Positions 1 to 64,000 of a DNA stretch of 64,000 nt are shown here, piece by piece. The notes beneath the pieces were generated by a model. The model ran no database searches. It saw only the letters and a program-made list of their open reading frames with translations, and was not told the origin of the DNA. The translations under genes and the position numbers were made by a program. Numbering within the stretch: position 1 is the stretch's first letter; the number at the start of each line of letters is the position of its first letter. Source of the DNA: Aplectana chamaeleonis (taxonomy: Eukaryota; Nematoda; Chromadorea; Rhabditida; Cosmocercidae); contig JAPDOI010000438.1 in NCBI GenBank assembly GCA_029168955.1, forward strand, positions 440,501-504,500, written 5' to 3'.

Positions 1-354
1 CAAGAACGCCTCCGTCTCTTACGTGCTGAGCATACCCAATTCGTCAAGGATCACTTATGCAAGACCGCCGTAAACTCCATTCTCGGAGTCGTGCCGCCTG
101 AGGTCAGCGAATCCGAGATGGAACTCGGTAGGCGTGCCAGGTGCACCCTTGCCTCGTTGCGCTGCGGGCACTCCCCCATGCTTATGTCTTATTTACATAA
201 GATCGATAGCAGCAGACCTGACGAGTGCCCGGATTGTGGTAATAAAGGGCATACTACTGCGCACCTGTTCAATTGCCCGATGAGACCGACATCGTTAACA
301 ACAGTAGATCTGTGGACGAATCCGACGCTTGTGGCTCAGTTCCTCAGTCTATGA
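1..354 (+). pseudogene. C-terminal end of family A polyprotein (partial)
   Basis: The frame is open from base 1 to the TGA at 352-354. It encodes the last 117 residues of the polyprotein, downstream of the reverse transcriptase. Visible are the conserved block LASLRCGHSPMLMSYLHKID, then a Cys/His cluster (CPDC, GH, AHLFNC) that probably binds zinc and nucleic acid, and the family C-terminus DLWTNPTLVAQFLSL. No break is visible in this part. Whether the whole copy was intact cannot be told. Confidence 0.85.
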
Positions 355-392
355 CAGGACCCTCTCTGTGGCTGCAGAAGAAGAAGAAGAAG
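1..392 (+). mobile_element. Family A copy A1, 3' end fragment
   Basis: This is the 3' end of an Ingi/Vingi-like non-LTR retrotransposon; the rest lies outside the window. The stop codon is followed by the short 3' UTR shared by all family A copies (CTCTGTGGCTGCA and similar) and then a GAA repeat tail ending near 392. The plus-strand orientation is clear from the coding frame and the tail. The 5' end is not visible, so the target-site duplication cannot be checked. Confidence 0.9.
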
Positions 393-813
393 CTCCCTCA
401 TTTTGAGGCGGCCGAAGTACGGCAGATCGGGCTTATTATGTCAAAACCTCCTTATCCCTGTTATACTTTGCCAAGACCAACCGCTGCGCTGCTTGCTCCG
501 CCCGGACTCATATCAGCAAATTAGGCTTAATGTGAAACTGTAGTATCAAAAATAACCCCCCAGGTTGAACTGTCTTTATTAATGACATAGATGGAAAAGT
601 AGGCAACGGTTCAATGAAGGTTACGACGTTGTGTGTTTAATGTTGATGTCGGTACCGTTCCTTAAAATGATTTTTCAACGATGAAACATCAACAAGGGGC
701 GGATGTGATGAGATGTGTTCACTCATGGTAGTGAAGGATCTCCTGATTGTTGAGAGTTCGGCTTGTGGGCTGAAGCATAGTTCTTGGTCTACGAATAGTG
801 TTCCAACGACTAG
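393..813. other. Unassigned sequence between repeats
   Basis: About 420 bases with no reading frame that resembles a known protein and no recognisable RNA gene. It lies between the tail of A1 and a strong hairpin. I see nothing else to support a call. Confidence 0.5.
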
Positions 814-980
814 GTATAGTTAGTTCCGTGGCCTGTGTCCTCAAGAAAAAACGTGTAAGTTCAAATCGCGGCTGGCGTGGCGGTTTAAATCTCGATCTCT
901 GAGAATTAAACCGCCGCGCCAGCCGCGGTTTAAATTCAAACGTTTTTTCTTGAGGACACAGGCCATGGACCTAACTATAC
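814..980. repeat. Long hairpin (foldback repeat)
   Basis: Arms of about 75 bases (814-888 and 905-980) are inverted copies around a 16-base loop. Both arms contain GGCCTGTGTCCTCAAGAAAA or its complement, and an inner block with GGCTGGCGTGGCGGTTTAA or a near match. A few mismatches and small gaps occur. It has no coding content. It is probably a MITE or foldback element, since single-copy DNA rarely forms such a stem. Confidence 0.8.
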
Positions 981-1191
981 TCTTTCGGAATAGACGACCT
1001 ACTAGAGAAATTTCATGAGAAATGTTTGCCCCACTAGAGCCGTCGAATAGTTTGTCCCACTAGAGCCGTCGAATAATTTGGACCTCTTCAGATAAACTGA
1101 GCTGTTTGATGTGAGCAACCGAGCTGTCGGTCATGCCCAAACAATTGCTATTTTGATTGTATTCTTCAGTGGGTCGTCTATTCCGAAAGAG
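980..1191. repeat. Inverted repeat with internal tandem duplication
   Basis: The block CTCTTTCGGAATAGACGACC at 980-999 recurs inverted at 1171-1191, directly beside the hairpin at 814-980. Inside, a unit of about 29 bases containing CCCACTAGAGCCGTCGAATA is repeated twice near 1027-1078. This looks like a small non-autonomous foldback element. No target-site duplication was identified. Confidence 0.6.
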
Positions 1192-1289
1192 CACCAACAG
1201 CTGCCTTACAAAAAATACAAAGATCTTGTGAATAAGCTGGTGAAGCCGAAGAAACCCACCAGGCAAGGTAAGCAAGTAATAATGACTGC

Positions 1290-1510
1290 GAAAGGGTTCA
1301 CGCCCACACGTAGGAGACGGCAGAGCACATACGATTCGTTGCTGTCTTCCTGTCCTCTGCTCAACCCAATCCTATTTTTGGCGGTGTGCCCACTCGAGTC
1401 GATGATATGGAAGCCGACCTCTCCAGGCGCTCTCGCGCAACTCTCGCAGGTCTACGGTGTGGCCATTCTGCTTACCTCAAGGCCTACACGCAAAAACTCC
1501 AAAGTTCCCG
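1290..1510 (+). pseudogene. Fragment of an A'-like polyprotein C-terminus
   Basis: One frame reads AEHIRFV followed by NPIFGGVPTRVDDMEADLSR and LAGLRCGHSAYLKAYTQKLQ. This matches the C-terminal region of the A' element at 41049-41321 more closely than family A. Similarity stops just before the expected CPDC zinc cluster, at about 1507. The fragment is bounded by a different retroelement end on the right and is a relic. Confidence 0.75.
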
Positions 1511-1868
1511 AGATTCTCTCGCGTGTGGGTGTGCAGTGGAGGTTAGAGACAACCATATTCGGCGAAAGTGTATGCTTCATGCCAACAGGGCGGGGTCTGA
1601 GTTTAAAAAATTACTTCGGTCAGGGTTGGTAGTTGGGAAATTCACTCAATTCAAGAAGGCACTTGAGAGCTATCTGCTGTCCCAGGAGTGATGTTTATCG
1701 GATCTCATTCCTTCATGGTGCCTGTGTATGCTTCATGGTCAATTTATCCATTTGCCTGATTGTTCTGCTACTATGTTTATTCTCTTTGGCTTGCTGTTCG
1801 GTATTTCATTTTGTTGTTTGTCTTTCACACGGTTCTACCGTGTAATAAAGAAATGAAATGAAAAGAAA
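1511..1868 (+). mobile_element. CR1/L2-like retrotransposon 3' end (relic)
   Basis: The frame ends with FTQFKKALESYLLSQE and a stop at 1689-1691, the usual form of a CR1-like ORF2 C-terminus. A pyrimidine-rich 3' UTR follows, then a polyadenylation-like AATAAA and a short AAATG-type repeat tail (GAAATGAAATGAAAAG) near 1850-1868. The layout matches the ends of elements B and C in this window, but the sequence is a different family. Only the last few hundred bases are present. Confidence 0.6.
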
Positions 1869-1990
1869 GAAATTCGTAGCTGTGCCTTCCCATTGAGAAT
1901 GTCATATCTCCACAACATTTGTACCTTGACATATTCCACCCTAAAATTTCTGCTTCCATCGTTTTTTACACCCTCTAAGGATTATACGTC

Positions 1991-2244
1991 ACAAAACGTT
2001 TTTTAACAGCCGGGATTCTGTGTTACCGTAACCCCAATCGCCGTGGAGCGCGTTATGATATCATCGAGCGCCAGCGTCGCACCTAAGTGGTATTTTAGAC
2101 TGAGATCAGCCACGGGGAGTGTTTTTGTTTCAAAACTGAGGGTATTTATCATCTACATTGTATTCCTAGGTATTTAGAGCGCATTTCAGTGTTTTTCTTG
2201 CTTGTATCCCTTCACTCAAGAAGCTGTGTTCTTTTGAGTTGCTG
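1991..2244 (+). repeat. Left terminal inverted repeat of MULE1
   Basis: Starts ACAAAACGTTTTTTAACAGC directly after the target-site copy TTATACGTC. It pairs with 13713-13970 at high identity; the differences seen are scattered single bases and short indels. Both arms include a conserved block around GATATCATCGAGCGCCAGCG. No coding sequence. Confidence 0.88.
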
Positions 2245-2453
2245 CTTATGCCTTTCTCTCATTATTTCTATCGGAGTCGTTCCATTTCTTGAATCCACGG
2301 TTCAACATCACATTTTTCACATCAGTCGAGGTCTTTATATGTGTCGCTCAGATAGGGAATTCGATTGCAACTTTACTCCTTCGGTACACTATTCTATTTC
2401 TCACGATATCTAGGTGCTATATCTAGGTACACCTTAATAAACACATATGGCTG
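2245..2453. other. Left interior remnant of MULE1
   Basis: About 210 bases between the left TIR and the A2 insertion duplication. No protein similarity is recognised. Short open frames here look like chance. Confidence 0.5.
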
Positions 2454-2498
2454 ATACCTTCTTTCTTCTTCTTCTTTGCAGCCACATTGAGGGTTTTG

Positions 2499-2879
2499 TC
2501 ATAGGTTGAGGAAATGGGCGACCAGTAACGGATTCGTCCATAAGTCCATTACGGTCAGCGTGGTAGGTCTCTCCGGACAGTTGAATAAATGTGCGGTATC
2601 GTGGCCGATGGTACCGCAGTCCGGGCACACATCAGATTTACTGCTGTCAATCCTGCTGACATAAGACATTAGCATTGTAGAGTGACCACAGCGTAATGAT
2701 GCGAGCGTGCACCTGGCCCTTCTTCCGAGTTGAGCCTCGGATGTGCAGACTTGGGGCGGCACTACCCCCAATATGGGATTAATGACCGCCTTTTCCAGAT
2801 GACACCGTACAAATTGAGTATGCTCCTCGCGCAATAGACGGAGTCGTTCTTGCTGTGAGTCGTGCCATCTCTGCAGATT
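2499..2879 (-). pseudogene. A2 polyprotein, C-terminal block
   Basis: Read on the minus strand, this encodes the tail of the polyprotein: LRLLREEHTQFVRCHLEKAV, LASLRCGHSTMLMSYVSRID, then CPDC and AHLFNC of the Cys/His cluster, ending DLWTNPLLVAHFLNL and a stop at 2499. The block is open but cut off upstream by element D. The sequence continues at 6629 after a shared GCAGATT. Confidence 0.88.
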
Positions 2880-3111
2880 TTATTTATTTATTTATTTATT
2901 TCTGTACGATGTTTAAGACAATCGTAAAATAAGTTGATCTATACCATATGAGAAAATGAGCTTGGTTATGACAATCTATAATAAATCAAAATATTGGGGG
3001 AAAAGTATGACTGAAACGAGGCTAAGTGTGCTGCAATCCACGTCTTGAGAAGTTTTCGAACGATCTGAGGTTTGAACATTTTTGCTGAGCAGGATGCGTC
3101 TACAGTTTTGC

Positions 3112-5796
3112 TTAGGTTTTGAAAATCAACCCTGCTCGAACTGTGAAATTTGTTGCTCTATGTCGAGTTTTCGGCTTCCGATAAGATATCTTGATCCCTC
3201 CTCCTCTGGTCACAGAATGTGCTAAAGTATAAAACATTGAAACATCAGTATTGTTCAGAGCGTTAAATATTTTATGAACCATACAGGCATCAAATACTTT
3301 CCGTCTTGATTCTAAAGTTGGTAACTCCAGGACTGAATTCCTCTCCTTGGAGTGGGGAATCCTGAGATACTGATAGCCTTCGGTCCTTATAAAAACTTTT
3401 CTAGTGAAGCTGTTCTGTACTTTTTCAATCCGGTGGATATCCTTTTTTCTGTCTGGGCAGAAAACTGTGCATCCACATTCAACAAGCGGCCTTATGTAAG
3501 TTTTATACGCTCTAATTAAAACACTTCTATCTTTTGTCGAAAGAGCTTTAAGTATACGAAATGAACGTACCATGGCTTTTTTACATATTTCATCATAATG
3601 TGGAGAGAAATCAAGGTCACTTGTATACCAAAATCCAAGGTCCCTGACCATATTTACCGTGCGAATCGAGAGGTTCTCCATCTGATATGGACACGAGGCT
3701 TGCGGTGTTCCAATTCGCAAATGAATGGTTTTCTCCTGAGATACCGGAAGTTGCCATTCTTGCGACCACTTGACAAGTTTACGTATGGCCGATTGCATAG
3801 CCAGTGTACCTTCAGCTTGTGACGTCTCACAATATATTTTTAGGTCGTCCGCATACTGTTTACACTTTACCCCTACTTCTTCCAGTAACGTGGGTATTTC
3901 AGCCGTGAAAATGTTGAAAAGAATTGGAGAAAGTACCCCTCCCTGTGGTACCCCACTAGTAGCGTTTTGCACTTTCGAGAGCACTCCATTGATGTTCACC
4001 TGAAAGCTTCTCCCTATCAAGTATTCTTCCAACCAGGACCTAATTTTTGGATGAAATCCGATAGCATCCATTTTGTGCAGAAGCTTCGCTGTGCTCACAC
4101 GATCGAATGCCTTTTGAAAATCGAAATATATAACATCACAGCACTTCTTTTCGTCCAAAATTGCTGTCCAGTCATTCAGACTTTCCAAAAGATTGGTCTC
4201 GACTGATCTTCCTTTGACAAAACCATGCTGATTTTGGGTAATGATTTTATTTGCATCAAGATGCGTAACTACGTGTTTTTTGATAATTTTCTCTAATAGT
4301 CTGCAGAAAATGGAGGTAAGGCTGACTGGTCTATAATTTTTGGGGTCAGAGGTGGGTTGCTTTTTTAGAATCGGTGTTACATAAGAGTGTTTCCACCGCA
4401 GAGGTACTTCGGAAAACATTATTGACTGGTTATACAAGAACGAAAGAGGGCCTGAAATTGTGTGCGCAATATTCTTAATGAATTGGAAAGGTATTCCATC
4501 TGGTGTAAAGGAATGCGAAGTCGGCCATGCAATCAGGTATCCATATACTGTCAATGGGTCAATGTTTGGAATCTCTGACATGGAATGCTCTATATTGATA
4601 TCTATATTCGGCTTTGTACCATCATCCTTTGAAAAGACTTTAGCGAACTCGTCAGCAAAAGCGTTAGCCTTTTCAGTATCAGTTACGACATTTCTGCCGT
4701 TTATGAGCAGACTACCAGATTTATCCCTAGTATTCAGCTTTCTTCTGAGGTACTTGTAGAAATCTTGTTTTCTACCTGTACACAAGACTTTCTTCTCTAT
4801 ATTGGAGTGGAACTTCTGTAATTTGGCTGTGAATTGCTTCGTAAAATGATTATACCCATCCCAGTATCCGCTAGCAGTTGCATAATGAAACAGACTTTCT
4901 TTGTGCTCTAGCATATTTCGCAAATATGGCGGTAGGTAGAAAGTTGTAGGAGATATGGGGACCCAAGGAACAAAAAGATCAATGCTATGATTCAATATCG
5001 CAATAAACATTTCATATTTGTCATTAACTGTAGCGAGAGACTCAAAAGAATCCCTCCAGCGAACGGATGATAAATAACCATTGACCAAGTTGTAATTACA
5101 TTTGGAAAAAGACCTGGCAAATACTGTTTCCTGTTCCAATCCTGTGAAGATTTCATTGAAAGTGATACTCCTATGATCGCTATGTCCAATGGGGGCCCGT
5201 ACCTCCACTTTTTCAATTATTTCGCGTGAGTTAGAGAACAGAAGATCAAGTATGTTATTATCGCGGGTCGGAGTGCTGACAAACTGTATAAAGCCATGAC
5301 AGAACATTACGTTAGCAAACTGATTTCGACTCGTATCTATCCAGTCTATTCCCGGGAGGTTAAAATCACCTAAGACTATGGTATTCCAGGGGCATGTTGC
5401 CAAATCGCTTATGGCTTTGAATAGTTGATGTGTCTTAGAAGAAATACAGGAAGGTGATCTATATATCAGAATATTCCTTATAGTAGTGTTTCCATATAAC
5501 ACATCTATGGCTAAAATTTCATAGCTCGACGGGATTGATTCCGATAGAACCGTAGTGTGGGAGAAAATATTTCTGAGAAGTATCGCCACACCTCCACCAG
5601 AACCTGATGTTCTGTCACAACGCAAAACTGTGAAATCTTTGGACCACGCGTTCAGAAAGGTTGAAACGAAATGCTCGCTCCTTAACCAAGTTTCAGTGAA
5701 AAAATACAAATCATTCAAGCAACCAAGTGTGAGATCGATGTAAACAGAGTTCCTCATGAACGATCTAATATTGGCGTAAACACAACGAAAGGTCAC
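3112..5796 (-). CDS. Element D ORF2: APE endonuclease and reverse transcriptase
   Basis: An open frame of 894 codons. The N-terminal third is an APE-type endonuclease that would nick the target DNA: motifs YANIRSF, TETWL, GGGVAILLR, GDFNLPGIDW and GHSDHRS supply the expected Asn, Glu, Asp/Asn and Ser-Asp-His residues. The reverse transcriptase follows: TPDGIP, NYRPVSLTSIFCRLLEKII, VIYFDFQKAFDRV, GVPQGGVLSPILFN and the catalytic YADD. It would copy its RNA at the nick (target-primed reverse transcription). The frame begins at a GTG at 5794-5796; the first ATG lies inside the endonuclease, about 14 codons later. The frame stays open upstream past the ORF1 stop, in the -1 frame, which suggests coupling to ORF1 translation. 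Confidence 0.9.
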   Translation of the reverse strand: MTFRCVYANIRSFMRNSVYIDLTLGCLNDLYFFTETWLRSEHFVSTFLNAWSKDFTVLRCDRTSGSGGGVAILLRNIFSHTTVLSESIPSSYEILAIDVLYGNTTIRNILIYRSPSCISSKTHQLFKAISDLATCPWNTIVLGDFNLPGIDWIDTSRNQFANVMFCHGFIQFVSTPTRDNNILDLLFSNSREIIEKVEVRAPIGHSDHRSITFNEIFTGLEQETVFARSFSKCNYNLVNGYLSSVRWRDSFESLATVNDKYEMFIAILNHSIDLFVPWVPISPTTFYLPPYLRNMLEHKESLFHYATASGYWDGYNHFTKQFTAKLQKFHSNIEKKVLCTGRKQDFYKYLRRKLNTRDKSGSLLINGRNVVTDTEKANAFADEFAKVFSKDDGTKPNIDINIEHSMSEIPNIDPLTVYGYLIAWPTSHSFTPDGIPFQFIKNIAHTISGPLSFLYNQSIMFSEVPLRWKHSYVTPILKKQPTSDPKNYRPVSLTSIFCRLLEKIIKKHVVTHLDANKIITQNQHGFVKGRSVETNLLESLNDWTAILDEKKCCDVIYFDFQKAFDRVSTAKLLHKMDAIGFHPKIRSWLEEYLIGRSFQVNINGVLSKVQNATSGVPQGGVLSPILFNIFTAEIPTLLEEVGVKCKQYADDLKIYCETSQAEGTLAMQSAIRKLVKWSQEWQLPVSQEKTIHLRIGTPQASCPYQMENLSIRTVNMVRDLGFWYTSDLDFSPHYDEICKKAMVRSFRILKALSTKDRSVLIRAYKTYIRPLVECGCTVFCPDRKKDIHRIEKVQNSFTRKVFIRTEGYQYLRIPHSKERNSVLELPTLESRRKVFDACMVHKIFNALNNTDVSMFYTLAHSVTRGGGIKISYRKPKTRHRATNFTVRAGLIFKT

Positions 5797-5858
5797 TGAT
5801 AATGATCCTCTAGCATTTTCATTTCTTTGTACAGAGCAATGAGACCGAGGATCAGTGA

Positions 5859-6628
5859 TCAGTTTTCCTGATCGCTGTGAGGGCTTGCCAAATTGCGATT
5901 GGAGTTAGACCGTGAGCGATTCACAGCCGGAGAAGAACCAGCGTGCGAAGCTCTGGGAACAACTCCACCCACCTGGGAAACTTGCCTGCGCTGCTCTTGC
6001 CTGCGTTTGATCTCTTCACGAGGCAACGATTCCCGAAGGAATATTCCTCGCTGGGAGAAGAAACGCAGACGATGAGCACGTCTAACGGCTTGGCGCTGAA
6101 ATACACTAGCTGGTAAAATGACTTTCATCAACCTGTCTCTACCTTGCGTAGGAATGCCTAGACGATATACAGTTACAGGGTTACAGTCTACATTGAGATA
6201 GTCGAGGATGTTATACACATGCTGAAGTCATACGCTACACGATCCCTGGATCGCGTAGCGGACAACTCCGGAATTCCACTAATAACAATTGATCTCGACC
6301 TTTCTACCTCTTCATATGATAACGCAGACACTGCAGATATTGGTACTTGTCTAGCATTATCAACACATGGACTATTCTCACGACTGCGACTTTTCGCTAG
6401 CGCGCTTTTCAGTTGGTTGATTTCGCTCTTGAGAGCAGCGTTTTCTCGCAGCAACTCTAAGTTACGCCGCTGAGAATCGGCCTCTCTAAGCGCGAACCTT
6501 TCGCGGTCATCAAGCAAGTGGCCTACGATGGTTTTCAGGTGCGCTGGTATTGAATCATCGTTCAGCAGTAGAGACACGGCTTCATCGAAGTCTGATCCGG
6601 CATCGTCTGCTGTTTTGCCATTTGCCAA
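5859..6628 (-). pseudogene. Element D ORF1: coiled-coil and RNA-binding protein, truncated and frameshifted
   Basis: The upstream part (to about 6190) has a heptad-like stretch RNLELLRENAALKSEINQLK, typical of a trimerising coiled coil. It then has RSIVISGIPE, the start of an RRM-like domain found in many retrotransposon ORF1 proteins. A one-base frame change near 6205-6218 moves the rest, with VYRLGIPTQGRDRLMKVILP and an Arg-rich tail, into a second frame that stops at 5859. ORF1 proteins coat the element RNA. The start is missing: the only upstream ATG in frame, at 6652, lies in the flanking A2 sequence. Broken copy. Confidence 0.75.
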
Positions 6629-9101
6629 GCAGATTGACTTTGCTGGGAGCATCGGCGAATGGCTTTCTGATCTTTCTTTCTCTGACGGGGTTTAGCACTC
6701 TCCAAGAGGGGTGATTTGGTTGTTTGACAATGTTGATGAAAAATTGTTGGGCCTGGAGCTCACAGTGCTCCCTTACTGGTAATAAGCGGGTCTCAGCATG
6801 CAAGTGATCGACCGGGGAACTTCTTGCACACCCGGTGGCGATTCGAAGAGCCGCATTCTGTATGCGTTGCATCTTAGTCCAAGAGGATTCCGAAACTAGA
6901 TGCTGCCAAACTGGGGCGCCGTATTCCAGTGCAGGCTGGAGAATAGCCTTAAACGTTGTAATAATGGTTTCTTTGCTACTACCCCATGTTGTACCGCCCA
7001 GGGCTCTAAGCACGTTAAGCTTCGCTTTAACGATAGCCTGCTTCTGTTCCGTGTTCTTATGGAATTTGAGCGATGGATCGAGTACGAGTCCGAGAAGTTT
7101 TGGGAAGCGGGCGGCAGGCAAACGATCTCCATTCCATACGACATACGGACGTGCGCTGTGTTCAGATGGGTCCGTTGTGAGTACGGATACCGATGACTTT
7201 GACGCAGAAATCTTCAGCATTTTGCGGTCGAAGAAGCTTTTCAGTGCGGTCAAGTACCCGTTAATCTTAGCGGCGGCCACATTTATGTCCCGATCACGAC
7301 ACAAGACAGTCATATCATCAGCGTAAGCGACCACCTTGATATCTTGGGGTGGGGCGGGCATATCTTCGAGGTGCAGACTGAAGAGAGCAGGCGACAATAC
7401 ACCGCCCTGTGGGACTCCAGCTGCAATCGGAATGCTGTTTGAGACATGATTCTGGAACATCACTCTAGCCCGTCTTCCCTTAGTGAATGCAGCTATCCAG
7501 CGCTTTTGCCATGGCGGGATTGATGACTCCAGTAAGTTGTTTGATAAGATACCAAGATTCACTGTGTCGAAAGCCTTAGTGAGGTCCAAGGCAACTGCTA
7601 CAGTTCTTTCCGGCTTATACGCGTTGAAACCATCAATTGCATAGCTCGTAATTTCTAACAAAGCTGTCGTGGTGGAATGCATTTTCTGAATCCATGCTGA
7701 AACACCTGTCTCTCGTTGTGCTCGGCCAGGTCTTTGACGATCAGCTTTTCAGCTACTTTAGCAAAAGAAGACAACAAGCTAATGGGCCGATATCCCTTGA
7801 CTGAAGCTTGGGGCTTGCCAGGCTTGGGCAGCGGAACGACGTTTGCCATCTTCCAATTCTGCGGGATAGTACACGACATGAACGAGGAGTTTATCACATC
7901 AGTGAGGAGCGGTAGTAAGTCAGTGGGTATCTTCTTCAAGACAGCAGGACATATCCCATCAGGACCAATAGCTCTAGAGTTCCGCATTTCCTTTATAATC
8001 TTCTCCAATTTGCGTCGTAGTAAACGCTTCGGCCGTGCTCATAAGCGGGAGGCGGCACAGCTCTCTTACAGTCACTCTATTCTGCGGACCTCGTTTAGCA
8101 CTGGTGATGAAAAACTTTTCCCGAGCGCATAAGCGGCTTCCTTTCCTGATTTGAATACGCCGTTGTCGAATTCGATAGTGGAGACGGTGGCGGGTGAGCT
8201 TTTACCCGAAAGCTTCCGTAAAACCTTCCAAGTAGCTGCACTGTCCGTCTTAAAGTCCATCTGTCCGGTGAACTTCTCCCACTCTTCTTTCTTGTGTCTG
8301 TCCAAATCCTTTTTGATCTCACTGTCAAGCTCAGCAACCACAGGGTCCAGATGATTAACCGCTCTCCTCGCATCTCTCGTTCTAATTTTGTCGAGGATTT
8401 CCCTGTTGACATTTAGATAGAACGTCTTGACGCGACCGATAGGGATAGCCGCATTCATGGCCTTGCGGATTGCGTCAGATAGATGGCACTCCTTCTGGTG
8501 CACGCTTCCATTCCACGGGTAATCTGCCGATAGGCGAAGCGCAACTTCACTGAACAGGCGCCAGTCTGCTCGGCCTAAATTAAGATAAGAACGTTGGCGA
8601 ACACCAGAAAAGGGAGCGAGAGAATTGGATAGATCGATGTGGACAAAGACAGGAACGTGGTCACTTGGCAGAGTAGTCGAGGTAGACCATGAGCAGCAGC
8701 TAGAAAGGTTGGACGAGACAAGAGATATGTCTGGGCTAGAAGATCGGCCGCTGGCAGGGAGACGAGTGGGCTGATCATCGTTTAGAATGACCAGGTCGCA
8801 CTCATCTGCCCATTCTTCGACGTCATTTCCTCTAACATCAGGGACCGAGAGACGAGCAAAAGGTGTGAGCGTTGAAATCACCCGCGAAAACGACCGAGGA
8901 TGAGAGGGAGCAGTCGCTCAGCTGCTTGAGAAGTGGGATAGGATTGTAAGATGAAGGGCATGAAGTTGTAGGTGGAATGTATATGTTGAAAAGAGAAAGG
9001 GGTGTTTTTAGGGGGAGATGGATTGGGAGGTACTCGAGAGTACCGTCCGTGGGGGTGCTGGGAATGAGGTGTGAGGGAAGTGAAGATAGAACGAAAGTAG
9101 A
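6629..9101 (-). pseudogene. A2 polyprotein, endonuclease to reverse transcriptase block
   Basis: Minus strand, from the endonuclease (STFVLSSLPSHLIP, VVFAGDFNAHTF, PSDHVPVFVHID) through reverse transcriptase (GPDGICPAVLKKI, GYRPISLLSSFAKVAEKLI, ALDLTKAFDTVNLG, GVPQGGVLSPALFS, catalytic VAYADDMTVL) to the post-RT region (LNVLRALGGTTWGSSKETII). Frame changes occur near 8880, 8090 and 7680, so it does not encode one protein. No RNase H domain follows the RT, which favours Ingi/Vingi over I proper. The block meets the 5' end of A3 head to head at 9101. Confidence 0.88.
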
Positions 9102-9174
9102 GCTGCCGAGATGTCGTACGTTCACGCCGTGGCAGTGTGGAGGAAAGAAGATCACCTCTATGCAAACCGACGTC
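9102..9174 (+). ncRNA. HDV-like ribozyme at the 5' end of A3 (predicted)
   Basis: Positions below are counted from G1 of the element. P1 is nt 1-6 GCUGCC with 30-35 GGCAGU, including a G-U pair at the cleavage end. P2 is 9-15 GAUGUCG with 67-73 CGACGUC. P3 is 17-19 ACG with 27-29 CGU, closing a 7-nt loop. P4 is 38-42 GGAGG with 54-58 CCUCU. The joining strand AUGCAAAC (59-66) holds the candidate catalytic C at 62. This is the nested double-pseudoknot order of HDV-like ribozymes. Cleavage would fall exactly before G1, the TSD-defined 5' end. Compared with A4, one L3 base and bases at the end of P4 and the joining strand differ. Confidence 0.72.
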
Positions 9175-12100
9175 ACCCCCTCCGCGAAGAGGGTTTTTGT
9201 CATGGGAGAGGTGCTGGCCGGCCGCAGCTCTCCTTCGGATTCTCCTGCAAAGGGCCGGCGTGGAGAGGAATCCTGGACCCGCTCAGAAGTACCTATGCGC
9301 CACGTGCGGCAAGGATGTTACCAGGAGACATACCAGCGTCCAGTGCTCCGGATGCCAAAGGTGGGTGCATCTCTCCTGTTCGGGTCTCAGTTCTGTGAGG
9401 CATTATAACTCTGCTTTTCGCTGTGTTTTATGCTCTTCACCTACCAACTCTGATTCCTCTTCCTCAAATCGCCCCCTTTCCATTGTACATATCAATCTCA
9501 ACGGCCTTCGTACTAAACTTTCCTGAGCTCTCTCTCTTCGCACGTACTTACCATCCAGACGTGATCATGGTTCAAGAAACCAAGCTCTCTCCATCCCCTA
9601 CCTATCCTCATCCTAATATCCCGGGCTACACTGCCTTCCATGCTCCAAGGTCAGCTCTTGGCGGAGGAGTTTCAACCTTTGTTTTATCCTCTCTACCCTC
9701 CCACCTCATACCAAACACCCCCACGGATGGTACTCTCGAGTACCTTCCAATCCATCTCCCTCTTAAAACACCCCTTTCTCTTTTCAACATATATATTCCC
9801 CCTACCACCTCATGCCCTCCTCCTACAATCCCATTCCTCTTCTCAAACAAGTCAATGATTATTCCCTCTCATTATCAGTTGTTTTCGGGGCCGACTTTAA
9901 TGCCCACACCTTCTGCTCATCCCTTGGTTCTGATGCTAGAGGAGAAGAAGTCGAAGAATGGGCTGAGGAGTGCGACCTGGTCATCTTAAACGATGATCAG
10001 CCCACTCGTCTCCCTGCCAACGGCCGATCTTCTAGCCCAGACATAACTCTTATCTCGTCCAACCTTTCCAACGCTTGCTCATGGTCTACCTCAACAACAT
10101 TGTCTAGTGATCATGTTCCCGTCTTTGTGCACATCGATCTCTCAAATTCTCTTGCTCCTTATTCTGGTGTTCGTCAACGTTCTTATCTCAATTTAGGCCA
10201 AGCAGACTGGTGCCTGTTCAGTGAGGTTGCGCTACGCCTAGCGGCTGATTACCCGTGGAATGGCAATGTGCACCAGAAGGAGCATCACTTATCTGATGCA
10301 ATTCGCAGGGCCATGAAGGCGGCTATCCCTGTTGGCCGAGTTAAGACGTTCTATCCAAACGTAACCAGAGAAATTCTTGAGAAAATCAGGACTAGAGATG
10401 CCAGACGAGCAGTTGACCATCTAGACCCTGTCGTCGCTCAGCTGGATGGTGAGATCAGAAAAGATCTCGACCAGCACAAGAAAGAACAGTGGGAAAAATT
10501 CACAGAACAGTTGAATTTCAAGACGGACAGTGGAGCTACTTGGAAGATTCTTCGGAAACTATCGGGAAAGAGCTCGCCAGCCACCATCTCCACTATTGAG
10601 TTCGGTAATAACGTTTTCAAGTCAGGAAAGGAAGCCGCCTACTCTCTCGGTAAAAGTTTCTTTGTCACGAGTACAAGGCGAGGTCCGCAAAATAGAGTGA
10701 CAGTAAGAGAGCTGTGCCGCCTCCCGCTCATGAGCACGGCCGATGCGTTCACTGTGGCGCAAGTAGAGAAGATTATAAAGGACATGCGGAACTCCAAAGC
10801 TGTCGGTCCGGACGGCATTTGTCCTGCTGTACTGAAGAAACTCCCGACTGAGATCCTTCCGCTCATCGTTGATATGATTAACACTTCGTTTAGCTCTTGC
10901 ACTATTCCGCAAAACTGGAAGACAGCCAACGTCATCCCGTTGCCCAAGCCTGGCAAACCTCAGTCATCAGTAAAGGGATATCGTCCCATTAGCTTGATGT
11001 CACCTTTCGCCAAGGTGGCCGAAAAGCTCATTGTCAGGATCTAGCGGAGCACAACGAGAAGCAGTTGTTTCAACATGGGTTCAGGAGGCTACATTCCACA
11101 ACTACGGCGTTGCTAGAAATTACCAGCTATGCTATCGACGGGTTCAACTTTAACAAGCCATTGAGAACTGTAGCTGTTGCGTTGGATCTCACCAAGGCAT
11201 TTGATACGGTTAACCTTGGAGTCCTGTCAAGCAACATTCTGGAGTCGTCAATACCATCTTGGCAGAAGCGCTGGATATCGGCCTTTATTAAAGGTCGGCG
11301 GGCAAGAGTCATGTTTCAGAACCATGTCTCCAACAGTATTCCTATGGCAGCTGGAGTCCCTCAGGGCGGAGTTCTATCGCCAGCCCTCTTCAATCTGTAC
11401 CTCGGAGATATGCCTGAGCCTCCACAGGACATCAAGGTCGTCGCGTATGCCGATGACATAACAATCATGTGTCGAGATCGGGATTTACAGGTGGCCGCCA
11501 ATAAGATCAACGAGTACCTGATCACACTAAAGGGCTTTTTCGACCGCAAGATGCTAAGTATCTCTGCAGCCAAGTCGTCAGTGTCCGTTCTCACGACGGA
11601 CCCATCCGAGCACAGCGCTCATCCGGATGTCGTGTGGGATGGAGACCGTTTGCCTGCTGCTCGCTTTCCAAAGCTGCTCGGTCTTGTGCTCGATCCGTCA
11701 CTCAAGTTTCATAAGAATACCGAGCAGAAGCAGGCAGTCGTTAAAGCTAAGCTCCAACGTTCTCAGGGCCCTGGGCGGCACTTCGTGGGGTAGCAGCAAG
11801 GAGACTATACTCACAACGTATAAGGCAATTCTGCAGCCCGCCCTGGAGTACGCCGCACCGGTTTGGCAGCATCTCGTCTCAGAATCCTCCTGGACAAAGA
11901 TGCAACGAGTACAAAATGCTGCTCTCCGTATCGCCACCGGATGCGCAAGGAGTTCCCCAATCGAGCACCTGCATGCTGAGACCCGTCTATTACCAGTGAA
12001 GGAGCACTGTCAGCTCCAGGCCCAGCAATTCCGCATTAACATTATAAAACAACCAAATCACCCGTCGTGGAGAGTGCTAAACCCCCGTGAGAGAGAAGTA

Positions 12101-12516
12101 TAAGAAAGCCATTCGCCGATGCTCCAAACAAAGTCAATTTGCAAAGATGGCACGACTCACAGCAAGAACGACTCCGTCTTTTGCGCGAGGAGCACACCAA
12201 GTTCGTACGGTGTCATCTTGTGAAGGTGGCCATAAATCCTATACTAGGAGATATACCGCCCCCCGTCTGCACCTCAGAGTCTCAACTCGGAAGAAGGGCG
12301 AGATGCACGCTCGCATCATTACGCTGTGGTCACTCTACAATACTAATGTCTTATGTCAGCAAGATTGACAGCAGCAAATCTGATGTGTGCCCGGACTGCG
12401 GTATCGTCGGCCATGATACCGCACATTTATTCAACTGTCCGGAGAGACCTACCACGCTGACACCAATGGACCTATGGACGAATCCACTACTGGTCGCCCA
12501 GTTCCTCCGCCTATGA
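9120..12516 (+). pseudogene. A3 polyprotein (2A, PHD finger, APE, RT, Cys/His), frameshifted
   Basis: Order seen: 2A-like AGVERNPGP after LLRILLQR; a PHD-type C4HC3 finger starting CATCGKDV with CSGCQRWVHLSCSG and CVLC; APE endonuclease from about 9480 (HINLNGLR, VQETKLS, GGGVSTFV, DFNAHTF, SSDHVPVFVHID); RT (GPDGICPAVLKKL, LDLTKAFDTVNLG, GVPQGGVLSPALFN, VAYADDITIM); and a C-terminal CPDC/AHLFNC cluster with a stop at 12514-12516. Frame changes lie near 9520, 9830, 11040, 11750 and 12110. The usual VFAGDFN reads VFGADFN here. No ATG in the main frame precedes the 2A motif. The only early ATG (9111) opens an overlapping 95-codon frame. Confidence 0.87.
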
Positions 12517-12565
12517 CAAAACCCTCTATGTGGCTGCAAAGAAGAAGAAGAAGAACGAAAGTAGA

Positions 12566-13134
12566 GACTCCACCGCCGAGAGATGACCTTGGAGCATGGT
12601 AAGAAGTATAGCCTGGGATATTGGGATGAGGATAGGTAGGGGATGGAGAGAGCTTGGTTTCTTGAACCATGATCACGTCTGGATGGTAAGTACGTGCAAA
12701 GAGAGAGAGTTCAGGAAGCTTGGCACGAAGGCCGTTTAGATTGATATGCACAATGGAAAGGGGGCGATTTGAGATAGAGGAATCTGAGATGGAAGGTGAG
12801 GAGCATAACACACAACGAAAAGATGAGTTATGATGCCTCACAGAACTGAGACCCGAACAGGAGAGATGCACCCACCTTTGGCATACGAAGCACTGGACGC
12901 TGGTATGTCTCCAGTTTACATCCTCTCCGCACGTGGCGCATTGGTACTTCTGAGCGGGTCCAGGATTCCTCTCCACGCCGGCCCTTTGTAGGAGAATCCG
13001 AAGGAGAGTTGCGGCCGGCCAGCACCTCTCCCATGACAAAAACCCTCTTTGTGGAGGGGATGACGTCGATTTGCACGGAGGCGATCTTCTTTCCTCCACA
13101 CTGCCACGGCACGAACGTACGACATCTCGGCAGC
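12566..13134 (-). pseudogene. A2 polyprotein, N-terminal block (2A, PHD finger, start of endonuclease)
   Basis: This minus-strand block is open throughout. It has LLRILLQRAGVERNPGP, a 2A-like motif at which the ribosome may skip a peptide bond. A PHD-type zinc finger follows (CATCGEDV, CFVCQRWVHLSCSG, CVLC), then the start of the APE domain (HINLNGLRAKL, VIMVQETKLS, LGGGVSTFV). The block stops where A3 was inserted and continues at 9101. No in-frame ATG precedes the 2A motif. The only nearby ATG lies in the ribozyme P2 strand, in another frame that runs 69 codons. Confidence 0.85.
13062..13134 (-). ncRNA. HDV-like ribozyme at the 5' end of A2 (predicted)
   Basis: Same fold as in A3, read on the minus strand. 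P1 is GCUGCC with GGCAGU, P2 GAUGUCG with CGACGUC, P3 ACG with CGU, P4 GGAGG with CCUCC. The joining strand is GUGCAAAU. The G1 end is fixed by the 12-bp duplication starting at 13135. Bases differing from the other copies fall in the P4 loop and at the end of the joining strand; all paired bases are kept. Confidence 0.72.
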
Positions 13135-13146
13135 ATACCTTCTTTC

Positions 13147-13712
13147 ATGTAAACGCAGTTGTTTTTTAACATGTCAATGCTGTAGTGATTTTTTCCGCTA
13201 CCTCCAGTCACTACTTTTCACTCTTCGTGACTGAAAAAGAACTGCATCATGACAGAGAAGTCGTGCATACGTTCACTACGATTGACCATTTACGATCGCA
13301 TATCCATCACAAGAACGTGCTTTCCGAATGTCAAGTTCTCACCACAATAAGGAATGCCCAGACATACGCTTAATCGGAATGTTCTCCTCCCTACATTTGC
13401 TTACAAGTTTCATGGTCCGGGTGCAGCAGCACTTTAACACCATATCTGAACCTTTGTTTAATAAAAAAGTTTGGTCTGCAATAGAAACCATGACTGTGAA
13501 AGATTTTCAGCAAGCTCGTTTTTCTACATAGTGCTGCACGCATTCACATTTTAGGTAAGGTAATAATCGTTTGAATTAGTCCGGTATCGTGCCTACCGTT
13601 ACTGCTAAATAAATGTCAATTTTTCATCTCAACATCCACACCTGTCATTTATCTTGGGCCCAACAATCAGTTGCTGACGAGATGGACCCCTAGAAAATAA
13701 GAAACGGTGGGC
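13147..13712. other. Right interior remnant of MULE1
   Basis: About 570 bases inside the Mutator-like element. A 62-codon frame (13185-13373) and a 67-codon frame (13328-13531) overlap here, ending VKDFQQARFST. Neither resembles a transposase I know. They could be a captured host exon, as some Mutator-like elements carry gene pieces, or chance. Confidence 0.4.
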
Positions 13713-13970
13713 CAGCAAGCAATTCAAAAGAACACAGCTTTTTAAGTGAAGAGATACAAGCAAGAAAAACACTGAAATGCGCTATAAACACCTAAGAATA
13801 CAATGTAGATGATAAATACCCTCAGTTTCAAAACAAAAACACTCCCCGTGGCTGATCTCAGCCTAAAATACCACTTGGGTGCGACGCTGGCGCTCGATGA
13901 TATCATGACGCGCTCCACGGCGAATGGGGTTACGGTAACACAGAATCCCGGCTGCTAAAAAACGTTTTGT
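13713..13970 (-). repeat. Right terminal inverted repeat of MULE1
   Basis: Inverted partner of 1991-2244. It ends AAAACGTTTTGT directly before the second target-site copy TTATACGTC at 13971. It carries the GATATCATGACGCGCTCCAC variant of the conserved block. No coding sequence. Confidence 0.88.
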
Positions 13971-14119
13971 TTATACGTCAACGCAAAACATTGTTTTCCG
14001 ATAGGTTTTCACCACAACATTGCGGCGAAACGCATTTTTGAAGGTCGCCGTCATTTATGGTGTGTCGTCTGCAGTGGCACACGCGAAACACCATAATTGA
14101 CGTCGGATGTCAGGCGTAG

Positions 14120-16229
14120 CTCAGATAATTTTTGGGCACGACGCCTCGGCGAAAAGGGTGTTTTCGGCAGAGCCTCGTCAATGGTTGGCGACGCCTCAAC
14201 CACTTTCAGCGACGCCCTGGCAGAGAAGTTTCGAAATACGAGAACGGGTCGACGCCTCAGCGAAGAACGTGTTTTGTCGACGCCTCGCCCTTGCTTGGCG
14301 ACGCCCCGTCAATGAACTCACGGCCCTTTAATTACCCAATACTGATGCAAATTTACACTCATTGTTGAGTCGTCTGCAAGCAGCGGTGTTCTTTTCATCA
14401 TTCCTCCGTTCATTCTAACGTATCTACAGCCTTAATAGTGCCAAATGAACCAGCACTCACCAACTGATTTTTTCTGAGCAATCCGATTTTGTGGGTATCA
14501 GTTTGTATAATTTGCAGGCATGCAGTCATTTCTCTTATATGGCTGTAATTTACTTTTTGATTTTACGTTTTGCGAGAGCCACCACGGTTTTCCTTAGCAA
14601 GATCTGCAAACCGATGGCAACAAATTCATAATCTACATAAACGGTTTGACATTGTCCCAAAAAGGTGAGTTAAAATTTCTTCTTTTAATGATCCTTTTGT
14701 ATCGGTTTTTTCTATCTTGTAGATTCTAATGAAACCTGTGGACATATATTTTCGAAACATCCTGAGGGGCCGCTGACGGGGTGTTAGTAGGGGATGCTAT
14801 TGAGCGCTGTCAAGGAATATTCGGTGTGGCTTACGCTTGTACCAAAAAATGAACATTTACTTTCAGTGTTTATTATGTACCATTGTTCTTTCTTTCCTAT
14901 ATGAGCGATATCAATCGACCGTGCCGCATGTTTAGGTCAATGAGTGATGTCCGCCCCCTCCAAGGTATGGTACCATATGTGTTTTGGTATGGGAAAGGTT
15001 TACTGCGCCTTTTTTAGGCATTTCAAATATTGCGAGACCTTATCCTTTATGCATTGGTATACCTGTTAATGGAAAGGAAATGTGATCATACTTTGTTAGT
15101 TGGGAAAGAAGGAGTATCACGTTGAGGAGATTCCTTTTTCGCACGGAACGGTGAGTTAACCGACACTTTGAGATTACGTTCCATAAGAGATATGCAGAAT
15201 GCAGTTTTTTGTAGAACTATCTCGATGTTTCGAATCGTTTCTTTTCTTGTTTGTGCGGCAAGAAAATCTAATTGCTCCCTTCTTACTGCTGCCGACGGAA
15301 CAAACGTCCTATCCAAGGCGGGTTTTTATCACATTTTCTGTGTCATATTCTATTCTGATGTTTTTGACCAGGTTATTGACATGTGGTATGAAGACAGTAA
15401 CATTTTGTAACACTTGTTTGAGAACTCGGAGAAGAGTAGAGGTAGATGGAGGTTTTGCCTTCGCTGACATTAATTTTACTATTTCAGATAGACTACATGG
15501 CTAGATATATGTATTATATGTATAGATTCTGCACAAAGATATGCTAGAATATTTCTCTCTATTCCATATTTGGAATTTTAACATATCAACGAGGTAGGTT
15601 TTAGTTGAATCATTTTTTGGCTACGATATACTTATTTTCTGTGTTTCAGGGCCTTTTCGATAATTTACGCGGTGGTGCTGTGGACTACATTGAAGGATCG
15701 TGATGAAAAATGAGACTGATGTGGATTTGAAGCCTTCTTCGTCGACTTCGCTCCCTGCTGTCATCCTGGTCACTGGAAATTACCCCTGATTACGGATACC
15801 AAGTGCATAAGAATTTTCTCCACAAAACGCTTGATTTTCACCCACGCATGTACCATTGTATTGTGTGCAACTGCTGTTATAAAGTGTTATAAAATAAATA
15901 AATACTTGTGATATCTTTGTTTTGGTGACATAGGAAGGGATTAGGACTTGTATGAAAATCTGAGCAAGTTTGCAGCTCAATGTAAGTTTCGGAGCAGAAA
16001 TAGTAAGAACGAAGGAAGGAGCGCAGCGAAAACGGTGAAAAAACGTCTATCGTGCTCTAATAAGAACGCCGCTGTGGCGGCGACGCGCTCGACGAAAATT
16101 GTGAGGGTCAGTTAACGCGCTCCAAGGACAATCACTTTCAGCGACGCCTCGGCAAATGGTCGTCGACGGCTCCCTGGGGGTTCGGCCGCCGACCATTTGC
16201 CGAGGCGTCGTGCCCAGAAATTATCTGAG
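14120..16229. repeat. Region bounded by short inverted repeats
   Basis: CTCAGATAATTTTTGGGCAC at 14120 is repeated inverted at the right end (about 30 of 31 bases match, 14120-14150 with 16199-16229, with GACGCCTCGGC at the inner ends). The enclosed 2 kb has several more GACGCC-rich segments near 14160-14310. It may be a further DNA transposon, but no target-site duplication is convincing and no transposase is seen. Between 14340 and 16100 I see only short frames without recognisable similarity. Confidence 0.5.
16142..16210. repeat. Perfect hairpin with 21-base arms
   Basis: CGACGCCTCGGCAAATGGTC, plus one further G, at 16142-16162 is exactly complementary to 16190-16210, with a 27-base loop. 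It sits in the right end of the inverted-repeat region and shares the GACGCCTCGGC core with the left arm at 14140-14150. Confidence 0.8.
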
Positions 16230-17147
16230 AGATTTAGCCGCGTGTGAGAACGCAGGATTTCGTTGCAGCTTACGGAGCTTGACATTTTGGCTCCTGGCAA
16301 GGCACCAGCAGTTTGTTACGGTATTCGTTGCGGGACCCCAGCCTCGCGTCGGCGAAGCACCTTCAGCCTTCGCAGTGCAATTCTTCACATCATTGGATCA
16401 TTTTTCATCCAGAAAGAAATGGAAATGCTTATCATTGATATACGATTCATTACTGACATCTATGGCCTCTCAAAAAAGTTATAAAGGTCAGAACTCGCTC
16501 TTTAACTAGTGTTATCGTGGAATTTTCGCTCGGAATCGGCTGAAACTTATAAGTTTCCTTACCTTGGAATACAAGCTGAATATTCAATCCTCGACAGATG
16601 ACGCATAAAGCTATAAAACTGTCCTAAAAAGGTGCTCTGTAAGCGGGAGGGGGCACTATGGCTCTTGGCCACGCCCATTTCGCCACGCACTAAATTTGAG
16701 CACCTACCCGGGTCCCCCCCTGCTGAAATTAGGAGAGTCAAAACGGTGTGCGGAGAAAGGGGCGGGGCTAAGTGCGATGCATGCAACAGTGCCCGCCCCC
16801 CGCTCATGTAGCACCCCTGCATCTGAACGCTTGCCACCCTCCTCGGCTGCAGCTGATTGGTCGGCGGGCATCGGCTGCGTGCGGCGCGCGTCGCGGCTGG
16901 CGCATTGCCAACGTCGTCGTTTCGAAAGCTGCCATCGCCTATCCATTCTACGACCTTGTTAAGAATTGAAGAAACATACACAAGTATGTGAGTGAGCCTC
17001 ATTTGTATACTAAAGCAATGAATATGATGCATAACAAACACAGAAGTGGGAGGGGGGGGTTTAAGGAAGTGAAACCATTTGACAAATCGTTTCCACGAAT
17101 CACATCTTTGCATACTGGATCTTACATCCTTGTCTACTAGATATATA
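16230..17147. other. Gene-free stretch with half of a dispersed palindrome and a GC-rich repeat
   Basis: Near 16265-16350 there is a diverged single arm of the palindrome found at 42020-42155 (TTTTGGCTCCTGGCA). The block at 16822-16913 contains CTGCAGCTGATTGGTCGGCG and is present inverted at 18785-18854. No coding sequence is recognised; open frames across the GC-rich part lack similarity. Confidence 0.55.
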
Positions 17148-17545
17148 CTCGCAGCTAACCATCACGGCGGCTGCGGGGTGTAACTCGTCCAAGTGAACGG
17201 AGTCCTTCTACATTTCGAGGATGGCTAAAACTTCTGGGAGCGTGAAACTCCTAAAAATGATCGGAAGCCTTCACTGCTTCTAAGGGAAAGCAAATCCCTG
17301 TTTCGGTTACTTGGCTGTCCTGCCATGTGAGCGCGATGGACGAGTTGTTCGTTAGACGACCAACTCGCCGTAAACACGCAACTTAACCACTTTCTTCCAA
17401 GAAGGACTTAAGCGAGACCCTTTTTTTCCAAAATATGAGGCTAATCGGAATGTACATTTGCGCATTCTGGCGGATTTAGTTGTTTGAGAATGATGAAAAT
17501 ATGGGTTTCACCCTCCGCAGCCGCCGTGACGGTTAGCTTCGAGTT
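17148..17545. repeat. Foldback element of about 400 bp
   Basis: TCGCAGCTAACCATCACGGC at the left end is mirrored at the right end near 17517-17545 (GCCGCCGTGACGGTTAGC). Related single arms occur at about 18965-19000 and, inverted, at 41590-41625, so this is a dispersed repeat family. ATATAT flanks both sides but cannot be claimed as a target-site duplication. Confidence 0.6.
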
Positions 17546-17669
17546 GGATATATGGACTAAGATACATGCTGCTATGCTCAAGAGGTCCCTTTGCGACGAC
17601 TCACATCTTAAGGAGTAGGAAATTGAGAAAACTTTTCAGAGGTATTGAACGCTGATGATGTTCGAATGA

Positions 17670-17857
17670 CACAAGATGTCATTCGAATTGTAAAAAAAAT
17701 TCTTCTGCAAAAAAAATCATATTTTGTCCCCTTCTCACTTCTGCCATTGTTATGCATCTTTTTTTTTACTTTAACAAAGAATCTCATTCACATACGTGTA
17801 TATGTATGTTTCTTTATTTCCACAATAAAGTCGTTGAATGAATGAATGAATGAACCA
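17670..17857 (+). mobile_element. CR1-like family C, 3' end only
   Basis: A severely 5'-truncated insertion with the 3' UTR of family C: CATATTTTGTCCCCTTCTCA, then CACAATAAAGTCGTTGAATG and a TGAA repeat tail. Near-identical ends occur at 27761-27914 and 51040-51181. At the 5' junction the flank TTCGAATGACA is the exact inverse of the start TGTCATTCGAA. Confidence 0.85.
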
Positions 17858-18349
17858 TAGGTGCCCTAGGCACAACTTTAAGAAACGGCCGCCAAAATGC
17901 AACATCCCTCATTAGGCTGGATTCTGTGCACAGAGTTTTGCACCTTCGCCCCCCCCCCTTCCTCCAATCCTATCAATGGGTTAGTCTGCCACCGAGGAAA
18001 CTGTGCTTGAAGAGCTTTTTCCTGAAGGCGATGATAGAATAACATCGGTACTGATGTAACTACATATCTTGCTGGGAGGAGACTATCAGCCCATTTTATC
18101 GCCGTTGGCCTATTACGTCAGCATTTGCTGGTCCTGTGATAGGTCAGCGGCAGTAAAATGTGCGGGGAACCCCCTCCCAGTAAGAGATCTAAATAGAATC
18201 ATAACATCTCGCTGGACAACAAAATTGCCACTGAAATGAAAAAACTGTGATCTGCACGTGTGGTATTGGAAAGGCTTATTCTCCAATCATTAGGATTCTA
18301 TTAGCGTTGTGTGATTATGTCGTTTTCATTCCTATTCACTCCTGAAATA
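17858..18349. other. Gene-free stretch with an imperfect hairpin
   Basis: No coding similarity. At about 18064-18190 the segment ATCTTGCTGGGAGG is mirrored by CCTCCCAGTAAGAGAT, with further partial pairing inside (GCCCATTTTATCGCC with GGCAGTAAAATGTGC). It is probably another small foldback repeat. Confidence 0.5.
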
Positions 18350-18627
18350 CTGTGCTTATCTGGGCCGAATTCCGGTCCGCAATTACGTCTCGACACGCTT
18401 TACGGCCGCACGCGCTGGAGTCAGTCGAGTTTCCAGATCCAAAGCCGACTCAATATGGCTTTTTATACAGTTTTCTCCAATTTAGTTCACTTTCCAGTTT
18501 CTGAAACCCATCTAGAGTCAACAGATCGGTGGCTGCAGCGCTGGAAACTCTTCCGACTCGAATGCGCGCGGCCGCAAAGCGTGTCGAGACGCAATTGCGG
18601 ACCGGAATTTGGCCCAGAGAAGCACAA
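18350..18627. mobile_element. TA-flanked foldback MITE, copy 1
   Basis: A 278-bp palindrome-like element with ends CTGTGCTTATCTGGGCC and GGCCCAGAGAAGCACAA, flanked on both sides by TA. TA duplication points to Tc1/mariner-type mobilisation. Terminal repeats of about 75 bases include GTCTCGACACGCTTTACGGC. A second copy lies at 34261-34540. No transposase is encoded. Confidence 0.82.
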
Positions 18628-19076
18628 TAATTTAGCTAGGTGTGTTCGCCTATTCTCCCTGTTGTATTCATCCTGTTGCTTCAATTACAATAGCTTACAG
18701 TTGATCCCGTTCATGAAATTGAATCAGGGTCAGAATTCGGGCGAAAACTTCGGAGTCATTGAATGACAAGCGAGGACGGCTGTGGCGTTGGCAATGCGCC
18801 AGACGCGACGCCCGCCGACCAATCAGCTGCAGCCGAGGGTGGCAAGCGTTCAGATCAGCACCCCTGAAAATCTAATTTTCAGAACTAGTCGAAGAATTTA
18901 CCGCACACAAGTGATAATATTTTATTTCACTTTTCTGCTGTGGCAATGATTGTGTGCGGACTCGATGCTAACGGTCACGGCGACTGCGGGGTGGCGTAAC
19001 TCATATTTTCCTCATTTATGTACGCCGAAATCCGTCTAAATGTGTGAATGTGTATTGATTTCAGACTAATCATTCT
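18628..19076. other. Gene-free stretch upstream of A'
   Basis: Contains the inverted copy (18785-18854) of the GC-rich block at 16822-16913, and near 18965-19000 a single arm of the 17148 foldback family. No coding sequence recognised. Confidence 0.5.
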
Positions 19077-19089
19077 AAAAGCAGACGAT

Positions 19090-19169
19090 GGATCCGAGAT
19101 GCTCAACCTACGCGAGGTGGATCTGTGGAGTCGACTACCAAGATCAAGGAGACTCATCAAACGGGCATC
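19090..19169 (+). ncRNA. HDV-like ribozyme at the 5' end of A' (predicted, diverged copy)
   Basis: The same fold as family A with different bases. P1 is GGAUCC with GGAUCU, again ending in G-U. P2 is GAUGCUC with GGGCAUC. P3 is ACC with GGU around a 7-nt loop. P4 is GAGUC with GACUC. The joining strand AUCAAAC keeps the CAAAC core of family A. Against A, pairs change together at three positions in P1, three in P2 and one in P3, and the P4 stem is re-made. Start and spacing are identical up to the end of P1. The TSD places G1 exactly at the element's 5' end. This covariation is the main support for the fold. Confidence 0.75.
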
Positions 19170-20305
19170 AACAACTCCACGAGGAGTTTTTTCTGTATGG
19201 GAGTGCGAATGGCTGGCTGCCGCACTCCTTCGCATTCTGCTACGAGCCGGCATTGAGAGGAACCCATGGCCACGCAGCAAGACTCCACGATATCCCTGTT
19301 GTCATTGTGGATTATCAACTCAACATGCAAGCGTGCAGTGCGGTGGTTGCTTCGGCTGGGTACACCTCAAATGTTCGGGGTTAACCAGTTATAATGACTA
19401 CACTGAAGCTTATTGTTGTACTTCTTGCTCTAACTCCCCCCCCCTAGTGTTCCTCTTCATAGTCTAGACATTTTTCAACTCAATATCAATGGCCTGCGTG
19501 CCAAACTAGCTGAACTCACATTGTACATTGAACGCTTTCGTCCGCATGTCATCCTCCTTCAGGAGACAAAACTTAGTGTATCATCTTCCTTGCCCCGCCT
19601 TCCCGGTTATACGTCTTACCACCTTCCCCGCACATCCCATGGTGGTGGCGTGTCTACGTTTGTGAAATCTTCCATACCCTCCCACCTCATTTCTATCCCT
19701 AATGACAATGTTGTAGAATGTATAGGTGTTTCTGTTGTATTGCAAAGTTGCCCTATAGATATCGTCAATGTTTATATCCCCCCCCCCCACCTCCTCGTGT
19801 CCTAGTTCGTTTGACCCCACTCCATTTTTGCAATCTGTGCACATCTGCCCTCCCATCGTCTTCTGCTGTCATGGCTGGCGATTTTAATGCTCACTCTACA
19901 TCCTGGTTCTCCTCTCTAGATCCTGATGACAGAGGTGAACTACTTGAGCTTTTCGCTGAGGATTGTGATCTTGTTGCTATTAACGAGGACGCCCCCACTC
20001 GCCTTCCTTCCACGGGCAGGCCGTCCTCTCCGGATGTCACTTTTGTATCATCCTCTCTTGCTGTTTCGTGCAACTGGTCCACTGCTATAGCTATGGCCAG
20101 CGATCATGTACCTATATGTGCCTCATTGGATTTGTCCCTCAATAGTCACCTGGCACCTTTCATAGGCTTGCGTAGCAAATTGTACACCAACTATCGTAAG
20201 GCTAACTGGGTCATGTTTAAGGAGGTGTTACTCAGTCGGGTAGCCTGCTATCCGCTTACCGGCTCCGTTCATGAGAAGGACAAGTTCATTGTTGATGCCA
20301 TATGC
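19099..20305 (+). pseudogene. A' polyprotein, N-terminal block (2A relic, zinc finger, endonuclease)
   Basis: The ATG at 19098-19100, inside the ribozyme P2 strand, is in frame with the 2A region here, unlike in family A. The motif reads AGIERNPWP: the Gly of NPGP is replaced by Trp, which should abolish 2A activity. A zinc finger follows (CCHCGLS, CGGCFGWVHLKCSG, CCTSC), then APE blocks (INGLRAKL, ILLQETKLS, HGGGVSTFV, AGDFNAHSTSW, ASDHVPICASLD). Frame changes occur near 19465 and 19800. The block ends at VDAI, where C1 was inserted. Confidence 0.85.
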
Positions 20306-20321
20306 ATCAACAATGAAGAAA

Positions 20322-20644
20322 AATGCAGCTTGCTGCATATTAACTTTCGTCATGAATGCCCCTACGTTTAAACGGTGTGAAGCTTCCTGTGCACGAGGTT
20401 ATAAGGAACCTAGGTATTCTCATTAGTTCGAATCTTAGCTGGAACTCCCATTGCAGAGAAATCTCCAAAAGAGCTACCTCGGTGGCTAACTGTATTTTGA
20501 GATCCCTGAAACATCCCTGTCTTGTTCACTACAAGAAAGCATTCGCCGTTTACTGCCGACCTCTGCTGGAGTACTGTACTCAGGTTTGGTCACCTTCCAC
20601 AGTGGCATATGATGAGATCATTGAAAATGTGCAAAAGCGATACT
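20322..20644 (+). pseudogene. C1 reverse transcriptase C-terminal region, first part
   Basis: Encodes the region after the RT catalytic core: EEKCSLLHINFRHECP, VIRNLGILISSNLSWNSHCR, FAVYCRPLLEYCTQVWSPST and ENVQKRY. One base is lost in CCCTACG relative to C2 near 20366. It stops at the A4 insertion and continues at 24095. Confidence 0.82.
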
Positions 20645-20717
20645 GCTGCCGAGATGTCGTACGTTCGTGCCGTGGCAGTGTGGAGGAAAGAAGATCACCT
20701 CCGTGCAAACCGACGTC
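20645..20717 (+). ncRNA. HDV-like ribozyme at the 5' end of A4 (predicted)
   Basis: All stems as in A2: P1 GCUGCC/GGCAGU, P2 GAUGUCG/CGACGUC, P3 ACG/CGU with loop UUCGUGC, P4 GGAGG/CCUCC, and joining strand GUGCAAAC. G1 coincides with the first base after the 12-bp target duplication. Confidence 0.72.
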
Positions 20718-23700
20718 AATCCCTCCGCGGAGAGGGTTTTTGTCATGGGAGAGGTGCTGGCTGGCTGCAGCTCTCCTGAGGATTCTTCTACAAATGGCCG
20801 GCGTCGAAAGGAATCCAGGACCCGCGAAGAAGAAGAAGTACCCATGTGCCACATGCGGCAGAGATGTCAATTGGTATGGAACCAGCGTCCAATGTTTTGG
20901 ATGCGAAAGGTGGGTGCACTTCTCTTGTTCGGGTCTCAGTTCTGTGAGGCACCACGATTCTTCCTTTCGTTGTATTGTGTGCTCCGCCTCCAGTAACTCA
21001 AATTCCTCATCTACCAACCGCCCCTATCTATTGTACACATCAATCTAAACGGCCTTCGGACCAAGCTTTCTGAATTATCTCTCTTTGCCCGTACTCATCA
21101 CCCGGATGTTATCATGGTCCAGGAGACCAAACTCTCTCCCTCTGCTACCTCTAGACATCCAAACATCCCGGGCTATACTGCATATCATACTCCCAGGTCA
21201 TCTCTAGGAGGCGGAGTCTCTACTTTTGTTCTGTCCTCTCTTCCCTCTCACATTATTCCAAACACTCCAGTGGATGGCACTCTCGAGTACATCCCCATCC
21301 ATCTACCTCTTAAAACACCACTTTCTCTTTTTAATATATATATCCCTCCTTCTTCCTCTTGTCCCTCAACATACAATCCTATTCCCCTTCTCAGGCAGCT
21401 GTATGACTGCTCTCTTTCTCCCTCAATTGTCTTTGCGGGTGACTTCAATGCGCACACGTTCTGCTCGTCGCTTGATTCTGATGCTAGAGGAGGTGACGTC
21501 GAAGAATGGGCGGAGGAGTGCGATCTGGTTATCTTAAACGATGGCCAGCCCACTCGTCTCCCCGCCAACGGCCGATCATCTAGCCCAGACATCTCCCTCG
21601 TCTCTTCCAATCTCTCTAATGCCTGCTCTTGGTCGACATCCACAACTCTTTCCAGCGATCACATCCCTGTCTTTGTCGATATTGATCTCTCTAACTCTCT
21701 TGCTCCCTATACAGGTGTTCGTCATCGTTCTTATCTTAATTTAGGCCTTGCAGACTGGAGCCTGTTCAGGAGGTTGCGCTCCGCCAAGCGGCTGATTATC
21801 CGTGGAATGGCGATGTACACCAGAAGGAGCGCCACCCATCTGATGCTATCTTGAAGGCTATGAAAGCTGCGATCCCTGAAGGCCGCGTAAAGACCTTCTT
21901 TCCCAATGTCACCAGGGAAACACTGCAGAAGATAAGGACAAGGGACGCAAAGAGAGCCGCAAATCATCTTGACCCAGACATCGCTGCGCTGGATGATGAG
22001 ATCAGGAACGACCTTGACAGGCACAAGAAGGAAACTTGGGAAAAGTTCACTGAGAAGATGAACTTCAGAAATGATGCAGCAGCAACGTGGAAGGCCTTGA
22101 AAAGGATCTCCGGAAAGTTCACCTCCGCCGACAATTCCACGATTGAATTCGACGGCGGAGTCTTCAAGTCAGGGAAAGAGGCCGCAAATGCTCTTGGGAA
22201 GCATTTTTTCATCACTAGAACCAAAAGAGAGAAACAGAACAGAATAACTGTACGGGAACTCTGTAAGTTGCCTCTCATGGATGTAGATGATGCAGTCACG
22301 CCTGCGCAGGTCGAGAAGGCGATAAAGTGAGATGAGCAACTCGAAGGCATTAGGGCCAGACGGTTTGAGCCCTGCAGTCCTGAAGAGACTGCCCAGTGAA
22401 CTACTGCCCTTTATTGCTGACGTCATAAATACATCGTTTCGTACATGCATTTTACCCCAAAATTGGAAAGTGGCTCGTGTTATTCCACTGCCGAAGCCGG
22501 GAAAGTCACCATCCACGGCTAAAGGGTACCGGCCGATCAGTCTGCTCTCACCCATCGCCAAAATTGCCGAAAAACTGGTTGTGGAGGAGCTTGCCGAGCA
22601 TAACAGCCAACAGCAGCACCAACATGGTTTCCGTAAATTACATTCCACCACTACGGCCTTGTTGGAAATTGTGAGCTATGTGCTGGACGGCTTCAATGCC
22701 ATCAAACCCCAACGTACTGTTGGTGTGGCCCTCGACTTAACAAAGGCATTTGACACTGTCAATCTAGGCCTACTATCAGAGAGTCTGTTGAAGTCCACCA
22801 TCAAGCCATGGCAGAAGCGGTGGATAACTGCCTTCACTAAAGGACGTCGGGCAAATGTGCTATTCCAGGGACATGTTTCCAATAGCATCCCCATCGCCGC
22901 TGGTGTCCCTCAAGGAGGAGTTTTGTCGCCTGCACTTTTCAGTTTATATCTAGAAGATCTGCCCGTTTCCCCTCAAGACATCAAGGTCGTTGCATACGCG
23001 GATGTTATTACTATTCTGTGCCGAGATCGCGACATTAAGGTAGCCACCAGTAAGATCAATGACTACTTGATCGAGTTGAAATGTTTCTTCGATCGCAAAA
23101 TGCTCACAGTCTCTGCCTCCAAATCGTCCGTCACCGTCTTTTCCACTGATAATGCAGAGCACAGTGCCCATCCTATGGTTAAATGGGACGAAACTCAATT
23201 GCAGGCCACCCGATTCCCAAGCTGCTTGGACTCGTGTTGGATCCTTCGTTGAAGTTTCATAAGAACACTGAGCAGTAGCACGCCACAGTGAAAAGAAGAC
23301 TCAACGTCCTGCGTGCTCTCGGTGGAACGTCCTGGGGATGCAATAAAGAAACGATCCTGACCACGTATAAGGCTATTGTGCAACCCGCCTTGGAGTATGC
23401 TGCGCCAGTCTGGCAGCACATCGTGTCGGACACCTCTTGGTCCAAGCTGCAGCGCGTCCAAAATTGTGCTCTGCGAATTGCAACAGGCTGTTCCAAAAGC
23501 TCTCCAATAGAGCACTTACATGCTGAAACTCGCATATTGCCAGTTAGAGACCACTGCCAACTCCAGGCGCAACAAATGTACATTAACATCGTGAAGCAGC
23601 CGAATCACCCTTCGCGAAGAGTACTAAACCCGGTGAGAGAGAGATGTATCAGAAAGCCTTTCGCTGATGCTCCGTCGAAAGTAGATGTGCAGAGATGGAC

Positions 23701-24062
23701 CGAAGCACAACAAGAACGCCTCCGTCTCTTGCGCGCGGAGCATACCCGATTCGTGAACGAACACTTGAGCAGAGTTGCCATAAACCCCATCCTGGGAGTC
23801 GCACCTCCAAAGGTCTCCGAGACAGAGATGGAACTTGACAGGCGTGCCAGGTGCACCCTTGCATCGTTACGCTGTGGACACTCCCCATGCTTATGTCATA
23901 CTTGCATAGATTGACAACAGCAAACCTGACGAGTGTCCTGATTGCGGTAGTCAAGGGCATACTACTAGGCACCTGTTCAATTGCCCGAAAAGACCGTCTA
24001 CATTGACGACAATGGATCTGTGGACGAACCCAGTGCTAGTGGCCGAGTTTCTGAACCTATGA
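20664..24062 (+). pseudogene. A4 polyprotein, broken; catalytic Asp of RT lost
   Basis: 2A-like AGVERNPGP, a Lys-rich linker AKKKKYPCATC leading into the PHD finger (CFGCERWVHFSCSG), APE (VQETKLS, GGGVSTFV, FAGDFNAHTF, SSDHIPVFVDID), RT (LGPDGLSPAVLKRL, GYRPISLLSPIAKIAEKLV, GVPQGGVLSPALFS) and the C-terminal Cys/His region, with a stop at 24060-24062. The RT active-site block reads VAYADVIT instead of YADD, so the second catalytic Asp is missing. Stops or frame changes occur near 21040, 21765, 22330, 23225 and 23910. Inactive. Confidence 0.87.
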
Positions 24063-24094
24063 CAGAACCCCTCTCTGTGGCTGCAAAGAAGAAG

Positions 24095-24501
24095 AAAAGC
24101 GATACTCTAGACGTGTGTTCACCAAAGTATTCCCAAACAGAGAAGTTCCAGATTATGAAGCTCGTTTGGATATGCTAGGGTTAAATACCCTACGATGTCG
24201 CAGAGCTGAGTTTGATTTGCATTTGTGCTATAAGATCGTGCATGGTTTTTGCGACGTTCCCTTTGACAGCCTTTTCGTGTTTACTCGCCACCATGGCCGT
24301 TCTCGCAAACATGGATTCCAGCTTGAACGGAAATTCACCTCTAAAGGCAGCATATTGAGTTCTTTTGCGTTCAGGGTTGTCAGAACATGGAACAATTTGC
24401 CTGCAGAAATCGCTGAGTCCGGAAACTTTTCGACCTTTCGAAGTAGACTATCCAAGTACGATCTCAGGTCATTACAAGGAACGAGTGAGCGTCCACTTTG
24501 A
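24095..24501 (+). pseudogene. C1 ORF2 C-terminal region, second part
   Basis: Continues from 20644: RRVFTKVFPNREVPDY, LDMLGLNTLR, FDLHLCYKIVHGF, RSRKHGFQLERKF, RTWNNLPAEI, ending LRSLQGTSERPL with the stop at 24499-24501. The 3' UTR follows until the A7 insertion at 24624. No catalytic motif lies in this part. Confidence 0.82.
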
Positions 24502-24681
24502 TTAAAAGGGTATTACTAATAATCTAATGTGACGGGTTCTTCCAGCTTGTTGTGCTTTTCTTTGTCCCAGAAGCGGTGGCCTCAAGTATCTTGAGACAAG
24601 AGGTCATTCGGATTGTAAAAAAATATGTTTCAGGGACATGTATCTAATAGCATCCCGATCGCTGCCGGTGTCCCTCAAGGA

Positions 24682-26377
24682 TTTCTACAAATTTCTACAA
24701 ATACATGAACGCTAGGATGAAAACTCGTAATGGTATCGCTGCATTGAAAGGCGAGGGTGGCGAGGTTATAGCTGATGATCGGCGAAAATGCGATATTTTT
24801 GCGGACTATTTCTCCAAGGTATTTACTTGTGATAACGGAACTACACCCCGATTTCCCCCTCGTTGCCCACAGAAATTTCGCTTTATAGCCATTAACTACG
24901 AGATGGTGATGCAGGCCATTAAGAAACTTGGCGACAAAATTTCGCTTACCCCGGACTCTCTGCCTTCCTACTTCATTAAAAGGCATGCCAACGGTTTATG
25001 CTACCCCCTATCTTGCATATTCAAACACAGCCTTGCGCTTGGAACCTTACCGACCGCATGGAAAACAGCTTTTGTCTCCCCACTTCTCAAAAAGGCACCA
25101 GCTGCCCAGGTTTCAAACTACCGACCTATCAGCTTAACTTCCTCGGTATGTAAAGTCCTTGCAATCCATATCAAAAACAGTATCCTCTCCCACTTACATC
25201 GAATAACCTCAATCCAGACGATACGGTTCACTGCCTGGTAGATCAACACTGTCCCATTTATTATCTTCATTTCACGACTGATGTTCAACTTTGAACGAAA
25301 ACTGCCAGACAGATATTGTGTACATCGACTATGCCACAGCTTTTGACACGGTTATTCATTCTAAATTGCTTCTCAAACTCGAGGTGTATTGTACATTTGA
25401 GGAGACATTTAGAAGTTCCTTTCTGACCGCTGGTCATTTTAAAGTCAAAATCGACAACTTTTGCTCTCATCACTGCCAAATTGCCAGTGGCGTACCATAG
25501 GGTAGCGTTTTGGGTCCATTACTATTCCTTATCTATGTGAACGATATCTCGGACGAATTGTCTAGCACATGTAAGCTTTTCGCTGATGATCTCAAAATAT
25601 ATCGCCCTCTTCGAAATCCCGCTATCGATTTTCACGAACTTCAATGTGACTTGAATCGGCTTGCCGACTGGTCCAAACAATGGCAGTTGCAGCTATCTGA
25701 GGAGAAATGCAACTTGTTGCACATCAATTTCCAACACGAATGCATCTTACGCCTGAACAATGTTGTGCTTCCGGTGGGAATCCCACTGCAAAGAAATCTC
25801 GAAAAAAGCTTCTCGTGTGGCTAATTGTATACTCAGGTCCCTGCAACACCCCTGCCTCGAGCATTATAGGAAAGCATTCATTGTCTACTGCCGGCCATTG
25901 TTGGAATACTGCACGCAGGTTTGGTCACCATCTTCGGCTGAAGATGACGAAATCGTTGAAAACGTGCAAAGACGATACTCAAAACGCGTTTTTATCAAAT
26001 TATTTCCTGGGCGAGAAGTGCCAGATTATACGACTAGATTAAAAATGTTAGGGATTGAAACCTTACGATACAGGAGAACTGAGTTTGATCTACATTTATG
26101 TTATAAGATAGTTAATGGTTTCAGTGACATTCCTTTTGAGAGCACTTTTGCGTTTACTCGCCACTGTGCTCGCTCTCGCCAACACGGTTTCCAGCTCGAA
26201 CGTGCATTCACCACCAAATCCGGCGTACTGCATTCCTTTGCCTACCGGGTTATACGAATTTGGAACAAATTGCCTCTGGAAATTGTCGAAGCAAAAAACT
26301 TTTCGATTTTCAAATGTCGCCTGTCCAAGTTTGATCTCAGGTCAATACATGGGACAGACGGCCATTCATTTTGTTAG
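24682..26377 (+). pseudogene. B1 ORF2 remnant: reverse transcriptase
   Basis: RT blocks in order: LTPDSLPSYFIKR, WKTAFVSPLLKKAP, NYRPISLTSSVCKVL, DIVYIDYATAFDTV, SVLGPLLFLIYVNDIS, CKLFADDLKIY (catalytic FADD), WESHCKEISKK and HYRKAFIVYCRPLLEYCTQV, ending FDLRSIHGTDGHSFC with a stop at 26375-26377. Breaks: loss of sequence and a stop near 25240, a stop in place of Gln in VPQG near 25499, an internal deletion near 25775, and a frame change at 25800. Inactive. Confidence 0.85.
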
Positions 26378-26573
26378 AGCTTTAAGTTCAGAGTGCTATC
26401 ACTTTTACGAGTCGTTTTACGTGTGTTTTCCTACTTGTCTACCTGTTTACTTGCATGGGTGGACTACCTCAATTCATTCATTTATTTTATTTTATTTTAC
26501 CGTACATGTGAAGCTACTACCTCTTCACATACACCATGTATGTTTCTTTATTGCAAAATAAAGCGATTGATTG
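24682..26573 (+). mobile_element. Element B1: CR1-like retrotransposon in A7
   Basis: A 5'-truncated CR1-like copy of 1.9 kb with a TTGA tail after GCAAAATAAAGCGATTGATT. The short target duplication is AGGA. Its last 800 bases are almost identical to B2 (46640-47402), so both are young. It is the innermost layer of the stack A' > C1 > A7 > B1. Confidence 0.87.
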
Positions 26574-27760
26574 AGGAGGAGTCATATCGCCTGCTCTGTT
26601 CAGTCTTTACCTGGAAGATTTGCCCGTCCCCCCAAGTGACATCAAAGTCGTTGCGTATGCGGATGACATCACCATCTTGTGCCGGGACAGAGACATTAAT
26701 GTAGGCGCACGCAATATCAATAGCTACCTCATCGTTCTGAAGAACTTTCTCGATGATATGATGCTCACTGTCTCTGCCGCTAAATCATCTGTATCAGTTT
26801 TCTCCACTGACCCTAAGGAACACTGCGCTCACCCCGTTGTGAATTGGGAAGACGCTCGTCTGCCTGCTGCTCGTTTTCCTAAGCTGCTCGGCCTAGTATT
26901 GGATCCTTCGTTGAGGTTCCACAAGAATACGGAGTGAACGAACATGGCTACGGTGAAAGCAAAGCTCAACGTCCTACGAGCTCTGGGAGGAACGTCGTGG
27001 GGAAGTAGCAAGGAGACAATTTTGACCACCTAGAAGGCAATATTGCAGCCGGCGTTGGAGTACGCTGCACCGGTATGGCAGCACATGATATCGGATTCAT
27101 CGTGGACAAATATGCAGCGAGTTCAAAATGCTCCTCTCCGGATTGCCACAGGGTGTGCTAAAAGCACCCCAGTGGAACATCTTCATGCTGAAGCCCATAT
27201 TCTGCCTGTTAAGGAGCACTGTCAACTCCAAGCGCAGCAACTGGTTATTAACATTGTCAAGCAGCCTGACCACCCATTAAGAAGGATCATGAATCGCGTG
27301 AGAGATACATATCAGAAGGCCTATTGCGGATGCTCCCGAGAAAGTCAATATACAAAGATGGACGGACTCCCAGCTGGATCATCTGCGTCTTTTACGTGCG
27401 GAGCACACCAAGTTCGTCAGGGATCACTTGAGTAGGATGACCGTCAATCCCATATTGGGGGTCGCACCACACATAGTCAGCGACACCGAGATGGAACTCG
27501 GTAGGCGGGCTAGAAGTACCCTTGCCTCGTTACGCTGCGGTCATTCCCCTATGCTGATGTCATTCTTGCATAAGATCGATCGCAGTAAGCCGGACGAGTG
27601 CCCGGACTGTGGTAGCCGTGGCCACACAACTGAACACCTATTCGAATGCCCAAAGAGGCCTACCACTCTTACAACAATGGATTTGTGGACGAATCCGGTT
27701 TCAGTCGCCCGTTTCTTGAACCTTTGACAAAAACCTTCCTGCGGCTGCAAAGAAGAAGAA

Positions 27761-27914
27761 GTAAAAAAAATTCCTCTGCAAAAAATTCATATTTTGTCCC
27801 CTTCTCACTTCTGCCATTGTTATGCATCTTTTTTTTACTTTAACAAAGAATCTCATTCACATACGTGTATATGTATGTTTCTTTATTTCCACAATAAAGT
27901 CGTTGAATGAATGA
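27761..27914 (+). mobile_element. C1 terminal 3' UTR block
   Basis: Last part of C1 after the A7 insertion: TTCATATTTTGTCCCCTTCT, then ACAATAAAGTCGTTGAATGA. Same sequence as 17700-17857 and 51040-51181. A' resumes directly afterwards. Confidence 0.85.
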
Positions 27915-27918
27915 ATGC

Positions 27919-28975
27919 AATGCCTCCAGAATTGCAATTCCTACAGGGCGCGTTAGGACGTTTCATCCTAACGTTCCCAAAGATGTCCTGGAGCTGATCG
28001 AATTACGGGACGAGAAACGCTGAGCTGATCCTGGAGATCCCAGCATTCAACAACTGTCAGATGAGATCACAAAAAGGCTGAATGATTACAAACGGACGCG
28101 ATGGATGGAGTTCACTGAATCCTTGAATTTCTCCACTGACGCAAAGAAGACCTGGAGCATTCTTAAGCGGTTATGTATCTGGGAAGGAATTGGCAGCGGA
28201 TCGCAACATGCTTGAGTTCCCTTCGGGGAAATTTGAGTCCGGATTTAAGGCTGCATGTCGACTTGGAAAACACTTCGCTTCAGCGACGTCCCGCCGTGAT
28301 CGTTTTAACAGGCGCACTCTCCGGTCTATAAGGAAGCTCAGCCGACAAGGTGTACCTGCCATGGCTGCCACTGAGATGTCTTCCCTCATCAAGTCCATGA
28401 AGAACTCGAGAGCCGAGGGACCCGACGGCGTGTCAGCCGTCCATCTCAAACACTTGCCGGAACAGCACCTTGAACTACTTTGTGATCTGGTCTACTCGTC
28501 ATTCAGCACAGGTGTCATTCCCGCTAGATGGAAACAAGCAATTGTTCTACCGATCCTCAAGCCTGGCAAACCAGAAGATCAAGCAACTTCGCATCGACCC
28601 ATCTCCCTTTTGTCCCCTATTGCTAAGTTAGCGGAGAAATTTATTAACCCGCACCTCCAAGAAGCATTACGACATAACGTGCATCAACATGGCTTCAAGA
28701 AGGCCCACTCTACCATCACGGCACTCACGTCCATCACAGAACACATAATTGCTGGCTTCAACATGAAACCTCCAGCTGGTAGAAGTATAGTCGTGGCAGT
28801 TGACTTAACCGCCGCCTTCGATAATGTCAGTATCCCTCTGCTGTCCAAATCGATTCTGGATTCTACTATTCCTGACTGGTGCAAAAGATGGACTGATAAC
28901 TTTGTCAAGAATCGTTCCATTCGTGTGAAATTTGATGGACACTTGTCGAAGTCTGTGCCCCCGAAGGCAGGCGTC
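27919..28975 (+). pseudogene. A' polyprotein, second block (linker and RT fingers)
   Basis: Continues from VDAI: NASRIAIPTGRVRTFHPNV, a stop at about 28022, FTESLNFSTDAKKTWSILKR, then RT blocks GPDGVSAVHLKHLPEQ, WKQAIVLPILKPGKPED, HRPISLLSPIAKLAEKF, HQHGFKKAHSTITAL, VAVDLTAAFDNVS and the start of the GVPQG motif (PPKAGV). A6 interrupts exactly within AGGCGTC. A frame change lies near 28175. Confidence 0.85.
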
Positions 28976-29014
28976 TTCTTCTTCTTCTTCTTTGCAGCCA
29001 CATTGAGGGTTTTG

Positions 29015-32000
29015 TCATAGGTTGAGGAACTGGGCGACCAGTAACGGATTTGTCCATAAGTCCATTACGGTCAGCGTGGTAGGTCTCTCCGGACAGTTGA
29101 ATAAATGTGCGGTATCGTGGCCGATGGTACCGCAGTCCGGGCACACATCAGATTTACTGCTGTCAATCCTGCTGACATAAGACATTAGCATTGTAGAGTG
29201 ACCACAGCGTAATGATGCGAGCGTGCACCTGGCCCTTCTTCCGAGTTGAGCCTCGGATGTGCAGACTTGGGGCGGCACTACCCCAATATGGGATTAATGA
29301 CCGCCTTTTTCAGATGACACCGTACAAACTGAGTATGCTCCTCGCGCAATAGACGGAGTCGTTCTTGCTGTGAGTCGTGCCATCTCTGCAGATTGACTTT
29401 GCTGGGAGCATCGGCGAATGGCTTTCTGATCTTTCTTTCTCTGACGGGGTTTAGCACTCTCCAAGAGGGGTGATTTGGTTGTTTGACAATGTTGATGAAA
29501 AATTGTTGGGCCTGGAGCTCACAGTGCTCCCTTACTGGTAATAAGCGGGTCTCAGCATGCAAGTGATCGACCGGGGAACTTCTTGCACACCCGGTGGCGA
29601 TTCGAAGAGCCGCATTCTGTATGCGTTGCATCTTAGTCCAAGAGGATTCCGAAACCAGATGCTGCCAAACTGGGGCGCCGTATTCCAGTGCAGGCTGGAG
29701 AATAGCCTTATACGTTGTAATAATGGTTTCTTTGCTACTACCCCATGTTGTACCGCCCAGGGCTCTAAGCACGTTAAGCTTCGCTTTAACGATAGCCTGC
29801 TTCTGTTCCGTGTTCTTATGGAATTTGAGCGATGGATCGAGTACGAGTCCGAGAAGTTTTGGGAAGCGGGCGGCAGGCAAACGATCTCCATTCCATACGA
29901 CATACGGATGTGCGCTGTGTTCAGATGGGTCCGTTGTGAGTACGGATACCGATGACTTTGACGCAGAAATCTTCAGCATTTTGCGGTCGAAGAAGCTTTT
30001 CAGTGCGGTCAAGTACCCGTTAATCTTAGCGGCGGCCACATTTATGTCCCGATCACGACACAAGACAGTCATATCATCAGCGTAAGCGACCACCTTGATA
30101 TCTTGGGGTGGGGCGGGCATATCTTCGAGGTACAGACTGAAGAGAGCAGGCGACAATACACCGCCCTGTGGGACTCCAGCTGCAATCGGAATGCTGTTTG
30201 AGACATGATTCTGGAACATCACTCTAGCCCGTCTTCCCTTAGTGAATGCAGCTATCCAGCGCTTTTGCCATGGCGGGATTGATGACTCCAGTAAGTTGTT
30301 TGATAAGATACCAAGATTCACTGTGTCGAAAGCCTTAGTGAGATCTAAGGCAACTGCTACAGTTCTTTCCGGCTTATACGCGTTGAAACCATCAATTGCA
30401 TAGCTCGTAATTTCTAACAAAGCTGTCGTGGTGGAATGCATTTTTCTGAATCCATGCTGAAACACCTGTCTCTCGTTGTGCTCGGCCAGGTCTTTGACGA
30501 TCAGCTTTTCAGCTACTTTAGCAAAAGAAGACAACAAGCTAATGGGCCGATATCCCTTGACTGAAGCTTGGGGCTTGCCAGGCTTGGGCAGTGGAACGAC
30601 GTTTGCCATCTTCCAATTCTGCGGGATAGTACACGACATGAACGAGGAGTTTATCACATCAGTGAGGAGCGGTAGTAAGTCAGCAGGTATCTTCTTCAAG
30701 ACAGCAGGACATATCCCATCAGGACCAATAGCTCTAGAGTTCCGCATTTCCTTCATAATCTTCTCAATTTGCGTCGTAGTAAACGCTTCGACCGTGCTCA
30801 TAAGCGGGAGGCGGCACAGCTCTCTTACAGTCACTCTATTCTGCGGACCTCGTTTAGCACTGGTGATGAAAAACTTTTCCCGAGCGCATAAGCGGCTTCC
30901 TTTCCTGATTTGAATACGCCGTTGTCGAATTCGATAGTGGAGACGAGTGGCGGGTGAGCTTTTACCCGAAAGCTTCCGTAAAACCTTCCAAGTAGCTGCA
31001 CTGTCCGTCTTTAAGTCCATCTGTCCGGTGAACTTCTCCCACTCTTCTTTCTTGTGTCTGTCCAAATCCTTTTTGATCTCACTGTCCAGCTCAGCAACCA
31101 CGGGGTCCAGATGATTAACCGCTCTCCTCGCATCTCTCGTTCTAATTTTGTCGAGGATTTCCCTGTTGACATTTGGATAGAACGTCTTGACGCGACCGAT
31201 AGGGATAGCCGCATTCATGGCCTTGCGGATTGCGTCAGATAGATGGCACTCCTTCTGGTGCACGCTTCCATTCCACGGGTAATCTGCCGATAGGCGAAGC
31301 GCAACTTCACTGAACAGGCGCCAGTCTGCTCGGCCTAAATTAAGATAAGAACGTTGGCGAACACCAGAAAAGGGAGCGAGAGAATTGGATAGATCGATGT
31401 GGACAAAGACAGGAACGTGGTCACTTGGCAGAGTAGTCGAGGTAGACCATGAGCAGCAGCTAGAAAGGTTGGACGAGACAAGAGATATGTCTGGGCTAGA
31501 AGATCGGCCGCTGGCAGGGAGACGAGTGGGCTGATCATCGTTTAGAATGACCAGGTCGCACTCATCTGCCCATTCTTCGACGTCATTTCCTCTAACATCA
31601 GGACCGAGAGACGAGCAAAAGGTGTGAGCGTTGAAATCACCCGCGAAAACGACCGAGGATGAGAGGGAGCAGTCGCTCAGCTGCTTGAGAAGTGGGATAG
31701 GATTGTAAGATGAAGGGCATGAAGTTGTAGGTGGAATGTATATGTTGAAAAGAGAAAGGGGTGTTTTTAGGGGAGATGGATTGGGAGGTACTCAGGAGTA
31801 CCGTCCGTGGGGGGTGCTGGGAATGAGGTGTGAGGGAAGTGAAGATAGAACGAAAGTAGAGACTCCACCGCCGAGAGATGACCTTGGAGCATGGTAAGAA
31901 GTATAGCCTGGGATATTGGGATGAGGATAGGTAGGGGGATGGGAGAGAGCTTGGTTTCTTGAACCATGATCACGTCTGGATGGTAAGTACGTGCAAAGAG

Positions 32001-32420
32001 AGAGAGTTCAGAAAGCTTGGCACGAAGGCCGTTTAGATTGATATGCACAATGGAAAGGGGGCGATTTGAGATAGAGGAATCTGAGATGGAAGGTGAGGAG
32101 CATAACACACAACGAAAAAGATGAGTTATGATGCCTCACAGAACTGAGACCCGGAACAGGAGAGATGCACCCACCTTTGGCATCCGGAAGCACTGGACGC
32201 TGGTATGTCCCCAGTTTACATCCTCTCCGCACGTGGCGCATTGGTACTTCTGAGCGGGTCCAGGATTCCTCTCCACGCCGGCCCTTTGTAGGAGAATCCG
32301 AAGGAGAGTTGCGGCCGGCCAGCACCTCTCCCATGACAAAAACCCTCTTTGTGGAGGGGATGACGTCGGTTTGCACGGAGGCGATCTTCTTTCCTCCACA
32401 CTGCCACGGCACGAACGTAC
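29015..32420 (-). pseudogene. A6 polyprotein, with a 661-codon intact RT frame
   Basis: N-terminal 2A-like AGVERNPGP and zinc finger (about 32136-32400, frame change in the finger near 32190), then APE (HINLNGLRAKL, VQETKLS, FAGDFNAHTF, PSDHVPVFVHID) with breaks near 31900, 31800 and 31600. The segment 29278-31263 is one long frame. It runs from the APE-RT linker through GPDGICPAVLKKI, GYRPISLLSSFAKVAEKLI, LDLTKAFDTVNLG, GVPQGGVLSPALFS and the catalytic YADD to the post-RT region NPILG. A lost C at the run CCCC near 29280 shifts the last 87 codons (CPDC, AHLFNC, stop at 29015). A 1-base change near 30940 disturbs the linker. Confidence 0.88.
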
Positions 32421-32434
32421 GACATCTCGGCAGC
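32362..32434 (-). ncRNA. HDV-like ribozyme at the 5' end of A6 (predicted)
   Basis: Read on the minus strand: P1 GCUGCC/GGCAGU, P2 GAUGUCG/CGACGUC, P3 ACG/CGU, P4 GGAGG/CCUCC and joining strand GUGCAAAC, identical in all stems to A2 and A4. The element boundary set by the AGGCGTC duplication coincides with G1. Confidence 0.72.
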
Positions 32435-32441
32435 AGGCGTC

Positions 32442-32967
32442 CCACAAGGAGAGTTTTATCTCCCAGCCTGTTTTCTTTGTATCTGTCCGATGTGCCGAAG
32501 CCGTCATCAAACATCCACTTATGCCTATATGCGGATGACATCACTATTATTTGTACTGACCCTGTTATCGATCGAGCCACTGCTGAGGTGAATAAATACC
32601 TTGTCAGTCTGGCTAAGTTCCTGGAATCAAAGCTGCTAAAGGTCTCTCCAACCAAGTCCAGCGTTACTTTGTGCACTACAGCGACTGCCGAACACAAGCT
32701 GCATCCCAAGGTTCTCTGGGAAGTAAACATGCTGCCCTTTTCAAAACACCCTCGTCTACTCGAAGTATTCCTGGACCCGTCACTACGTTTTCACGAAAAC
32801 ACACGTATTCAAGCTGCTGCCGCCAACACACGTAACAACATTCTACGTTTGCTAGCAGGCACTACATGGGGTAGCTCTAAGGAAATCATGCGAACCACCT
32901 ACAGGGCTATGGAGCAGCCGGTGCTGGGATATGGAGCCCCAATATGGTCAAGACACCTGTCGGAAGC
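32442..32967 (+). pseudogene. A' polyprotein, third block (RT catalytic core)
   Basis: Continues GVPQG as CCACAAGGAGAG (PQGRVLSPSLFSLYLSDVPK), then the catalytic CLYADDITIICTD, SLAKFLESKLLKVSPTKSSV, a FLDPSLRFHENTRIQ segment, ILRLLAGTTWGSSKEIMR and APIWSRHLSEA. It is open to the MULE2 insertion point. YADD is intact in this block. Confidence 0.87.
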
Positions 32968-33080
32968 ACAAGAACGATAGTTAAGTGCGCCAGAATCGGG
33001 CTACCGTAATCTTAACCGTAAAATTAATTGTTTGGCGACGGTTTTTCACGGACGAAACAACTCATTCGACGGCAGATAAT
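32968..33080 (+). repeat. Left terminal inverted repeat of MULE2
   Basis: Begins ACAAGAACGATAG after the target copy GTCGGAAGC. It contains GGGCTACCGTAATCTTAACC and GACGAAACAACTCATTCGAC, mirrored at the right end. Confidence 0.88.
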
Positions 33081-34260
33081 GGATTTTTGTTCGTCAGTGT
33101 CGTGTCGGCGCTCAATTTATAAAAGACCTCAAGAAGACGGTTTTTTGTTATTGAACAGCTCAGTGAGTGCACCCAAAAGGACTTTTTTATTTCTTGCGCT
33201 TCCTTTCAGTACTTTTCATGAGCGCCGTAGTTTCTTCGCTTTTTCATGAAACTGATTGAAAACTGAACATGAGTACCGGAAAAATGGATGTTAACAGGAA
33301 AATCACGGAACGAGTTTTCCTAATTAACAATCAATAATTCACATAACAAGGCAGTCATATTGGGAAGATAACTGCTTAAACTGGCAAAGATTCGTAGGTA
33401 TCAGATAGTATTGGGAAGAGAATTGCTTAAACTAGCAAAGATTCATAGGTGTTAGATTTGGAGCAAACTGCTGATTACTTTTCGGGACACCCATAAACAA
33501 GCCGTCTCAGACATAAGGGCGGACCTATCGCGCACAGAACTTGCCGAATAGTACTTACCGCGCTCAGGAACCGTTTTGACCGCGATCGAAAGCCCAATTA
33601 GGACTTACCGCGAATAAACTCGCGGTCAGAGCGATTGCATTCCGGTGCTCGCGATACAACCGCTTCGCCATCCGGTCGGATCGCGCGCAAACGCAGTAAT
33701 AGGACTACCGTCGCAGCCCCGTCCATTCCTCAGATTAAATTTATTACGTTAACTCTATGTATCGATTATCCACAGTAGTATTAAATATCCAATATCCACT
33801 AGGCATTATTCGAATTTTTCTTTAATGATTCACATAACTGTGCGTCCAGTACATTTAAGTGCCTTTGCGATTTGTTCAAGATGCGAACGAAAATGAAATT
33901 ATATCTATTTTGATGTTAAGACTGAGAATTAGAAATGGCCTGGAACCATATTCACCACCGACGCGATACAGAGTTTATTTCAATCGTCCATGGATGCATA
34001 TAGATTTTTGGTCGATAAGGATTGTAAGCACAGCTTCTCTTCATTTGTCGCGATAAGTATGAATCCGGCCCGTAGCGAGTGGAAATTGAGTCTTGTCTCG
34101 ATTTGTAGACCGATTTCCGGTATTGTAGGCCATCCAAGTCATTCTTGGGTGACCTCTAAGTGAGCGCCCATAGTTGAGAATAACAAGCGACCTCTGTCGT
34201 TACGGGAGGTACGGTTGAGAATGATATAATGATTGTATCCTTGACGATTGTGGCTGTCTA
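33081..34260. other. MULE2 left interior without genes
   Basis: Nearly 1.2 kb with no recognisable protein. A roughly 45-bp segment (TTGGGAAGATAACTGCTTAA) is tandemly duplicated near 33360-33450. A short unrelated inverted match near 33955-34137 was also seen. Nothing resembles a transposase. Confidence 0.55.
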
Positions 34261-34540
34261 CTGTGCTTATCTGGGCCCAATTCCGGTCCGCAATTGCGTC
34301 TCGACACGCTTTGCGGCCGCACGCTCCCGAGTCAGAAGAGCTTCCAGCGCCGCAGCCGCCGATCTGCTAACTCTAGGTGGGTTTTGGAAACTGGAAACTA
34401 AGAAAACCTGGAGAAAATTTGAAAAAAAAAGCCTCATCTAGCCGGCTTTGGCGCTGGAAACCCGACTGAATCAAGCACGTGCGGCGGCAAAGCGCGTCGA
34501 GACGCAATTGTGGACCGGAATTTGGCCCAGATAAGCACAG
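34261..34540. mobile_element. TA-flanked foldback MITE, copy 2
   Basis: A 280-bp relative of 18350-18627 with ends CTGTGCTTATCTGGGCC and GGCCCAGATAAGCACAG, flanked by TA on each side. It sits inside MULE2, so it inserted there later or was carried in. Tc1/mariner-type by its target preference. Confidence 0.85.
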
Positions 34541-35160
34541 TATACATGCCTCGCTCTGTTGAGCTGTAGATAGCCGCGGTAGCTCAAGATAAATTGTGGT
34601 GAGCGCGAAGCGCTCACCAGATTTGGCTTTGATTCGCAATCGCGCAACCCCCTGATCTCGGTATCAGGGTCCAGAGTAAACGTAGGAAAACCGTTCTTTT
34701 TGCATTCAATATACTTTAGAAAGGTGAATAACTGTTGAAAAAATGGTCTGAAATGGTTACCTGAGATTCGAGAAAAAGTGTCAAAACCACGTCATTTTGG
34801 TCGAAAAAATGTTCATCTCCTTTTTTCAGTTGGCGTTCACGATCTTGTTGGAACACTTATCGTTGAGCTAGAGAGCTGAATTTTGGTCAGGGAGCTGGTT
34901 TCGTTTGCACCTAGCTCCTGTCAAAATTTGAAGTTGGTTGCTCAATTTTTGTGGAACCTCAAAATTGACGGTCAGGAAAGACAAAAACACGTAAACATGT
35001 TATTATAAACCATCCGACGTTTACTTATTCGTAAAAATGAACTAGTGAAATAAACACCGTTACTGATAGGCTTTTACTCAGGATTTGACGGGGCAACGCT
35101 TCAATCAATACGGCAGGATCTCGGAAGTACTTTTCGGAACGCGGCACCGTGTGACTCAGA

Positions 35161-36755
35161 AGTGCGCCACAGAACGCCGTAGTGTGTGGGACCTGAATGA
35201 AAGTGCGCCGGACGCCGTAGAAAGTGTGCGGGACCCACGTGGGAGTGTGCCGCACGCCGTATAAAGTGTGCGGGACTCAAGTGGGAGTGCGCCGGACGCC
35301 GTAGGAAGTGTGCGGGACCCAAATGAGAGTGCGCCACGCGCCGTAGAAAGTGTGCGGGACCCAAATGAGAGAGCTTCGGACGCCGTAGAAAGTGTGCGGG
35401 ACCCAAGTGGGAGTGCGCCGGACGACATAGAAAAGTGTGCGGGACTCAAGTGGGAGTGCGCCGCACGCCGTAGAATGTGTGCGGGACCCAAATGAGAGTG
35501 CACCACACGCCGTAGAAAGCATGCGGGACCCAAGTGGGAGTGCGCCGGACGCCGTAGAAAGTGTGCAGGACCCACATGGCCGTGCGCCGGACGCCGTAGA
35601 AAGTGTGCGGGACCCACATGGGCGTGCGCAGAACGCCGTAGAAAGCGTGCGGGACCCGAAGGGAGTGCACCGGACGCCGTAGAAAGTGTGCGGGACTCAA
35701 GTGGGAGTGCGCCGGACGCCGTAGAAAGTGTGCGGGACCCACATGGGCGTGCGCAGAACGCCGTAGAAAGCGTGCGGGACCCGAAGGGAGTGCACCGGAC
35801 GCCGTAGAAAGTGTGCGGGACTCAAGTGGGAGTGCGCCGGACGCCGTAGAAAGCATGCGGGACCCAAGTGGGAGTGCGCCGGACGCCGTAGAAAGTGTGC
35901 GGGACCCAAATGAGAGAGCGTCGGACGCCGTAGAAAGTGTGCGGGACCCAAGTGGGAGTGAGCCGGACGCCGTAGAAAGTGTGCGGGACCCACGTGGGAG
36001 TGTGCCGCACGCCGTAGAAAGTGTGCGGGACCCAAATGAGAGAGCGTCGGACGCCGTAGAAAGTGTGCGGGACCCAAGTGGGAGTGCGCCGGACGACATA
36101 GAAAAGTGTGCGGGACTCAAGTGGGAGTGCGCCGGACGCCGTATAAAGTGTGCGGGTCCCAAATGGATGTGCGCAAAACGCCGTAGTAATTGTGTGAGAC
36201 CCAAATGAGAGTGCGCCGGACGCCGCAGAAAGTGTGCGGGACCCAAATGAGAGAGCGTCGGACGCCGTAGAAAGTGTGCGGGACCCAAGTGGGTGTGCGC
36301 CGGACGACATAGAAAGTGTGCGGGACTCAAGTGGGAGTGCGCCGGACGCCGTAGAAAGTGTGCGGGACCCAAATGAGAGTGCGCCACACGCCGTAGAAAG
36401 CATGCGGGACCCAAGTGGGAGTGCGCCGGACGCCGTAGAAAGTTTGCGGGACCCACATGGGCGTGCGCCGGACGCCGTAGAAAGTGTGCGGGACTCAAGT
36501 GGGATTGCGCCGGACGCCATAGAAAGTGTGCGGGACTCAAGTGGGAGTGCGCCGGACGCCGTAGAAAGCATGCGGGACCCAAGTGGGAGTGCGCCGGACG
36601 CCGTAGAAAGTGTGTGGGACTCAAGTGGGAGTGCGCCGGATGCCGTAGAAAGTTTGCGGGACCCAAATGAGAGTGCGCCACACGCCGTAGAAAGCGTGCG
36701 GGACCCAAGTGGGAGTGCGCCGGACGCCGTAGAAAGTGTGCGGGACCCAAATAGA
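35161..36755. repeat. 42-bp minisatellite array, about 38 units
   Basis: Tandem units of 42 bases with cores GTGTGCGGGACCCAAGTGGG and GCGCCGGACGCCGTAGAAA and frequent point variants (AAATGAG for AAGTGGG, CATGGGC, GACGACATAG). Because 42 is a multiple of three and the unit has no stop in several frames, long 14-residue-repeat frames appear on both strands, up to 434 codons on the minus strand. They follow from the repeat and are not evidence for a protein. Confidence 0.92.
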
Positions 36756-36852
36756 AGCTCGCCCATGCGGATCATTTTTTCCGCAGGGTTACCGTAACCA
36801 TTCTTGAGCAAAACATGATAACGAACGATAACACACGCTCATAACATGCGGG

Positions 36853-36861
36853 GTATAAAAG
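36853..36861 (+). promoter_or_regulatory. TATA-box-like motif in the copy 1 spacer
   Basis: GTATAAAAG lies in a GC-rich context, followed about 30 bases on by GCATTCATTCACACACCG. The segment 36761-36990 is present in copy 1 but missing from copy 2. It looks like a core promoter, but there is no recognised gene downstream; only the palindrome follows. Weak call. Confidence 0.3.
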
Positions 36862-37107
36862 GGCAGAGGAGCGGTATGCATTCATTCACACACCGTTCTC
36901 TTCGAGAAGCCGCCGGGAAGTGGCTGAGGAGGTCGAAATTGTGCAAACACGTTGGTTGGCTATTACGATGAGGTGTGCAGGACATCAGTTGGAGTGCGAA
37001 GGACGTCATAGAAGGGTGGGGGGCAGGACATCACTGGGTTTACTTTCATCTAACACCACCAGGCATAAATCATGTTAGAAAGGAAACCTTTCGGAAAAAT
37101 AAATGAA

Positions 37108-37774
37108 ATTCCTGAAAGTTTAGGTTCCTGGCAAAAGTGAAGATTTGGCATGGCCATTTTTTCGAAGAATTAGAAATATACTCAGGTAAAACGAGAAAGG
37201 TAAAGAAAAATGAAAAAAAAGTTTTGAAATATTCCTGAGAACGATTTGGCGTAGAATAATTTGTTTTTCGGGAAATGAAGTGAAATAGTTGAAAGTATGA
37301 TTTGGCAGTCGAGTTTGAACCGGCTATTGATAAGAGTTGTGCAAAACGAGAGATCGCCTTGTCTGTGCTTATCCGTAGAACATATCAAAGCGAAATCGCG
37401 CGTGTTGATTTTACTTCACCTAATACGTGAAGACCGCCGCATTACAGCTCCCGAAAAAGTTTTGATGCTTCCCATTTCACGCGTGATTTCGCTTTGAAAT
37501 GTTCTACGGATAAGCAAAGACAAGGCGATCTCTCGTTTTGCACAACTCTTATCAATAGCCGGTTCAAACTCGACTGCCAAATCATACTTTCAACTATTTC
37601 ACTTCATTTCCCGAAAAACAAATTATTCTACGCCAAATCGTTCTCAGGAATATTTCAAAACTTTTTTTTCATTTTTCTTTACCTTTCTCGTTTTACCTGA
37701 GTATATTTCTAATTCTTCGAAAAAATGGCCATGCCAAATCTTCACTTTTGCCAGGAACCTAAACTTTCAGGAAT
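37108..37774. repeat. 667-bp palindrome, copy 1
   Basis: Arms of about 290 bases run from ATTCCTGAAAGTTTAGG to the mirrored CCTAAACTTTCAGGAAT with few mismatches. The non-palindromic centre (about 37398-37484) reads TTGATTTTACTTCACC then CATTACAGCTCCCG in the plus direction. The same centre lies in the opposite orientation in copy 2. No coding function is supported. Confidence 0.88.
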
Positions 37775-38237
37775 CAATAATAAATTTTTAGCCGCACCTC
37801 CCCTAGCGACGGTGATCTTTTGTGTTTGTGGCTATGGGCGCTCCATAGAACCCCATACTGTTTACTTTCGAGGGCCACCCGTGGAAAAAACTTGTTTGGC
37901 AATGTAGGCGCGATAACACGCAGGCCTACGGCTACGTTCTGAAGGTTTGTGCGCGGTATGTCCTATTATGATGAAAGTGTACTGATCGCCTGCTCTTTTA
38001 GTGTTGACCGCGCTCTAAAGACGGGTTGATCGCTCCAATTGCCGGTTTGATCGCCCTCAAATACCGGTTTGATCGCCGTCGATCACGCGATTGTTCCTAT
38101 TATGCGTCGCGATAAGTTCGCTCCTAGGTCTGAGGTTCCTACTAAAATGGTATGGTAGGAAATGATTTTGTTTTGAAAAATATTTCGGATTGTTTCTATA
38201 AGTAATTTGAAGAAATTAACGAATGTTAGCGCGAATT
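37775..38237. other. Spacer between the two composite units
   Basis: Unique sequence of 460 bases with no coding similarity. It includes a repeated theme GCGATCAAACCGG/GATCGCC near 37985-38085, related to segments near 33560-33620. Confidence 0.5.
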
Positions 38238-38782
38238 GTGGTGAGCGCGAAGCCGTCGCGCATTCGCCATCGCGCAACCCCCTGATCTCAGTATCAGGGT
38301 CCAGAGTAAACGTAGAAAGACCGTTCTTTTTGCATTTAATACACTTTAGAAAGGTGAATAACTGTTAAAAAATGGTCCGGAATGGTTACCTGAGATTCGA
38401 GAAAAAGTGTCAAAACCACGCCATTTAAATGTTCATCTCCTTTTTTTTCAGGTGGCGTTCACGATCTTGTTGGAACACTTATCGTTGAGCTAGAGAGCTC
38501 ATTTTTGGCCAGGAAGCTGGTTTTGTTTGCACCTAGCTCCTGTCAAATTTTGAAGTTGGTAGCTCAATTTTTGCGGAACCTCAAAATTGAGGGTAAAGAA
38601 AGACCAAAACACGTAAGCATGTTATTAAAAACCAACCGACGTTTGCTTATTCGTAAAAATGAACTATTGAAATAAACTTCGTTACTGATAGGCTTTTGCT
38701 CAGGATTTGACGGGGCAACGCTTCAATGAATACGGCGGGATCTCGGAAGTACTTTTTGAAACGCCGCACGGTGTGACTCAGA

Positions 38783-39720
38783 AGTGCGCCACAGAACGAC
38801 GTAGATACTGTGCGGGACCCCAGCAGGAGTGCGAAAGACGTCGTAGAACATGTGTGTGACCAAAGTAGGAGTGCGCCGGACGCCGTAGAAAGTGTGCGGG
38901 ACCCAAATGGGTGTGCGCAGAACGCCGTAGAAAGTGTGCGGGACCCAAGTGGGAGTGCGCCGGACACCGTAGAAAGTGTGCGGGACCCAAGTGGGAGTGC
39001 GCCGGACGCCGTAGAAATTGTGCGGGACCCAAATGGGTGTGCGCAGAACGCCCTAGAAAGTGTGTGGGACCCAAATGAGAGTGCGTCGGACGCCGTAGAA
39101 AGTGTGCGGGACCCAAGTGGGAGTGCGCCGGACGCCGTAGAGAGTGTGCGGGACCCAAGTGGGTGTGCGTAGAACGCCTTAGAAAGTGTGCGGGACCCAA
39201 ATGGGTGTGCGCAGAACGCCCTAGAAAGTGTGTGGGACCCAAATTAGAGTGAGCCGGACGCCGTAGAAAGTGTGCTGGACCCACGTGGGAATGCGCCGGA
39301 CGCCGTAGAAAGTGTGCGGGACCCGAATGGGTGGGCGCAGAACGCCGTAGAAAGTGTGTAGAACCCAAGTGGGAGTGCGCCGGACGCCGTAGAGAGTGTG
39401 CGGGACCCAAATGGGTGTGAGCAGAGCGCCCTAGAAAGTGTGTGGGACCCAAATGAGAGTGCGCCGGACGCCGTAGAAAGTGCCGGACCCAAGTGGGTGT
39501 GCGCAGAACGCCGTAGAAAGTGTGCAGGACATCAGTGGGAGTGTGCAAGATGTAACAGAAAGTGCGCAGGACTATAGTGGAAGTGTGCAGCACCTTATAG
39601 AAAGTGTGTAGGACATCAGTGGAAGGGTGCAGGACATCAGTGGGCGTGTGCAGGACGTCATAGAAAGTGCGCAGGCTATCAGTGGAGTGCGCAGGACGTC
39701 ATAGAAGGTGGGGGGGGGCA
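38783..39720. repeat. 42-bp minisatellite array, shorter copy
   Basis: About 18 recognisable 42-bp units, then degenerate units from about 39530. The most common variant here has CAAATGGGTGTGCGCAGAAC. Long repetitive frames on both strands are again by-products. Confidence 0.9.
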
Positions 39721-39803
39721 GGACATCAGTGGGTTTACTTTCATCTAACACCACCAGGCATAAATCATGTTAGAAAGGAAACCTTTAGGAAAAAATAAAT
39801 GAA

Positions 39804-40434
39804 ATTCCTGAAAGTTTAGGTTCCTGGCAGAAGTAAAGATTCGGCATGGTCATAAAAATATACTCAGTTAAAAAGGGAAGATAAAGAAAAATGAAAAAAG
39901 GTTTTGAAATAATCCTGAGAACGATTTGGCGTAGAATAATTTGTTTTTCGGGAAATGAAGTGAAATAGTTGAAAGTATGATTTGGCAGTCGAGTTTGAAC
40001 CAACTATTGATTAGAGTTGTGCAAAGAGATCGCCTTGTCTGTGCCTATCCGTGGAACATATCAAAGCGAAATCACGCGTGAAATGGGAAGCATCAAAACT
40101 TTTTCGGGAGCTGTAATGCGGCGGTCTTCACGTATCAGGTGAAGTAAAATCAACACGCGTGATTTCGCTTTGATATGTTCTACGGATAAGCACAGACAAG
40201 GCGATCTCTCGTTTTGCACAACTCTTGTCAATAGTTGGTTCAAACTCGACTGCCAAATCATACTTTCAACTATTTCACTTCATTTCCCGAAAAACAAATT
40301 ATTCTACGCCAAATCGTATTCAGGATTATTTCAAAACCTTTTTTCATTTTTCTTTATCTTCCCTTTTTAACTGAGTATATTTTTATGACCATGCCGAATC
40401 TTTACTTTTGCCAAGAACCTAAACTTTCAGGAAT
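39804..40434. repeat. 631-bp palindrome, copy 2, with inverted centre
   Basis: Same arms as copy 1 with small deletions. The centre (about 40074-40160) reads CGGGAGCTGTAATGCGGCGG, the reverse complement of the copy 1 centre. Confidence 0.88.
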
Positions 40435-40564
40435 TGAAGTTTGAATCATGGAAATTGTTGAGTACGCCTATAAAATTATCAGTCCAACTGTTACCATTAC
40501 CAGGAATCCCAAGAAAAGCAGATGAGATAGAAGTATTGATAAAAGTCATGGTTTCTCACTATAT

Positions 40565-40677
40565 GATTATCGCCGTCGAATGAGTCGTTTCGTCCGTGAA
40601 AAAGCGTCGCCAAACAATTTGTTTTACGGCTAAGATTACGGTAGCCCGATTCTGGCGCACTTAACTATCGTTCTTGT
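40565..40677 (-). repeat. Right terminal inverted repeat of MULE2
   Basis: Mirror of 32968-33080, ending ACTATCGTTCTTGT before the second target copy GTCGGAAGC. Confidence 0.88.
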
Positions 40678-40686
40678 GTCGGAAGC

Positions 40687-41321
40687 CTCTTGGAGCAAGC
40701 TTCAGCGTGCACAGAACACTGCTCTACGAGTGATCACTGGATGCCCTAGATCCACACCGGTATCTCATCTACATCAAGAGTGTTCGCTGCTTCCTGTAAA
40801 GCAGCATTGTCAACTTCAGTCGCAACAGTTCCATGTTGGCATTGTAAGAAACTCCACACACCCTAATCTCCCCCTACTGTCATCTGGTCCCCATTTCCGA
40901 CATATACGCTCGCCTCTTCATGCTGCAGTCTCTGTCTTAGATCGTCAACGTTGGGCGACGTCGCAGCTCCATCGCGTCAGACTGCTGCAAATGGAGCACA
41001 CCCGATTCGTCACAGAATATCTTTCCAGTGCTCCCCTAAATCCAATTCTTGGTGACGTGCCCCCCCCCCCGATCGATGGCAGCGAAACGGACCTACCCAG
41101 ACGAACGCGTCATCCTGGCAGGTCTACGTTGTGGACACTCTTCATACCTCAAGGCCTTCGTCCATAAGATCGACTCGTCGATCCCTGACGAATGTCCCGA
41201 CTGCCACAACCCAGGGCACGATTCATTTCATTTATTTTCATGTCCTGCAAGGCCGACTTCTCTAACAGTTATGGATATGTGGAAGAACCCGTGCGATGTG
41301 GCTGCCTTTTTGCGCCTATGA
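40687..41321 (+). pseudogene. A' polyprotein, C-terminal block
   Basis: Continues the A' frame after MULE2: SWSKLQRAQNTALRVITGCP, LLPVKQHCQLQSQQFHVGIV, LQMEHTRFVTEYLSSAPLNP, then LAGLRCGHSSYLKAFVHKID, CPDC, HLFSCP and the end DMWKNPCDVAAFLRL with the stop at 41319-41321. A frame change near 41100 (a run of C residues precedes it at 41060) separates the two halves. The tail GAAGAAGAAAAG ends at the 13-bp duplication. Confidence 0.86.
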
Positions 41322-41366
41322 GGAGAAGCTCTAATGTGGCCGATAAGAAGAAGAAAAGCAGACGAT

Positions 41367-42019
41367 CCAGTTGGTTCCTTTCCTAAAAAATTCGGTGGAG
41401 TTGCGTTCTAAAGGCGTGACGAACAGCTCGTCCTCCGCCTACGATTTCAAGCCTTGAGAAGCAACCAAAATCGTGAATCGCTCTTCTTTTGAAATAGTGA
41501 AGGCTCACACACGCACATGAGCTTAGCCCCTTCGAAATTTTCAGTCGCCTCCCCTCAAAATCCAGAAACACCCTGCGTACTTGGACGAGTTTCACCCCGC
41601 AGCCACCGTGAAGGTTAGCTGCGAGTTGTGTGCGGGAGGCGGACATTGCTCACCCGTGCGTGCTGCGTCTCGGTCGGTGAGCGCGGCGCACGACGAGATG
41701 GTCGGAAACGCGACATCCCCGCTTTTAGGTGAAATCAGATAAATCAGCACGTCTTGGAGCGTGATTAGCTTTCCTGTGTTTCATTCTTGTCATAATCGAT
41801 ACCCGCTTACTCTTATGGAACGCTGAAACCCTTCTAAACGGTCGTGTGTTTTCAGCGTTCGCCGCTCGCGCGACACTCACCGGACCTCGACGCGTACGCA
41901 CGCGGCTGAGCAAAGTCATGGAGCCGACTGTGTACCCTATGAAACCCCGAATCTCAGGGAAAACTACGAGAAGAAACCTGGGCGCCTTTCAGGTTCAAAA
42001 CAGCAGTGCTAGGCTTGAA
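41367..42019. other. Gene-free stretch with a foldback-family fragment
   Basis: At 41556-41630 there is an inverted single arm related to 17148-17200 (CGCAGCCACCGTGAAGGTTA), showing that repeat is dispersed. No protein recognised. Confidence 0.5.
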
Positions 42020-42155
42020 CCTTTTGGCTCCTGGCAATGCGCCAGCAGTGGATTACGGTAGTCGTTGCGGCACCTCAACCGCCGGCGCTGTGGCGGTTGA
42101 GGTGCCGCAACGACTACCGTAATCCACTGCTGGCGCATTGCCAGGAGCCAAAAGG
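42020..42155. repeat. Perfect palindrome, 64-base arms
   Basis: Arms 42020-42083 and 42092-42155 match at all 64 positions by eye, with the 8-base loop GGCGCTGT. It contains GGATTACGGTAGTCGTTGCG. A diverged single arm occurs near 16265-16350, and GACTACCGTAATCC recurs near 43318. A MITE or other foldback element is likely. A structured RNA precursor is possible but unsupported. Confidence 0.88.
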
Positions 42156-43798
42156 TCGAGCTCCGTAAGCTACAACCAGGATCTTGTAAAAAGAAAGCCA
42201 AAAAAGTTCCTTGCCCAACTTTCTGGATTCAGTCCTAATCAAGTCAGACTTTTCCTCTTGGATTTTCAACTTGAGCTCACTTCATATCTAGATACTATAG
42301 CCCTGAAAACGAATCAAGTTCAGTTCTCAAAGAAAACGACAAAAGTGGCGATACACGAGCACGACACTGAAAAACGAACACGAAGTTCTAGCGCGCCTGT
42401 CGCGCTCCAATGCTAATATCACTGGCGGGAATTGAAAAAGAGGGTTAAAGGCAGTGGTCGCGATCAAATATGTTTGTCGTCTTTTTCCCTCTAAACCCTT
42501 TTCTGGGTCTCGAGTAGTAGGATCTATAAGAAAAAATCGCGAAAAAACCGCTGTTTTGGGCCAAATTTAAAGCCTGAACTTTCTTGTCTTTTGATGGTGG
42601 ACGAGCCCAATCCACATCATCGGCATCGATGGCCTCTTATATCAAGAACATCAGCTGCCTTGAAAATGAATTTCAATCAATGAACCTTCGGATTTATGTA
42701 CACATCTAATCAAAAACATTGACTGGAGTGCTTTCTTTCATTGCTCAACTGCTTTTATTAGGTAAATTAGCATTTATTCTCCCTCTGAATGTCGATGATT
42801 TTTGACTGCTCGGCATGAGACGGCGATCTTTTTCGTCATCGCTGTGCACGTGTGCACGAACTGGCATTTTTGGGCCTTAGAATCCCTTTTTCTAGCTCTT
42901 TTTCAACCTCGCTACCTTCATAGTTTTTCAGCTGTGTTTGATCTAAGCTGATTTTTGTAATTTTTTCGATAACGTTTTTCATCGTGACCACTGCCTTTAA
43001 ATAAATAAAAAAATTTTACATATGAAGGATATTATCGTTTTTTTCATCTCTTGGAATTAGACTGCTCCTGTCTCTTTTCTGAATAAACACCTCGTATGAA
43101 TTCCAAAAATGATGATCTTTTGGAAACGCATGTGCAGTACCTTCATTGCTTCCTAAAGCGACAGCACGTCCTTAATACTTTTCGAAAAAAAAAAGTTGTT
43201 CCTTCCAAAATGCGCCAAGTTGGGGAAAGGGTGCTAATTATGTGGCCGGGGGGGGGGGGGGAGGGTTACTGTGGCGCGATCCACTTGGCCATCGATGGTA
43301 GGACTTCGGCGTATTTCGACTACCGTAATCCGACAATCGCTTCAGGACCCAAAGCTCGATTTCCCTCCGCCCTTTAGATTGGCAGTTGCACTCACCACCT
43401 TTCGTTATATCGAATAGCTTTTCGGAGCCCCTCCATCACCACTGAAGCAGGAGGTTTTAGAAGAAGTTTCTCGGAGAATGTGCTCAGGCAATCGCCGCAT
43501 TCAATGCGTGTCGAATATGCATTCAACTCGAAGACAAGGCTGTCTCGAGCACAGTCAAGGAACGTGCTCCGAGGAAAGCACGTCCTCCTATTGTGTTTCA
43601 AATTACAGCACGTACAAATAAAACGTTCAATGAGTGCATGCTACACATTCAATTCGATGATAAAACGACTTGCCAAAAAAGGAAAGCATACGACGCACTC
43701 TGAGGAGGGGCTTAGATGTCTGAAGCGTCGCCGGTTCAATTACCCAAGTTTGCGGTACTTGGCCCGTCCAGCCGTACAAGACGTCCTCTGAGAAATAT
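42156..43798. other. Gene-free stretch
   Basis: No protein with similarity I recognise. A run of 14 G lies near 43247-43261. The segment TACCGTAATCCGACAATCGC near 43320 recurs in variant form at 52749 (TATCGTAATCCGGCAATCGC), so it is a dispersed repeat. Confidence 0.5.
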
Positions 43799-43975
43799 TG
43801 CCGCGACTCCTCCGCGACTGCCCCGGGACTCTACCGCGATCCTGGACTGCCCTGCGACTCCCCCGCGATCCTTGACTCTTCCGTGACTCTGCCGCGACTC
43901 TTCCGGGACTCCCCCGCGACCTCTTCTTGGATGAAGCTTCCGCGACTCCCCCGCGACTCTACGGCTATGTCGTCG
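43799..43975. repeat. Short GC-rich minisatellite
   Basis: Irregular tandem units of 10-15 bases built on CCGCGACTC and CCGGGACTC variants. An arginine- and serine-rich frame on the minus strand (43831-44118) is a product of the repeat. Confidence 0.75.
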
Positions 43976-45483
43976 TATCGATTAAACTCCTGGCGTTCAC
44001 TCCTATCAATTTCCTCTTTAACGCCCAGCGAGCGGTCGCTGTGATGCCTTCTCTCCTGTTGCAATATCCTCTCTGAATCCAACTCATTTATAACAATTTG
44101 ATTGATTCGACCCACCATTTTGAGGCCATCAGCTGTTAAAGAACTCTTAGCCGTCCATTCACTCCATCACATTATCAGAACCAGTATGCGTCCACGTACA
44201 TTTTAGCTGAGTAACCTTCGAGCTAAGCTTTCTCATGCACATATTACTTGAAGTTCTGAGTGTTTTTCCTGATCTATTTCATTCATTCCTCTGTTCATTG
44301 TCATCACCATAAGTCAAGGTCTAGCAGATCGTTTTTGTGTACATCTAAAGAGGTTTGTCCATCCATCATGATCACCAACTTTTTTTCAAAAAATGTCGAA
44401 ACTTTTTCCGTCCCGAAATGGATCAATTTTTCTCTACGATTTCTGGAATTGAAATTTTCCACTAATAAATTGAAATTTCATACAATTTTTGTATTTACCA
44501 ACATTTATACGTAATTGCCTCTTACGGTTTTTTTACAATGTTTCACGCAACTTGGATCTAAAAATCGCAAGAAGACTGGAAACGTAATACAATAAAACGT
44601 TCTTTTTGAATTCCAGGCTCATAGCTGAGAAATCTGATAATGAACATATCAGCGCAAAACCTCTAAAAACTATTGTTTCTGTGCAGCGTTGCCGCCTTTT
44701 CAGCCAATGACTTGCCTTGGAGACAACACGTTAGAGCTTTTCTTGATTAAAGATGGGGCATATATTAGGAATTTGATTGCATTCTCTATCATCAAAAATA
44801 ACCGTATTTCTCATATATCTATGTACATGCTTTCTGTTAGGTTTTTAGTTGAACCTTCTCGGTTCAAGAGCTTAAATATGTTTGGCTTATCGAACCAGGG
44901 TAAATGGTAGCGGTGTGCTCGGTCCGTGAGATGTGCCCCCCCCCACATTTGGAATCGGTGCGGCGCCCTCCCATCGAGGTTGTGACTTTTAAGGCGCAGA
45001 AGACCCTCAGCTATGAATTTTGTGATTTTTAGTTGATTGTGTAGTAGACCTCTCTTGTATAACACGTGTCAAGCGCGAGATCTCAATTCCTCGAAACAAG
45101 CGAGATATGAGGGACCACGCCTGGCGCGACCCCCTCGGCTCACCACCACGACCACTCCACCTTCTTGAATTTCGAACCCGATAACCGCTCGATGGATGTT
45201 TGAATTTCGAGGACATTCTGCGATTTTAGGGATACCATCGTGATCAGCGTGTGATTCACTCCAGGATAAGCATAAGATTTGAAAAATAGTTATTAGGGTG
45301 TTCTGTGCCTTTAACCCTTCGTGTGAACCAATTTGATTGGGGTGCGCAGCTTCAGGATAAAATCAATTAGCGGGACTGTAATTAGTTCTCGACTCAGATT
45401 TCAAGAGGGTATAATTAACTCCATCGACTCAGAATCTCTCGCACACTCCGCACAACGACTAGATCGCCGCAACGATCTGTGCC
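43976..45483. other. Gene-free, AT-rich stretch
   Basis: About 1.5 kb with no reading frame longer than about 85 codons and no similarity recognised. A C-run followed by ATTTGGAATCGGTGCGGCGC near 44939-44970 looks like a nematode-type dispersed repeat, but only one copy lies here. Confidence 0.5.
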
Positions 45484-46007
45484 TTCTTCTTCTTCTGCAA
45501 TCTCAAAGTGGTTTTCTTTCATAGGTTGAGGAACTGGTCGGCCTTCACAGGATTCGTCCAAAGGTCCATTGTAGTTAAGGAGGTAGGTCTCCTCGGACAA
45601 ATGAACAAGTGCGCCGTGTCGTGTCCGGGAGCACCACAGTCCGGGCATGCGCCTGGTCGGCTGCTGTCGATCTTGTTGACGTGAGACATGAGCAGAATAG
45701 AGTTGCCACAGCGCAGCGAGGCAAGAGCACATCTGGCTCGCCTGCCGACTTGAGACTCGGACTCGCAAACCCGAGGCGGCACTGCTCCTAAGATAGGGTT
45801 CACAGCCGCCTTCTCCAGATATCCTCGAGCAAGCTGCGTGTGCTCCTTACGCAGAAGACGAAGCCTTTCCATGTTGGAGTCGGCCCATCTCTGGGCATCA
45901 ACTTTACGAGGAGCATCTGTGAACGGCGTCCTAGACCTCTCTCTAATGGGCTTCATGACTCTCTTTGTCGGATGATTCGGCTGTCTCAGAACATTTATAT
46001 ACATCTG

Positions 46008-47202
46008 GTAGATCAACACTGTCCCACTTAGTATCATCGTTTCACGACTGGTGTTTAGCTTTGAACGAAGACTGTCAGACAGATATTGTGTACATCGACT
46101 ATGCCAAAGCTTTTGACACGGTCAGTCATTCTAAATTGCTTCTCAAACTCGAGGGGTACGGCATTTGCGGAGACATTTTGAAGTGGTTGGAATCCTTTCT
46201 GACATCTCGTGATTTCAAAGTCAAAATTGGCAACTTTTGCTCTCATCCCTGTCAAATCGCCAGCGGGGTACCACAGGGTAGCGTTTTGGGTCCATTACTA
46301 TTCCTTATCTATGTGAACGATATCTCGGACGAATTGTCTAGCACATGTAAGCTTTTCGCTGATGATCTCAAAATATATCGCCCTCTTCGAAATCCCGCTA
46401 TCGATTTTCACGAACTTCAATGTGACTTGAATCGGCTTGCCGACTGGTCCAAACTATGGCAGTTGCAGCTATCTGAGGAGAAATGCAACTTGTTGCACAT
46501 CAATTTCCAACACGAATGCATCTTACGCCTGAACAATGTTGTGCTTCCGGTGCGCGAGACTATCAGGGACCTGGGTGTGCTCATTAGCACCGACCTCCGG
46601 TGGGAATCCCACTGCAAAGAAATCTCGAAAAAGCTTCTCGTGTGGCTAATTGTATACTCAGGTCCCTGCAACACCCCTGCCTCGAGCATTATAGGAAAGC
46701 ATTCATTGTCTACTGCCGGCCATTGTTGGAATACTGCACGCAGGTTTGGTCACCATCTTCGGCTGAAGATGACGAAATCGTTGAAAACGTGCAAAGACGA
46801 TACTCAAAACGCGTTTTTATCAAATTATTTCCTGGGCGAGAAGTGCCAGATTATACGACTAGATTAAAAATGTTAGGGATTGAAACCTTACGATACAGGA
46901 GAACTGAGTTTGATCTACATTTATGTTATAAGATTGTTAATGGTTTCAGTGACATTCCTTTTGAGAGCACTTTTGCGTTTACTCGCCACTGTGCTCGCTC
47001 TCGCCAACACGGTTTCCAGCTCGAACGTGCATTCACCACCAAATCCGGCGTACTGCATTCCTTTGCCTACCGGGTTATACGAATTTGGAACAAATTGCCT
47101 CTGGAAATTGTCGAAGCAAAAAACTTTTCGATTTTCAAATGTCGCCTGTCCAAGTTTGATCTCAGGTCAATACATGGGACAGACGGCCATTCATTTTGTT
47201 AG
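46008..47202 (+). pseudogene. B2 ORF2 fragment: reverse transcriptase, one frame change
   Basis: Contains LSHLVSSFHDWCLALNEDCQ, DIVYIDYAKAFDTV, SGVPQGSVLGPLLFLIYVND, the catalytic LFADDLKIY and RETIRDLGVLISTDLRWESH. A one-base loss near 46632 is followed by ASRVANCILRSLQHPC, YCRPLLEYCTQVWSPSSAED and the end LRSIHGTDGHSFC with the stop at 47200-47202. Otherwise well preserved, with no endonuclease because of the 5' truncation. Confidence 0.86.
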
Positions 47203-47402
47203 AGCTTTAAGTTCAGAGTGCTATCACTTTTACGAGTCGTTTTACGTGTGTTTTCCTACTTGTCTACCTGTTTACTTGCATGGGTGGACTACCTCAATTC
47301 ATTCATTTCTTTTATTTTATTTTACCGTACATGTGAAGCTACTACCTCTTCACATACACCATGTATGTTTCTTTATTGCAAAATAAAGCGATTGATTGAT
47401 TG
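46008..47402 (+). mobile_element. Element B2: CR1-like retrotransposon in A9
   Basis: Plus-strand, 5'-truncated (starts in the RT), tail GCGATTGATTGATTGATC. The 5-bp duplication is ATCTG (46003-46007 and 47403-47407). Removing it restores the A9 sequence LQAQQ-YINVLRQPNHP. Confidence 0.88.
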
Positions 47403-48132
47403 ATCTGCTGTGCCTGGAGTTCACAATGCTCCTTAACCGGCAATATGCAGGCATCCGCGTCAAGATGTTGTATTGGGGAGCTCCTTGCACAACCGGTAGC
47501 AATTCTAAGCGCAGTTTTCTGTACACGCTGCAGCTTATTCCAGGAGCTGTCAGACACCAGGTGCTGCCACACTGGTGCCGCATATTCCAGAGCCGACTGA
47601 AGTATTGCTCTGTGGGTTCTCAATATAGTCTCTCGCCTGCTTCCCCATGATGTTCCTCCGAGAACTCTCAAGATATTAAGCCTAGCCCTGATGACGGTTT
47701 GCTTCCGTTCCGCGTTTTTGTGGAACTTCAGTGACGGATCAAGAAAAAGGCCAAGCAGCTTGGGGAATTTTGCTGCTGGCAACTGGTCACCATCCCATTT
47801 GACATCTGGGTGGGCACTGTGTTCCTTGGTGTTCGTTGTGAACACTAAAACAGAAGATTTTGCAGCAGAGACTGTGAGCATCATATTATCGAGGAAGAGC
47901 TTCAGCTCGGCGAGATAGGCGCTGATCTTGTTAGCGGCTACTTGCAGGTCACGGCCCTAGCACATGATGGTGATGTCGTCGGCATACATAATAATCTTTA
48001 CATCATTGGGGGGCTCGGGAATATCCTCAAGATACAGGCCGAATAGAGCAGGGGACAACACTCCGTCTTGCGGAATACCGGCTGCTATTGGAATGCCATA
48101 GGATACGTGATTCTGGAACAGAACCTTAGGCC

Positions 48133-48414
48133 TATGGTATACTTTGTCGCTGTAATGAGCGACAGGCATGCAATCTAACACAAATCGTGGCGGGACCCGC
48201 ATCGGAGCAACGGCAACGGTCGTCGTAGGAACAGATGTCGCGTGTGGGTCGCAGCGACGTGTCGCGGAGGGCTGACATACTGCAACTGTGCCATAGCCTG
48301 TCCCTACCGCTGTCGCTGTGCAGTGCACTGCGACAGCGACAGATTTAAAGAACGGGAGGCGGTCGCTGTCGCTGTGCAGAGCGACGCGACCGTGTGTCGC
48401 AAAAGTATACCATA
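48133..48414. mobile_element. Small foldback element in A9, rich in GTCGC motifs
   Basis: Ends TATGGTATACTTT and AAAGTATACCATA are inverted copies. The interior repeats GTCGCTGTC and its complement GCGACAGCGAC many times. A9 coding sequence flanks both sides, with CCTTAG repeated near 48124-48129 and 48417-48422, which suggests a duplication of about 6 bp; the exact boundary is uncertain by a few bases. No protein encoded. Confidence 0.7.
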
Positions 48415-49336
48415 TCCCTTAGCCCGGCGGCCTTTCGTGAACGCTGCAATCCATCGCTTCTGCCATGATGGTAGCGACGACTTGAGCAGTTTCTCAGACA
48501 GCAGTCCCAAGTTAACAGAGTCAAACGCTTTGCTCAGATCAAGGGCGACGGCCACCGTTCTCAGGGGCTTTTTCATGTTGAACCCATCGACCGCAAAGCT
48601 CACGATCTCCAGTAGAGCAGTAGTAGCAGAGTGAAGTTTCCTAAACCCTTGCTGATGCTGCTGTCGCTCATTTAGATCAGCCAGGTCCGTCACGATCAGC
48701 TTTCCAGCTAACTTGGAGACGGGCGATAACAGGCTAATTGGTCGAAAGCCTTTTGCCGTGCTTTGGGACTTGCCTGGCTTTGGAAACGGTATCACATTGG
48801 CTGTCTTCCAAGCTTGGGGTAGAATGCAGGTCCGGTAAGAAGTGTTAATGATATCTGCAAGCATCGATGGAAGTTCTGTGGGAAGCATCTTCAGGATGGC
48901 TGGAGAGATACCGTCAGGTCCGATAGCCTTCGAATTCCGCATTACTTTGATGGCCTTTTCTACTTGAGTGAGAGTAAAGGCCTCAGAAGCACCGATGAGC
49001 GGCAACCAGTTCAGCTCTCTGACCTTGACTCTGTTTTGAACGCCTCGCTTGATACGTGTGATGAAAAAATTCTTGCCGAGTGCGTAAGCAGCTGCTTTCC
49101 CTAATTTGAAGACGTGCTCCTCTGTCTCAATAGCGGAGCTCATCGAGGGAGCTGACTTGCCGGAAATTTTCCTCAACACTTTCCACGTCGTAGTTCCGTC
49201 CGCCTTGAAATTCAGCTTTTCAGTGAACTTCTCCCATCACTCCTTGTTCTAATCCAGATCTTTCTTGATCTCATTATCCAGCACAGCAATCTCCGGGTCT
49301 AGATGGTCTGCTGCTCTCTTCTCATCTCTCACGATG

Positions 49337-51181
49337 CCCGCATAATTTGCGATCCATCACCATTGACTGCGAATTGATTGCGTCAGCAATTAAGAAATTG
49401 AGCGACAAAATCTCTCTTACTCCAGATTCTTTACCTTCTTATTTTATAAAGAGAGCCTCCGTTGGATTGTGTTACTCCCTCTTGTGCATCTTCAAACACA
49501 GTCTAGCAGTGGGAACCCTACCGACTGCGTGGAAAACTGCAATTGTCTCACCTTTGCTTAAAAAGGCACCAGCAAATCAGGTCTCTAACTATCGGCCTAT
49601 TAGTCTAACCTCCTCGGTGTGTAAAGTCCTCGAGATTATTGTCAAAGACTGTATCCTTTCCCACCTAACATCAAATAAGCTCCTCAATCCTGCCCAGTAT
49701 GGTTTCCTGCCTGGCAAGTCAGCATTGTCCCAGTTGTTATCCTCGTTTCATGACTGGTGTTCGGCACTTAACGAAAACTGCCAGACTGATGTAGTTTATA
49801 TAGATTATGCAAAAGCTTTTGACACTGTATGTCATCACAAATTGTTAATTAAACTCAAAAGTTACGGTATTTGCGCTGATATTTGGAACTGGCTGAAGTC
49901 TTTTTAATATCTCGGACATTTTGTGAAAAACTGGCAATTTCTGTTCTCGTCCATACCCGATCACCAGTGGTGTTCCTCAGGGTAGTATTCTGGGTCCATT
50001 GTTGTTTCTTATCTACATAAACGACGCTCCAGATAGTCTATCAAGTTCTTGTAAGCTCTATGCGGACGACCTCAAGATCTATCGGCCTCTTAATGAGCCT
50101 GCAGTTGACTTTTATGAGCTTCAATGTGACCTCGATCGACTAGCCGAGTGGTCGAAAGTGTGGCAGCTACAATTATCAGAAGAAAAATGCAGCTTGCTGC
50201 ATATTAACTTTCGTCATGAATGCCCCCTACGTTTAAACGGTGTGAAGCTTCCTGTGCACGAGGTTATCAGGGACCTAGGTGTTCTCATTAGTTCGAATCT
50301 TAGCTGGAACTCCCATTGCAGAGAAATCTCCAAGAGCTACCTCGGTGGCTAACTGTATTTTGAGATCCCTGAAACATCCCTGTCTTGTTCACTACAAGAA
50401 AGCATTCACCGTTTACTGCCGACCCCTACTGGAGTACTGTACTCAGGTTTGGTCACCTTCCACAGTGGAAGATGATGAGATCATTGAAAATGTGCAAAAA
50501 CGATACTCTAGACGTGTGTTCACCAAAGTATTCCCAAACAGAGAAGTTCCAGATTATGCAGCTCGTTTGGATATGCTAGGGTTAAATACCCTACGATATC
50601 GCAGAGCTGAATTTGATTTACATCTGTGTTATAAGATCGTGCATGGTTTTGCGACATTCCCTTTGACAGCCTTTTTCGTGTTTACTCGCCACCATGTCCG
50701 TTCTCGCAAACATGGATTCCAACTTGAACGGAAATTCACCTCTAAAGGCAGCATATTGAATTCCTTTGCGTTCAGGGTTGTCAGAACTTGGAACAATTTG
50801 CCTGCAGAAATCGCTGAATCCGGAAACTTTTCTATCTTTCGAAGTAGATTATCCAAGTACGATCTCAGGTCATTACAAGGAACGAGTGAGCGTCCACTCT
50901 GATTAAAAGGGTATTACTAATAATCTAATGTGACGGGTTTTTCCAGCTTGTTGTGCTTTTCTTTGTCCCAGAAGCGGTGGCCTCAAGTATCTTGAGACAA
51001 GATGTCATTCGAATTGTAGAAAGAAAAATTTCCTCTGCAAAAAAAAAATCATATTTTGTCCCCTTCTCACTTCTGCCATTTTTATGCATCTTTTTTTTTA
51101 CTTTAACAAAGAATCTCATTCACATACGTGTATATGTATGTTTCTTTATTTCCACAATAAAGTCGTTGAATGAATGAATGA
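49337..51181 (+). mobile_element. Element C2: CR1-like retrotransposon, 5'-truncated
   Basis: The longest family C copy in the window, from within the RT to a TGAA tail (GTCGTTGAATGAATGAATGA). Its neighbours are A9 (minus) on the left and A8 (plus) on the right. The target site could not be reconstructed because the neighbours are different elements. Confidence 0.85.
49347..50902 (+). pseudogene. C2 ORF2 fragment: reverse transcriptase
   Basis: LTPDSLPSYFIKRASVGLCY, WKTAIVSPLLKKAPANQVSN, NYRPISLTSSVCKVLEII, VVYIDYAKAFDTVCH and a stop with frame changes at 49905-49990. It then has GSILGPLLFLIYINDAPDSL, the catalytic LYADDLKIY, VIRDLGVLISSNLSWNSHCR, a small deletion near 50332, and the end LRSLQGTSERPL with the stop at 50900-50902. 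Close relative of B (same motif spacing) but a separate family by its tail and C-terminus. Confidence 0.85.
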
Positions 51182-51182
51182 A

Positions 51183-52448
51183 AAGGTCGCTGAGAAACTG
51201 GTCGTCAAGGAGCTTGCCGAGCATAATAACAATCAGCAGCACCAGCATGGATTCCGCAAATAACACTCTACCACCACGGCGCTGCTGGAGATTGTGAGCT
51301 ATGTTTTGATGGCTTCAACGCCACCAAGCCTCAACGCACTGTTGGTGTAGTCATGGACCTCACGAAGGCGTTTGACACTGTCAACTTGGGCATACTGTCT
51401 GAGAAGCTATTGAGGTCCACCATCCCGCCTTGGCAGAAGCGATGGATTACAGCACTCATCAAAGGGCGCCGAGCAAAAGTGCTGTTTCAGGGACATGTCT
51501 CTAATAGCATCCCGATCGCTGCCGGTGTCCCTCAAGGAGGAGTCATATCGCCTGCTCTGTTCAGTCTTTACCTGGAAGATTTGCCCGTTCCCCCAAGTGA
51601 CATCAAAGTCGTTGCGTATGCGGATGACATCACCATCTTGTGCCGGGACAGAGACATTAATGTAGCTGCACGCAAGATCAATAGCTACCTCATCGTTCTG
51701 AAGAACTTTCTCGATGATATGATGCTCACTGTCTCTGCCGCTAAATCATCTGTATCAGTTTTCTCCACTGACCCTAAGGAACACTGCGCTCACCCCGTTG
51801 TGAATTGGGAAGACGCTCGTCTGCCTGCTGCACGTTTTCCTAAGCTGCTCGGCCTAGTATTGGATCCTTCGTTGAGGTTCCACAAGAATACTGAGCAGAA
51901 ACAGGCTACAGTGAAAGCAAAGCTCAACGTCCTACGAGCTCTGGGAGGAAGCGCAGCAACTGGTTATTAACATTGTCAAGCAGCCTGACCACCCATTAAG
52001 AAGGATCATGAATCCCGTGAGAGAGAGACATATCAGAAGGCCTTTTGCGGATGCTCCCGAGAAAGTTAATATACAAAGATGGACGGACTCCCAACTGGAT
52101 CGTCTGCGTCTTTTACGTGCGGAGCACACCAAGTTCGTCAGGGATCACTTGAGTAGGATGACCGTCAATCCCATATTGGGGGTCGCACCACCCATAGTCA
52201 GCGACACCGAGATGGAACTCGGTAGGCGGGCTAGAAGTACCCTTGCCTCGTTACGCTGCGGTCATTCTCCTATGCTGATGTCATTCTTGCATAAGATCGA
52301 TCGCAGTAAGCCGGACGAGTGCCCGGACTGTGGTAGCCGTGGCCACACAACTGAACACCTATTCGAATGCCCAAAGAGGCCTACCACTCTTACAACAATG
52401 GATTTGTGGACGAATCCGGTTTCAGTCGCCCGTTTCTTGAACCTTTGA
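51183..52448 (+). pseudogene. A8 partial polyprotein (RT and C-terminus) with deletion
   Basis: Contains MDLTKAFDTVNLGILSEKLL, GVPQGGVISPALFSLYLEDL, the catalytic VAYADDITILCRD and FPKLLGLVLDPSLRFH. After the deletion come MNPVRERHIRRPFADAPEKV, GRRARSTLASLRCGHSPM, CPDC, EHLFECP and WTNPVSVARFLNL, with the stop at 52446-52448. An early stop lies near 51262 and a one-base loss near 51305. Confidence 0.85.
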
Positions 52449-52482
52449 CAAAAACCTTCCTGCGGCTGCAAAGAAGAAGAAG
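51183..52482 (+). mobile_element. Family A copy A8, 5'-truncated with internal deletion
   Basis: Starts in the RT (KVAEKLVVKEL-like segment) right after the C2 tail and ends in GCAAAGAAGAAGAAG. At about 51949 the sequence jumps from RALGG to AQQLVINIVKQ, a loss of about 260 bases relative to A7. Otherwise nearly identical to A7. Confidence 0.88.
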
Positions 52483-53313
52483 ATCTCTCCAGAAAGTGAT
52501 TATGAATGAACAGTTGAAGCAATAGGGCATGAATGAAACAAAATATATGCAGTAGAAGAATACTCAGAACTGATTCATCTCTTGTTTGCCCATTGACACG
52601 AGAGCGAGGTCAATCACTACGGCTGCATACGTTGACACTGGGTGTGACAGCCGGGTGTCAATTATTATCGACGGGTGAGGATGACTAACACAGACGGTCA
52701 CACACACACACTGCACGGTGAAATGACTTCGGCGCATTTCGGCTATCGTAATCCGGCAATCGCATCAGGACCTAAATCCCGATTTCGCTCTACATCGGGA
52801 CCGCTTCGCAGCTTCATTCAGTTCAATTGCGAGCGTTTCCGGTAAGATTTCGCTCTGGAGCGTACTAGGTCATCCGTGTAGAGGATGGATCACATCAGAA
52901 CTTGTCACGCAGCGATTTTTTTCGAACTTTCAAGCCTAATGTCCTCGAACTCTAGGAGTGATAGCTTAGAAAGGGGCACTCAAACTGAAAATCTAACGTT
53001 GTGTTCATTATTGACTTCATAGGCCTCCTGACCCTCATGATTTTGCAAGGGAAGGAAAAACCCGGGTTGGTGAGAACTTTGCGGAGTGTGAAAAACCACG
53101 GTGTATACTAAGATATCGTTCGTTTCAGAAGTTTATGCAATGGACTACTTCGCGAATTTTTCTTGGGTGGAGCCATAAATGGGATCCTCACAAACAAGAA
53201 TTACCATGATTTCTATTTTCGCGGAGAAATTTTCCAAAGGAATTTTTTCCAGTGCCTGCTCTATTCATAAGGCGAACAAAATCAACTAGAAGTATACAAA
53301 CTACGGAGCTTCG
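52483..53313. other. Gene-free stretch with a dispersed repeat fragment
   Basis: Contains a CA-rich run (CACACACACAC near 52700) and the segment CTTCGGCGCATTTCGGCTAT, related to 43305-43375. No coding similarity. Confidence 0.5.
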
Positions 53314-53351
53314 CTTCTTCTTCTTCTTTGCAGCCACGAAGAGAGTAATTG

Positions 53352-53950
53352 CTATAGGTTCAGAAACTGGGCGACCAGCGTTGGATTCGTCCAAAGGTCT
53401 ATTGTAGTCAATGTTGTAGGGTTTTTTGGACAGTTGAATAAGGGTTGCGTATTGTGGCCAGGACCACCACAGTCCGGGCAAACGTCAGGAGTGCTATTGT
53501 CGATCCTGTTCACGTACGACTCCAGGAACGTTGAGTGCCCACAGCGCAACGAGGCTAGAGTGCATCTGGCACGTCTACTAAGCTGAGACTCAGACTCAGA
53601 AACTCGAGGCGGCACAGTACCCAGAATAGGATTAACAGCCGCTCTTTCCAGATACAATCTGACAAAATGGGTGTGCTCCTCGCGCAACAGACGGAGGCGT
53701 TCTTGATATGAATCGTGCCATCTTTGCAGATGGACTTTATCTGGAGCATCGGCGAAAGGTTTTCTGATGCCACTCTCTCTTACAGGCTCAAGTACTCTCC
53801 AAGATGGGTGGTTGGGCTGCTTGACGATGTTAATGTACAGCTGCTGGGCCTGGAGCTGACAGTGCTCCTTTACTGGTAGCACCCGTGTCTCGGCGTGTAA
53901 ATGCTCGATTGGCGAACTCCTAGCACATCCGGTTGCGATCCGAAGAGCAG
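53352..53950 (-). pseudogene. A11 polyprotein C-terminal region
   Basis: Open on the minus strand from the LTR insertion to the stop at 53352: LRIATGCARSSPIEHLHAET, RVLPVKEHCQLQAQQLYINI, QPNHPSWRVLEPV, SRRARCTLASLRCGHSTF, CPDC, QPLFNCP (usual AHLFNCP; His replaced) and TNPTLVAQFLNL. No frame break within this part. Interrupted upstream by the LTR retrotransposon. Confidence 0.86.
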
Positions 53951-54906
53951 TGTCGCGACGTGTGCTACCCTACACTCCGAGTCTGCGTTTCCGTCCTTGC
54001 AGCATCGGTTGTCACGGAGTGTGAGTAGCCGCTAGCCCGACACGAATGAACCAGAGGACTTACGGCGTGCCCCTATGCTTATGCCTGCCACGCGGAAACC
54101 GAGTATATGGAATACTACATGTGTGTTAGGCCCTACAGCCTCCGGTCGCACACTACGCTGGTACCACGCCCTTACCCACAAACCAGGGCCAACTCCAGGA
54201 TAGGTCTGACCCAACTACAACCGCCATTGCGCGGTACACACAAAACATAACATATGTCACCGAACCAAGTATACACCGTCTGTACGGTATGATATTGCTA
54301 CACAACAGGACACAAACATTTAAATATGCGTTTACCCTTTAAAGTACTAAACTACTGAACGCGGCAATAAATATATACATAAGTTAAAATACAATTGCTC
54401 CTACATGTCAGGGACGGACCTTACCCAGCTTACACTGGAGAGGACAAACTCCTACTACTCTGACGAACTCCCCAGGCATGGGAGGAACCGGACGCACGGG
54501 CAGTGAGGGCTGGAAGTCGACCAGGCCCCTGCTCTACCATCAGGCGATGACAGGAGCAGGGGAGGTGCGGGCAGGACGCCACCGCACGGTAGACCCTCCT
54601 CCGTACGCGGGATCGGCAGGACGACTCGCAGGACTGACGACGATCGAAGGAAGCAGGACGTCACAGGCATGTGACGCGAACGCACGAAGAGCAGCGCACC
54701 CGATGACGGCAATCGATGACACACACTCACTGACACTGACGAGGAGGCGTCGACACTGACGCTCTGACTTGCCAGGCGACGGGGGTCGTGCGGATTCTGC
54801 GTCCCTGCATGATGATGCAATTCCTTCTGTAGAGATCGTGGCGGGACCAGTGACGGAAGGCCAGGAGGCGGCCTTTAGATGAATAAGTCGGACGGAAGTC
54901 ACGACA
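53951..54906 (-). repeat. 3' LTR of the BEL/Pao-like element
   Basis: On the plus strand it starts TGTCGCGACGTGTGCTACCC and ends GGAAGTCACGACA, with inverted TGTCG/CGACA termini. Sequence just inside (CTGGGGGCCCAAAG) is not purine-rich in the element sense, so a standard polypurine tract is not evident. Confidence 0.9.
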
Positions 54907-55851
54907 CTGGGGGCCCAAAGAAGAACGAGCCAAGACGCCAAGCAGAGAAGAAAGTCCAACCTAACTAGAATATACATACATAGTTAACTTTATCAGGGGC
55001 ACCCTAACCCTACGATGGACGACGACCATTACGAATGACGGGCTGGAGGTCGATCCACAAGAAGAGACAGGTTCGGTCCGTGGTCTTGCAGCTTCTGACA
55101 TTTTGGGGTCATTGCACTTTTATCATCCTCTATGAACATTCTACGGTGTGCGGGAGAGGGCGCACAATACAAAAAACTACAACACAAAATATATACATAA
55201 GTAAAATATCACGGGTAAACGCAGTTGACGAGATCCTTGACGAACGGGATAGCACCATATGTACATGACGGCTGGACGCATTGTGACGATAGAGTGTAAC
55301 GGCATGACGAGATCGAGTTTGACGGCAACGTGAGATTGGGAATCGCGTATTGAAGTAACGCGACTGGACAGTACGGCTTGGCCCGAACGGCTTGATTGAC
55401 CATAACGACAGAGAGAACCGAACGGCATCATCAACGACACGTCGAACATGAAACACTTTTTAGATTAGTTTGTGACGCGGGGGAAGTCACGAATTTCATA
55501 CACGTTCCGTCACCGAACGGGGGAATTTAATGAAACGCTTCTTGTTTCACGCCAAGGAAATAACCCACGGGTCACACGAACGAAACACGTGTTAAGCACG
55601 TGTTGATAAAACTCCTAACCCGGGCCGACTACGAATTGAACAAGTGAGAACCCCAGGGAAAAGCAAGTATATACAGCCTCTCGACCAAAGGCACTTGATC
55701 AACCATACTGCATCCAAGGCACGTCGAAACCCGAATCTGAAGTAGAGTTGACGCGAAAAAATATATACACACGGGCGACTTAAGGTCTGCCAAAACAACG
55801 AATATTAAACGCGGTTTTGATAATACGAACGCTGTTTTCAACCTACCCAAC
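54907..55851. other. Short region between Gag and the 3' LTR
   Basis: Only small overlapping frames (largest 108 codons) without similarity to protease, reverse transcriptase, RNase H or integrase. Where pol should lie there is no recognisable remnant. Confidence 0.6.
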
Positions 55852-56643
55852 TTACTCATCATCCTCTTGCTCTCTCTTCTTCATCTCCATCTCGTATGCT
55901 TTGAACTCGGCTTCACGATGATGATCTCGTACGGCTTGAGCCTGGCGTCTAGCGCGACGCATGACGCGATCGTAATCGCTGTGCGGTACATCGCAGGTAA
56001 GCCGAGAGCTATTCGGGCAGAACGCGGGGTGATGACCACGACCACCACACGCTCGGCACGGATGTTCCCGAAGCTCGCATTCGTGCTCAGCATGGATGCC
56101 TCCACACATGAAGCATCTGCCGTCATCCGCATGAATTCTCACGCGGTTCGACAGACACGGCACGACACGACAACCCCTGCTGAAGTGGTGTTGACCACAG
56201 AAGAAGCAGCGGGATGGAGAATACTCGTGGTCTCCGGGTTGGGTTACGTAGACTGGTTTGAGTCTACCTTCCTCGTCGAACGCTGCTGTAAAAATGGGCC
56301 GTCTTAGCGGTCCAGCCTGCAGGCGCGAGGACGGAGTGGGACCACGAGGGGGGTTGCGAGCGGAAGATGCGCGAGATGAAGATGGGGGCGGCAGACGAGG
56401 CGTCAAGCTGAGTGCTTGATTGGGGAGGATTGGGGGTAGATTGACGCGTAGGCGGTGTTGGCTCCCTGCGCGATGATAGTGCGCGAGTGCGTTCCACATG
56501 GCGATCATCTCCATGAGGGGAGTGGTCGCGTGGACGCGGTGTGGGAGAACGAGCCATTCGCGAATGATGTTCCGCCTCACGTGGCGGGCTATGATAGCTG
56601 CGCTGTGATGTATTTGCGCGGCGCTGTGGGCTATAGCTTGCAC
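55852..56643 (-). CDS. gag: Gag, zinc-knuckle frame
   Basis: A frame of 263 codons. The first 100 or so residues overlap the preceding frame and are probably not used. From about residue 105 it reads as a Gag linker, then three zinc knuckles: CFFCGQHHFSRGC and CFMCGGIHAEHEC (both C-x2-C-x3-H-x4-C) and CRACGGRGHHPAFC (C-x2-C-x4-H-x4-C). Spacing with an intervening RVRIHADDGR segment matches the Gag C-terminus of BEL/Pao elements. A charged tail (EMEMKKREQEDDE) ends it. Gag packages the element RNA. Reached from the upstream frame by a +1 step. Confidence 0.7.
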   Translation of the reverse strand: MQAIAHSAAQIHHSAAIIARHVRRNIIREWLVLPHRVHATTPLMEMIAMWNALAHYHRAGSQHRLRVNLPPILPNQALSLTPRLPPPSSSRASSARNPPRGPTPSSRLQAGPLRRPIFTAAFDEEGRLKPVYVTQPGDHEYSPSRCFFCGQHHFSRGCRVVPCLSNRVRIHADDGRCFMCGGIHAEHECELREHPCRACGGRGHHPAFCPNSSRLTCDVPHSDYDRVMRRARRQAQAVRDHHREAEFKAYEMEMKKREQEDDE

Positions 56644-57625
56644 GCGGTGGACTGTGATAGTCCCTGCGTGGGCTATAACGCGGCTGATGGTAATAGCCGG
56701 GACCGTATGTGGGACCCATTGGGGGTTCGCGCATAGCCAAATCCACTAGATAGCGGTACCGACTTTGACAGTTGGGGCAATGCGGCTGAAAACCTCTCCA
56801 ATGGTTGTCGCACGACGGTTGAAGTGGCGGCAGCCGATAGCAGTGTTGCGGCGCTGGCGGATAGTAACGCTGCGGCTGCGCGTAATGCAGCGGTGCGTAG
56901 AGCTCCTCGTCATGATGACGACGGCTATGCTCACGCGGTGGGCTGCGATGTGGTGAGCGCTGCTGTGGCGATGCGCGACGCACCGGCGATGGAGAGACGC
57001 GGCGAGCCTGATGAGGCAAGGCGCGACGAGCCGGATGTGGCGAAGCGCGACGCGATGGATGGAAGCGATGAGCCGAAGGTGCATGGGGCTGCCTTGGTGA
57101 AGGTGGATCGTAGCGCGGATAAGCTACGCCTCCACGGCGCTCCATATGAGCCGGCGGCTGCACGCTGAAAGACTTTTCGCTGCACGGCGGCGACGTGTCG
57201 CTGCGGTACATGCGATGAAAGCCTCCATAACGCAAAGGCGAGCGCACGCGACCCTGACGCGGTTGTTGTGCGCCAGTAGGCTGCTGCTGCTGTGCCGAAG
57301 TAGACTGCTGAACCATTGGCTGCTGCGGAGGCAACGCGGAGGATGGGGCCTTGGGAGGCTCCACGTCGCTCTCGACCAAACGCGGGATCTCCGACTTAGG
57401 CGGATGTTCCGTTGTCTGGTCCATAGCAGTCTGACCACCAGTAGGTTGAGCAGACGCGGGTTGCGCAGATGTTGATTGCGCGGGCGCTGCTAGTGCAGAC
57501 GCGGTTGATGGCGCTGAATGCGCTGGTGAGAGCTGAGCCGTAGCTCTAGTGCTCGGAGTTGGTCCGAACACTAGCTCGATCACCCTAGGTCTATAAGCCA
57601 TGTTGATGTCGTGTGTGTTCAACAA
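56264..57625 (-). CDS. Gag, Pro/Ser/Arg-rich middle frame
   Basis: A frame of 453 codons whose first ATG is at 57601 (MAYRPRVIELVFGP). It is rich in Ala, Pro, Gln, Ser and Arg, with runs such as SPHPARRALPHQARRVSPSP and many tyrosines and histidines: low-complexity, probably disordered and nucleic-acid-binding. It overlaps the zinc-knuckle frame by 380 bases and the first frame by about 35. Either two +1 frame steps are used, or mutation has split one Gag. Part of the reading could be dual-frame artefact of GC-rich sequence. Confidence 0.5.
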   Translation of the reverse strand: MLNTHDINMAYRPRVIELVFGPTPSTRATAQLSPAHSAPSTASALAAPAQSTSAQPASAQPTGGQTAMDQTTEHPPKSEIPRLVESDVEPPKAPSSALPPQQPMVQQSTSAQQQQPTGAQQPRQGRVRSPLRYGGFHRMYRSDTSPPCSEKSFSVQPPAHMERRGGVAYPRYDPPSPRQPHAPSAHRFHPSRRASPHPARRALPHQARRVSPSPVRRASPQQRSPHRSPPREHSRRHHDEELYAPLHYAQPQRYYPPAPQHCYRLPPLQPSCDNHWRGFQPHCPNCQSRYRYLVDLAMREPPMGPTYGPGYYHQPRYSPRRDYHSPPRASYSPQRRANTSQRSYHSPPREAEHHSRMARSPTPRPRDHSPHGDDRHVERTRALSSRREPTPPTRQSTPNPPQSSTQLDASSAAPIFISRIFRSQPPSWSHSVLAPAGWTAKTAHFYSSVRRGR

Positions 57626-57893
57626 CCTCCCGAGCCGCCACGGGGGTCGTACGGGCGATCACCTCGGCGACCTCACGAAGGAGACGCCTGTTGGCAATAG
57701 CTTCCTCATACTGACGCGGTGGCTCACGAGGCTGAACATGTACGACGCGGTTGTGCGGCGATAACGCCGGTGGAATAGCAGCGGGCTGCGCAGGTGGAGC
57801 AGGCGCAGGCGGCTGCGGCGTTGCTGCCCCATGAAGGGGTTGCTGAGCGTCGCATTGTGGTTCCTTGGAACCGTTGTTCGCATTTTCCGACAT
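57591..57893 (-). CDS. Gag N-terminal frame
   Basis: A frame of 100 codons with a true ATG at 57893. After a short polar start it is Pro/Ala-rich, then helical (EEAIANRRLLREVAEVIART). The ATG lies 33 bases downstream of TTTATTTTCAG (AG at 57928-57927), a nematode-style 3' splice site. It overlaps the start of the next frame, offset by +1. Function beyond being the likely Gag start is not shown. Confidence 0.5.
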   Translation of the reverse strand: MSENANNGSKEPQCDAQQPLHGAATPQPPAPAPPAQPAAIPPALSPHNRVVHVQPREPPRQYEEAIANRRLLREVAEVIARTTPVAAREVVEHTRHQHGL

Positions 57894-57918
57894 GATCGCT
57901 GTGAAGCAGGGGACCTCA

Positions 57919-57940
57919 CGAATTACCTGAAAATAAAGTT
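57919..57940 (-). promoter_or_regulatory. Candidate 3' splice acceptor before Gag
   Basis: On the minus strand the sequence reads TTTATTTTCAG followed by GTAATTCG, 33 bases before the Gag ATG. UUUUCAG is the strong acceptor consensus of nematodes. It would allow the long leader to be removed, or allow trans-splicing. Similar TTTTTCAG/GTATC and TTTCAG/GTATTG sites lie near 59510 and 59710, so use of this one is inference. Confidence 0.45.
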
Positions 57941-60900
57941 AAAAACGCATGTCGGAACCAAACAATATACGAAACGGCATAATCGACGATGTATATTTAT
58001 TATGTCGATAACCGCAGGCACTCGCAGAACAACAATAAATGAAGCAGAAGCTGGTTAGTAACTAGCTAACTAAATGTGAGTGCTGCACAAAGGTACTGAA
58101 CTTGAGCGGTTATGATGCCATAACGCGAAAGAGTGAAAAAATAAATTTGGCGATTCTGAGTTGAAGAAGACCGATAAAGATCAAAGCCTACCATTAGCTA
58201 TTGAAAGGGATAATTATCACAGATGATATAAAGTAATTATGATGTGATTATGTGATCTACAATATAGCTGAATCGAAAATGTGATAAATGTGAAGTGATT
58301 AAATGAACTCGAGTTGAAATAAAAAAAGGGGTATTATGAACGGTGAAAGATGTTATTTGAAATGAAATGCTAGCCTCGACTTGCGTGAGACACGGTGAGT
58401 TAGCATATCAGATCACACCAATCATAATACAACGTCATGTCCGGGGATTTATTGCTGGTCAATTTGCGTGGACAATACGCGGGCAAATCATTGAGCAGTA
58501 TGGGAGAAAATTTTGAATTGCGATTTAAAATTAAATTGTAGGAGGAAAAAAATTGTTTGGAGTTTAATAGGGGAATTTTAAAAATTGAAACATTTGAGGG
58601 AAATTGCGATTGAGTGAAAAATGTGAAATTTGGAAAAGGTTGAGAGTTTTTAGGAAACTAGATAGAAAACGAGGGGAATTTAGAAAAGGGATTTTGGCCG
58701 GAGTCCACCGAGAAAAATTTAGACAGGACGGAAAGGGACTGTGGTAGTTGGTGGACGCGGTTAAATATATAGAAGTAATAAATGGGGTGAAAGGTTAATA
58801 CGGAGAATTAACACTGCTCAATGATGCAATTGCGGCGCGCTAAGGTTAATTGTAGCACACATGAGGAACAATAGGCGATGATGACGCAAGAAGTGCGCGA
58901 GCTGACACGCAACGCGGTTACTGTAGCCAACATGTGAGAGAAAACCCGAAGTGTGAAGTCCAAAGATATTTAGAAAACATTGACCAGCAAATTTTAAGTC
59001 AAGTCCAGGTAGGAGAGTGTAAACACCCTCTTGTGTTGAAGTGGCAAGTCACCACGCAAGCATTTACGCGATAACGTGCAACGAAAACACAAACGAAAGT
59101 CCAGGTAAAATTTAGTGTAAGGGCAAAGGAATATCCCACCGATGTTAAGGGGAAATGAAGCCAACACTAAATGAATGAAGCCGGGATAGACTGGTCAGTT
59201 GCGTGGAACTTGAACGCAGTTGGTGAGCAATGATCAGAAAATACGATTTATTGCGAAATAGCCAAAATCGTAAATTACGATTTTGGTGGGGAATGGGCGT
59301 ATACGTGGTTTTTATCAGTCCAACACGCGGCCATAAGGCTACGGGTTAGACTTCTAGCAACCCTGTACACGCAGGAAAAATTAGGGTGAATTTAAGGGGG
59401 TTTAAGGGTCAGAAAAAAAAGTGAAAAGGCCATTGCTCAATTTTGACGCTGCGTGCGGGGGAAATAAAGAAGGGGTAACCCAGTAAAGAGGGGATATGGG
59501 GAGATACCTGAAAAACTGAACAGAACACCCAGAAAGGTAATTGAAAAATGAAAACGCTGCAAGCGAGCGCTAAAATCTACAAGTTTTAAACGCAGCTGTT
59601 ACCTGACCAGTATGTAGATGGTAGCAAGTGCCGGAATACCATAGTAGTCGAAAGCAGGTTGAAAGTCCATGAGGATTGGAATCCAACAAACGCTGGAGAA
59701 GATCAATACCTGAAATGGACAGCTGCTCGACGCAGCCTTTCGAAGTTGGCGGACACGCGACGCACGGAGACGCGACGCGGTCGTGGCATTTGCGCAACTT
59801 TTACGGGCTGACTAGGCACGCGGCGAGGAGGAGCCTGCGTTAACGAGCGCCAACGAGATGGAACAGATGAGATGGACTATAAACCAGATGTAGAGTGCCG
59901 TGAACTGCAAAAAGGCGGCAAATTTGAGGGATTTGAAGGGGTAAAAATGAGGATTTGCGGTTCAATTGTAAGAAAAAATTAAAGATGATATAGGGAAGGA
60001 AGTTTGTCGCCGCCAAACCGCACAGGCAGCGAATAGAGCCGCCCGGGTACAGACAGCGAACAAACGCAGCAGTACGTCGGCGAAACGGGGTGAGGATGCC
60101 TTTTAGAGGGTATCCACACGCAGGTACGCTGACACACAACCAGAGCTGCCAAAATGGGATATTGATAGGGTAAATGGTAAGGATATGGGGAACGTGCAGT
60201 GTAATTTTGGGTTTTGAGCAGTAAAAACGCGAGCGAACAAATTGGAGATAAGGGGGATTGGGATAAAAATTTATAAACGCGAGATTGGGAAATTTTACTG
60301 CTTTCGCGGAGAATCTTGGATTGCGTGCAGGATAAGAAGGAAATGATGAGGGGATAATGAAGGGGATGAAATTGAAATGATAGAAAAATACTAGAAAAAC
60401 GAATGAGATCACTGCACGCGGAGGAAATATGAATTTTACAAGCGCGCACTGCACGAGGGAAAAATTAAGAGGAAACCTGACCATATATTATTGAATAGAA
60501 TAGGGAATATTTAGTGGCAATTAGGAATAGTCCACAGACGCTGATTATGACGCAGGTGAAAACACATGCGTTGAGCTGGTGCCGACGAGGTGAAGACAAT
60601 GATGAGTCATCGTCGACCTCGTGACCATTACGAAATAATGGTGGCAACCACGTTTTCGCTTCGGGACGCAATTTGGACTGCGTACCGCGAAATTTGAACG
60701 GTAAATTCCGTATTCACGCGAAAACACGTTTGAACGTGGAGACACGAGGAAACACGAATAAACCGAACAAAGCGAAAACGACCAAATGAATGGAAATAGG
60801 TGCGAAAACCCATTATTGAGGCCTGAATGCCCCAGATAAGCCAGAAATAACTGCGAAAACGCAGATTTAGAGGATTTTAAGATGGAATAAAGGCCTGCAG

Positions 60901-61265
60901 CCATTATTTAGTGAACCCCAGAGTTAAGTGAGCCTACAAGTGGATGTTATAAGTGTGGGTTTGAAACCACGCGAAGCAGTTAAATATGGAAACCAAACAG
61001 CCAGATGTTGAAGCCGCATCACAGGAACTGTGCCGGATAGGTGATTGGCTTGCCATAGGTAGCTCCGCCCAAACTTGCAGACGCGATCCAAGGTCACTGT
61101 GCGTGACTGTGAGCGTATCCACTGGCGATGGTAATTATCCAGAGGAGTCGATTCAGGTGTTGACGTGACGGTCGTAAAACACCAAAGCACACGTGTTGAT
61201 CCATGTCCGAGTAGAATTAGCTAGGCTAACCGAGGTTAGCTAGAGTCTAGCTAATTGACGTCGTA
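57941..61265. other. Leader region of the LTR element, gene-free
   Basis: About 3.3 kb, purine-rich on the plus strand (pyrimidine-rich in the element sense). The longest frame (59840-60484, minus, 214 codons) is Phe/Pro/Tyr-rich without motifs and looks like chance in pyrimidine-rich sequence. No tRNA or known regulatory RNA recognised. Confidence 0.55.
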
Positions 61266-61912
61266 GGCCCCGGTCATAGTTGGATGAGCCGACGCCTCCA
61301 GCCCGGTCGATACACACAGAATGCATTGAAAATGGGATGCAAAAATCACTCGGTGTATCCCCCGCACCCCCCGCACCCCCAACACCCCCAACACCCACCC
61401 GGTCGATACGTATGAACAACATGGTGAGGTGAAGCTGAGAAAAATCACTCAGTGTATCCCCCGCTCCCCCGCACCCCCGCACCCCCAACACCCCCCGCAC
61501 CCTCCCCGGTCGATACGTATGTTTAAAATGATGGAGTGAGGTTGAGAAAATCACTCAATGTATCCGACGCGGTCGATATCCATGCAATACGTGGATGAGA
61601 AAATAACCGGGTGGGCGGGTCGAAAGATAAAACATTGCGTATCACCTAGAAAGCTAACCTCACTGCTACCTCCGTGACTTCACCATACTCGCCTTCACTA
61701 TTTCTCTGAACAGGTGCAATCCTGTTGGCCACGTAATCATCGTCATATCTAGTTGGATGCATAGAGTGATTTTCTCAACCTCACTCCATCATTTTAAACA
61801 TACGTATCGACCGGGGTGGTGTTGGGGGTGTTGGGGGTGCGGGGGTGTTAAGGGGGTGCGGGGGAGTGCAGAGGGGGATGCAGATGCAAATAGCACCAAC
61901 TATGACCGGGGC
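61266..61912. repeat. Foldback element with internal tandem repeats in the leader
   Basis: GGCCCCGGTCATAGTTGG at 61266-61283 is mirrored by CCAACTATGACCGGGGC at 61896-61912. A second inner pair spans about 55 bases (61510-61564 with 61758-61812; CGATACGTATGTTTAAAATG). Between them a 90-120 bp unit (GGTCGATACGTATG ... AAAATCACTC ... TGTATCC) recurs three to four times with C-rich (CCCCCGCACC) spacers. Probably a separate foldback element inserted in the LTR element. Confidence 0.7.
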
Positions 61913-63000
61913 CGTAGAGCGCGATGGTATTGCGCACAGGATGAGTTTTAAAGTTGAGTGCCAACGCTGCCAACCCAGTTAAAGGGTATTAAGGTGGCGA
62001 ATGACGCGAAATTGAGCCAATAACCGGTATTATGACCCAACCAACGCCAAACGCGGACCAAAAACCCTAGATGGTATAACTGGGGGGTGCCAGTGCTAAA
62101 GGTGCACTGCTCCCAAGACCGAGTGCGATCCGTAGATGGTCGAGTAGTCCTTGTACGTTGTCCGAGGCGTCCTTTGCGAGGTAGAGATGGATTTGATGGA
62201 GATGTTTTGTCCCGTATATGATGTGAAATAGTGGGCAAGGTTCCTAACGGTGTAAAATAACACAAATTTATGACCTTTATACCAAAACGGTCCGATTGCT
62301 GCCACCAATCGGAACGCTGGCACGCGGTCAAGATGGTATATAGTGTTATACACCGAGGACGACGTAGGGGAGAACTTACGCATACTTACCTAGGCGCAAT
62401 TAGTAAAGTAGAGAAGGGAACGCGATATAGCAATATAGTGACTGTTATGCGAGCTGGAACCCAGGCCTAGGTTGCCTACCAACCGAAACAGCGGTCAACC
62501 AACCAAGACAAGCTATGGTTTGGGACCACACGCTGACAGTTGACTAACCTACAGACCAACCCAGAGAGGACCCAGACGGAGAGGGGTAATTGTGACATAA
62601 TGGGCGTATAGGTACGAACCAAAAGGTGCGAGGGATAACTACAAGCAACCAGGCGGTCACGAGGGGTTACTAGGGGTCATGATGTTGCGAAAGACCTGAC
62701 GCGGGCCTCCTCACAGCTTTCGGCTGCACCCGCTCCCTTGACATGTCCATGGCCATCCGCGACCCTCCTTGTCCCCCACCGGCCCGTGCCACCCGAGGCG
62801 GCAGAGGGGAGAGCTGCGACCACAGGAGGAGGTGGGCTCTGTCCCAAACGCCAGGTCCCCTTGTAACGCTCTGACACCACAACACCTAGCACTACCCTGG
62901 CCCTACGCTAGCTACTACGCAGTCACCGAGACCCAACCGGCCTAAGGGGCACGCGCGGATTCGATCACGCCAGCCAGACACGGGTTTCCCACGTGTCTAA
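61913..63000. other. Leader proximal to the 5' LTR
   Basis: About 1.1 kb with no coding similarity. Two overlapping GC-rich frames at 62670-62892 (minus, 71 codons each) lack recognisable motifs. Confidence 0.5.
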
Positions 63001-63018
63001 CTGCGGCCGGATGCACCA
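63001..63018 (-). other. Primer-binding site, tRNA-Gly-like
   Basis: Directly adjacent to the 5' LTR, the minus strand reads TGGTGCATCCGGCCGCAG. The first 9 bases are complementary to the GATGCACCA end of tRNA-Gly(GCC) as I remember it. The following GGCC also fits if one base is bulged. A site starting with TGG next to the LTR fixes the element orientation. The tRNA identity is inference. Confidence 0.65.
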
Positions 63019-63971
63019 TGTCGCGACGTGTGCTACCCTACACCCGAGTCTGCGTTTCCGTCCTTGCAGCATCGGTTGTCACGGAGTGTGAGTAGCCGCT
63101 AGCCCGACACGAATGAACCAGAGGACTTACGGCGTGCCCCTATGCTTATGCCTGCCACGCGGAAACCGAGTATATGGAATACTACATGTGTGTTAGGCCC
63201 TACAGCCTCCGGTCGCACACTACGCTGGTACCACGCCCTTACCCACAAACCAGGGCCAACTCCAGGATAGGTCTGACCCAACTACAACCGCCATTGCGCG
63301 GTACACACAAAACATAACATATGTCACCGAACCAAGTATACACCGTCTGTACGGTATGATATTGCTACACAACAGGACACAAACATTTAAATATGCGTTT
63401 ACCCTTTAAAGTACTAAACTACTGAACGCGGCAATAAATATATACATAAGTTAAAATACAATTGCTCCTACGTGTCAGGGACGGACCTTGCCCAGCTGAG
63501 ACGGGAGAGGACAAACTCCTACTACCTGACGAACTCCCAGGCATGGGAGGAACCGGACGCACGGGCAGTGAGGGCTGGAAGTCGACCAGGCCCCTGCTCT
63601 ACCATCAGGCGATGACAGGAGCAGGGGAGGTGCGGGCAGGACGCCACCGCACGGTAGACCCTCCTCCGTACGCGGGATCGGCAGGACGACTCGCAGGACT
63701 GACGACGATCGAAGGAAGCAGGACGTCACAGGCATGTGACGCGAACGCACGAAGAGCAGCGCACCCGATGACGGCAATCGATGACACACACTCACTGACA
63801 CTGACGAGGAGGCGTCGACACTGACGCTCTGACTTGCCAGGCGACGGGGGTCGTGCGGATTCTGCGTCCCTGCATGATGATGCAATTCCTTCTGTAGAGA
63901 TCGTGGCGGGACCAGTGACGGAAGGCCAGGAGGCGGCCTTTAGATGAATAAGTCGGACGGAAGTCACGACA
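63019..63971 (-). repeat. 5' LTR of the BEL/Pao-like element
   Basis: Near-identical to 53951-54906. In the element sense a TATA-like TATGTATATATTTATTG lies near 63435-63450, a possible promoter. The substitutions seen cluster around 63472-63520. Confidence 0.9.
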
Positions 63972-64000
63972 AGCAGCGTTTTGTACACGCTGCACCTTAG
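63972..64000 (-). pseudogene. A11 continuation beyond the LTR element
   Basis: On the minus strand this reads KVQRVQNAA in the A11 frame, joining 53950 across the AGCAG duplication. Only 29 bases remain in the window. Confidence 0.85.

Follow-up and report, generated by a model that had tools for sequence, protein, structure and literature searches.

The 64-kb window, the whole stretch of DNA analysed here, contains several copies of an APE-type non-LTR retrotransposon family (A and A′) that begin with the same base, G1, directly after a target-site duplication (TSD). The question that this locus raises is how such a uniform 5′ end is produced. HDV-like ribozymes have been described at the 5′ ends of the LINEs R2, R4, RTE and L1Tc (PMC3774820, PMC4035085, PMC7761336). 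Judged from its sequence, the first 73–80 nt of the present family very probably constitute an HDV-like self-cleaving ribozyme that would release the 5′ end of the element. The preliminary description of this DNA had placed such a ribozyme at the exact 5′ end of the family, and this proposal is supported by the uniform G1, by conservation of the segment, by the presence of the fold in a distant relative (L001), and by the core residues, all considered below.

Nested double pseudoknot at the element 5′ ends

For characterization of the fold, five sites in the window were used. The A′ ribozyme candidate lies at 19090..19169 (+ strand), with cleavage predicted directly 5′ of 19090; the remaining four coincide with the 5′ ends of A2 (9102..9174, +), A4 (20645..20717, +), A3 (13062..13134, −; A3 is interrupted by A2), and A6 (32362..32434, −). 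A nested P1-P2-P3-P4 double pseudoknot in the HDV order could be drawn at all five, with the sequences originally given for them, and also in L001; every A or A′ copy of the window with a located 5′ end matches the fold. A2, A3, A4, and A6 are related, so that the five sites represent two independent lineages, A and A′.

The five sites share one layout: a P1 of 6 bp that includes G1·U, a 2-nt J1/2, a P2 of 7 bp, a P3 of 3 bp, a 7-nt L3, a P4 helix, and a J4/2 of CAAA(C/U), whose C falls at nt 62 of A and at nt 69 of A′. The G1·U-closed P1, short P3, 7-nt loop, and joining strand of the preliminary description are thus present throughout. In the window A′ copy, the helices are P1 GGATCC/GGATCT, P2 GATGCTC/GGGCATC, P3 ACC/GGT, and P4 GAGTC/GACTC, with L3 TACGCGA and J4/2 CAAAC. 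Minimum-energy folds calculated with RNAfold, which cannot draw pseudoknots, did not contain the pseudoknot. The 6-bp length of P1 had been named as a weak point, a P1 of about 7 bp being usual (PMC3774820), and the length stands; a seventh pair could be made, but one pair of P3 would then be lost.

Element boundaries and genomic copies

Element ends were located from TSDs, 3′ tails, and similarity. A2 (9102..12553, +) sits in A3 and ends in an (AAG)n tail, with the second TSD copy from 12554, and A4 (20645..24094, +) sits in another LINE, with the second TSD copy from 24095. The extent of A6 (28976..32434, −) was set by similarity. The A′ element (19090..41353, +) is apparently split by nested insertions and ends in an (AAG)n tail, with the second TSD copy from 41354; translated fragments suggest that its pieces belong together. 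In all five copies the TSD recurs after an (AAG)n tail, clearly so in A2 (AACGAAAGTAGA), A4 (AAAAGCGATACT), A′ (AAAAGCAGACGAT), and A3 (about GAAAGAAGGTAT); in A6 (GACGCCT), both copies of the TSD are followed by G, which leaves one base ambiguous. G1 had been reported as the first base after the TSD in five copies, which is clear for A2, A3, A4, and A′ and holds for A6 to within that one base.

Other features of the window were also recorded. The interval 3112-5904 (−) belongs to a LINE from a different family, which shares 63% identity with a protein of Ancylostoma ceylanicum, a hint of a nematode host or of a transfer. Long inverted repeats at 42022-42153 and 858-935 gave matches to miRNA-precursor models below the cut-offs and are possibly hairpin-forming mobile elements. 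A large tandem-repeat region, with units of roughly 42 bases and open frames on both strands, extends over 34592-39716.

Conservation along the elements was then compared pairwise. Over the first 73 nt, A6 and A4 are 99% identical and A2 and A4 95%, against 72-73% for whole elements. In comparisons of A4 with A6 or A2, just 2 of 3399 sliding windows were equally conserved, the first included; for the closer pair, A2 and A6, the first 73 nt were unexceptional and were matched by 362 of 3399 windows.

The 5′ ends of A and A′ were used as queries against the genome (1.04 Gb), and the best 40 of 1518 and the best 40 of 1259 first-look candidates were scored. From these, 60 loci were taken, 30 for A and 30 for A′, one of which (L002) is the window's own A′ copy. 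G1 is the start of 58 of the 60 loci, 55 by exact string and three (L020, L028, and L030) with point changes; these loci are the best matches to queries beginning at G1, so that the figure describes uniformity among good copies and not an overall rate. The 12-nt flanks of the 55 exact-string loci are all distinct, with those of L012 and L022 agreeing in at least the last 10 letters. The complete fold is kept in 56 of the 60 loci, although the near-identity of the A copies means that the loci cannot be counted as independent support for it. The exceptions are L020 and L028, which carry point changes, and L026 and L027, which start two bases later. Among these best-match loci, the genomic 5′ ends, whose comparison had been proposed as a check, agree with the ribozyme reading. 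At one locus (L062:1040-2623), an A′ 5′ fragment is followed by a longer A′ copy, each preceded by TAGTCTACTT, which is also found after the 3′ tail at 5714, making this a complex insertion.

Descriptor searches and chance expectation

The search descriptor called for a P1 of 6-7 bp beginning with G, a P2, a P3 of 3 bp immediately ahead of P1′, a P4, and C-N-A-A ahead of P2′. Applied in loose form to both strands of the 64-kb window, it returned only five starts, 9102 (+), 19090 (+), 20645 (+), 32434 (−), and 13134 (−), exactly those that had been claimed; 12 random windows gave 5 matches in total. The strict form, which demands a 7-nt L3 and a P2 of at least 6 bp, returned five starts in the window (three on the + strand and two on the − strand), every one at an element 5′ end. 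The total for 146 random strands, each of 128 kb and generated by a first-order Markov model, was 10 matches, a mean of 0.07.

A covariance-model search against Rfam had been suggested as a further check, and its result is a point against the ribozyme. No HDV-type family matched the window, two 5′ ends, L001, L063, or L007, either at the gathering cut-off or at E values up to 10, in searches run without a positive control. Covariance models of the Rfam type are not known to accommodate both pseudoknots. Detectability by Rfam is a convention and not a defining property of HDV-like ribozymes, and a form missed by the standard RNA library suggests that such ribozymes are under-counted.

Covariation and core residues

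A third lineage was provided by L001, a 4.3-kb contig in a Thiotrichales MAG record that was found by aligning relatives. It is probably a eukaryotic contaminant in a bacterial MAG, that is, a contamination of the public record, and the record suggests that it apparently comes from another organism. Its best segment has 33% protein identity to A. L001 contains a single descriptor match, at 88-154 on the coding strand, shortly before a 2A motif that lies in an open frame. It is the one distant relative that was read; another LINE contig beside it had no descriptor match. Viral contigs yielded no distant relatives, and 204 plasmid records yielded weak matches only, all below 60% identity and none covering 80%, with group II intron RT annotation on 7 of the 10 among the matches listed.

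The three folds were compared pair by pair. In A, the elements are P1 GCUGCC/GGCAGU, P2 GAUGUCG/CGACGUC, P3 ACG/CGU, L3 UUCGUGC (UUCACGC in A2), and J4/2 CAAAC. The corresponding parts are GGAUCC/GGAUCU, GAUGCUC/GGGCAUC, ACC/GGU, UACGCGU (the commonest L3), and CAAAC in A′, and GGUCCA/UGGACU, GAGUACA/UGUACUC, GCC/GGU, UACACGU, and CAAAU in L001. All 16 P1-P3 pairs are canonical in each lineage. Between A and A′, six of these pairs are changed on both sides, two on one side, and eight not at all, with none broken. Seven compensated pairs had been claimed for this comparison; the count falls to six, since the P2 change from C-G to U-G is only one-sided. Two-sided changes number 8 between A and L001 and 7 between A′ and L001, with 1 and 2 one-sided changes, respectively. 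When the 3′ letters were dealt at random among the pairs, all pairs were canonical in 0 (A′), 1 (L001), and 1 (A) of 500,000 trials.

Residues of the catalytic core type were also compared. A, A′, and L001 all have G1·U as the first P1 pair at the predicted cleavage site, and a G at the cleavage site in such a pair is a feature of HDV-like ribozymes. The J4/2 C likewise has a role in these ribozymes; CAAAC or CAAAU is found in all three lineages, but is required by the descriptor and hence is not independent evidence. Outside the descriptor, L3 U1, C3, and G6 and the first G of J1/4 are present in all three, and the same four residues occurred jointly in 2 of 204 random matches to the loose descriptor. 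L3 C3 and the J1/4 G presumably correspond to P1.1 of the HDV fold. P1.1 had been called poorly defined, and it proved better defined than that, though still partial: in all three lineages, L3 C3 could pair with the G that opens J1/4, and a second pair, of L3 A2 with the next U, is possible in A′ and L001 and impossible in A. L3 U1 and G6 could form the U-G reverse wobble in all three lineages, a conserved feature of HDV-like ribozymes (PMC3774820).

These comparisons bear on a reading that takes the 5′ end for an internal promoter, as Pr77 also is, with transcription starting at a fixed +1, the uniform G1, and with the fold incidental. Uniform 5′ ends and strong conservation would be equally compatible with such a promoter, and Pr77 of trypanosomatids is described as acting as promoter and ribozyme both. 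Promoter function would not, however, call for a double pseudoknot whose 16 pairs are maintained by compensated changes across three lineages, nor for the residues found in L3 and J4/2. A promoter may coexist with a ribozyme; as an account of the 5′ end in place of the ribozyme, we consider it highly improbable.

Subfamilies with and without the complete fold

Two further subfamilies were read for the presence of the ribozyme fold. In subfamily C, 15 of 20 copies have it, 13 of them at a shared start (including L082, which matches only with a 5-bp P2), and two, L071 and L078, at a different spacing relative to the query region. The five copies without a match show similarity that begins far downstream and are apparently 5′-truncated.

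Subfamily D shares 66-68% identity with A in the portion that was compared. From 40 scored matches, five were selected and their upstream stretches read; one of the five (L087) stops short of the 5′ end. In the four that include the 5′ region (L083-L086), the ribozyme is present except for the 5′ strand of P1 and is preceded by common upstream sequence. Of three copies followed further, L088 diverges about 560 nt upstream of the remnant while L089 and L090 match beyond, so that the common leader measures about 560 nt or more and D has at least two upstream contexts. This pattern fits a 5′ end that moved upstream once P1 was lost, but with so few copies the same picture would be expected from segmental duplication or from capture by another element. 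Copies without a complete P1 make the D lineage a natural counterpart to A and A′.

Such copies, together with the 4 of 60 A and A′ loci that lack the complete fold, would agree with a ribozyme that worked in an ancestor and is now inactive in these families. The many near-identical copies that start at G1 with the fold intact point instead to recent multipliers that possessed it, and loss of activity is accordingly given very little credence here.

Coding content and possible frameshifting

The A6 ORF at 29278-31791 (−) encodes an endonuclease (PF14529) and an RT (PF00078) by Pfam, and a PHD finger match fell just below the cut-off. No RNase H was detected by Pfam in this 837-aa ORF or in three C-terminal ORF pieces of A-type elements, nor in the relatives P0002 and P0108 or among the Pfam domains listed for 120 of the 1689 relatives.

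A 2A-type motif (VERNPGP) is encoded at 20803..20822 (+) in A4, with counterparts beginning at 9260 (+), 12976 (−), and 32276 (−). All four A copies of the window encode GVERNPGP, in agreement with the pattern D/G-V/I-E-x-NPGP ahead of the enzyme domains. Among the A′ loci, NPGP is found in 25 of 30, being absent from the window copy, L007, L009, L020, and L021; the window copy reads NPWP at 19250-19275, a private change of the motif. Of the 120 relatives listed (of 1689), 36 have [DG]xExNPGP within the first 250 residues.

The ribozyme and the reading frame overlap, with an ATG at element nt 10 inside P2, and the 5′ end might therefore be thought conserved as coding sequence for an N-terminal peptide. 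In A′, this ATG opens the 2A frame, and in A4, too, the 2A frame runs open through the ribozyme, though without an ATG before the M of LLQMAG. In A, on the other hand, the nt-10 ATG is out of frame with the 2A motif (20645-20850 and the counterparts in A2, A3, and A6), the 5′ strand of P1 precedes the ATG, and the peptides of A, A′, and L001 differ while the pairs stay. A and A′ do not share the same reading frames in the ribozyme segment, so that conservation of the fold is not explained by coding alone, and we regard this account as most unlikely.

The disparity of frames in A may have its own explanation. A GGGTTTT at 20734..20740 (+), which we take to be a slippery sequence, lies in the frame of the nt-10 ATG of A4 with a predicted hairpin after it, and is a possible −1 frameshift site of A. 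In all 30 A loci, which are nearly identical and amount to one observation, GGGTTTT is in the ATG frame and the 2A motif one frame back. A −1 frameshift in A could thus yield a protein start like that of A′; alternatively, initiation may not require the usual AUG, a mode of translation that has been reviewed for R2 and L1Tc. A hairpin after the T-run, with a compensated pair, is seemingly present both at 20746-20780 and at the same place in A′, where it was recognized by eye.

Proposed mechanism and significance

On the ribozyme reading, transcription would begin at a promoter that lies upstream of the insertion site and would continue through the element, and the RNA would fold and cut itself directly 5′ of G1. 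The template for retrotransposition would then begin at the first base of the element, and reverse transcription to that end would give copies starting with G1. This would account in concrete terms for the uniform 5′ ends of elements without a separate 5′ UTR, and would extend HDV-like 5′-end processing to a populous group of LINEs with the 2A motif.

A more speculative proposal, which we put forward tentatively and hold to be rather doubtful, is that a 5′ module of ribozyme and 2A is ancestral to a large and widespread group of APE-type LINEs (2A-PHD-EN-RT) and shared with L1Tc, and that A frameshifts at GGGUUUU with the help of the downstream hairpin. If true, RNA self-cleavage, frameshifting, and ribosome skipping would all be packed into a single leader of about 180 nt.

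Comparison with known systems

R2 has an endonuclease of another type. It resembles the present family in having an HDV-like fold at the LINE 5′ end, with the L3 U-G pair and cleavage at or near the 5′ junction, but inserts site-specifically into 28S rDNA and draws on rDNA sequence for its P1 in many species (PMC3774820). Unlike R2, A and A′ have TSDs that differ, and their P1 lies within the element. R4, RTE, and other LINE ribozymes are alike in 5′ location and in the role proposed for them; they belong to other LINE groups and are likened here by description.

A further parallel is with L1Tc/ingi, in which the Pr77 hallmark, 77 nt long, forms an HDV-like ribozyme at the element 5′ end; these elements, like the present family, are LINEs that encode an apurinic endonuclease (PMC4035085). 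L1Tc is also reported to contain a 2A sequence (cited in PMC4981915), comparable to the 2A-type motif of A. It differs in its trypanosomatid host and in encoding RNase H (PMC4035085), which was not detected in the A-type ORF pieces scanned. Membership in the L1Tc/ingi clade, where RNase H would be expected besides endonuclease and RT, is not claimed for A, and the likeness to Pr77 is one of description.

APE-type LINEs with 2A have been reported to carry NPGP ahead of endonuclease and RT (Odon 2013), as in the present elements. Ribozymes are not named in those portions of the 2A-LINE literature that were searched for the word, and the titles and abstract openings of the papers listed gave no earlier description of such a ribozyme in a 2A-PHD-EN-RT family. 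As a class, HDV-like ribozymes are already known; the A and A′ elements would add to it a new member in a 2A-carrying LINE group.
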